Part shown: positions 1-40,732 of the stretch, piece by piece
Numbering within the stretch: position 1 is the first letter of the stretch
Layout of the letters: each line of letters opens with the position of its first letter
Assembly (NCBI RefSeq): GCF_000517265.1
Contig: NZ_AYSJ01000014.1
Span: forward strand, 100,431-141,162
Length of the DNA stretch: 40,732 nt
Reading direction: 5' to 3'
From: Photorhabdus khanii NC19
GTDB taxonomy: Bacteria; Pseudomonadota; Gammaproteobacteria; Enterobacterales; Enterobacteriaceae
The notes under the pieces: model-generated
The model's database searches: none
What the model was told of the DNA's origin: nothing
Seen by the model: only the letters and a program-made list of their open reading frames with translations
Translations under genes and position numbers: made by a program

Positions 1-426
1 GCCCATGGCCGACGTGAAGAGCGCTATGTCTTCCAGTTAAAACCGAAATTCACACCCGAAATGGCCGAGAGATGGCCAACTATTCGTAGCATTATTGCGG
101 TTGAGCGTCATCGGACACAAAAGGGTAAAGGAACAGTAGATACCTCGTATTATGTGAGTTCGCTTTCCCCCCGACATAAATCTCTGGGGTATTACATTGG
201 TCAGCATTGGCGAATTGAAAATAGCCAGCACTATATTCTTGATGTCGTTTTTAAAGAAGATGATTCACGGATTGTTTTGGAAGGTGCAATTGAGAATCTG
301 GCCTTATTCCGGCGTCTTGTTTTGAATATGGTCAAACAATGTGATTGTGGGGCACCAAGCCAAAGAAATAAGCTTAAAAAAGCCAGCTGGTGTGATGATT
401 ACCGTGCAAAAGTTTTCTTTGGCTGA
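1..426 (+). pseudogene. ISAs1-family (H-repeat type) transposase, C-terminal part
   Basis: The reading frame is open from the first base of the window (it begins AHGRREERY) and ends at a stop at 424-426, so the gene enters from the left. The visible 141 residues carry the C-terminal signature of ISAs1/H-repeat DDE transposases: a YYVSSL block, then GQHWRIENSQH, LDVVFKEDDSRI and the ENLALFRRLVLNMVK helix. This is the part that supplies the last acidic catalytic residue. The N-terminal half lies outside the window, so it cannot be said whether the element is intact. It is entered as partial or pseudo because ISs of this type are often decayed and its neighbours here are broken mobile genes. The family call is confident; intactness is unknown. 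Confidence 0.8.
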
Positions 427-609
427 ATATCAAACAAAGTATGCTCGCGCCCTGTCATCGTAATGACTGTCAGAAAATTCTCTAACCACTTTATTTCTAT
501 TACCTTCCTGTATTCTGAATATCATTTAAACCCTATTTTATCACATCGTTGTTTCCTAACCGAATACCATCGGTAAGCCGGAACCGCCGAAATTTCCGTC
601 ACCTTAAGT
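427..609. other. Short intergenic stretch between ISAs1 remnant and orphan gene
   Basis: This is an AT-rich gap between the convergent ends of the ISAs1-type transposase and the small minus-strand gene. No RNA gene, clear terminator or inverted repeat was recognised. It may contain the right end of the ISAs1 element, but the terminal repeat cannot be identified from one end alone. Confidence 0.4.
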
Positions 610-927
610 TTACTCTTGTTTTTTCAGCATTAATCCAAATAATGGATTCTCAATGACCGAAATAACAGTAATATTGGTCTGATCTGATATCGGTAAAAAA
701 TCAATATTTATTAACTCATCAAGTCGTGAGGGTGCTAAATAGGTCCCGTCAATATCATTGGCATATATCGCCATGCCAAACTCATTTTCATCCATCGTCG
801 CAAATCGGTTGCTATGCGTATTACGGGTTCTATTAAATAATATATAACCTACCACATCCGGATCTTTTTCAATGAGTCCCAATGTATCAAGTTCTTGCCG
901 GATTTTTTTTAGCTGTTGATTCCTCAT
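610..927 (-). CDS. Hypothetical small protein (105 aa), possibly a fragment
   Basis: The family is not recognised. The ATG at 927 (MRNQQLKKIRQELD) is preferred over an in-frame TTG at 933, because a GAG-containing ribosome-binding stretch lies about eight bases upstream of the ATG. The product begins with a basic helical segment, then a mixed alpha/beta region (VVGYILFNRT, FGMAIYAND, ISVIENPLFGLML). There is no signal peptide, membrane span or cysteine. It lies between insertion-sequence remnants and close to a decayed effector gene, so it could be an orphan accessory protein or the surviving end of a longer gene. Function unknown. Confidence 0.4.
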   Translation of the reverse strand: MRNQQLKKIRQELDTLGLIEKDPDVVGYILFNRTRNTHSNRFATMDENEFGMAIYANDIDGTYLAPSRLDELINIDFLPISDQTNITVISVIENPLFGLMLKKQE

Positions 928-939
928 GACCAATTCTCG

Positions 940-1599
940 TTAGCTATTATTTTCTGTTCTGCTGCGGGTCAGTGTCCGATAAACCTTGGGTCTTGATACT
1001 GAAAAAAGCTCGGTCAAATTACTGATCGAATACTCTCCCGTCCTGTGCATCCTGCACAATTCTTTCTGTTGCTTGTTAGACAATTTAGGCTGTTTTCCCC
1101 GCAGTTTTCCTTTTGCACGGGCTATCGCCATGCCTTCTTTCGTTCTCAGGCGTATCAAATCACCTTCGAATTCCGCAAAGGTGGCCGCCACATTAAAAAC
1201 CATTTTCCCCAGTGGGTCTGTCGGGTCATAAATACTCTGGCCCAGAGCCAATTTGATGCTTCTCGCCTGTAATGAATCTGCAATGTCACGCGCATCCGGT
1301 ACAGAACGTGCCAGTCGATCCAATTTTGGGACAACCAGCGTATTACCGTGTCGCACTGCGGCCAGTGCCTGATCCAATCCACATCTGCTTTTTCCCAACC
1401 TGCTGGTAACAGTTTGTTTTTCACTCAGGCACATGCCGTTAAACTGCCGATGCAGGTCAGCGATGGAGGTACAGTTTCCTTTGCTCAGTGCAGCAATCAG
1501 ACTGAGAACCAGAGACGGTGGCCCAATATTCCAGAGCTGCTCCATAAAGCCACATCGGCGGGCGGTTTTTTCAAGAAAAGCGTCACTGAAGAATGGCAT
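940..1599 (-). pseudogene. Chimeric ORF: IS4-type transposase N-terminus joined to truncated serine recombinase
   Basis: The 219-residue frame is open but composite. Residues 1 to about 65 (MPFFSDAFLEKTARRCGF through LSEKQTV) resemble the N-terminus of IS4-family transposases. From about residue 66 the sequence becomes a resolvase/invertase: a GLDQALAAVRHGNTLVVPKLDRLARS core, the FNVAATFAEFEGDLIRLRTKEG helix and a C-terminal helix-turn-helix (SISNLTELFSVSRPKVYRTL). The recombinase part lacks its normal beginning, including the YxRVSxxxQ segment with the nucleophilic serine, so it should be catalytically dead as a recombinase. The junction is near 1400. The likeliest explanation is insertion or deletion that fused two mobile genes in frame. 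A real short protein could still be made; a DNA-binding role through the HTH is speculative. Confidence 0.7.
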
Positions 1600-1733
1600 T
1601 AACTAAGGTTTTGTGGAGATAATTGTCATCGGCTTTATTCTCTGCTCTCGGTATTTTGTTTGGCGACAATTATCAGATCATAAATAAAGCCTTTTTTCTA
1701 GCTAAAATAACAGATTGCCGCTAAAGATCCTGT

Positions 1734-2593
1734 TTATGAATATTTATTAATAAATTTTATTTTGTCATCGTATTTTCTCCTATAAGCATGACGAATTTCA
1801 GAGAAAGTTATTGCTTCAGCATATCCATCTTTTCCATCTTTCCTTCTATTGCCATTTTTCCATGGTTTATCTGATATTATCTGATCGGTAGTCAATTTTT
1901 CTCCGTTATATCCGGCGACAACGAATCTGAAATCGGGTGAAGCAAGTTGTTCTATAAACCAATCCATTCCTAGTTTACTTGTTTGTCTAAAAAATGCAGT
2001 TGCTATAATATCTTTTAGCCATGATTGTTCTGTTTCTGATAAGTTTTTTTTAGCATCGTCAGCATTTTCGGCTGAAGCAAACGTCATTAATATGTCTCTC
2101 TGTCTTTGCATGGTTAAATTGTTACCATTACTATTTTTATAGATAAATTCATCTAATTTTTGGTATTCGTTTTTACTGATCAATTTACTAAAGAAATTTT
2201 TCTTCTTTGGTATAAGATTATTTATCTTACTTTGAATGTCTAATTTTTTATTATATAAAAACTCCATGCTTTAGTATAAGCATGTTGTTGTTCTTTGGCA
2301 TTCATTTTAATATCAGGAGTAGCCGATTCCGTATCTACCTCCATAGCAACCAGATAATTTAGTGAGTGATTTTCTATATTTTTCTCGCTCAATTCAGGGA
2401 GTTTATTTTCCTTAAGATCTTGGGAAATCCTGAAGTAATCAGATAAATTTAATTCTCCCATGATTCTAAGTCCGGCGTTATATTCATCGATGGTAACAGG
2501 GTTCTTGTTAGCGGAGAATGCTTTTGCCATCTCTGACATGCGATGATGACTGAAACCATATATAACCGCGTGTTCGATATCTCTATTAAGTTT
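1734..2593 (-). pseudogene. Broken effector-like gene, interrupted by IS630 and frameshifted
   Basis: Two overlapping frames (2240-2539 and 1734-2267) read as one protein if a single T is restored in the T5 run corresponding to plus positions 2257-2261: ...AYTKAWSF then LYNKKLDIQSK. Upstream of the first Met (2539) the frame stays open through IEHAVIYGFSHHRM to 2593. There it abuts the stop codon of the IS630 transposase, so the 5' end has been lost to the insertion. The reconstructed remainder is about 285 residues, hydrophilic and low in GC, with a striking C-terminus (DFRFVVAGYNGEKL, GYAEAITFSEIRHAYRRKY). The family is not recognised. Its place at the distal end of the PVC payload zone and its composition suggest a former PVC effector; that is inference. 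Confidence 0.55.
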
Positions 2594-3371
2594 TCAAGAA
2601 AAGTTAATTGCAAATTGGTCGCCATAACTTTTCAATAAAGTATTTAACTTATACTCCATTGTATCCTGAGTCCAAGTGATAAAACGTCGCCAGTGGTATT
2701 TGGCCTGTTTCCAGACGATTTCAATCAGATTCAGCTCTGGGCTGTAAGCGGGAAGATAGAGTAAAAGCATGTTGTGTTCTCGTAACCCGCCATTTCTGAT
2801 TTTTTCCTCGATCCCGTGATGGATACGCGCATTATCCAACACTAAAAATGTCAGGCGGTTGTCCCCTTGTTTGGCGACCTGCGCTAAAAAATCAATCACG
2901 TCATTTCGCGTGATACTGCCTGACGTTGTCTGGTAAAACAGCGTGTTATCCGTGTAATTTAACGCCCCCAGAACTGACCGTCTGTCATGCTCTTGAGGCT
3001 CAGTTTCATGGGGCTTACCCCGTGGACTCCATCCATATTGCACCGGAGAAGACGTGGCAAAACCCGCCTCATCAAAATAGACCAGACGGTAATGCCCTAA
3101 CCGTGCTCCGGCCTTCATTTTATTCAGCAAGGCGGATTTTTTAGCAAACTCCGTTTCGTTGAGCTTTTTTTAAGCGACAGGCGGGTTCGTTTATAGTATA
3201 GATAACCCGGAGACTGCATCCTATTTCAGCGGTGATCTGGGACGGCTTGATTCCTCTGGCAAGCATGAACAAACCCGTTTCTCGCGTACGAATGTCCCGG
3301 TGTGGGTGATTCAAAGCGAGTTGTTGCAATGTTATTCGTTCAGGCTCAGAAAGTATTATCTTCGATTTCAT
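2594..3371 (-). pseudogene. IS630-family transposase, internally deleted
   Basis: The N-terminal fragment (3371 down to about 3190, MKSKIILSEPERITL, with the helix-turn-helix region QITAEIGCSLRVIYT) and the DDE catalytic fragment (3130 down to 2594) belong to one IS630/Tc1-type transposase. The second fragment shows the catalytic blocks: VYFDEAGF (first Asp), LDNARIHHG (second Asp) and LPAYSPELNLIEIVWKQAK (Glu). A full-length member is around 340 residues; here roughly 90 residues between the DNA-binding and catalytic domains are missing. The reading frame changes at and just after the deletion, around a run of A's near 3165-3170, so no functional enzyme is expected. The 3' end abuts the broken effector-like gene at 2593. 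Confidence 0.85.
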
Positions 3372-3445
3372 AAGAACAGGCAGAAAGTCGGGTTATCGTG
3401 TTATCGATTATAACAGTAATGCAGATAATTTATTTGATTAACTTA

Positions 3446-4246
3446 TCATGATATATTGATAGCTGTGTTTTTATTCTTTAAAGTGGTTTCCTCCCAATAG
3501 CCATATTCGTTCAGCTTGTAAGTACCTATTGGATCTTGCGATACTAGGCTAAGGTTATCGCTTAATAATTCAGGGCTGATTGCAAGTTCATATAAATATT
3601 CTTTCACTTTATCTTCCTTTTTACGAAGTGGTCCCTTCCATGCATAGCCTTTTTTACCTAGTTCTTGTAGGAGAAAATTGTGTTCCTCTAGGTTTGTGAA
3701 TTCGGGAAATAGATGAGGATTTTTTTGGGATTGAGTTTGCACAGACCTCCTAATTGCGTCTGCTTTTTTACAGCCTGCTGTTGACTCATCTGCATAGTAA
3801 GCATCAGAATGGCTGTCCGGTTTGAGAATTTTGATTTTTTTCGTTACTTTAAATTTGTATGAGAATACTGTGAGTACTTTTCCTTTTTCCCATGGTTTCT
3901 CTCCTGCGCTTTCCCGTAGTTTGTTGTAGCTTTCTGGAGCATTATCTTTGTATTCATCAGGACTTTTTTCTAATGCTAAGTATTGACCAGCCCACTGTGA
4001 TTCTTCTTTGAGTTCTGGCTTTAAATGTCGTTGCTGATATTCTGCTATACCCAGTGTTTTAGCTGTATTTAAATAATCTTCGATAGCTGTTGTCTTATAT
4101 AGAAAAGTATCTGCTTCAATCGTGTCTATAATGACACCGTTTGATTCGGTTTCAGGGTTTATTTCTAGATGGCTGCCTGTTTCTATATTTTCTGATTCTT
4201 CGTTGTTTGTTCTTTGGTCATCTTTTTTACTGATTGAGAGAAACAT
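3446..4246 (-). CDS. Putative PVC effector of unknown family (266 aa)
   Basis: An AAGGATA ribosome-binding site five bases before the ATG at 4246 supports this start. Residues 1 to about 44 are hydrophilic and low complexity (MFLSISKKDDQRTNNEESEN...), like the N-terminal leaders of PVC cargo. The folded part has a DTFLYKTTAI strand (47-56), QWAGQYLALEKS (84-95), SYKFKVTKKIKIL (129-141) and KEYLYELAIS (215-224). The order LYxTT / GxYxAL / YxxxI is loosely reminiscent of the ADP-ribosyltransferase fold, but no complete R-S-E or H-Y-E triad can be named, so that reading is weak. A second, decayed copy of the same family lies at 5458-6191. There is no signal peptide or membrane segment. Its position downstream of pvc16 on the same strand suggests cargo of this injection system. 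Confidence 0.55.
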   Translation of the reverse strand: MFLSISKKDDQRTNNEESENIETGSHLEINPETESNGVIIDTIEADTFLYKTTAIEDYLNTAKTLGIAEYQQRHLKPELKEESQWAGQYLALEKSPDEYKDNAPESYNKLRESAGEKPWEKGKVLTVFSYKFKVTKKIKILKPDSHSDAYYADESTAGCKKADAIRRSVQTQSQKNPHLFPEFTNLEEHNFLLQELGKKGYAWKGPLRKKEDKVKEYLYELAISPELLSDNLSLVSQDPIGTYKLNEYGYWEETTLKNKNTAINIS

Positions 4247-4694
4247 ATTATTATCCTTTGACTCTTTTAATAAATATATTAGGAATGAATAATATATTTA
4301 TTAATGTGTTGTTGATATTTGATTGTCAATATAATATAGATATATTTTCGAATCTTTGAATGTAAATTAATACAATGTGGTTATTAGAATCATTGAATTT
4401 ATTGATAAATATCCTCCCATTTATTTTTTATTGAACTTTTTTACTGGCGCGCCAGATATTCTTCTTTTAGCACAGATTATTTTTCATATCAAGAAAGCAG
4501 TAAAAATATAACCCGTCAAAAGTTAAACTCATCTATAATTAGTGGTTTATCAGACATTAGCTGATAATGATTGAAAAAATCAACGCTATATCGGCAAAAG
4601 AACGCTATAGCAACTGTTTTTTGAGTGAGTTGATGATCCTTTAATGGTATTTCCTTTCTTGCCTGGTGAAACGATAGTATCCTTAATACGTCAT
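4247..4694. other. AT-rich intergenic region with a GC-rich 12-bp palindrome
   Basis: This is about 450 bases without a convincing gene. A 60-codon minus-strand frame starts only with GTG at 4698 and has no recognisable product. The stretch is strongly AT-rich except for a perfect 12-bp palindrome, CTGGCGCGCCAG, at 4444-4455. A 12-bp palindrome without a spacer is a poor hairpin and no T-run follows it, so it is more like a protein-binding or modification site than a terminator. Nothing else was recognised. Confidence 0.4.
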
Positions 4695-5267
4695 TCACGA
4701 TGCATTTGGTAAGTTTTCTTCTAGCTTGCCAAACGTTCTATCATATATTTTTAAAACTTCAATAGGAGCATCTTTATTTGCAACAAAACCTGACTCACTT
4801 TTGCTACCTAGAGATAAATATTTTGACTTTATTTTAACGATGATCCCATATCTGTTCCTTGAGAAACGACTAAATACCTCTTCATCTACCGAGAACTCTG
4901 GCAAATATGCGCCTTTTCCTACTTGTTGGCGAGCGTTTTTTGTCGTGGGAGGTGGGGTATTGGTATTGGCAGTTTCTCCTCCTGCGCTACTATTTTGATA
5001 CATGTCCAAGGCTGTTTTGCTGCTTACTCCACGATATAAAATGAAAGATGCTTCTGGGTCTATTGCTTCTTTAATAGCTCTGGCTACTGTGTGATATTCT
5101 AATGTCTTAAATTGACCGGAAGTTATATCATCTGGTAATGGACCATCCTTATCTTCGTCTGGATCATAATTATCATCATCTTCAGATAGTTGATTATAAG
5201 CTAAAAGTATCTGTGAATTGTCTTTTAGGGATTTTTTATCAGCTTCATTAATTGGATATTTAAGCAT
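4695..5267 (-). CDS. Putative PVC effector, possible ADP-ribosyltransferase (190 aa)
   Basis: The ATG at 5267 (MLKYPINEADKK) is chosen over an in-frame GTG at 5276. The first 60 residues are hydrophilic and acidic (SEDDDNYDPDEDKDGP), resembling a cargo leader. The rest fits the small mono-ADP-ribosyltransferase layout: FILYRGVS with R79; a proline-rich loop (TPPPTTK); KGAYLPEFSVDEEVFSRF, matching the serine-containing second motif (S126) and its helix; GIIVKIKSKYLSLG strands; and KDAPIEVLKIYD, where E170 would be the catalytic glutamate of a final xxE motif. The canonical STS and ExE/QxE residues are not fully kept, so activity and target cannot be predicted. It lies in the PVC payload zone on the same strand as pvc16. 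The fold call is moderate; the delivery role is inferred from context. Confidence 0.5.
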   Translation of the reverse strand: MLKYPINEADKKSLKDNSQILLAYNQLSEDDDNYDPDEDKDGPLPDDITSGQFKTLEYHTVARAIKEAIDPEASFILYRGVSSKTALDMYQNSSAGGETANTNTPPPTTKNARQQVGKGAYLPEFSVDEEVFSRFSRNRYGIIVKIKSKYLSLGSKSESGFVANKDAPIEVLKIYDRTFGKLEENLPNAS

Positions 5268-5457
5268 AATTATCACTCTATAGCTACTAAAATAAGTTAT
5301 TTTATGTAAGTTATTTTTGTCCCTTGTCGATTTGATTAGTTAAGGGGGGAAAGTTTATTAAAGAGGTATGGGAATGCATGAGATTGACTATCTTAAATAA
5401 ATTTTTAAAGAACAGGCATGGATAAATGAGTTAAACTCTTTTGCGAAGTTAAAAATC

Positions 5458-6191
5458 TCACTTCTTTTTCCAGCAAGCATATTTCTTATTGTTGTCTATA
5501 TAGGTCTTGGTATAGGTACCAAGTAATTCTTCTGATTCCAAAGTGAGATGCTGGCGTAATAGGTTGGGGCTGATTGCGAGCTCATAAGAAAATTCAGTTC
5601 CTTCTTCTGGATGAAGTAGCCCCATCCATGCATATCCTTTTTCTCCAAGTTCTTCTAGGAGAAAGTTTTTGTCTTCTAGGTTTTTTAACTCGGAAAATGG
5701 GTTGTCATTCTTTTCGGATTGAGATTGAACATCATTCATTATCTCTTTTGCTTTCTCCCAACCTTATGCATTGCCTACGTAGTAAGAATTAGAATTGTTG
5801 TGTGGTTTGAGAACTTTGATATCTTTTGTTACTTTAAACGTGTACAAGAAAACTTCTGCTTTTTTCAGCGGATCCTTTCCTACGTATTCCAGTAGTCCGT
5901 TGTAGCTATCTGGTGCTCCATCTGCATATTCATCAGAACTTTTTTCTAAGGCGAAATATTGCCCTGTCCACTGTGAATCTTTTTTGAATTTTTCAGCATC
6001 TTCAAAGTTACCTAGGTTTAAGTAATCTTGTATATCTTCATGTCGTTTCTTATATTCTGCTAAACCTAGGTTTTCTGCGTTGTCTAAAAAATCTGGGATA
6101 GCGGTCGTTTTATATAGAAGAGTATCTGCCTTAATGGTACCTGTAGTGACATTTTTTGGTTATCATTTTTATTATAATATGTGCTGGACAT
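5458..6191 (-). pseudogene. Decayed paralogue of the 266-aa putative effector
   Basis: Reading the minus strand from an ATG at 6191 gives MSSTYYNKNDNQK and then drifts out of frame. Restoring one A to the A6 run (T6 at plus 6152-6157) gives NQKNVTTGTIKADTLLYKTTAI, which aligns with the 266-residue gene at 3446-4246. The frame continues collinearly (QWTGQYFALEKSSDEY, TFKVTKDIKVLKP) to an in-frame TAA at 5764-5766 (after SYYVGNA). It then resumes as GWEKAKEIMNDVQSQSEK, and the ORF ending at 5458 has FLLEELGEKGYAW and YELAISPNLL as in the intact copy. Thus a frameshift and a nonsense codon disable it. A C-terminal piece starting at an internal ATG (5739) remains open. Either duplication followed by decay or sequencing slippage at the homopolymer could explain the first lesion. 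Confidence 0.75.
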
Positions 6192-6390
6192 GTTATCACC
6201 TTATGATTATTTTAATAAATATATTGCAATATTTAGCATGGTAAGTGTAACATGCATGACTATGCAAATAAATAGATTGGTATTCTTTTAAATAACTTAC
6301 TGGATATTTTGTACTTCAATATTCATATGAGAGATTGTTTTTTTATTTATTAAGGCTCTATAATTGATCTGACTGAGATAACTTCACCCA

Positions 6391-7335
6391 TTAATTTTGA
6401 TTAGGTAGGTCAGGTATTTTCCCCAATTTTGCATATGTTTTCCAATCCTCTAGTAATTTACCATCTAGTTTATTAAATGGTTTACCTTCTGCATAAGCTT
6501 GTCTTATTTCTTCCAAAGAAGAATGTTTTGATTGAATCATAAATTCAACAATATTTCCTCCCCATATTTTAATTTCTTTACCGTCTAATCCCTTAGTAAA
6601 ATAATTGGTAACATAGTCTTTATCGGGTAATATTTGTTTATAAACTTCTCTTGCAAAATAGTCTGTCACATATTCATCATAATTTAGGTTGTCTGCTTTC
6701 GTATCAGTTTGAGACTGTAAGCCTTTATGCTGATGTGATGACGCATGAAGGCTTTCATGAATTATTGTAGATATTATTTTTGCCAAATTGAGCTCAGATT
6801 CTCCTCTATTATTCAAATGCGAGTATTCTGGAGAATTTATTCCTATATAAATTTTTCCATTATCAGGATTCGTCCAAGCTATAGGGTTATCCGTTATATC
6901 TTCATCGTTGTATTTATATTGCCTATATTTTTCATCAGCTTTTTTCATTTCCTCGATTATTCCTTTCATAGTAACGCCTATGGGGTCCAATGGTTTTATG
7001 TCTTCTTTTTTCAATACTTCTTTGATTGCTTTAGAAATTGTAGAGAAACCGCCTTCTCCTAGATAATTTTTTATCTGTTCTGATATTTCCCAATCTTCAG
7101 ATTCTACTGTTCCGCTTTCAGTGAAAAGTACATTTTCATCTTTTGGTTTGAACGGATTATTATTTCCTACATTATTTGGTGACCTTTCCTGAGGAAGGTT
7201 GGGAAATAATTCTGGTAGTGGTGGTGGTGGTGTGCTGGAAAGTTCTAAAGAATTGCTGTTTATCTCCCTATTTTGGGGATCTTCTGCATTATTTTTTGTT
7301 TTTTTACCATGATCTTTAACATATTCGTTTAGCAT
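6391..7335 (-). CDS. Putative PVC effector, HExxH zinc metallopeptidase-like (314 aa)
   Basis: The start at 7335 has an AGGTGA ribosome-binding site six bases upstream. Residues 1 to about 80 are disordered, rich in Asn, Lys, Glu and Pro (STPPPPLPELFPNLP at 33-47), like a cargo leader. The folded part contains HESLH at 193-197 in a helix (AKIISTIIHESLHASSH), giving two zinc-binding histidines and the catalytic glutamate. NYDEYVTDYFARE follows, where E221, about 23 residues after the second histidine, could be the third ligand, as in gluzincins. There is no secretion signal or transmembrane segment. It is the first gene after pvc16, on the same strand, separated by 165 AT-rich bases, the usual place for PVC cargo. 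The metallopeptidase call is good from the motif; substrate and toxicity are unknown. Confidence 0.6.
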   Translation of the reverse strand: MLNEYVKDHGKKTKNNAEDPQNREINSNSLELSSTPPPPLPELFPNLPQERSPNNVGNNNPFKPKDENVLFTESGTVESEDWEISEQIKNYLGEGGFSTISKAIKEVLKKEDIKPLDPIGVTMKGIIEEMKKADEKYRQYKYNDEDITDNPIAWTNPDNGKIYIGINSPEYSHLNNRGESELNLAKIISTIIHESLHASSHQHKGLQSQTDTKADNLNYDEYVTDYFAREVYKQILPDKDYVTNYFTKGLDGKEIKIWGGNIVEFMIQSKHSSLEEIRQAYAEGKPFNKLDGKLLEDWKTYAKLGKIPDLPNQN

Positions 7336-7500
7336 TATTTCACCTATAGAGTTTGAAGAATGACAATGAATAACATGTGGATTAAGTTAATAGTTTTATA
7401 ACATGGAAATCTCAAATAAACATATTAAAAATAATTGTTTTTAATGAATGATTATTTGTTAGGTGAATGATTGGTAGTTATTTTAATATAAGAATTAATT

Positions 7501-8403
7501 TTAAATTCCAATTAACTTATCAGAATTTTCTTTAGAAACAATAATACCAATACCATTTATCTTTATAATAGCCTGTTGGTTGTTTTTCCATTTTTTAAGT
7601 ATATCTTTTATTTGTGATAAATAAGTTGCACCGGTAATACCGGAAACTTCAACAATAACATTTTGATTTTCCAGGTTTTTATTGTTTTCTGTATCAGGCT
7701 CGGTTGTCAGATTCACTTTAGCAAGGGCAAGACGTACATCTTCTGTGCCGCCTAATTCTGCACATAATTGATCTGTCAGGGCTTGATTTATTTGTGAACT
7801 GTCCAGGCCAGATTTTTGATCTACAGTAGAGGATATTTGGCTAATAGATATGATATTATTTTCAATATTTTTCAGCTTCATTGGCACAGTAATTGAATAG
7901 AGTAAGGAGATGCGTGGGCGATTACCCAGAGCCTGCCAAAAATTACCCAGGCTGTTTAAATTCTCCTGTTGTGGAATAACGCGCGTATAGGCACCGGGAA
8001 TACCAGTTAATTGGCGATTATTTATTAATGCATTCAAAACCCGTGTCATCACTTGTGCCGCCTGATTATCCGGTTGGCTATCTGGGCTGGAGCTGTCACT
8101 TGAGGGTTTATTAGCATCCCAGTAGGTGATTAAATAGTTACAATTGATATTAACCCATCCTGGTAATAATATGCTGGTTGCAGGATTATAACGCCTTGGT
8201 TCAGCAGTGCGTAATTGTAGATCTTCGTGTATATCATACAGAAATACACTCACCGTCGGTTCCGATTGGGTTGAATTAATTTCCGGTAGATCAAAGCGAA
8301 TATCAATTTGTGAACCTGGTATCTGTAAATATTGCGATAAAATGGCATTTAATGCTTTATTCACTTCAATAATGATATTGTCAGAAGCAATTATAGTTGT
8401 CAT
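7501..8403 (-). CDS. pvc16: Pvc16, tail-terminator/cap protein (DUF4255 family)
   Basis: This 300-residue cytoplasmic protein corresponds to the cap at the distal end of extracellular contractile injection systems, which ends tube and sheath growth. The N-terminal half shows the DUF4255/Pvc16_N pattern: a start helix (VNKALNAILSQYL), SVFLYDIHEDLQLRTAEPRRYNP, NINCNYLITYWD, and a C-terminal part of the domain with PRISLLYSITVPM. Residues after about 190 form a less conserved extension (ITGATYLSQIKDILKKW). A GGAG site lies six bases before the ATG at 8403, and the gene begins 24 bases after pvc15. It is the last structural gene of the operon; cargo genes follow on the same strand. Confidence 0.85.
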   Translation of the reverse strand: MTTIIASDNIIIEVNKALNAILSQYLQIPGSQIDIRFDLPEINSTQSEPTVSVFLYDIHEDLQLRTAEPRRYNPATSILLPGWVNINCNYLITYWDANKPSSDSSSPDSQPDNQAAQVMTRVLNALINNRQLTGIPGAYTRVIPQQENLNSLGNFWQALGNRPRISLLYSITVPMKLKNIENNIISISQISSTVDQKSGLDSSQINQALTDQLCAELGGTEDVRLALAKVNLTTEPDTENNKNLENQNVIVEVSGITGATYLSQIKDILKKWKNNQQAIIKINGIGIIVSKENSDKLIGI

Positions 8404-8427
8404 GTTGACTCCAATCCCACTGAGTAT

Positions 8428-10527
8428 TTAGAAAGCCAATCGGCCGGTTTTATTTAATTCAAGTATCACTGCTCGCTCTATGTGCCTATTTGCGATTTGT
8501 CCATTGTTATCATCCGCGGCTAATATCGATGATAATAAGGCAATATTTCTAATGTTTGCTCCGGTTAAATCAGACCGTTTAGCCAGATGTTCAAAATCAA
8601 TTTCATTGGATAATATCAGTTGTTCGGGCCAAATTTTTTGCCACATTTTTTCACGTAATGCTTCATCGGGATAAGTAAAACGGGTGATAAAGGTAAAACG
8701 GCGATTAAACGCGCTGTCCAAATGGCTGCGGTTATTGGTGGCTAAAATGACTAACCCTGGATAATCCTCCAGCCGTTGTAATAAATAAGAAACTTCAATA
8801 TTAGCGTGTCTGTCTTGGGCATCTTTGGTTTCACTGCGTTTGCCAAATAGGGCATCGGCTTCGTCGAAAAATAGTACCCCGGAATCCGCCTCGGCTAAAT
8901 CGAAAATGCGTGAGATATTTTTTTCCGTTTCGCCAATATATTTGTTCACTACGGTTGAGAGATCTACTTTAATTAAATCGACGCCAAGATACCCGGCAAT
9001 CACTTCTGCGGCCATTGTTTTGCCGGTACCTGATTCACCGTAAAATAATGCACTAATACCGGTGCCGTAGCTGATTTTTTCCTGAAATCCAGCGCTTAGA
9101 ATTTGGTCACGGTAATGAATGGCCGCAATGATTTCTTTTAACTGTTGTGCCAATGTATCTGAAATCACTAAATCATTAAAATTGCGTTTTGGGGTGATTC
9201 GTTGGGCTAATTTACCGAAATTTTGTTGAGCGCGAAAGTTTAATGCCTTACGTAGATCGGTTTCTTCCAATTGACCTTCCGGTTGTCGGAGTATTTGGTA
9301 TTGATATGCTTCTTTAAGAATGAGCGGTAATGTTTCTGCTGTAAATGAAAAACGTTGACATAATTGAGTCATATTTATTTTCTGAGCAACAGTATTCGGT
9401 AAGTTTGCTTGTAACATGTTTTTTTTATCCGCCAGAGTAAGTGCTGGCATATTAATTTGTACCATCGGCAGGTGTTTAATCCATACTAATGAATCTTGTG
9501 GTTCTGCCAGGCAAATTATGCGTAATTTAGGCTGATTGAGTAGGGTGGATAATTCGTTATGCCATGTTTTCTTTTCTTGTATCAATAAAGAGAAGTTGCG
9601 GATTAATAAGCAGGCATCGTGTAGACGGGCTTCCCGTATTGCATTTGCCAGCAAGTTAGCTATTTCAGTTGGGTTTTCATCATCTGGCAGACGGGCTAAA
9701 TCAAGAGTTAACGTATTGATATCATGAGAAGCCATAATATTGCTTACTGCTAATTCTCTGGCACTGTCCTGTTTTCCTCTAAGTATTACCAGTGGAAGAA
9801 TCTCGTCAGTTTTATTCAATAAGATTTTTCCAAGTGAATGAAAAAGAGTTTGTGGATACCAATTTTGTGAGACCGGGATACTCCAATAAGCGCAGGTTGT
9901 TAGAGGAGGTAAAATAACCCGCTGGCCTGATAAAAAATGCCAGATAGCACTGTGGGTTAAAAATTGCGTTTGTAACCAGACCGATTCTTCGTAGTTATTG
10001 AGCCGTAATAGGTGGTTACTAATTAATGGTGTTTGTGGTAACAAGCTGTTTTGTAGTAATTGCCAATCACTTTGACGCTGGCTAAATAATTCAATTGCTA
10101 AAGCAAAACTAGGCCACTGTTTTTTACTGTTACCATTTAGAGCGGCAAATAACGCATGATAACGACTGTCAAAATGGGGTAATAAACCTAGCAACAAGGC
10201 ATCACGTTCAAATTCAGTGAGTTCAAAACGTTCAACCAATAGTGATAATGGATCAAAGGCAGGGTTTTCCTCGGTTGTTTCTGAGCAGTGAATAATATTA
10301 TCTGTTTTAGGTAGCCAATGAGGAACGCCGAATGGTTCTGCCAGACGTTGTTCTATTTCATCTTCGGCAAATAAAAAACTCTCCGGCAATGAATCGTATT
10401 TGTCTCTTTTCTGGTAATAATAGTGCTGCAATCGCAGGTCAATACGTTCCAGATGGGAATAAAGCCAGCGTAATTCAGGGGTTATAGGTTGAAGTTCACC
10501 GTGATTATTTGTCAGTAGATAGTCCAT
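8428..10527 (-). CDS. pvc15: Pvc15, AAA+ ATPase of the contractile injection system
   Basis: This is a 699-residue AAA+ protein with a long N-terminal domain (1 to about 440) and one C-terminal ATPase module. Walker A is GESGTGKT at about 497-504, Walker B is VLFFDEADALFGKRSE near 553, sensor 1 is LVILATNNRSHLD, and RRFTFITRF supplies the arginine-finger region. In PVC and the related Afp system the ATPase is needed for payload loading or assembly but is not part of the mature particle. The position between the tape measure and the cap gene matches. An AAAGGT site precedes the ATG. The ATPase looks intact. The exact role is from family knowledge and partly unsettled. Confidence 0.92.
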   Translation of the reverse strand: MDYLLTNNHGELQPITPELRWLYSHLERIDLRLQHYYYQKRDKYDSLPESFLFAEDEIEQRLAEPFGVPHWLPKTDNIIHCSETTEENPAFDPLSLLVERFELTEFERDALLLGLLPHFDSRYHALFAALNGNSKKQWPSFALAIELFSQRQSDWQLLQNSLLPQTPLISNHLLRLNNYEESVWLQTQFLTHSAIWHFLSGQRVILPPLTTCAYWSIPVSQNWYPQTLFHSLGKILLNKTDEILPLVILRGKQDSARELAVSNIMASHDINTLTLDLARLPDDENPTEIANLLANAIREARLHDACLLIRNFSLLIQEKKTWHNELSTLLNQPKLRIICLAEPQDSLVWIKHLPMVQINMPALTLADKKNMLQANLPNTVAQKINMTQLCQRFSFTAETLPLILKEAYQYQILRQPEGQLEETDLRKALNFRAQQNFGKLAQRITPKRNFNDLVISDTLAQQLKEIIAAIHYRDQILSAGFQEKISYGTGISALFYGESGTGKTMAAEVIAGYLGVDLIKVDLSTVVNKYIGETEKNISRIFDLAEADSGVLFFDEADALFGKRSETKDAQDRHANIEVSYLLQRLEDYPGLVILATNNRSHLDSAFNRRFTFITRFTYPDEALREKMWQKIWPEQLILSNEIDFEHLAKRSDLTGANIRNIALLSSILAADDNNGQIANRHIERAVILELNKTGRLAF

Positions 10528-10536
10528 ATAAACCTT

Positions 10537-12096
10537 TTAAATGTTTTGCCAGTCAATTCGTAAAGGGCGATCCAGCCAGGGAAGTTTGGCGATATTTAAT
10601 GGCCACAGCCAATCGGCCAATAATGCGTCGAATGGTTGTTGTTGTATTGTAATATTGATTTCCTGTTCATTGATTCGCAATTCACCCGGACGTTGTAAGA
10701 ATAATTGGCGGACGTCATTGTGGCTTAATTTTTTCCAGGCAGGAAGTTGGGTGATAATAGCATCCAGCCATTGTGTGGTTATTAATTGTTTTTCTGGTTC
10801 AATAGAGATTGATTCACTATTTTCATCAGCCATTAACCCACATAGAACGTTATTCAACATTTTTCGTTCTGTTGGTGTTTCTTCGGTTTCCCAAATCAGG
10901 TAGTCAAGGAAATTGACGGCACTAAACTGGGCCTGACGATGGATAAATTTTTGTTCCTCAAGTAAACCAAGCTGATTAAATAGTGCTGGTAGCATCGGCC
11001 ATAAAATTAATATTCCGGTGTTACTGACTTGATATAGGGTGGTTTTTTCAGGCAATAAAACGGATTTAGAATGTGACTTGTTGATAGTTCGAAGTTGGCT
11101 TCGGTTATTGACTCCTGTAACGGATATATCCGGTGCTGATTCTGAATTGGATCTATTTTTATCTGCTTTATTTGAAATAAAGTGTTCCGATAGATATTGG
11201 TATTCTTGAACTGATAGATGTTTTTTACAGAGTTGTGAAATAGGAATTGTTTGCCAGAGCTGTTTTAGCCACTTATTTAACGGGGAGTGGTGAGTTACAG
11301 CTTGACGAAATAATGTCATAATAGGTTCATCATGTTGTGAAATTTTATTTAGCTCGGTTGTGATATGAGATATCACTTTTGTATCAGGTTTGGGGATGTT
11401 CTGTGTATTATGCCGTTGTATATATCTCAATGCATTGAGTATCAGTTGCCCGGGTGAGACTGGTTCCTCCTGATATTGTGGTTCGTTGGTGTTTTCCGAT
11501 AATCTGCGATTGATGGCGCTTAATAAAGCGGGTTGTCTGATAGCCAAGAGTCGTTTTAAACTCTGTTCGGACAAACAGCTTTTTGCTAATAATAACGCGG
11601 ATTTGTTTTCTATTTGTGTTAATTGATTTATTAATTTTTTGATGTCGTTATTTCTATTATCTTCTATTGACTCCGTTAGGTTTAATGGGGAATGTTTCTG
11701 ATATAAAGAGTGAATGAAATTCTCTGTATTAATTAAATTGTTATCGCCAGATATAGAAGGCTTATCGGTGATTTGATTTGATATTGTTTTATTTAGTAGA
11801 ATTTCTTCCTTATGGTTGTTTATCTGATATTGGCTGAATGCTTTATTTAGTTCCATCTTGAGGCGAGCAGGAAACAGTGAATTAAAATCATGAAAATTTA
11901 TTTCACCAAGATTGAGGGTTAATGTTTCTAAAGAGATATCATGATGAATGTTATATTCATTAAAGTATGAATTGAGTAATTTATTTATACTGGTTTGATT
12001 AAGCAGGGAGCCATGTAATACTTTTTTAGCTACCTGTTGATTATTAGCTTCAATAGTAATTGTAATCCGGTTTAACAGATTTGGCTCCGAATTCAT
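10537..12096 (-). CDS. pvc14: Pvc14, tape-measure protein
   Basis: This 519-residue protein matches the contractile-injection-system tape-measure family. The N-terminus MNSEPNLLNRITITIEANN followed by SINKLLNSYFNEYN and ISLETLTLNLGEINFHDF is characteristic. The C-terminus (WLWPLNIAKLPWLDRPLRIDWQ) is the conserved tail that links to the baseplate. The middle (about 95-340) is Asn/Ser/Gln-rich and largely helical. Tape measures set tube length and occupy the lumen before cargo. The ATG at 12096 follows an AAGGA site at nine bases. It sits between the fibre and ATPase genes, as in known PVC operons, only nine bases before pvc15. Confidence 0.85.
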   Translation of the reverse strand: MNSEPNLLNRITITIEANNQQVAKKVLHGSLLNQTSINKLLNSYFNEYNIHHDISLETLTLNLGEINFHDFNSLFPARLKMELNKAFSQYQINNHKEEILLNKTISNQITDKPSISGDNNLINTENFIHSLYQKHSPLNLTESIEDNRNNDIKKLINQLTQIENKSALLLAKSCLSEQSLKRLLAIRQPALLSAINRRLSENTNEPQYQEEPVSPGQLILNALRYIQRHNTQNIPKPDTKVISHITTELNKISQHDEPIMTLFRQAVTHHSPLNKWLKQLWQTIPISQLCKKHLSVQEYQYLSEHFISNKADKNRSNSESAPDISVTGVNNRSQLRTINKSHSKSVLLPEKTTLYQVSNTGILILWPMLPALFNQLGLLEEQKFIHRQAQFSAVNFLDYLIWETEETPTERKMLNNVLCGLMADENSESISIEPEKQLITTQWLDAIITQLPAWKKLSHNDVRQLFLQRPGELRINEQEINITIQQQPFDALLADWLWPLNIAKLPWLDRPLRIDWQNI

Positions 12097-12159
12097 ATCA
12101 ATATATCCTTGGTAATGAGTAAATAATAAATAATTTAAAACTGTATTTGTGAAATAGAA

Positions 12160-13344
12160 TTAAAGTTTCATAATAAAGGCTAATAAATAATAGGGCGGAA
12201 CTACATCAACGCTATGGCTATGTGAAGGGGATGAGGCTGTTGCTTGGTGATTATGTCCTTTCCCTTCGCCTGTTTTTGATGTGTATGCGTAACGAGGTGA
12301 AGTGGCTTTAGTCATTCCTACGGAGGAAGGGTTGTTGTTTATTACGTCTGTCGATGTCTCTGGACCGAAAGAGGTTTCATATTGCATTCCAACATTCATA
12401 TAATAAGCCATTCCCCCAATGTGTTGATGACTAGGTATTTGTGATTCTGTTAACGTTGTATTTTGCACATTAACAGTGACAGAAACTTGAGTTGATGTTG
12501 TATTCTTGGAAAAATTTTTTCCATTACCACTCCCACTGGCTTTACTGCTGCTTTTTCCTGTCTCAGAAATAGTTTCACCACACATGACAAAACGACTTCT
12601 TAAATCTGGAACTGTAACTCCATTATAAGTTCCTCCATCACAAAATGCCCAACCTGTAGGGGAACTATTACCAGAGAACATCACAATCATTCCTCTGGGA
12701 AGTACTTTGTTAGGATCAATACTGACACCGCTTGAATTAACAGTGATACCGTTACCGGCTTTAACTTTTACACCATTTTTACTCAGGCTCAAACCACTTA
12801 CACCGCTCCAGGCATTACTTGGATTTCCTCCCTCTAATTTCAAATAAAGACCAGTATTATCAGTTACCACAATACCGCCCCCGTCCCAACATTTAACAGC
12901 TATACCCTCTGAGTCAACGGAAATACTGCCATTATTCTTGGCCTTAACTTCTACTCCATTTCCACTAACAGTAATACCATTACCTTGACCAACACATATT
13001 CCGTTGTCTTTATTAATCAGACCACTACCAAGCTCTACGGATAAGATATCTTTTTCAAGTATTAATGGCGAAAAGTCTTGGCTAGCAAGCGTGCCCATTT
13101 TTAAATTAAGCGTACCATTATCATCCAGCTTCAATCCTACTCCTGGTCCATTTTGTTGCGGTGCTTGCCCGGTTGCTTTACGACCAACATCCGCAATATC
13201 AATCAAATCATTAAAATCCTTTTGTAAAGGAATACTGCCGTCTTTAAATTTATCTTTTAATTTATCAGTCTCAGGCCCAATACCTTTTGAGTCAGTTAAT
13301 GTTTGTTGCTCTTGTGTTTTTACAGAATAACGAATTTCTTTCAT
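12160..13344 (-). CDS. pvc13: Pvc13, tail-fibre / receptor-binding protein
   Basis: The start is set at 13344 (MKEIRYSVKTQEQQ) because a GGAG site lies six bases upstream; an ATG at 13356 would itself overlap that site. The 394-residue product begins with a baseplate-attachment region. It continues (about 85-225) with glycine-rich repeats of the type NGITVSGNGVEVKA and NGITVNSSGVSIDPN, like triple-beta-spiral shafts of phage and adenovirus fibres. It ends in a phage tail-collar domain (PRGMIVMFSGNSSPTGWAFCDG...VPDLRSRFVMCG) with histidine clusters (HQH, GHNH, SHSHS). The fibre decides which cells the particle binds. This is the most variable part of the structural operon and the best clue to host range. 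Confidence 0.85.
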   Translation of the reverse strand: MKEIRYSVKTQEQQTLTDSKGIGPETDKLKDKFKDGSIPLQKDFNDLIDIADVGRKATGQAPQQNGPGVGLKLDDNGTLNLKMGTLASQDFSPLILEKDILSVELGSGLINKDNGICVGQGNGITVSGNGVEVKAKNNGSISVDSEGIAVKCWDGGGIVVTDNTGLYLKLEGGNPSNAWSGVSGLSLSKNGVKVKAGNGITVNSSGVSIDPNKVLPRGMIVMFSGNSSPTGWAFCDGGTYNGVTVPDLRSRFVMCGETISETGKSSSKASGSGNGKNFSKNTTSTQVSVTVNVQNTTLTESQIPSHQHIGGMAYYMNVGMQYETSFGPETSTDVINNNPSSVGMTKATSPRYAYTSKTGEGKGHNHQATASSPSHSHSVDVVPPYYLLAFIMKL

Positions 13345-13399
13345 GGCTAACTCCATAAACTATGTTTAATCTAAAATTGTGATTAGTAGATATTTTTGC

Positions 13400-16327
13400 T
13401 TATTCGTTCTCTTTCGGAACATAGAACAATTCATTCTGGATTATCTTTTTGGTATTCCACTCATCGTTGTTTTCACCGACAACTTCCTCTCTTTGGTGCG
13501 GTGTAGCAATTTGCATTGTTCCTATGCCTTTTAAAGCAGAAGGTAATGTACCTAATGTCAGGCTTTCCAGAATCGAATAGGCAGAATCACCCAAAGGTGC
13601 ACCATTATTTTGCCAACGTTGATAAGTCATGCCGAAATTTAAAAATGCGTCCCGATCCATCCAGTGAATAATCATAGAAATATGGGCAGGGAACTCGGTA
13701 AGAATGGTTTCTTTAACCCATTCTTCTAGTTTATAGGGATCAACACCGGGCATGTTAATTGAATCACTGTTTACGACTACGCTGATAACAAATGAGAAAC
13801 GATCGGTTTTTTCATAATCCTTACCTGAAAAATACCAACTGTATCGCCGGGCTTCTTTCGGAGCAGGGAACTTCAATGTCGAACTATTCTGACGTTCAAT
13901 AATCAAGGTACCCTTGATGCGATCAAAGCTGACAACTTTTGCATACAACTTTTCTGATTCATCTGCATATTCCTGTGTAACTCCTGTTACCCCTAAATGT
14001 TTGGTCAGGGTAATTTCATTACCTACCGCAATCAGGGACGGGAAGGGGGTGTATGCTGTGCGGGTCAGACGCCGCTGGTTGTCAGGCAATGGCTGGTCAT
14101 TCAGGGATTGATCACTATCGTAGGCCAGACGGTAGTTCATATCTTCCATCCAGACCACGCTGTTTTGCCAGAACAGTTTTTCCGCGTTGTCAGCGGCTAT
14201 TATCCGTTCCAGATTGTATTCCAGTTGCGTACTATTACCCACGTCCAGCCAAAACTGATCTTCCTCGGCTTTGACTATCATCTGACCACGCACTGTAAAT
14301 TGGGTGTTGCCCTGTTCGCCTTCACAGAGGATTAAATTGATCACTTGCCCCTGTCTCAGCTTGCCATTAATACTGTCTTGCTTAATCACCAGATAAGGCG
14401 GTTTTTTGGTCTGGCTCTCTTCCTCTTTCTCTTCTTCTTCCTCTTTCTCTTCCTTATATACACAGTCCGGCTTCTGCTTTGTATCAAACTGGCTATTGGG
14501 CTTGATTGGCAGCAATGCCCGGTGTTCCACCAGATAAAAAGGCAGTTTGCTCAGATTCAGATCAGGCTTCGGTTTAAACAGATCATCGCCTAACCCTATA
14601 CGGGCAGCAATGCGCTTTTGCAGCGAAGAAACCTGATCAATTCGAATGTTGGCACGGTGATAAGTTAATGTCGGTTGTTGAGCCAGATAGCTCTGTTGCA
14701 CAGTGAGAAAATCATCGATGGGGGTGGTAAAGGTATGTGGCGCCCGTTCAGTGCCAAAATAGCCGAGCAGGTAATTGACGATATCCAGTTCGTGATCGCT
14801 ATCGAGGGCGATCTGTTTTAACAGTGCCTTTAATGCAGGGGCGTAATCCTGATGGGCTTCATCATTGACAGAACCCGGCTTAAACGGCCACTGATCACCC
14901 CAGACTTCATATCCCTCGCGCTCAAAAGCCAACAATTTCGGCAGCATGGCAATTTGCTGGCAACCACAAGCCAGCATTTGTTCAAATGGCAACATAAACT
15001 GATGAAGTGACAACAGGCGTTGAACATGTTCACTCTCAGACAAGGGTTGTTGTAACCCATAGCAAGCGGGCAGCGTATCGCTGACGGGATAATAACTAGC
15101 TACATCGCGATGCCGACCGTAAGCCAATACCACAGGTTCATTCTGAATCAAAGGTGGATTAGGTAAACTGTTCTGAATTTGTTTTTCATCAACCGTAACG
15201 CTGATCCCGCCTTTGGCGATCACCCTGAGCGGGCCATCCTGTTGTGCCAATTGATGGAGCGGATCTTGACCCCACAAGCGAGGGTAATAGCCTTCTTTAA
15301 TTGACCATGACCAGCTATCCTCTTTGATCGGTTCAATCAAGGTCTTGTCAAAACTATCGTCCAACTGAAGGCGATTCACATTCTGAATACCCTTAATCTC
15401 AAGCAGTTTATTAACCAGCCGGCTAAGATTGAGTATGATCCGTTGCGTATAGTCACGGGCTGTCGGCAATTCAGGGATCCAGCCATGTTGCAACTGTGGC
15501 CCTTCAAAGATTTCATCATTGTACATTCCGGCATCTTGCAGTGTTTCAGTGCGGTAACGCTGTGCCTCAGGCATCAGATACTGCTCTGCGGTGCTATAGA
15601 CGGCCGCGAAAATACCGGCGACATCCTGTACATCATCACCCAGTTCGATATCCAGTAATAGCGGAAAATCAACCGGTTGTGACCAGATAATCTGACTGAC
15701 TGACTCCCCGATATTGCGGTTATCGGTTAAAAAATCCTTCAATTGTTGGGTGGCGGTGGCTTTGTTCTTTTCTGTATAACGGCTGGGTTCCAGATAAAGC
15801 CAGTAATTTCCCCGCAATACAAACTCTTTCACATTTTCACTATCACCCTTTTGGAAACTATATTCCCTTGTGTCCGGATTATACCAATAGGTATACCCCA
15901 GATTTTCCGGTTCACGTATCAGTTGCACATTACGGAACAGAAAATCTTCTTTATTCTGTAGAGTAGTTTCCCCTGCCCAGTCGCTGCTATGCAGGTCCAG
16001 CAACGCTCTCCGATAATCATCGGTAGTGATTGGCCCACAAGTCAGCGTCTTATGAGGGCCAAATTCAGCGGGAAAAATTCCGTCTTGCTGGATCTGGTTA
16101 TCTGGGGCAGGAGTCAGTAAATCTGCCAGGGGAAGGGTGTGACGGTAAGCCAAATCTGACACACCGTAACTGAGTCCTTCCAGAAAGGTGATGCCGGGGT
16201 CGTGTTCCGCCGTGTCGCTCCACAGTTTTCCGGCCTGTTGCCCAACCACCTGATGGGCTTGTTCCAGTAAGGTATCAAAGTGAATATCGTCTTTCACTTT
16301 ATGAAACAGTGCATCTTGATTATTCAT
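13400..16327 (-). CDS. pvc12: Pvc12, large baseplate protein (gp7/J-like)
   Basis: This 975-residue baseplate component corresponds to Pvc12/Afp12 and occupies the expected place between Pvc11 and the fibre. The N-terminus (HKVKDDIHFDTLLEQAHQVVGQQAGKLWSDTAEHDPGITFLEGLSYGVSDLAYR) is the conserved baseplate-J-like opening also seen in Pvc11-type proteins. An unusual Glu/Lys-only segment (VYKEEKEEEEEKEEESQTKK) lies around residue 625-645, coded by a purine tract. The first codons overlap the end of pvc11 by eight bases (ATGAATAA), so translation is probably coupled. With Pvc11 it builds the wedges that hold the hub and trigger sheath contraction. Confidence 0.87.
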   Translation of the reverse strand: MNNQDALFHKVKDDIHFDTLLEQAHQVVGQQAGKLWSDTAEHDPGITFLEGLSYGVSDLAYRHTLPLADLLTPAPDNQIQQDGIFPAEFGPHKTLTCGPITTDDYRRALLDLHSSDWAGETTLQNKEDFLFRNVQLIREPENLGYTYWYNPDTREYSFQKGDSENVKEFVLRGNYWLYLEPSRYTEKNKATATQQLKDFLTDNRNIGESVSQIIWSQPVDFPLLLDIELGDDVQDVAGIFAAVYSTAEQYLMPEAQRYRTETLQDAGMYNDEIFEGPQLQHGWIPELPTARDYTQRIILNLSRLVNKLLEIKGIQNVNRLQLDDSFDKTLIEPIKEDSWSWSIKEGYYPRLWGQDPLHQLAQQDGPLRVIAKGGISVTVDEKQIQNSLPNPPLIQNEPVVLAYGRHRDVASYYPVSDTLPACYGLQQPLSESEHVQRLLSLHQFMLPFEQMLACGCQQIAMLPKLLAFEREGYEVWGDQWPFKPGSVNDEAHQDYAPALKALLKQIALDSDHELDIVNYLLGYFGTERAPHTFTTPIDDFLTVQQSYLAQQPTLTYHRANIRIDQVSSLQKRIAARIGLGDDLFKPKPDLNLSKLPFYLVEHRALLPIKPNSQFDTKQKPDCVYKEEKEEEEEKEEESQTKKPPYLVIKQDSINGKLRQGQVINLILCEGEQGNTQFTVRGQMIVKAEEDQFWLDVGNSTQLEYNLERIIAADNAEKLFWQNSVVWMEDMNYRLAYDSDQSLNDQPLPDNQRRLTRTAYTPFPSLIAVGNEITLTKHLGVTGVTQEYADESEKLYAKVVSFDRIKGTLIIERQNSSTLKFPAPKEARRYSWYFSGKDYEKTDRFSFVISVVVNSDSINMPGVDPYKLEEWVKETILTEFPAHISMIIHWMDRDAFLNFGMTYQRWQNNGAPLGDSAYSILESLTLGTLPSALKGIGTMQIATPHQREEVVGENNDEWNTKKIIQNELFYVPKENE

Positions 16328-18509
16328 CGTTATTTCCTCGGCATTGCAGCTTATTGTCTGCTTCCCAGACTAAAATCAGCACCTCATTATCTTTGGCTTC
16401 CACCGATACGGTGATATCACTGCCTTTAGCCGCATCCGCCCGACACAGTGTCAGACAGGTGACCCGCTCAACCAGCGGCTGCTGTTGAATGGTCGCCAGT
16501 AACTGGTAATAGTTAATGTTGTTATTCAACATAACGGGTCGCTGCTCATCGACGCTCCAGGGCATATACGCCTCACTGAGTTGCTGCCGTAGCTGGCGAT
16601 AGCCAAAATCGTTGTTAACATCCGGCTTAAAAACCACCGTGTAATTAATGTTCACATCAACATATTGGGGATTGTTGATCTTAATCTCAGCCCAGGAAGA
16701 GGCTTTTTGCTGTAACCACTCGGCCATTTCTTGCAGACGTGCCGGGTTTAGTACCGGACGCAAAGGGTCATCGCTGTCGTTGTATCGGTTGGCAGGAATG
16801 ATTGTCAGTTTCTGTTCCTCCAATGTCGGTACTCGGGTGAGTTCATCATTGCCTGGGTACTTAACATCAAAGATGCTGACATAACGCTCTTTTAACAGTG
16901 TCGCCATATTGTCCCAAGTTAAGGCTCGGTTACGGTGGGACAGGTGTTGAGCTCCCCGTTCAAAAAAAGCGCTGTCGGTTTCCGGTACACGTCCATTCCA
17001 TGACGCCCAAGGCTGGCTGATTGAAGCCACGACAATGATGGGTTCAACCGGACGCTGAATAGTGCCTGCCGGTAATGGCGTTAAGAAATGGCTGTGACTG
17101 ATGTTATCGGCATTCACCAATGTTGCTGTCAGGGCGTTATAGATCAGACCGTATAACCAAGGGCTTTTTCCCCATGAGCCGTTATGTGTGGGGATAACCA
17201 CGATTGCCTTTAACCAATAGCGTCCCGCTGGCATCTTTGTTGCCTGTTTGGAGGCGTCAGCGGGCAGTACAACCTGCCAGGTGCCATCCTGATACAAATG
17301 TTTGGTTTCATCATTGACCCACGCATCCAATGCAGCCCATTGATTTTCTTGATTCAGGTAATACCAGGAAACTTTTTCGGGTTGCTGCGGTGATTTTAAT
17401 TTCCAATATAGCGATAAGGTCTGTCCCGGCTCGACGTCAGTGATACCGAGATATAACGCGGGGTTTGCTTCCAATGGCTCAATCTCATGACTATAACCAA
17501 AGGGGGTGATGTGATACGTTTCGAACGAGGCTTTATCTACGGCCTCTTGCACTTTGAGTTCGGTCACCGTGGGCAGTGCCTGGCTGTCTTTTCCCTGTAG
17601 CCGGAGTACTGGCTGGGTGAAAACCAGGTTATCCAGATCCTCTGGCGCACTGATTGCCGGCTCTTTATCCGAAAGTGTCAGGATAACTTCTTTTGTATTT
17701 TTCCCGTGAGTTAACATTAAGGCCAGCCATTGGTTGCCACTGCTGATTTGTGCCAGCAAACTTTGGTTGTCTATGTCTTTCTCAAAGGTAACAGTTATCT
17801 TTCTGGTCCCTTCTTCCATCGCCAACTGTGCGGAAGTGATCAACACACCGCCCAGCACAGATTTATCCTGATCCGTTTCACTGAATAACCGTATCCCATC
17901 AGATGGCAATGCTATCTGTGCCTGTAAATCCCAGGGGGTCGCGCTAACCCATTGCTGCTGTTCTTTATGCCGTAACCAGTACAAGTCACTGATATAGCCT
18001 CGGTTCGCCAGTAAATTGGCATCCAGCGCATATTGCAGGGCATTGCCTTGTTCATCTTGCTCCGCTTCAAACAAGGTGCCTTTAGTGAGCAGTTGCTCTG
18101 TGACGGTTGAATTCAGTTCCACCGACAAGGCAACCTGATCGGGTTGTGCCGGGCGGGGGGACAGCCCCAAAAGCGCCCGATAATAGAGATTGCGATGAGC
18201 CGCAGGTAAGGTATTCAATAAGGAGATTGGTGTTTCCAATAATCGTAATACCGCTAATAGAAAAGCTTGATGAGGTAATAATTCCCCATTGGCTTCGATT
18301 TCCCCTTGATATAATTCAGCCAGTTTCTCCGGCGTATTATTCGCCATAAAGAAAAAGTCATTCCAATGTTTATTGCCCTGATTGAAGGGAATGATTTTGG
18401 TGTACTCTTCAATATATTGGAGTAATTGCAAACTGGTTCGATTATATAATTTAAAACCGTTCGTCGGCATCAAGTCTGACAATGTATTATTTAACTCAGT
18501 TAATTCCAT
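16320..18509 (-). CDS. pvc11: Pvc11, baseplate wedge protein (gp6/J-like)
   Basis: The start at 18509 (MELTELNNTLSDLMPTNG) has an AGGTGAT site five bases upstream. An ATG at 18560 has no such site and would add 17 atypical residues. The 729-residue protein matches Pvc11/Afp11, the gp6-type baseplate J protein. It has an N-terminal helical region (KLAELYQGEIEANGELLPHQAFLLAVLRLLE), a central beta domain, and a C-terminal J domain (YVDVNINYTVVFKPDVNNDFGYRQLRQQLSEAYMPWS). It is followed by pvc12 with an eight-base overlap and preceded by pvc10 with an 84-base gap. Confidence 0.87.
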   Translation of the reverse strand: MELTELNNTLSDLMPTNGFKLYNRTSLQLLQYIEEYTKIIPFNQGNKHWNDFFFMANNTPEKLAELYQGEIEANGELLPHQAFLLAVLRLLETPISLLNTLPAAHRNLYYRALLGLSPRPAQPDQVALSVELNSTVTEQLLTKGTLFEAEQDEQGNALQYALDANLLANRGYISDLYWLRHKEQQQWVSATPWDLQAQIALPSDGIRLFSETDQDKSVLGGVLITSAQLAMEEGTRKITVTFEKDIDNQSLLAQISSGNQWLALMLTHGKNTKEVILTLSDKEPAISAPEDLDNLVFTQPVLRLQGKDSQALPTVTELKVQEAVDKASFETYHITPFGYSHEIEPLEANPALYLGITDVEPGQTLSLYWKLKSPQQPEKVSWYYLNQENQWAALDAWVNDETKHLYQDGTWQVVLPADASKQATKMPAGRYWLKAIVVIPTHNGSWGKSPWLYGLIYNALTATLVNADNISHSHFLTPLPAGTIQRPVEPIIVVASISQPWASWNGRVPETDSAFFERGAQHLSHRNRALTWDNMATLLKERYVSIFDVKYPGNDELTRVPTLEEQKLTIIPANRYNDSDDPLRPVLNPARLQEMAEWLQQKASSWAEIKINNPQYVDVNINYTVVFKPDVNNDFGYRQLRQQLSEAYMPWSVDEQRPVMLNNNINYYQLLATIQQQPLVERVTCLTLCRADAAKGSDITVSVEAKDNEVLILVWEADNKLQCRGNNDE

Positions 18510-18593
18510 AATATCACCTGTGTGGCACAGAGATTCCTCTGTGAATAAAGGATTATTCACACTGTTTAATTTCGGTTTGTTTCAGCCAATGCC

Positions 18594-19019
18594 TTAATTC
18601 ACGGTGGCAAAATTTTGTTGAGTGATAAAACTGCCTTTGCCCGATGAAGGCGTTGTAACATCCGGTTGCGGCGGGTTCACGGTATTATTGATGGCGGGTG
18701 ATTGAGGCGTAAACATGGCTGTAAACTTCTGCCCCTTGATAATTAAGGCCGCGCCACTGGTACATTGAAGGGCTTGCTGGCTGGCATCCAACGCACTGAT
18801 GGTAATGGTGCCGGTTCCCGGTGTTGTATGCATTGCTGTGATATAGGTTGCAGAAACCCTGACTTGTTTCTCATCCCCCAGAATGCAGACTTTCTTGCCG
18901 TTTACCTGCGCATGTCCTTTACCGCTGATCTTACCCGGGCTGGAAACCGTCACCTGTCGATTTCCAAAGTTGGGATCAAACTGGAGTATGTCACCGTCTG
19001 TCACAATGGACTCACTCAT
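18594..19019 (-). CDS. pvc10: Pvc10, PAAR-like spike tip
   Basis: This 141-residue protein fits the PAAR/DUF4280-type tip that caps the VgrG-like spike in contractile injection systems. Short beta repeats with glycine turns run through the core (DILQFDPNFGNRQVTVSSPGKISGKGHAQVNGKKVCILGDE, TGTITISALD, GAALIIKGQKFTAMFTP). Cysteines (VCILGD, LQCTSG) and His residues are present, as in metal-stabilised PAAR tips. The C-terminal 25 residues are Pro/Asn/Ser-rich. The ATG overlaps the pvc9 stop codon by four bases (ATGA), indicating coupled translation. Confidence 0.82.
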   Translation of the reverse strand: MSESIVTDGDILQFDPNFGNRQVTVSSPGKISGKGHAQVNGKKVCILGDEKQVRVSATYITAMHTTPGTGTITISALDASQQALQCTSGAALIIKGQKFTAMFTPQSPAINNTVNPPQPDVTTPSSGKGSFITQQNFATVN

Positions 19020-19438
19020 ACCACCTCCATTACCCGACCTTCACTCAGTGCCAGTGTTCCCTGAATTTGCTGATTGATATCGCTTCCCCGCAGGCGGTAC
19101 ATGACCTGCACTTGCAGGGTATTCTTGCTGTTTGGTGATTGAAGAACTTGGATATCCGTAATATCCGCCCGTGATTCATAACGCAATACGCTGTCATGGA
19201 TACGGGATTCAATTTCAGCAAACAATTCGTTGCGGATATTTTCAAACATAAAATCATTTAATCCGCAGCCATAATTTTCGCGCATCAGGCGCTCCCCCGG
19301 CTCAGTGCTGAACAGAATGTGCAAACTCTGGCGCACATCTTCCGCCCCCTCAGCCATTTCCACCCCCTTTTCAAGGGAAAACGCGGGAGGGAACGCCCAA
19401 CCACGACCATAGAGTTGTGTCAGTATTTGGTTTTCCAT
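19016..19438 (-). CDS. pvc9: Pvc9, gp25-like baseplate wedge protein
   Basis: This 140-residue gp25/IraD-like protein shows the hallmark block EDVRQSLHILFSTEPGERLMRENYGCGLNDFMFE, containing the EPGER motif conserved from T4 gp25 to T6SS TssE. The remainder supplies two beta strands with an intervening helix (IESRIHDSVLRYESRADITDIQV). In T4 this protein anchors the first sheath ring to the baseplate. It begins a few bases after pvc8 (AAAGGTGAA site) and its stop overlaps the pvc10 start. Confidence 0.92.
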   Translation of the reverse strand: MENQILTQLYGRGWAFPPAFSLEKGVEMAEGAEDVRQSLHILFSTEPGERLMRENYGCGLNDFMFENIRNELFAEIESRIHDSVLRYESRADITDIQVLQSPNSKNTLQVQVMYRLRGSDINQQIQGTLALSEGRVMEVV

Positions 19439-19448
19439 TGTTCACCTT

Positions 19449-21065
19449 TCACTGGGTAAGATTAATTTTGGCACCTTTGATTTCAACACTGTTTTTGCCG
19501 GACAGATTGAGCGATTTATCCATTTGGGCATTCATTGTCTGCGCTTTCAGTGTTAATTCTTTTTTCGTTGATAGAGAAATATCTTTATCCTGTTGGAGCG
19601 TGATTTGATTATCTCCCGCATTGATTCGGATAATTTTTTCTTTGCCATTGATGACAATTTGTTGTTGGTTTTCACCTTGTTTAATCACCAAAATTTTTTC
19701 CTGATTATCTTGGGTAGGTTCTAAAGGTGCTTTATTTTTCGGATTGTGCATTGCCCCCAGAATCACCGGATAACGTGGATCACTTTCAAAGAATCCGACA
19801 ATCACTTCGTCACCGGGTTCCGGGTAAAAACAGAAACCGCTTTCGTGGCTGGCGTAAGGTTTCCCTAGTCTTGCCCACAGAAATTCATTCGGGCGATTCA
19901 ACACCGGCAAAATAATCGGAATGCGGTTCAAGGCTGCCTTGTCCTGCTGATACTTTGCTACTGTCGCAATATGCAGTTCGGGGGCATCGGGCAACACGGG
20001 CAGATATTCCTGTTGTAAGCCCATGCTCAGGGTGGTTTCCCAATCAATTCGCCGGTTAAAACGATGGCGAACCGCAGTAATGCTGGCTGTACCATCCAAT
20101 TGTGAACCAAATCCCGTTAATTGAATGTTATCCCCTAACTGATAACGCCCATCGCCTTTAAGCCGGAATTCGCCTGTGACGCCAGAAACACGCTGATTCA
20201 GCAATAGTCCCTGTGCCAGATAGCCGCTTTCTTGGGTGGTTAACGGACTGCTGTAGCGAATATCCCAACTTGTTTTATTCAAAGACGCCAGCCTATCAGG
20301 GGAGAGTGCCGCTTTCCCCACGGCAACACTGCCGTAGCGGCCACCTGACAACTCCTGTTGTTTACTGATATCCCAGCCACTGACTTCCAGTGAAGCGGGG
20401 TTAAGATGATTGTCAAACTGCCAGCTTGCATCTTTGACGACGATATCTTTTTTCTCATCCCCCCGGTTTTTCAGGGTATAGGTTGAGTTAGATTTCAGGG
20501 ATTCAGGTTGGACAAGTCGGGCGCCTTCTGTCGTGGGTAACAGCCATACGCCAGTGGCTGATAGCCGACACAGCAGAAAACGCCAGTCTGAACAGCGAAA
20601 TTGCACCATCTGCTCATGCTTTTGATCTAACGCGGCTATCTGTTCAAAGTGAGCCTTGATGCCAGCCTGATTCAATAGGGTGTTTAAGACGGATTTTTCG
20701 TTGCTGTCTTTAAACAGTTGTGAATGTTGGGTATCCACCATCAGTTGCAAGCGATGTTTGACGAGCAACGTGAGCAATAATTGCTTATTTTTGATCTTCA
20801 ACGTGTTACGGGTAATCAGGCCGTTAAACAACACCGATTTCCGGCCGCCATCAGTCACTTCCAGACGCAGGGTTTTGCCTACTTGACAATGGGCCAGTTC
20901 TGCCTGTACATCTGTCTGGCTGAAAGAGGAAAGTGGCCTGTCCGGCAGGCTGAATTTCAGCGTTGCCGAAGGGATGCTGTTAACACGGTAATAGGTATCC
21001 ACATCGACGGCGGCCAAAAGAGACAATACCTTGCCATCTGCAATAATTTTCAGTTGATGGCTCAT
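19449..21065 (-). CDS. pvc8: Pvc8, VgrG-like central spike protein
   Basis: This 538-residue fusion of gp27-like and gp5-like parts forms the trimeric spike. The N-terminal region (about 1-350) has the gp27 tube-docking domain. The OB-fold shows the classic WARLGKPYASHESGFCFYPEPGDEVIVGFFESDPRYPVILGAMHN run (about 395-440). The C-terminal 100 residues alternate hydrophobic and polar positions (QQIVINGKEKIIRINAGDNQITL), typical of the triangular beta-helix needle. No additional effector domain is fused to the tip, so cargo must be carried elsewhere. The start overlaps the pvc7 stop (ATGA). Confidence 0.93.
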   Translation of the reverse strand: MSHQLKIIADGKVLSLLAAVDVDTYYRVNSIPSATLKFSLPDRPLSSFSQTDVQAELAHCQVGKTLRLEVTDGGRKSVLFNGLITRNTLKIKNKQLLLTLLVKHRLQLMVDTQHSQLFKDSNEKSVLNTLLNQAGIKAHFEQIAALDQKHEQMVQFRCSDWRFLLCRLSATGVWLLPTTEGARLVQPESLKSNSTYTLKNRGDEKKDIVVKDASWQFDNHLNPASLEVSGWDISKQQELSGGRYGSVAVGKAALSPDRLASLNKTSWDIRYSSPLTTQESGYLAQGLLLNQRVSGVTGEFRLKGDGRYQLGDNIQLTGFGSQLDGTASITAVRHRFNRRIDWETTLSMGLQQEYLPVLPDAPELHIATVAKYQQDKAALNRIPIILPVLNRPNEFLWARLGKPYASHESGFCFYPEPGDEVIVGFFESDPRYPVILGAMHNPKNKAPLEPTQDNQEKILVIKQGENQQQIVINGKEKIIRINAGDNQITLQQDKDISLSTKKELTLKAQTMNAQMDKSLNLSGKNSVEIKGAKINLTQ

Positions 21066-21754
21066 GGTGCGTCTTCTCCTTTGGTGGCCTGTAATATTTC
21101 ACCCGGTACAAACCCATTGAGGTTATCCAGACCGTTTTGCCAGGCCAGTGTCAAATAATCGACGCCGCCGGACAGAGTTGATGCCGTACTCGCTGCCATC
21201 AGCGCCAGCGATGCGCCATCTTGTACCCGTAAGGCGATTTTTGCCGGCGATTTCAGGTTCTGTTCTGTCTCCTGCAAGACCAGACTTTCATCCGCCACCA
21301 GTGTCAGGATAACCCGCGCCCGCAAGGGAGTGGCATCACGATCAAACAAGGAGTAACTCACAGACAGATCTTTCGCCCTGCCGGCAAAATAACCGCGATT
21401 TTCCCAACGCATTTTTCCCCATTTAATTTGCAGGAACCGCGTTTCACTACTGGTGGCATCCACGCTGCACAGTTGTTTGAGCTGCATTAGCTGTGCTTCA
21501 ACGGGGGTTTTGTTACCCGGCATCGTGGCATCAAAAATCAGCTCAAGGGATAACTCTGGGGGCCTGGTCTGTACATAAGTACTGCTTTGTTTCTCGCTAT
21601 TAATAGCCTGGGATTGTTGATAATTCGTTTGATAATCCAGTTGCAGGGAATCGGGGTTATACATGGCTTGCACGGTGCCTGCCCGTATTTTTCCTTCCCT
21701 GTCTTTATAAGCATTAATGGTCAGCTTCGCTAAACCACGTTCAATCAGACTCAT
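21062..21754 (-). CDS. pvc7: Pvc7, LysM-type hub/tube-initiator adaptor
   Basis: The start at 21754 ([16 protein letters not shown]) is preferred over a GTG at 21763 because its ATG overlaps the pvc6 stop as ATGA, a coupling pattern used repeatedly in this operon. The 230-residue product resembles Pvc7/Afp7, the gp53-like protein that joins hub and baseplate and is often annotated as LysM-containing. Key stretches are [81 protein letters not shown], and the C-terminal [11 protein letters not shown]. It is translationally coupled at both ends. Confidence 0.87.
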
Positions 21755-21948
21755 GGACGCCACCCTTCCTCATCGCGTAATGCGGCCAACACTTCGCGTT
21801 TAATTTTTTCAATCAAGGTTGCTTCATCCAGACTTTCCTGAATCAGCGAATGGCCTTGTTGGTCTGATTCAGTCGCTTGCGTTGGTCGTATTGGAGCTGA
21901 TGACACCACTTTTGCCTGAATGATTAACTCTCTGATTTCTACTGTCAT
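21751..21948 (-). CDS. pvc6: Pvc6, small conserved structural-operon protein
   Basis: The start is placed at 21948 ([15 protein letters not shown]), three bases beyond the pvc5 stop overlap, giving 65 residues, in line with the short Pvc6/Afp6 proteins. The sequence has a beta-like start, a Thr/Gln/Ser linker and an acidic-basic helix ([23 protein letters not shown]). Proteins of this kind in related systems often start EIRELxIxA. It is thought to be a minor assembly or baseplate component; its function is not established. Its stop overlaps the pvc7 start. Confidence 0.8.
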
Positions 21949-22403
21949 ACTTTGACTCCCAACCAGCACATATCCTGATAGCGTAGTTCAAGGGTATTCA
22001 CCAAAATGGCGTTGCTGTTCGCGTCAAAGTCGCCGGTTTGCCAGCGTACCGGCAAGGCATTGCTCAGTGTCCAACTGGATACGGGCAATAAATTTTCGTT
22101 TAACAGCATAATCACCACATCTGCATAGGCGATTTTTTCTCCGCGCAATACGCGGTCAAACATCCAGGTCAAAGGAGAAACCGTCATCACGCCACGTTCC
22201 AGCGTTAATGTGCCGTGTTGGATCTTCTCGGCCAGATAGTTATTGCGGGCGTTTTCGCCGCCTTGACTGTGCTGGGTCACCTGAAGCTCCCGACTCAGGC
22301 CGGAAATGCGCTGAAAGCGGATATCCAGCGGATCGGGAATGCCATTAAAAATAAAACTCGCCATAAAACGGTGGGATACCACGGGGGTGTAATAATCGTT
22401 CAT
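21945..22403 (-). CDS. pvc5: Pvc5, second tube-family protein
   Basis: This 152-residue gp19/Hcp-like protein is related to Pvc1. It is thought to form the initiating ring between spike and main tube. The fold signature is visible as [31 protein letters not shown], the TLTLERGV strand, and the C-terminal [15 protein letters not shown]. An AGGAAAG site precedes the ATG. It lies between the third sheath gene and pvc6, overlapping the latter slightly. Confidence 0.88.
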
Positions 22404-22418
22404 TGTGCTCTTTCCTTC

Positions 22419-23639
22419 TTAAGACAAAAGTGCTCCCGTTTGGGTATCAAAGACCAAACTGATCTCAATAAATTCAGCGGGAGACAATACGGCTAGGGCG
22501 ACTTTCATAACCATTTTCCCGGCACGGATATCCTCTTCGGTCATCGTCTCATTTACCCCTAACAGCACAGTAAATGCCTCATCTTCCTGTGATCCGTACA
22601 AGCCGCCCTGTAACCACAATTGCCGTAACCAGTTGTAACTTTGCCCCTTGCATTTCATCCATGTCAGTTCGTTATTGGGTTCAAAGATGTACATACGGGC
22701 CAATTGCGCCAAATGTACGGTGACATAAGAAACCAGACGCCGGGTTTGCAGGTAACGCCATGGCGTATTATTGGTGTTTTCCAGCGTGCGGCATCCCCAT
22801 ACGCGTATGCCTTTGCCGGGGAAACTGCGGATCAGATTCAGCGAGGCGCCATCCGGGTTAAAGAGTGCATTCGCTTCAATATAAGAGCGGACCGGGCTAA
22901 TCACTTTGGCTAACGCGATGTTGGCGGGGGCAGTCCATACGCCTTGTTGGTTATCGTTACGCTGGATGACGGCAGCCACTGCGGCGGTCGGTGAAAGCAC
23001 GATAAAGTTTTGTTCTTTATCCTGATCCGGATAGGCACTGTTTAGCCTTGGCCAGTATACGGCACCCCATTGTCGATCATTTGAGGAAAACTGCGCTAAA
23101 CATTTCTTTGCCAATTCAGGATTATCCGGGGCATCCAGTAATCCCATGATGCCGCGTCGGCTCTTGCAAAGATCGAGTACGGATTGCCAGGACTGTAGCC
23201 AAAATTGAATTTTTTTGTGTTGAGCTATGCCTACTAAATCAGGATCGTCCATCTGATTAAGGTAGACAAGATCAGGGACGACGATCAGCGTGATTGCGCT
23301 CTCTGCGGTAATCGCTTGTTTAACCCAATCCTGTTGCAGTGTGGTGGTCAACGATTGAAAATCATTTAGCTGTCCATTAAGACCTAGTGACAATACATAG
23401 GCTTGCTGACCGCCGTTGTCAAAAAAGTGACGCACGGAATAGTACATTAATCCCGTCTGTTTAAATGACAGGGTAAAATCGGCCAGGCTATTGAGTTTGA
23501 TGGCGGTTTTATCACTGGCCTGGTTATTTTCAGCAGGTTGGGTATAGCCGATAAAAACTGGTATACCGACAAATGCCTCATCTTGTTTCTGAGATATCAG
23601 GTTCTCCGTGATGGTGACGCCGGGCTGTGTTATTTCCAT
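22419..23639 (-). CDS. pvc4: Pvc4, sheath protein
   Basis: This 406-residue contractile sheath subunit is the most diverged of the three in this operon. It keeps the N-terminal ITQPGVTITENLI arm, the central PTAAVAAVIQRNDNQQGVWTAPANIAL block and the C-terminal RVWGCRTLEN, WRYLQTRRLVSYV, FEPNNELTW and EEDIRAGKMVMKVALAVLSPAEFIEISL sheath core. In related particles this paralogue occurs at the baseplate-proximal ring. The start has a GAGGAAA site. Confidence 0.9.
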   Translation of the reverse strand: MEITQPGVTITENLISQKQDEAFVGIPVFIGYTQPAENNQASDKTAIKLNSLADFTLSFKQTGLMYYSVRHFFDNGGQQAYVLSLGLNGQLNDFQSLTTTLQQDWVKQAITAESAITLIVVPDLVYLNQMDDPDLVGIAQHKKIQFWLQSWQSVLDLCKSRRGIMGLLDAPDNPELAKKCLAQFSSNDRQWGAVYWPRLNSAYPDQDKEQNFIVLSPTAAVAAVIQRNDNQQGVWTAPANIALAKVISPVRSYIEANALFNPDGASLNLIRSFPGKGIRVWGCRTLENTNNTPWRYLQTRRLVSYVTVHLAQLARMYIFEPNNELTWMKCKGQSYNWLRQLWLQGGLYGSQEDEAFTVLLGVNETMTEEDIRAGKMVMKVALAVLSPAEFIEISLVFDTQTGALLS

Positions 23640-23687
23640 TCTTGTTTCCTCAATAGAACAGGCGCGGCGAACCGCGCCTCAGTAGGG

Positions 23688-25043
23688 TTACTGTGTTACA
23701 TTTTGCGAAAATTGCAGGATAATAAATTCAGCCGGGCGTACGGCAGCCATACCGATTTTGACGATCATCTTCCCTTGTTTAATATCGTCGTCAGACATGG
23801 TGATACCTTTACCAATCTGGACAAAATAGGCTTCATCTGGTTTAGTTCCTGCTAAACCACCCTGTTGCCACAGTCGATACAGATAGTTATTGATGGCGCT
23901 ACGTACTCGTTCCCAGGTGGGTTGGCTGTTGGGCTCAAAGACGGCAAATTGCATTGCCTGCTTGATATCGCGTTCTGCGCTATTAAATAAACGTCGAACT
24001 GGAATGTAGCGCCAGTTATCATCATTTTGCAGAGTACGTGCGCCCCACACGACAAAGCCTCGATTATTGAAATAGCGGATGGCATTGATGCCTAATGGAT
24101 TCATGGTGCTTTGGTCATCATCGGTGAGTCTTTCGGTAACATCACTAATCCCGTTAAGCACAACATTCGCTGGTGCTTTCCAGACACCACGGCTGGCATC
24201 AGTGGCACAATATATGCCAGCCATGACAGCACTGACAGGAATGGTGTTGTCGCTGGAGGCTATTTCGTCCTGTATTGCTTGAACCGCTTGTTGGTAGACA
24301 GTTGGGTTTTTCTCTTTGAGTTGCGCCAGGTTTTTGACTTCATCGGGTTTTGTTTTTGCATCTTGATAACCTGATACTGCTATCTGGCTATCTTCTGCTT
24401 GGATAAGTTGTGAGACTTTAACTGCCGGATAATACGTTGCGGTTTGTGATGCTACGTTAGTACTGGGTAAGGTTGTTTTGTCCTTGTTGTCAGCGATAAG
24501 GAAATAGCCGGCATTTAATAAAGAGGTTAGGCTGCCATATATCGCCTTCTGGTTATAATCACTTTCTTTAAGGCAGACTATCAGTGTAATTTCTAAAGCC
24601 TGTTCAATTAATTCAGGGATTGAGTCCAGAAATCCTTCTGTTAAATGACTTGGTCGTGGCAGGATATAACAAGGCCCTCCACCATTTTGGAAATAAAGTT
24701 TTAAAGCATCACTGCTTGTCGTGTAGGTATCGGCATTGACATCGTAATTGTAACCGGTGCTTTCATCTTTGGCTTCTGTATTACCTTCTTCTTTTCCGGG
24801 AGTAGGAGGCACTGGATTAGGCGCAGTTGATGTGATTTCTACCGACGTAATACAACCTACATTAAACAGATTAGTAAAATCCAGCCAGCTATTAACGCGT
24901 GTTACTTGTGGTATTGGATTGGTTTTTTTTGGCGAAAAAACGCCAATAAAAATGGGTATTGCCGTGTTCCCCTGATTAACAGAAAGGTTTAATGAAGTAT
25001 CTTCTTCAATATAGACGCCAGGATAAGTCGGTATTGTTGGCAT
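23688..25043 (-). CDS. pvc3: Pvc3, sheath protein with enlarged outer domain
   Basis: This 451-residue contractile sheath subunit shares with Pvc2 the N-terminal TYPGVYIEEDTSLNLSV arm and a nearly identical C-terminal core (NWRYIPVRRLFNSAERDIK, FEPNSQPTWERVRSAINNYL, DDDIKQGKMIVKIGMAAVRPAEFIILQF). It differs by roughly 100 extra residues, including a Pro/Glu-rich insert (TAPNPVPPTPGKEEGNTEAKDE) and a long surface segment (about 200-270). Those should lie on the outer face of the sheath. Pvc3 is a minor sheath paralogue next to the baseplate in known particles. A GGAGGCAAC site precedes the ATG. Confidence 0.92.
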   Translation of the reverse strand: MPTIPTYPGVYIEEDTSLNLSVNQGNTAIPIFIGVFSPKKTNPIPQVTRVNSWLDFTNLFNVGCITSVEITSTAPNPVPPTPGKEEGNTEAKDESTGYNYDVNADTYTTSSDALKLYFQNGGGPCYILPRPSHLTEGFLDSIPELIEQALEITLIVCLKESDYNQKAIYGSLTSLLNAGYFLIADNKDKTTLPSTNVASQTATYYPAVKVSQLIQAEDSQIAVSGYQDAKTKPDEVKNLAQLKEKNPTVYQQAVQAIQDEIASSDNTIPVSAVMAGIYCATDASRGVWKAPANVVLNGISDVTERLTDDDQSTMNPLGINAIRYFNNRGFVVWGARTLQNDDNWRYIPVRRLFNSAERDIKQAMQFAVFEPNSQPTWERVRSAINNYLYRLWQQGGLAGTKPDEAYFVQIGKGITMSDDDIKQGKMIVKIGMAAVRPAEFIILQFSQNVTQ

Positions 25044-25054
25044 GTTGCCTCCAA

Positions 25055-26119
25055 TTATTGAGTGGTGTTCTGTGTAAACTGCAAGATAATGAACTCTGCT
25101 GGACGAACCGCTGCCATACCGATTTTGATGATCATTTTTCCCTGTTTGATATCGTCATCGGTCATGGTGATATCTTTGCCAATTTGAACAAAGTAAGCTT
25201 CATCTGGTTTATTTCCCGCTAAACCACCTTGCTGCCACAGACTATACAGATAGTTATTGATGGCACTGCGTACTCGTTCCCAAGTCGGTTGGCTGTTGGG
25301 TTCAAACACCGCGAAGCTCATGGCATTTTTAATATCCCGCTCCGCGCTGTTAAACAGGCGGCGAACCGGGATATAACGCCAGTTATCTCTGTCCTTAAGA
25401 GTACGAGCGCCCCATACCAGTGTGCCGCTCTTAGGAAAGGTGCGGATCATATTTAGTGCTTTATCTTTGTTATATTGTCCTTGCAGCTCATCAGTCACCG
25501 GATATTTAGGTTGTAATCCACCTTGAATAGCCACGTTAGCCGGTGCTTTCCAGACGCCACGGGTGCTATCGACAGAGCAATAGACACCAGCAATAGCAGC
25601 ACTTGGGGGAATATCGATAGTAGTAGTCCAATCGGCGGTTAACCAGGGGTAGTAAACGGCAGCAAAAGGATTTGGGTCATAATCGCTGTTGGGTGTGCCA
25701 TCGGATTTTAACTCTGTGGTAGGACCATCAAAAATAGCAAATAAACCTTTGCCCGGTTTGCAAAGTGTACTTACAGCAGTAGTAATATCTTCTCCGGCTG
25801 CAATCAGCAATGTCACATCGTCAAGTTTTGGCACTTGTTTTTCTAAATCTGTGGTTTTGACCAGATAGCAATATCCACCACCGTTAATAAAATAAGCGCG
25901 CAGTGAGATATCAAGTGTATTGGCAGGATCAAATTGTTTATCTTTTAGTGTCAGATATTCCAGCCAGTTACTAATGCGAATATAGGGCTTATCTGATATT
26001 AATGGATTGCTATCTGCGACAGCAAAAACAGGCACTGCCGTTGCACTGGAACTAACGGAGAGTGACAGAGAAGCGTCTTCTTCAATATAAACACCGGGGT
26101 AGGTCGTTGATGTGGTCAT
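25055..26119 (-). CDS. pvc2: Pvc2, main sheath protein
   Basis: This 354-residue protein is the compact sheath paralogue and the likely major one. It has the TYPGVYIEEDASLSLSVSSSATAVPVF N-terminal arm used for inter-subunit strand exchange. It also has PPSAAIAGVYCSVDSTRGVWKAPANVAI and GTLVWGARTLKDRDNWRYIPVRRLFNSAERDIKNAM, and ends in AVRPAEFIILQFTQNTTQ. The sheath surrounds the tube and contracts on target contact. The start has a GGAGAG site and lies 15 bases after pvc1. Confidence 0.94.
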   Translation of the reverse strand: MTTSTTYPGVYIEEDASLSLSVSSSATAVPVFAVADSNPLISDKPYIRISNWLEYLTLKDKQFDPANTLDISLRAYFINGGGYCYLVKTTDLEKQVPKLDDVTLLIAAGEDITTAVSTLCKPGKGLFAIFDGPTTELKSDGTPNSDYDPNPFAAVYYPWLTADWTTTIDIPPSAAIAGVYCSVDSTRGVWKAPANVAIQGGLQPKYPVTDELQGQYNKDKALNMIRTFPKSGTLVWGARTLKDRDNWRYIPVRRLFNSAERDIKNAMSFAVFEPNSQPTWERVRSAINNYLYSLWQQGGLAGNKPDEAYFVQIGKDITMTDDDIKQGKMIIKIGMAAVRPAEFIILQFTQNTTQ

Positions 26120-26134
26120 AAAATCTCTCCGTTA

Positions 26135-26584
26135 TTAAGCCGCTTGAATGGTTACACGATCTGCTGTCAGGGCTATTTCCTGAACAGCGATTTCATTGCT
26201 GGTGGCATCAAAATTGGGGGAGGTGTATGAGGTCGGGAAGGCATTCGCTACGTTCCAGGTCATTAAAATTTCGGTGCCGGCTTCATTGGTTAGGCTAATT
26301 GCAATATCTTTCTTCTCAACTTGATTAAGTTGAATAGAATTAATCCAATCAAACAGTTTAGTGTCGCCAGGGAAGACTCCCTTACGCAGGGTAATATTGA
26401 TCGATTGACGTTGGCCAGGCATTTTATAGTAATTACCGGTGCCATCTTTATATTCGATGACATCATAATGAACATCAAGCCCGGAAACATTGTTAAATGG
26501 GATTTGCTCGTCACCAACTGAAACAACAAATCGATAAGTAGGAATGGGATATTCAACAGCGATTTGTTCTGAATTTATAGCCAT
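26135..26584 (-). CDS. pvc1: Pvc1, major inner-tube protein
   Basis: This 149-residue gp19/Hcp-like tube subunit is the first gene of the operon. Signature blocks are YPIPTYRFVVSVGDEQIPFNNVSGLDVHYDVIEYKDGTG, KMPGQRQSINITLRKGVFPGD and the C-terminal FPTSYTSPNFDATSNEIAVQEIALTADRV. Rings of it stack to make the rigid conduit that carries cargo. The ATG at 26584 follows an AAGGAAG site. The 5' leader contains an ops-like element about 85 bases upstream, which likely sets expression of the whole cassette. Confidence 0.94.
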   Translation of the reverse strand: MAINSEQIAVEYPIPTYRFVVSVGDEQIPFNNVSGLDVHYDVIEYKDGTGNYYKMPGQRQSINITLRKGVFPGDTKLFDWINSIQLNQVEKKDIAISLTNEAGTEILMTWNVANAFPTSYTSPNFDATSNEIAVQEIALTADRVTIQAA

Positions 26585-26667
26585 GATTCTTCCTTTATTA
26601 GTTATTGATGTTTAAAATTTAAGAAAATTACTATTATTTTTTACTAGCATTGAAAATATGGGTATGG

Positions 26668-26675
26668 CTACCGCA
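26668..26675 (-). promoter_or_regulatory. ops-like element (RfaH recruitment site) in pvc leader
   Basis: The minus strand reads TTGCGGTAGCCAT here. The GCGGTAGC core is identical to that of the RfaH ops element (consensus GGCGGTAG followed by variable bases), with one mismatch in the first position of the 8-base core. It sits about 85 bases before the pvc1 ATG on the coding strand, the normal leader position of ops/JUMPstart sites that precede long virulence operons. The self-complementary GC...GC ends needed for the non-template hairpin are kept. RfaH binding is inferred. Confidence 0.6.
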
Positions 26676-26746
26676 ATAATCTGATTATTAAAGGTTATTA
26701 TTCATGATGGATATTCTTTTGATTTGTGAAAATAATTTTTATTTTA

Positions 26747-26776
26747 TTCATATCATTAATTAACAAAGTGATTCAA
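26747..26776 (-). promoter_or_regulatory. Possible sigma-70 promoter for the pvc operon
   Basis: On the minus strand TTGAAT (plus 26771-26776) and TATGAA (plus 26747-26752) are separated by 18 bases. Each matches four of six consensus bases. Initiation near 26740 would place the ops-like element about 65 bases into the transcript. In a region this AT-rich such matches arise easily, so the call is weak. Confidence 0.25.
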
Positions 26777-27253
26777 GATAAGTTTTTTAATAATGTTACA
26801 TAACCGACATTTTTATATAATTTGTAATAATTAAGTCTGATTATTGAAAACGGTGGGTGATATTAAATGTCTGTGAATTTTTTATTTCACTATGAAGGAA
26901 GGAGTTCATGATAAGTTAATTATCTGGAATAAACTTATATTGGGATATCTGCTGTGCTTAAAGTTAATAAAACTCATCCAATGTTTTGAGTACACAGCCC
27001 AGTAGATAGTTGTGCGAAAATTTTTTCATAAGGCAGGAGAATATAAAAAACTTGACGTTTTATTACAAATGACCATTAATTATATATATGATTTTAGTTT
27101 CAATATGTTTTCCCTTTAATTAATAATTTTAAGATGAAATTATAATATTAATATACTACCTATCAGTTTAAAGTTCAACAAATAGCGATTTGTAAATAAA
27201 GTTTGTGTAATGTTTTTGACTTAAGAAATCTTTATTATCTCATAGGAAAAATT

Positions 27254-28996
27254 ATGGCTCTATACAAAAGAGTATTTGTTTTTTTTATCATACTGCTCAC
27301 CCCTATAATCTCATGCCTTGCTGATACGAAACTTGATACATTATCTATAGATGATTATAAGGCCGTATCTGAACTTTTAGATAGTATTAAGGTAAATAAT
27401 AAACCTAAAGTGATAAATCTAACTATTCCATCTCATAAAAAGGGGTATATAGCTCTGTTACGCTACGGTGGTATTACTGAACAGAAGTATCCTGATGTTT
27501 TTAAGGATATTGAGACGATAAAAGCAAAGCAACATGCACTGATTAAGAGTGGGAAATCGCTTGAAATACATCGCTCGAATAAAGATCCTGAAAATTTTTT
27601 CGGGCAGGCTGTAATAGTACCTTCTAAAGATTATAAATCAATTTCAGCTACAGTTTTTAATTCTCTTTACTATCCTGATCCTTCCCTTCCTTCATCGTTC
27701 CAAGACACACTTGTGGTTTTTGCACTTGATAAAGATAAAAAATCTAGACAGCTAATCGCATCAGGTTCAAGCAGTATAGAGGGTAAGGAAGTACGGAGCC
27801 ATACAACGGAAGCCGTTTCTGAAGAAGATATACCTAATGGTATTAATAATCCTAATCAATCTTCTGTTATCGCTGTTTCAACATATCAGGGAAAAATAAA
27901 TGGAATAAGTATCAGTGACGGGCCAATTATGATGAAATCAAATATACTTGATTTCGACGATGTTCCAAAAGAGATGTATAATACGGCACCGACTCGTGTA
28001 AAAAATATGGATCCAGATCAACCGATAATCGTTTGTCTAAATAGAGAAAACTCTGAGCGAAATACTCCTGATGCTTGCGATTATGGTCCAATGACGCCAA
28101 AGTTGCCAAATAAGAAGACATATATCAATATGGAAATCATTGGCAGTGTTGAATTCCATGACTATATTCTGATTGATGAGAATAGAAAGCCTAAGGGAAC
28201 CAAGAGATTACCAATACACGCAGATTTGACGTTGGTTGGCCTTGATACTGGTGGTGGATGTAAGGTAAGAGCAATTGATGAAAATATATTTTGGGAACAT
28301 GTGACGGTTGATGAAAGCGGTAAAAAATTGACATGGGATTTCTCCAAAGACTCAGGCTACGCTAATTTTGGGTCAATATGCTGGAAAAATAACGAGAAGT
28401 ATGTATTGGATTTACAGGTTACTATTCTCACAACTCCTGATAAGTCTGATAAGCAAGCATATCCTATTCAATTCACTTATACTAATCATCCCGGAAGTAC
28501 TCCGTCTGATTTACAATTCATTTACCCACCAATTAACATTCAATATGGTTGTATTGCTGAAGGTACATTAATAGATATGGCTGATGGTTCTAAGAAGAAG
28601 GTTGAAGATATACGTCCAGGTGATAAAGTCCTAACAAAGCAAGGCGGTATATTACAAGTGAAAAGCCGTATTGTAGGCCATGATACCGAATTTGTTGATT
28701 TAATTTATAATAACGGTGAAAAAGTTTCATTGACGCCAACGCATCCTGTTGCAACATTACGAGGAATAGTAAAAGCCGATGAACTTAAGATCGGTGATAC
28801 AATATATACACGTGGTGGTCAAACTACCCTTAGCTCAGTTAAATTGAGAAACACAGATCCATTAAACGTGTATAATTTCGTGTTAGAAAAAACAGATGAT
28901 AAAAGTCAATTATTACCTGAAGATGCCTTGCTTTTCGCTGGTGGCATTTTAGTCGGTGATAATAACCTGCAAAGAAAGGTATCGATAGCAAATTGA
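27254..28996 (+). CDS. Secreted protein with C-terminal Hint (hedgehog/intein) domain
   Basis: The start at 27254 is preferred over 27203: an AGGAA site lies six bases upstream, and the product then opens with a signal peptide (MALYKRVFVFFIILLTPIISCLA), either of ordinary type or a lipoprotein (IISC). The 580-residue protein has an unknown extracellular region (about 25-430). A Hint domain follows: C of YGCIAEGTLIDM as the potential nucleophile, KKVEDIRPGDKVLT, LTPTHPVATL with the conserved TxxH, and a closing FAGGILVGDNN. It is divergent from pvc1. Hint domains of this kind can cleave the peptide bond before the cysteine, releasing the N-terminal part. The gene ends just before a strong terminator. 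Its link to the PVC is only positional. Confidence 0.7.
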   Translation: MALYKRVFVFFIILLTPIISCLADTKLDTLSIDDYKAVSELLDSIKVNNKPKVINLTIPSHKKGYIALLRYGGITEQKYPDVFKDIETIKAKQHALIKSGKSLEIHRSNKDPENFFGQAVIVPSKDYKSISATVFNSLYYPDPSLPSSFQDTLVVFALDKDKKSRQLIASGSSSIEGKEVRSHTTEAVSEEDIPNGINNPNQSSVIAVSTYQGKINGISISDGPIMMKSNILDFDDVPKEMYNTAPTRVKNMDPDQPIIVCLNRENSERNTPDACDYGPMTPKLPNKKTYINMEIIGSVEFHDYILIDENRKPKGTKRLPIHADLTLVGLDTGGGCKVRAIDENIFWEHVTVDESGKKLTWDFSKDSGYANFGSICWKNNEKYVLDLQVTILTTPDKSDKQAYPIQFTYTNHPGSTPSDLQFIYPPINIQYGCIAEGTLIDMADGSKKKVEDIRPGDKVLTKQGGILQVKSRIVGHDTEFVDLIYNNGEKVSLTPTHPVATLRGIVKADELKIGDTIYTRGGQTTLSSVKLRNTDPLNVYNFVLEKTDDKSQLLPEDALLFAGGILVGDNNLQRKVSIAN

Positions 28997-29011
28997 TATC
29001 TCAGATCGTTG

Positions 29012-29045
29012 ACAAACCCTATTGAAAAGATAGGGTTTGTTTTTT
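29012..29045 (+). terminator. Intrinsic terminator after the Hint-domain gene
   Basis: A perfect 11-bp inverted repeat (ACAAACCCTAT at 29012-29022 and ATAGGGTTTGT at 29030-29040) with a seven-base loop is followed directly by a T run to 29045. It lies 15 bases after the stop codon at 28996 and insulates the pil operon from this gene. Confidence 0.92.
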
Positions 29046-29610
29046 AGTCATAGAAAATTTCAAACATCATTTTTGGCAGTTGACGAGTTTTTGGTGGCTT
29101 CAAAATCCTGTTCAACGGTTTTTCCAGCATTAAGTTGGTGGATTTTATCTGCCGATAATAGAGCTGTATCCCCCACCCCCCATTTTCATAAAAATGTGAT
29201 CTGTGACAAACGCTTCACAACAGTAACGCTTAACAACAACCCTGCTAAATTAATTAAAAATATTTACAAATAATCATTTCTAACTAATTGACAGAATAAA
29301 ATCCTTTGGTTTTTTAATGAGCTATATCATTAGTTTTAATCGATACTCACGATGGAAATTAATATATTTGATAGTTTTTAACGATCAATTGTGTGATTTT
29401 TGAACGTTTTAAACAATTTTATTTTTCAAATTATAACTTATAATATTAGTTTCAATTTGAAATATTACAATTTTATGAATATTTCAATGTATGTAATTAT
29501 AACGTATATGTTTTATTTCTTTTTGTAAGCATGTGAGTTTTCAGTTCAAGCGGCAGTTCTGAAGTCGCGCGTTGGAGCGCGTCTATCATTTTGATTTTGG
29601 AGTTATCAGC
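29046..29610. other. AT-rich leader/promoter region of the pil operon
   Basis: This is about 565 bases with no convincing gene. It contains a half-site resembling CRP binding (AAATGTGATCT, 29192-29202) whose other half is poor, and a TATAAT at 29439-29444 without a good -35. Just before pilS it holds a GC-rich inverted repeat (CGCGC 29566-29570, GCGCG 29577-29581) that could fold in the leader. The operon promoter probably lies here, but it cannot be fixed by eye. Confidence 0.4.
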
Positions 29611-30180
29611 ATGAATAAGAAAGTCAGTGTGTTACTTAAAGCCAGGCGGCAATCGGGTTTTACTTTGATTGAAGCGTTGGTTGTGATGATTGTTGGTATT
29701 GTGATATTAGCCGCAGCCGCAGCGGGGATTGGTAAGTTGTTCCGGGCTTCGGAAATTTCGACAGAATCGTCGAATATTACTCAGATGGCAGCAAATTTGA
29801 AATCAATTAAAAATGGTGCCAAAGGCTATGACAGTTTGGATAACAAAATTGCCATCCATTATAAGGTTGTTCCGGCCAATATGACTCAGGATGGTACCAG
29901 CGGAATTATTTTTAATAGTTGGAATGGCAAGGTGCTTATTTCGCCGGGAGATGCTACCGCTCAGACGTTTAAGATTGAGTATCAAAATGTGCCTGATGAG
30001 GCTTGCCAGCAACTTTCGTTGAAGTTGCGGGTGGCGGGTTGGTCGAAAATGACCGTCGGTGGTGGCGGGAAGGGGCAACAGTCGGCCACGGAAATTAAGC
30101 CGGATTCGACGTTGGCGCAAATTAATACTGCATGTAATGCCAATGATGCCAATACGGTGACGTTTATTTCTGCCAGTTAG
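29611..30180 (+). CDS. pilS: PilS-type major prepilin, type IV pilus
   Basis: The ATG at 29611 has a GGAG site eight bases upstream and gives 189 residues. The prepilin motif is QSGFTLIEALVVMIVGIVILAAAAAGIGKLF: cleavage after G16, Phe at +1, Glu at +5, then the hydrophobic assembly helix. The globular part carries two late cysteines (DEACQQL and NTACNAN) that can form the D-region disulfide of type IV pilins. A TTG at 29572 would give a 29-residue leader, closer to classical type IVb leaders, but has no better ribosome site. It is the first gene of the pil operon, as suits the major pilin, and is processed by the peptidase encoded next. Confidence 0.85.
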   Translation: MNKKVSVLLKARRQSGFTLIEALVVMIVGIVILAAAAAGIGKLFRASEISTESSNITQMAANLKSIKNGAKGYDSLDNKIAIHYKVVPANMTQDGTSGIIFNSWNGKVLISPGDATAQTFKIEYQNVPDEACQQLSLKLRVAGWSKMTVGGGGKGQQSATEIKPDSTLAQINTACNANDANTVTFISAS

Positions 30181-30290
30181 GTCAGTTATTGATTCTTTAT
30201 GTGATGGGTAGCTTGAGGGGCTTGTGGAAGGCTTTCAAGCTACCTGGCGGGTTTTGATCTGTTTTGCGCTAATTGTGCCGGGAGATGATC

Positions 30291-31085
30291 ATGGTGACCG
30301 AGTGGCTGCAATCTTCGACTGGGTGTCTGGTCCTGGTGGTTGGATTACTGGGATTATGTGTCGGAAGTTTTCTAAATGTCGTGATCTTTCGCCTGCCGAT
30401 CATGATTTTTTCTGAAATCAATAATGAGGTGGCTGGCTTTAATCTCTGTTTTCCCGGTTCGCATTGCCCACGTTGCAGTCACACGTTGGCGGTCCGCGAT
30501 AACATTCCCCTGTTGAGCTATATGTGTCAGAAAGGGCGTTGTCGATATTGTAATGGGATGATTTCAATACGCTATCCGCTGGTTGAAGGAACGGTGGCGC
30601 TGCTTTTCTCTTTGCTGGCTTTAGATATGGGCTGGAGTTACTCGCTGTTGGGGCTATTGGTGCTGAGTTCTTTGTTGGTAGCGCTGGCGGTCATTGATTT
30701 CGAATATTTGTTGCTGCCGGATCAACTGACACTTTCTTTGTTGTGGCTGGGGCTGCTGTTCAATCTGCAATCTGCCGGATTTGTGGCACTGCCTTTGGCC
30801 GTGAGTGGCGCGGTTTGTGGATATCTGTTTTTTAGGCTGGTTGAGTGGAGCGCCCGGCGATTGACTCAGCGTGATGCATTGGGGATGGGGGATGCCAAAT
30901 TCCTGGCGGCGCTGGGTGCCTGGTTGGGGGTGGAAGCGCTGCCATCCGTGGTTTTGCTGGCGGCAGAGTTCACGTTGATAAGTTATCTGGCGATTCGCTG
31001 GCTGCGCAAAATGAAAACACCACAAATATCTTTCGGGCCAGGTTTGGCGATGGCTGGGTTAGTTGTGGCGTTTTTCCATCGATAG
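30291..31085 (+). CDS. pilU: Prepilin peptidase (PilU/PilD type)
   Basis: This 264-residue inner-membrane aspartyl protease removes prepilin leaders and N-methylates the new end. The start at 30291 (MVTEWLQSS) has GGGAG six bases upstream. Features in order: GLCVGSFLNVVIFRLP, a cytoplasmic zinc-binding loop with CPRC and CRYC (about 59-87), catalytic Asp136 in ALAVIDFEYLLLPD, and catalytic Asp201 in GMGDAKF, plus about seven membrane spans. All key residues are present, so it should be active on PilS and PilV. It lies 110 bases after pilS. Confidence 0.92.
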   Translation: MVTEWLQSSTGCLVLVVGLLGLCVGSFLNVVIFRLPIMIFSEINNEVAGFNLCFPGSHCPRCSHTLAVRDNIPLLSYMCQKGRCRYCNGMISIRYPLVEGTVALLFSLLALDMGWSYSLLGLLVLSSLLVALAVIDFEYLLLPDQLTLSLLWLGLLFNLQSAGFVALPLAVSGAVCGYLFFRLVEWSARRLTQRDALGMGDAKFLAALGAWLGVEALPSVVLLAAEFTLISYLAIRWLRKMKTPQISFGPGLAMAGLVVAFFHR

Positions 31086-31180
31086 CCGGATATGAGCGCA
31101 GCACCCTTGGGCAGAATTCTCTTTTGGGTAAAGAGTCCATCGGATGAAATAGATGTTGATACTTTTAAGAAGGGCTGTTT

Positions 31181-32371
31181 ATGCATGATGAATCTGTATC
31201 CATATTAACAATACGCCGCCGTAATGCAGGTTTCACTTTGCTGGAAGTGACGGTTGTACTGATGGTGTTGGCATCAATGATGGTGGTTGGTGTGGTTTAT
31301 CTGAACAGGCAGAGTGATATGCTGGTTAATCAGGTAGTTGCCGGGCAGATCCAGCATCTTGGCGATGCAGTGGCGGATTATGTGAATGATAATTACACCG
31401 CTTTAAGTCAGGGGCCCACGCCGGCACCTATCAATTGGGCAGAGATGCTCCCCTATTTACCCCCGGGACTGAACCAGAATACGGTCAATCCGCTGGGTCA
31501 GAAATATGATGGCGTATTACGTGTTGTCATGTTGCCCAATGGCAAGAAACGCATTGATCCATTGATTTACACCGTTCCGGCAATGGCTGACGGCAAGCCG
31601 CCGGACGTTGCTGGTCATTCGATGAAAATCGCACAGTTGATTGGTGTTGGCGGTCTCTACCTGGATTACCGGGATCGTGACAGTCATAATCCGGCCACTT
31701 ATTGGAACAGCTACGGTCAGGTCAATGCGCTTGAATCTTTTGCCGGTTTTTTCAATGAACAACCTAATGAAATCGGACGCATTTTTTATGCTCCGTTCAT
31801 CCGGGACGCGGCAACCTATGGGCCAGGTACATTAGCCGGTGATTTGCTTCACCGGCAAAAGATAGATGGTCATCCAGAGTGGAATAGGATGGAAACCAGC
31901 ATCAATATGGGCGGCAATAGACTCGATCAGGTGGATACGCTGTCGATGAAAGGCGCTGGTGTTGTTGATGGTGTGAATAAGATGGTTTTCTCTTCCCGTT
32001 TTCAGGAAAAGCAATCTTATGTTGCGCAAGGTGATGATGGGAAAATTGTTGTCAATCCAGCACATGGTACGTTGTTTATCTTGGATGGCAACGCCAGTGC
32101 TAATAGAAAAGGCACCCTGGCCGTCGGTGATGTTCATGCAGATAAGGATGTGGTTGTCGGTAACAATTTAGTGATAAACACCAAAACCGGAAGTTTTGCT
32201 GGTGGCAGTTGTCCGGCTTTGGGGAATGTCTCCATGAGTAAGCAGGGAGAATTGTTGGTGTGCCAGCAAACAAGCACCGGTATTCCCGTGTTGCGATGGA
32301 AAGAGGCGACCGGAGGCGGGAGGTTGTTTACGAAACAGACGGTTATAGGAGAACAAAAATGTGGCCATTAG
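31181..32371 (+). CDS. pilV: PilV-type minor pilin/tip adhesin, fixed C-terminus
   Basis: This is a 396-residue protein with a prepilin N-terminus (RRRNAGFTLLEVTVVLMVLASMMVVGVVYL; cleavage after G17, Glu at +5) and a long extracellular part, as in PilV of R64-type pili. The C-terminus (CPALGNVSMSKQGELLVCQQ...VLRWKEA) resembles the variable ends that shufflons swap in R64. Here no Rci-type recombinase or row of inverted segments follows, so one adhesin variant is fixed. The ATG follows an AAGAAGGG site. The stop overlaps the next gene by 13 bases. Confidence 0.8.
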   Translation: MHDESVSILTIRRRNAGFTLLEVTVVLMVLASMMVVGVVYLNRQSDMLVNQVVAGQIQHLGDAVADYVNDNYTALSQGPTPAPINWAEMLPYLPPGLNQNTVNPLGQKYDGVLRVVMLPNGKKRIDPLIYTVPAMADGKPPDVAGHSMKIAQLIGVGGLYLDYRDRDSHNPATYWNSYGQVNALESFAGFFNEQPNEIGRIFYAPFIRDAATYGPGTLAGDLLHRQKIDGHPEWNRMETSINMGGNRLDQVDTLSMKGAGVVDGVNKMVFSSRFQEKQSYVAQGDDGKIVVNPAHGTLFILDGNASANRKGTLAVGDVHADKDVVVGNNLVINTKTGSFAGGSCPALGNVSMSKQGELLVCQQTSTGIPVLRWKEATGGGRLFTKQTVIGEQKCGH

Positions 32372-32883
32372 CTATTGTTGGGATCGTCATTGTATTTTTC
32401 ATGCAACTGATTTTCGGCCAGTTATTGCATGAAGTCCGTGTGCAAGCGGTGCGGGCCAGAACGGATGTGGCGGCGTTGTTTCGTAGTTATGCTTCAACCC
32501 GTGAGCAACTGCTTAATCATCATGCGCAGGGAGAGGTCAGGCGTCGGAAGATGCGGCAGGTCTTGACCGCAATGCACATGGAGTGGGTGAACACTGATGC
32601 CTGGTGTGACAACTTTTCTGGCAAGTGTCTCTGGGGAGCCTTTATCTCAGGGTCCCATGTCTATATTTTCCGCAAAAATATCAGCTACGGCGACAATGTG
32701 CTGCTGCATGGCGCTTTCGCAGAATTGCTGAGATGGGGGGCGGAACCCGATCAGATCGGTTTCAAGAGCGGTTCCAGGCTGATCGACGGCAGAGGAAAAC
32801 GAATAGGCAGCCCGCTTGCCAGACAATTACCCGATGGTGTCCGGAAATTTATATCTGACGGCGCGCTGGTGGAAATACTGTAG
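32359..32883 (+). CDS. pilM: PilM-family type IVb pilus protein
   Basis: The start at 32359 (MWPLAIVGIVIVFFMQL) has an AGGAGAAC site and overlaps pilV. The 174-residue product has one N-terminal membrane segment and then a periplasmic domain. The pattern (ARTDVAALFRSYASTREQLLNHH, DAWCDNFSGKCLWGAFISG) and the place in the operon fit the PilM family of R64-like systems, whose role in the inner-membrane platform is poorly known. The two cysteines (C108 and C115 or nearby) may form a disulfide. The family call rests on context as much as sequence. Confidence 0.6.
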   Translation: MWPLAIVGIVIVFFMQLIFGQLLHEVRVQAVRARTDVAALFRSYASTREQLLNHHAQGEVRRRKMRQVLTAMHMEWVNTDAWCDNFSGKCLWGAFISGSHVYIFRKNISYGDNVLLHGAFAELLRWGAEPDQIGFKSGSRLIDGRGKRIGSPLARQLPDGVRKFISDGALVEIL

Positions 32884-32965
32884 TTGCTGTTCGGCAAGTG
32901 GGCTTTTTTGGGTAACTAACTGATTAATAGGTTGTTTGGCTACTTCTTTTTCTTTGGAAAGATCA

Positions 32966-33307
32966 ATGAACAAAATAATCGCATCTGTTTTTACGGCGCT
33001 TGTCTGTCTGTCAAATGTCGCCGTTTGTGCAACACCGGTGCCAACGCCGGCTCCTTTGGCTGCGGTGTGGACTGCAACTCCAGGGCAAACTCTGCGTAAT
33101 GTTACGCAAGCATGGGCAAGCAAGTCCGGCTATGAAGTGGTATGGGATGCCTCCTATGATTTTCCGATCCGGGCTGGCCTGCGTTTCAAGGGGACGTTTA
33201 TTCAGGCGATGAGTGATCTATTCGACGCTTACACGATGGCGAACCGTCCTTTTACCGTTGATATTTATCAGGAGCAGCGGCTTGTTCATGTACAGGCGCA
33301 GGGGTAA
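32966..33307 (+). CDS. pilL: TcpQ-domain pilus protein (short PilL equivalent)
   Basis: The start at 32966 (MNKIIASVFTALVCLSNVAVCA) gives a 113-residue exported protein with a clear signal peptide. The mature part is a single TcpQ/secretin-pilotin-like domain (WTATPGQTLRNVTQAWASKSGYEVVWDASYDFPI, FKGTFIQAMSDLFDAY, and a final beta strand). PilL of R64 ends in such a domain but is about three times longer; here only that module is kept. In the Tcp system TcpQ stabilises the secretin, which fits its position just before pilN. Confidence 0.75.
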   Translation: MNKIIASVFTALVCLSNVAVCATPVPTPAPLAAVWTATPGQTLRNVTQAWASKSGYEVVWDASYDFPIRAGLRFKGTFIQAMSDLFDAYTMANRPFTVDIYQEQRLVHVQAQG

Positions 33308-33312
33308 TAACC

Positions 33313-34914
33313 ATGTCTATTCAGTTTTTGACGTTTTCCAGATTGATATTGCTGTCCTGCATCGCTGCGGGTTTGTCAAGTTGTGCGGCAATCAACAAGG
33401 TCGATCATCAGGCGGATAATGAAATGGCGAATGCGACCAAAATTATTAAGGGATTGCGCAATAGTGCTGCTACCACCTCAGTGCATGTTCATCAATATGG
33501 TTATTGGGTATCAACCAAGGAGATCCCATCGAAGAGAGAAAGTGAAACGGTCTCCTGTAACTTAACCTTGCAGGAAGCGGAACCGATGACGTTGAGTGAA
33601 TTTGCCGGCAAGATCAAACGCATTTGCGGGGTACCGGTAGTGATCAGTGCGGATGCGCGGCTTGCCGCGTATCCCGGCTCGTCATCGGGTGAAAAGGGAA
33701 GTGAGCGAGGGGTTGTGGTTGTCAATTCAGGTTCGCAACCCGTATCTGAAAGCGGTGAACCGGACGTGTTGAAAATCAATGTGAATTGGCATGGATCTCT
33801 GGCGGGTTTGCTCGATTCAGTCATTTTATCATCAGGGTTGCATTGGAAAGTACATAATGGCGCAGTGCATATTTTCAAAACAGAGACGCGGGTGTTTCAG
33901 ATATATGCATTGCCGGGCACGGATGCATTGTCTTCCAGCGTGACCGCGACGACCAGTGCGACGTTCGGCGGTGGTGCGGGTGGGGGCGATAGCGGTAACA
34001 GCGGCAGTACGCAAACCCTTGCCACTTCTTTGACACGTTCGGTGATGGATGAGATCCAGAAAACGGTGTCAGGGATGCTGACGCCGGGAGAAGGTAAGTT
34101 AACTTTGTCGATGGCGACGGCATCATTGGCGGTAACCGACTCCCCTGAAATACTCGACAGAGTTAAGGATTATATTGATCAGCAGAATAAATTGCTGACT
34201 ACGCAGGTGGTGCTTAATGTCAAGATCCTTAATCTGACGTTCGATCGGGATGATCAGTATGGCGTCGATTGGTCGTTGGCTTATAAAAGCGCTCATATAG
34301 GATTGGCTGATAAGAACTCGACTGCTATTGATGAGGGAGGTATCAATACCAATATCCACATTCTCAAAGGACCATTCAGTGACAGCGCTTTGCTGATTAA
34401 GGCGTTATCGGCGCAGGGCAAAGTCTCCATAGTGACGCAACCCTCGGTTACCACATTGAATTTGCAGGCGGTACCGATGCAGGTGGCAACTCAGACCGGG
34501 TATGTTTCATCAATTTCTAACACCTTGACGCCACAAGTCGGTACTTCGGTGGGGATTGAACCCGCGACAGTGACGACCGGTTTTAATATGTTGATGCTGC
34601 CTTATGCCATGGCTGATAAGCAAATATTGTTGCAATACAACATTAGCTTAAGTGATTTGAAGAAGCTGGCGAAATTTGGCAAGGAAGAGACCGGTCAGGT
34701 GCAATTGCCGACGATAGATTTACGTGCGTTCAGCCAGAAAGTGCGGTTGCACTCAGGTGAAACTCTGGTGTTGTCAGGGTTTGAGCAACAATCAGATACC
34801 AGTGAACGCAGTGGCTTGGGCAGCCCAGATAATCAGGTTCTGGGAGGGAGTCGTGAGGGTAAAACAAATCATAATGTGATCGTGGTCATGATTACCCCTA
34901 TAGTGGTAGATTGA
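33313..34914 (+). CDS. pilN: PilN outer-membrane secretin lipoprotein
   Basis: This 533-residue lipoprotein secretin forms the outer-membrane channel for the pilus. The signal peptide ends in a lipobox (LSSC, C24). N-domains with STN-type folds (AEPMTLSEFAGKIKRICGVPVVIS; LAGLLDSVILSSGLHWKVHNGAVHIF) are followed by a glycine-rich linker (FGGGAGGGDSGNSG). The secretin core runs to the C-terminus (VSIVTQPSVTTLNLQAVPMQVATQTGYVSS, SGETLVLSGFEQ, NVIVVMITPIVVD). It has the usual size for PilN. It begins five bases after the TcpQ-like gene. Confidence 0.9.
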   Translation: MSIQFLTFSRLILLSCIAAGLSSCAAINKVDHQADNEMANATKIIKGLRNSAATTSVHVHQYGYWVSTKEIPSKRESETVSCNLTLQEAEPMTLSEFAGKIKRICGVPVVISADARLAAYPGSSSGEKGSERGVVVVNSGSQPVSESGEPDVLKINVNWHGSLAGLLDSVILSSGLHWKVHNGAVHIFKTETRVFQIYALPGTDALSSSVTATTSATFGGGAGGGDSGNSGSTQTLATSLTRSVMDEIQKTVSGMLTPGEGKLTLSMATASLAVTDSPEILDRVKDYIDQQNKLLTTQVVLNVKILNLTFDRDDQYGVDWSLAYKSAHIGLADKNSTAIDEGGINTNIHILKGPFSDSALLIKALSAQGKVSIVTQPSVTTLNLQAVPMQVATQTGYVSSISNTLTPQVGTSVGIEPATVTTGFNMLMLPYAMADKQILLQYNISLSDLKKLAKFGKEETGQVQLPTIDLRAFSQKVRLHSGETLVLSGFEQQSDTSERSGLGSPDNQVLGGSREGKTNHNVIVVMITPIVVD

Positions 34915-34917
34915 AAG

Positions 34918-36219
34918 ATGATCCGGACCGGGACAGACGTGGAGCACGTCATGCAAATCAAGCTATATGGTAAAACGCTGGTGGCTGGCATCATCTGGCG
35001 ACCACCAGTAACTGCGTTGGCGCGTTCTAACATGCGCAGAAATGGGATTGCGGCGGGGTTTACCCTGGCTGTCCGGCATCGTGTCGGGCAAGGTATTCAG
35101 ATCGGCTACGTACCAAAGGAGGCAGGGGCGCCGGGTGATTATTCATTGGCCGCTACCCTTGCCAAAGCGGTAGATAAACCTAACTGGATCGGCGCGTTTC
35201 GTTTGCCTGATGGGCATTATGCGTTAGTCGCGGTACATCAGGGTGCAATCATGGCTGGACGTGACTTGATCGGCGTCCGTGAAGAGATCGAGGCGAAGTT
35301 GCGTGATACGGTACAACTGGTAGAGGGAGCCAACGGGGTATGGAATGCAATTTATGCGCCGAAGGAGTTTGAATCGTTGTGGCCGGAGATGCCATTGGCG
35401 CAGTTATTGTCGAAATCTGCATTGAAAAAATCTGTCGGTCAGCTGGAAAGCTTAACGGGTGAAATGTCGAAGCATCAAATTAAGCTCTTTGGCATGAGCG
35501 CGGGTTTGGCGATTTTGCTGGCCGGTGGTTGGTGGGGGTGGCACACCTATAAGCAGAATACGGTATTGATCACACCGGATTTATCCAATGAAGTTGTAGA
35601 AATTCCACCGCCGCATCCGTGGCTTGCACAACCGCAAATAGCATGGCAATTCGCCGCATGGAACCGAGCGTTAGCCAGGATCCCTTTGTCCCTTGCGGGT
35701 TGGCAAATTGACGCCATTCTTCTGGATGCTGATACGATTTCTGTGAGCTACCAGCGTCATGAAGGAATGCCGATCAATATTTTTCAGGTTGCTGCTATCA
35801 ATATATTCCAGTCTGGCCCTGTGATTTCCAATGGCGGAGAGCAGGCACAGGTATTGATACCGTTCAGTCAGCAGAATGAGGATCTGCCGGAAGGCCACGA
35901 CGACCTATTGCTGTCGTCAGATCAGGCGCTGATTGAGTTAACGTCTTATTTCCAGGCGCTGGATTTGCCGCCTCCGGTCTTAACTGAGAGCGCCTCTGTT
36001 ATTCCGCCACCCCCGCCTCCTGCGGCAGAAGGGGAGACTCGCGTGTGGGCGAACCCTGATTGGCAGACTTATAGCTGGACGCTTTCTTCTCAATTACCGC
36101 CAGATGCCTTGTTTTCAGGTAAGCCGCTCCCTGGGTTGAGGGTCACCAGCGCCAGAGTTGTGTTATCTGACGGTTTCCCTCAGTGGGAGCTTAGTGGAGT
36201 TTTCTATGCAAAAAATTAG
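34918..36219 (+). CDS. pilO: PilO pilus-assembly protein
   Basis: This is a 433-residue PilO-type protein of type IVb pili. An N-terminal cytoplasmic domain (KTLVAGIIWRPPVTALARSNMRRNGIAAGFTLAVRHRVGQGIQIGYV, then IGAFRLPDGHYALVAVHQGAIMAGRDLIG) precedes a single membrane span near residue 195 (LFGMSAGLAILLAGGWWGWH) and a periplasmic region. An alternative start at 34951 (MQIKLYGK) has a GGAG site six bases upstream and may be the true one, removing 11 residues. It connects the ATPase side with the periplasmic machinery. The end overlaps pilP by 14 bases. Confidence 0.82.
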   Translation: MIRTGTDVEHVMQIKLYGKTLVAGIIWRPPVTALARSNMRRNGIAAGFTLAVRHRVGQGIQIGYVPKEAGAPGDYSLAATLAKAVDKPNWIGAFRLPDGHYALVAVHQGAIMAGRDLIGVREEIEAKLRDTVQLVEGANGVWNAIYAPKEFESLWPEMPLAQLLSKSALKKSVGQLESLTGEMSKHQIKLFGMSAGLAILLAGGWWGWHTYKQNTVLITPDLSNEVVEIPPPHPWLAQPQIAWQFAAWNRALARIPLSLAGWQIDAILLDADTISVSYQRHEGMPINIFQVAAINIFQSGPVISNGGEQAQVLIPFSQQNEDLPEGHDDLLLSSDQALIELTSYFQALDLPPPVLTESASVIPPPPPPAAEGETRVWANPDWQTYSWTLSSQLPPDALFSGKPLPGLRVTSARVVLSDGFPQWELSGVFYAKN

Positions 36220-36745
36220 TCAGTTTATAATCAGTGTATTGGTGGTGTCGGTATTTTCTCTGGCATATGCACAAACATCACCTGCTGAGATCCCGGCGGT
36301 TCAGGCAAAGCCTGTGGCGCAGAAACCGGCATTGCCGGCGGCAACGACTGACAATGTTGCTGAACAATTGGCAAAGTTACAGACCGAGGTGATGTTACTT
36401 AAAGCTGAAACCGCCAGAGCAAATGCGCAGGCTGAACTCGATAAAATTTCCAGCGTCGTGAATAAAAGTGGCGCGATTAATAATGATCTGCCTTTAGTTA
36501 AGTCAATCTTTGGGCGCAACGGTGCGCTGATTGCCACGCTGCGGTTTCGTTCGGGTGGCATCATGGATGTGAAAGCCGGTGATCAGTTGCCGAATGGTTA
36601 TAAAGTGGTGCGCATTAATAACGGTGTGGTCACTTTTACCAAACAGGGACGATTCTATGATGTGGGATTGACTGCGACTAACGATGCATCGTTATTGGAT
36701 AGCCTGGATTTAATGGTTGCACCGCCGTTGCCGTTAAGTCGTTAA
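36206..36745 (+). CDS. pilP: PilP pilus-assembly protein
   Basis: The start at 36206 (MQKISQFIISVLVVSVFSLAYA) has GGAG upstream and overlaps the end of pilO. The 179-residue exported protein has a signal peptide, an Ala/Pro-rich linker, a coiled-coil (NVAEQLAKLQTEVMLLKAETARANAQAELDKI) and a C-terminal beta domain (LPLVKSIFGRNGALIATLRFRSGGIMDVKAGDQLPNGYKVVRINNGVVTF) typical of PilP of R64-like systems. It links the inner platform to the secretin. Confidence 0.83.
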   Translation: MQKISQFIISVLVVSVFSLAYAQTSPAEIPAVQAKPVAQKPALPAATTDNVAEQLAKLQTEVMLLKAETARANAQAELDKISSVVNKSGAINNDLPLVKSIFGRNGALIATLRFRSGGIMDVKAGDQLPNGYKVVRINNGVVTFTKQGRFYDVGLTATNDASLLDSLDLMVAPPLPLSR

Positions 36746-36767
36746 TTGCTGATAAGTGGACATTCCT

Positions 36768-38330
36768 ATGGTAATAACAAGTTCCGATCTGCTGTGTATG
36801 GTCAGGCAGGGGGCAAAAGTGTTATCTGCCCTGAGCGGCGCACTTGAAATAGAGTTGGCGAACCGCAGTTTGATATGTCTTATTGAGTTACCCCAGCAAA
36901 AGGGGCACTGCGTGCTTGCTGTATCCGCTTCTCACCGGCTCGATCCCCATGTATTGGCCTATGAGGAAACGGTTAAAAGACACGGTTTCATTTATCAGAT
37001 TGTCACCTGTGGAATGGGGAACATATTGGAGTTGTACCGTCTCAGCAAGAGCCATCATCATCGTCATGGGCTGGGAGGCACAGAATCCGATGTTCAGCGT
37101 TATATCACTCGCTTAATCGGAGAAGCCACGCAGGAGCGAGCGTCGGATTTACATATTGTCGCCCGGCATAATTATTGTGAGATCCGTTGCCGTATTGATG
37201 GTTATTTGCGGCCTGTTGAGCAGTTGCGTCCCGAAGAAGGATTACGACTGTGCGCGACGATTTACCAAAGTATGTGCGACGTGGCAGAGCCGACTTTTAA
37301 GCCGATGCAGGCACAGCGTGCGCGAATGAAGGATGAATTTCTTACCGAATGCGGGCTTTCCGGGGCGCGGATTAATACCCGCCCGCTTGATCGTGGCATG
37401 TTAATGGTACTGAGGTTGTTGTATGCGGATAGTCCCGGTACGGTGTGCACCCTGAGTGATCTTGGCTATTTGCCGGAACAGTGTCAGATATTGGAAGAGT
37501 TGATGGACCATCGGGCCGGGGTTGTCCTGTTGTCCGGCGCGACCGGTAGCGGCAAGAGCACTACCCTGAAAGTTGTGATGCAGAAGCTGATAGCGGAACA
37601 AGCGGGTATTCATTTGCTCACGCTTGAAGATCCACCTGAATATGAGATTGAAGGCGCTAATCAGTCGCCGATAACCGGCGATCGTGGCGATAGCGTGGTT
37701 GTTGAACAAGAATGGGCAATGGCAATCGCTGATGCTATGCGGCTCGATCCTGATGTCATTATGGTCGGCGAGATACGTGATGCGGTTACCGCAAAGATGA
37801 CGTTCCGTGCCGCAATGACGGGCCATCTCATTTGGACCACGATACATGCAAACGATGCTTTAGCGATCCTGCCCCGTTTGCAGGATGAGGCGGTAATGGA
37901 ATCACTGTTGATGGATCCGCGGTTGGTGATTGGTTTAGTCAGTCAATCGTTGGTTCAAGTGTTATGTCCCCGTTGCAAAGTTCCCTTGCAAGGGCATGAG
38001 CAGGAAATTTCCGGGCGTCTGTTAAAACGGTTGAATCTTTATTGCCAGCCGGAATCGGTTTGTTTGCAGGGAGAAGGCTGTGATTATTGCAAGCAGAGCG
38101 GCATCGTGGGCCGAACGGTAGTCGCTGAAGTGGTACGTACATCTCCGGGCTTAATGCAAGCTTATCGAACTGGTCATCATCACGGGGCAACTCGGTATTG
38201 GATGACGGAAATGGGCGGATTAAGCAAGATCGATGCACTTATTCACAAAATAAATGACGGAATCATCGATCCCCGAGCTGGAGAACGCGTCATGGGGCCG
38301 ATTATCCCCACGATCCATCAAATAGAGTAA
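36768..38330 (+). CDS. pilQ: PilQ assembly ATPase (GspE/T2SE type)
   Basis: This 520-residue secretion ATPase powers pilin polymerisation. The start at 36768 (MVITSSDLLCM) follows an AAGTGGA site at seven bases; a GTG at 36756 is less likely. Motifs include ERASDLHIVA, Walker A GATGSGKST at about 258-266, an Asp box, Walker B MVGEIRDAVTAKMTFRAAMTGH and a His box (WTTIHANDALAILPRL). A C-terminal tetracysteine zinc motif (CPRCKVPL...CDYCKQSG) marks it as an assembly rather than retraction ATPase. All catalytic motifs are kept. Confidence 0.93.
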   Translation: MVITSSDLLCMVRQGAKVLSALSGALEIELANRSLICLIELPQQKGHCVLAVSASHRLDPHVLAYEETVKRHGFIYQIVTCGMGNILELYRLSKSHHHRHGLGGTESDVQRYITRLIGEATQERASDLHIVARHNYCEIRCRIDGYLRPVEQLRPEEGLRLCATIYQSMCDVAEPTFKPMQAQRARMKDEFLTECGLSGARINTRPLDRGMLMVLRLLYADSPGTVCTLSDLGYLPEQCQILEELMDHRAGVVLLSGATGSGKSTTLKVVMQKLIAEQAGIHLLTLEDPPEYEIEGANQSPITGDRGDSVVVEQEWAMAIADAMRLDPDVIMVGEIRDAVTAKMTFRAAMTGHLIWTTIHANDALAILPRLQDEAVMESLLMDPRLVIGLVSQSLVQVLCPRCKVPLQGHEQEISGRLLKRLNLYCQPESVCLQGEGCDYCKQSGIVGRTVVAEVVRTSPGLMQAYRTGHHHGATRYWMTEMGGLSKIDALIHKINDGIIDPRAGERVMGPIIPTIHQIE

Positions 38331-38336
38331 AACACC

Positions 38337-39434
38337 ATGTTCCTGACCGATTTTATTGAAAGACTGAACTATCGAATGGCGAAGATACAGTTCGGTAAGA
38401 AAGCGCGGATTCGTTTCTATGGGCATCTTATTATGATGCTGGAAAATCGTGTCATGCTGATTGATGCATTACGCGAAATGTATCATGTCGCCAGTAATGA
38501 AGGCCAAAAACCCAACGGTGGTTATGCGTTGGTCTTGAGTCGTTGCTATGAATCGGTGAGTCAGGGCAGCACTTTGGCAGAGAGTTTGCAGCAATGGATT
38601 GGTCCTAATGAAGTCGCGGTGATTGCTGCGGGTGAGCGCTCCGGCGACATACATAGCGCTTTCATGGATGCGATCGCCATGATTGAAGCGGGTAGCAAGA
38701 TCCGCAATGCGGTTGTCGGTGCCTCTATTTATCCGGCGGTACTGATTGGGATGATATGCGTCTTGTTGCACATTGTGGCGGGGAGTCTGGTTCCCAAACT
38801 GGCGGCGGTTTCTAAGCCGGAAACCTGGGATGGCGCGGCTTATACCCTTTATGTGATGGGAACATTTGTTAATGACTATGGGCTGTATTCGCTGATATTC
38901 CTGGTGATATTGATCGTTCTGTTGTCATTATCATTGCCTTTTCTGGGCGGGCGGTTGCGAACGGTGCTTGACCGGTTTCCGCCGTGGTCACTGTACAGAA
39001 CCATTCATGGCAGCATGTTCATACTGAATGTCTCGTTGCTGATCCGCTCAGGGATGATGTTGCAATCGGCGCTGGAATTGCTGTTGGAACAGGCGGGTTC
39101 GCGTTGGTTGTATGTGCGTATCGCTGCTACGCTCGAACACATTTCAATGGGGGCTGGTTTTGGTGAGGCGCTGCGCGATACGGGTTATCGTTTTCCCGAT
39201 AGCGAGGCGATCAGTTATCTGAGGCTATTGTCACGATTGCAGGGTTTTGATCAGTCAATGGCGAAGTTTGCACGGCACTGGCTGGATGAAACGATAGTCA
39301 AAGTTCAGATAGTCACCCGCGGATTCCTGCTGGCTTCAATCCTGATGATTGGTGGCATGTTGATGCTGGTTGTTACGGCAGTATCTGGTATTGAAAATGC
39401 CATTGAACAGTCGTTATCTCTACCGTCTGCTTAA
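38337..39434 (+). CDS. pilR: PilR inner-membrane platform protein (GspF/T2SF type)
   Basis: This is a 365-residue polytopic protein with two T2SF repeats: RFYGHLIMMLENRVMLIDALREMY...GSTLAESLQQWIGPNEVAVIAAGERSGDI, and ILNVSLLIRSGMMLQSALELLLE...GAGFGEAL. Membrane segments follow each repeat (AVLIGMICVLLHIVAGSLV; LYSLIFLVILIVLLSLSLPFL; FLLASILMIGGMLMLVVTAVSG). It passes ATPase motion to the growing pilus. It starts six bases after the pilQ stop. Confidence 0.93.
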   Translation: MFLTDFIERLNYRMAKIQFGKKARIRFYGHLIMMLENRVMLIDALREMYHVASNEGQKPNGGYALVLSRCYESVSQGSTLAESLQQWIGPNEVAVIAAGERSGDIHSAFMDAIAMIEAGSKIRNAVVGASIYPAVLIGMICVLLHIVAGSLVPKLAAVSKPETWDGAAYTLYVMGTFVNDYGLYSLIFLVILIVLLSLSLPFLGGRLRTVLDRFPPWSLYRTIHGSMFILNVSLLIRSGMMLQSALELLLEQAGSRWLYVRIAATLEHISMGAGFGEALRDTGYRFPDSEAISYLRLLSRLQGFDQSMAKFARHWLDETIVKVQIVTRGFLLASILMIGGMLMLVVTAVSGIENAIEQSLSLPSA

Positions 39435-39445
39435 CGTTGAAATTA

Positions 39446-40564
39446 ATGATGAAAACCAGACAGGACATTGAAATTGGAACCCGTGAAATTCAGGGAGTGG
39501 ATGGTGTATATCGTGAGGAAATGTTGGATGAGCTGAGACAAGCTTGCGGGCCTGTTATCCTCCAGGCGCTTGATGATAAGAATGTGGTGGAAATCATTAT
39601 TAATCCTGATGGGAAACTGTGGATTGAATCGCATAACCAGAACATGAATGAAGCTCAATCCGATTTTCCGGCAGAGGCGGCAGCGCGGATTTTGCTGATT
39701 TCTGCTTCATTGCAAAAAGCGGATATGGGTACCGATGTGGGCCTGATTGAAGGTGAATTCCCGTTGGGCTGTGCCCGCATTGCCGGCGTACTGCCTCCGT
39801 TGGCCAATGCGCCTGCTATTGCCATTCGCAAACACTCTCCCGTTGTATTATCGCTGTCTGATTACCGGAAAAGCGGCATTATTAAGCCGATAGGCGCTGC
39901 TGCCATGCGGCGGACTTCCGGGCTGGCGATCCACAAACGCAGCTTTGAGCACCCGATTGAGGCAATTCGTGAAGCTGTGGTTATGCGCAAGAATATCTTG
40001 ATCGTTGGCGGTGCTGGTAGCGGGAAAACGACGCTGACAAATACTATTTTGCATGAGATTAGCCTGCAATGCCCGTGTGACCGTATCGTGGCGATTGAAG
40101 ATACGATGGAATTGCAGCTTAACAATGCTAACCGTGCACTGTTACGAACCAGTAAAGATGTGGATATGCGCCGCTTACTGCGAACGACGATGCGTTTGCG
40201 TCCGGACCGTATCGTGGTAGGAGAGATCCGCGGTGGTGAAGCTTATACTTTGCTCAAAAGTTGGAACTCCGGGCACCCTGGTGGGGTAACGACGATGCAT
40301 GCCAATTCATCTGAGGAGGGGTTGCAAAAATTGGCGCATTACATTTATGAAGATGAGGCGGCGCAGGGGTTTACTCCTGAGACGATCGGTTGGATGATCG
40401 CCAGAAGCGTGAATTTGGTGGTAGTGATAGAAAAGATTGTGACGGATCCGGGGCGAATGGTGACGGAAATCTGCGAAGTTACTGGGTTTATGAATGATCG
40501 TTACAATATGAATGTCTTGTGCTTGCAGAGTAATGGTTATTGTGAATTCAGACCACGTATTTAG
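39446..40564 (+). CDS. trbB: TrbB/VirB11-type ATPase, last gene of the pil operon
   Basis: This is a second ATPase, about 372 residues, of the VirB11/TrbB branch rather than the PilQ branch. The N-terminal domain has NVVEIIINPDGKLWIESHNQNM. Then come Walker A GGAGSGKTT at about 188-196, VAIEDTMELQL, Walker B RLRPDRIVVGEIRGGEAYTLLKSWNSGHPGGVTTMHANS, and a C-terminal block ending EICEVTGFMNDRYN. It lacks the PilQ cysteine motif. The start is uncertain among ATGs at 39446 and 39449 and a TTG at 39437. In conjugative systems TrbB drives mating-pilus biogenesis; here, directly after pilR, it may work as a retraction or second pilus motor, or be the first gene of a conjugation module outside the window. 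Confidence 0.8.
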   Translation: MMKTRQDIEIGTREIQGVDGVYREEMLDELRQACGPVILQALDDKNVVEIIINPDGKLWIESHNQNMNEAQSDFPAEAAARILLISASLQKADMGTDVGLIEGEFPLGCARIAGVLPPLANAPAIAIRKHSPVVLSLSDYRKSGIIKPIGAAAMRRTSGLAIHKRSFEHPIEAIREAVVMRKNILIVGGAGSGKTTLTNTILHEISLQCPCDRIVAIEDTMELQLNNANRALLRTSKDVDMRRLLRTTMRLRPDRIVVGEIRGGEAYTLLKSWNSGHPGGVTTMHANSSEEGLQKLAHYIYEDEAAQGFTPETIGWMIARSVNLVVVIEKIVTDPGRMVTEICEVTGFMNDRYNMNVLCLQSNGYCEFRPRI

Positions 40565-40704
40565 GTTTGGTGTGATATTACGAATAATTCTGGAGGTTAT
40601 TATGTAAGGCATTCATTTGATTGTTCAAAGCACAGTTTTAAATAAAAAGTTTTTAATTTTTTAAAAGGAGATTTATTTTACATTTGGGATATTTGTTTTA
40701 CGCT

Positions 40705-40732
40705 TTAATGGGTTAATGGGTTAATGGGTTAA
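40705..40732. repeat. Tandem TTAATGGG octamer at the window end
   Basis: Three exact copies of TTAATGGG (40705-40728) plus a partial fourth run into the end of the window, so the full array length is unknown. A unit of eight is not a multiple of three and each unit carries an ATG. Copy-number change could alter promoter spacing or the reading frame of a gene beyond the edge. Confidence 0.8.

Follow-up and report, generated by a model that had tools for sequence, protein, structure and literature searches.

PVCs are widely used protein delivery tools. In the sections of Vlisidou et al. (2019; PMC6748792) drawn on here, two motifs are described for the leaders of their operons. Class I and III operons have the RfaH operator GGCGGTAGNNT; class II operons and PVC units 1-4 have a cryptic motif (CAGGTTGXTGCGGTAGCTAT). 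RNA-seq of those authors' operons places both motifs between the transcription start and pvc1, and the cryptic one is given there as found in pvc loci only, before pvc1. The authors kept it apart from the RfaH operator and speculated on a cryptic regulator; this main conserved leader motif was left unexplained. The same sections mention that an rfaH deletion was attempted in TT01 without success and point, on the strength of other RNA-seq data, to a possible dependence of motif-bearing operons on Hfq and HexA. The ops element has been dissected base by base in E. coli (Zuber et al., 2018; PMC5995543). According to the parts of that study used here, C3:G8 closes a hairpin on which RfaH contacts G4-A7; G5 and T6 are read by K10, H20, R23 and R73, with H20 contacting T6. 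RfaH can bind complexes halted at C9 and at G10 too, and the ops pause depends on T11 and G12. Every ops substitution tested there lowered RfaH action, T11G being among the single changes with the strongest effect, except G2C, the sole substitution of G2 that was tested. A 2026 preprint, in the portion consulted, describes RfaH homologues as inactive on its non-canonical ops sequences, whose changes differ from those treated below.

We analyzed a stretch of 40,732 nt of Photorhabdus khanii NC19 (NZ_AYSJ01000014.1, positions 100,431 to 141,162), hereafter the window. It carries a PVC structural operon from pvc1 to pvc16 on the minus strand (7501..26584), with sheath, AAA ATPase and Pvc16 domains in the genes tested. 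The first gene, pvc1 (26135..26584, minus strand), encodes the inner tube protein as judged by a Phage_T4_gp19 domain match, and pvc16 (8403-7501, minus strand) is the last structural gene. The first open frame past it (6391..7335) lies on the same strand as the operon, has no Pfam match and is presumed to be cargo. Between pvc1 and the divergent gene lies an intergenic leader region (26585..27253, taken on the minus strand) with a G+C content of about 22% in the 300 nt adjoining pvc1. The 580-aa product of the divergent gene (27254-28996, plus strand) has a Hint-type domain close to its C-terminus; the gene adjoins PilS and a prepilin peptidase gene. Past the other end of the operon, 2594-5276 (minus strand) contains a piece of a DDE transposase and a frame of 193 aa; the frame matches the end of DUF4765 only and the region looks partly broken up.

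The leader contains an ops-like core, TGCGGTAGC, at 26667..26675 (minus strand), which corresponds to ops positions 1-9 with T replacing G1 and is hereafter called the T-type core. The initial annotation had reported such a site about 85 bases before pvc1, and the site is real, with 82 nt measured from the end of the core to the pvc1 ATG (26584). The interval it gave, 26668-26675, is the right place and covers eight of the nine core letters (26675-26667); GCGGTAGC occupies 26674-26667 on the minus strand. Its count of one mismatch holds against the ops 9-mer GGCGGTAGC and rises to two against the published operator pattern GGCGGTAGNNT, since position 11 is A and not T; the exact pattern has no match at the site. 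The core is part of a 20-nt motif, CAGATTATTGCGGTAGCCAT (26664..26683, minus strand; G000:C14:127094-127113), which is an instance of the cryptic motif published for PVCs. It differs from CAGGTTGXTGCGGTAGCTAT in 3 of 19 letters and reads CCAT where the published motif has CTAT. Comparison of copies and a covariance model also place an inverted repeat upstream, with its 5' arm AATAACCT at 26692..26699 and its 3' arm AGATTATT at 26675..26682 (both minus strand), the last letter of the latter being T1 of the core. The covariance model scores the site at 62.3 bits, itself one of the 46 sequences from which the model was built, vs 11.0 bits for the next-best place in the window, and its scan found no second copy there.

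Short ops-like words are not rare in the window. Over its whole length the ops 9-mer with one mismatch occurs 12 times vs 4.37 expected, and the 11-mer with two mismatches 24 times vs 20.3 expected. Exact matches to GGCGGTAGNNT are not enriched in the same genome (40 vs 76 for the reversed control pattern) and do not outline an RfaH regulon; three of the six such sites whose surroundings were examined lie inside open frames. In simulated 300-nt leaders of 22% GC, a 9-mer of this kind appeared on the coding strand in 3 of 20000. A chance match was considered and ruled out by the identical 9-mer in 36 of the 51 pvc1 leaders of the genus. With up to three mismatches, the full motif has eight reverse and no forward matches in this genome (the sequences of all eight and the surroundings of seven were examined). 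A scan of the window leader for promoters and terminators gave nothing above shuffled sequences (6 promoters found vs 6.2 expected).

Alignment of orthologous leaders, a check that the initial annotation had proposed, bore out its expectation of conservation. Pvc1 was searched in 38 genomes and is present in 12/12 of Photorhabdus and in one outside the genus; leaders were taken for every full-length pvc1 gene listed in the genus (51) and for the single outside one. TGCGGTAGC is identical in 36/51 Photorhabdus leaders (12 genomes), while 13/51 have the canonical GGCGGTAGC at the same place. Two of the 51 carry neither core, and neither does the leader from outside the genus. In PVC operons L137 (G011) and L138 (G003), the 700 nt upstream of pvc1 contain no ops-type core. 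The T-type core stands 82-89 nt from the Pvc1 match in 25 of the 36 leaders (range 53-213), and conservation of these leaders is highest at the element (0.85-0.92 vs about 0.6-0.79 around it). Positions 10-12 read TAT in 41 and CAT in 5 of the 46 distinct copies, hence YAT in 46/46. In a Pvc1 tree of 53 rows the T-type leaders are clustered (2 changes vs a shuffled mean of 13.9); 23 of the 50 inner branches are open, and therefore one origin of these leaders is not separable from two. The motif is thus real and conserved in Photorhabdus pvc1 leaders.

An exact scan for CAGGTTNNTGCGGTAGCYAT across 84,980 species returned 63 places, 33 of them in Photorhabdus (31 before a pvc1) and one in Xenorhabdus mauleonii, upstream of a pvc1 that is 84% identical. 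The other 29 are in other organisms, and in the adjoining DNA examined no pvc1 follows any of them. The scan demands CAGGTT, and therefore the window copy and the distal copies described below are absent from its count. Among 392 genomes of the family, 24 pvc1-type loci were found beyond the genus, six with the canonical GGCGGTAGC, four with one mismatch to it and 14 without the core; the T-type core occurs in none of the 24. The afp-type operons of two Serratia plasmids carry the canonical GGCGGTAGC in the leader.

The inverted repeat accompanies most copies of the core. AACC-(9 to 12 nt)-GGTT stands directly before it in 44/46 copies, the A-T version included, and the GGTT arm lies constantly 11 nt before C9 in an alignment without gaps. 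The distal units have A-T in place of C-G as the fourth hairpin pair, with both sides changed; a change on both sides was seen in 1/8 hairpin pairs. The arms pair in 86% of cells, vs 17-46% when slid against each other. Covariation did not separate from the shuffling controls, 89 to 497 of 500 shuffles reaching the observed values. The upstream stem is better than 95% of shuffles in 30/46 copies; the window copy is not among them (p 0.18), nor is any of seven leaders from other genera. Ten leaders were folded, with z of -2.0 or lower in five and not in the other five. The window copy folds no better than its shuffles (z -0.32), because one C-G pair became C-A, a pair that its two nearest relatives keep. 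In L149, a class III leader with the canonical core, the best fold predicted is a different one from the suspected stem. Searching the window leader with the Rfam JUMPstart model (RF01707) gave no match at E up to 10, apart from two chance matches to other families. Among ten other leaders the model hit L197 alone, at 18.8 bits and under the gathering score of 35; it therefore misses most PVC leaders, canonical ones included.

Scanning the 12 genomes with the covariance model built from 46 copies revealed that the motif is not limited to pvc1. At E < 0.001, and among the best 150 candidates at most per genome, so that weaker copies may be missed, at least 50 places were found: at least 36 pvc1 leaders, at least nine distal collar/photopexin units, at least three payload leaders and at least two orphan leaders, with one extra payload leader at E = 0.00106. 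Among the candidates scored, all matches at E < 0.001 are confined to PVC loci. The distal copies (G000:C14:36871-36890, L151, and those of eight other genomes of the genus, L363-L369 and L179) are near PVC loci and precede two genes, one with a collar domain and one for a hemopexin/PA-IIL lectin (photopexin). Both genes give full-length matches in G000, G002 and G004. In G009 and G005 the collar is missing and the photopexin partial, in G008 the photopexin is split, in G011 the collar has one stop, and the matches are partial in G010 and also in G006, there at the edge of a sequence stretch. The payload copies lie 41-162 nt upstream of a frame of more than 1149 codons in G002, G004, G005 and G007, with the motif as CAGATGGATGCGGTAGCTAT or in a weaker form (L275/L371, L276/L372, L277/L373 and L278/L370); their position suggests a separate payload transcript. 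Two T-type leaders are orphans without a downstream pvc1, L278 (G007:C4:35975-36020) and L279 (G002:C2:15749-15794); cargo-type frames start about 0.8 kb downstream of the former. The core is changed in the distal copies of G008 and G009 and in the payload copy of G007. Two of these three changed cores, those of G009 and G007, differ at G2, the position at which G2C left the RfaH effect unlowered in E. coli. Those of G008 and G009 precede damaged units; a tie between changed core and broken gene was considered and dropped, as the G007 payload frame is open over at least 1149 codons. The motif itself being already published, what is new here is the base-by-base comparison with ops and its presence before payload and collar/photopexin units and in orphan leaders. 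In the open-licence literature we found no paper that interprets the cryptic motif as a variant of ops, and none that reports it before payload genes.

Compared with ops, the T-type core keeps positions 2-9, that is the C3:G8 pair and the loop G4, G5, T6 and A7. The element lacks G1, T11 and G12 and has AT in place of TG at positions 11-12. The reading half of ops is therefore retained and the pausing half is not. The candidate reader is present as a full-length orthologue: RfaH shares 68/96 N-terminal residues with that of E. coli, and K10, R16, R23 and R73 are kept in the 11/11 genus sequences compared (of 12). Residue 20 is N and not the H of E. coli in the same 11/11, and N20 is also found in RfaH of G273, G396 and G415, the last being the X. 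mauleonii genome. In the RfaH of the window's own genome (L155) residue 70 is H, against N in the other ten genus sequences compared; H70 occurs in one RfaH from outside the genus as well. The NusG family consists of NusG and RfaH alone in 10/12 genomes. A third member was found in G000 and G011, and none was seen within a PVC locus.

On the best reading, which we hold in even balance, the site would belong to the transcribed leader and be a PVC-specific ops/JUMPstart variant for the loading of RfaH. This reading starts from the element, its place, its spread over PVC units and an intact RfaH gene, together with the published upstream transcription start; from these we infer that a pause occurs, that RfaH reads the element and that antitermination follows. 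RNA polymerase would transcribe an RNA hairpin with the arms AACC and GGTT and next the core TGCGGTAGC. The 11 nt from the hairpin arm to C9 would suit a hairpin-assisted pause of the his type, replacing the lost consensus pause. The exposed non-template strand would then fold on C3:G8 and present G5 and T6, where RfaH would bind, open, stay on the polymerase together with a ribosome link and carry transcription across the 19 kb of the AT-rich structural operon. RfaH would be loaded anew from the copies ahead of payload and collar/photopexin units, on separate transcripts of the same locus. The RfaH interpretation in the initial annotation is favored by the placement of the core, like that of the canonical ops in sister PVC operons (13/51), and by the conservation of the bases read by RfaH; it is weakened by the loss of G1, T11 and G12, by the failure of RF01707 to match and by the preference of the 2019 authors, in the sections used here, for another regulator. 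N20 in RfaH, the two PVC leaders lacking such a core, the hairpin covariation unsupported by shuffling, the fold of the window copy and the negative result of the preprint count against the reading as well, whereas the hairpin pairing, the restriction to NusG and RfaH in 10/12 genomes and the two cores changed at G2 count for it. The element is not a canonical ops, and the Rfam JUMPstart model does not match it. It is conceivable, and we offer it tentatively, that Photorhabdus PVC loci possess a private antitermination code. One variant JUMPstart, in which ops retains the half that RfaH reads and has an RNA hairpin in place of the half that pauses, would stand before the structural operon, separate payload genes and a distal collar/lectin unit, so that RfaH, or a modified RfaH, serves all transcripts of one injection machine and the pause setting separates them from the canonical ops operons of the same cell. 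Were the motif a variant ops, it would show that RfaH reading and polymerase pausing depend on sequences able to evolve separately, and the payload-unit copies would offer a simple way to co-express structural genes and cargo.

That the motif is the operator of a different regulator, its likeness to ops being inherited or accidental and not read by RfaH, is the view of the 2019 authors, who in the sections consulted separate it from the RfaH pattern (PMC6748792). The confinement of the motif to PVC loci at E < 0.001 agrees with them, RfaH normally serving unlinked operons too, as do the absence of T11 and G12, which are required for the ops pause, and a 3' flank as conserved as the core (YAT in every copy). 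Against this view, 10/12 genomes lack a PVC-linked gene for a NusG-type regulator, and the core occupies the place of the canonical ops in sister operons. The variable AACC-GGTT spacing of 9-12 nt would be awkward for a dimeric DNA-binding protein, and a palindromic operator on the other inverted repeat, GGTAGCYATACC, was tried and rejected because that repeat is present in 29/46 copies only. We consider this explanation, the main rival, rather unlikely.

A post-transcriptional role, with a hairpin or single-stranded stretch serving Hfq and a small RNA in the stability or translation of the pvc mRNA, would account for the possible Hfq/HexA dependence of motif-bearing operons mentioned in the same paper (PMC6748792) and for an inverted repeat in most copies. 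It appears improbable, given that constancy is greatest in the ops-like core and not in the hairpin, that the element is 82 nt or more from most start codons and so distant from the ribosome site, and that the full-motif search found no second, complementary copy within three mismatches in the window's own genome. Decay of a canonical ops, kept by common descent and without present function, could be read from the extra change in the hairpin arm of the window copy, from its CCAT for CTAT, and from the changed cores of G008, G009 and G007, the first two ahead of damaged units. However, the core is identical in 36 leaders with diverged flanks, and in X. mauleonii. In G007 the payload frame past the changed core is open, and damaged units also follow intact cores (G005, and G011 with its one stop); core and gene decay are therefore not tightly linked, and decay is highly improbable as an explanation.

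As a possible variant ops element loading RfaH, the site can be set beside four described systems. The afp leader of Serratia entomophila pADAP (L273), controlled by AnfA1, also belongs to an eCIS operon with an ops-type core; it combines the canonical GGCGGTAGC with AnfA1 as a dedicated, linked RfaH-like regulator (PMC6748792, in the sections used), unlike the PVC loci of Photorhabdus, where a linked RfaH-like regulator is absent in 10/12 genomes. A NusG-family gene was observed in G227 between the lysozyme gene and pvc1 (L192, 2069-2563, minus strand), the core of that pvc1 leader being GGAGGTAGC; this gene is possibly a regulator with its own changed core, in an AnfA1-like arrangement. JUMPstart RNA (RF01707) likewise has an inverted repeat directly before an ops-type core; in the T-type leaders such a repeat is present in most copies and is broken by one pair in the window, and the window leader has no match to the model. 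With the ops element GGCGGTAGNNT, in the parts of PMC5995543 used here, it shares identical positions 2-9 and a place in the leader of a long, AT-rich, horizontally spread operon. It differs at positions 1 (T instead of G), 11 (A instead of T) and 12 (T instead of G), and the consensus pause is therefore lost. The cryptic PVC motif, as presented in the sections of PMC6748792 drawn on, is the same motif as the window copy, at the same place before pvc1 and in the same kind of operon, and it is found here also before payload genes, collar/photopexin units, in orphan leaders and in X. mauleonii.
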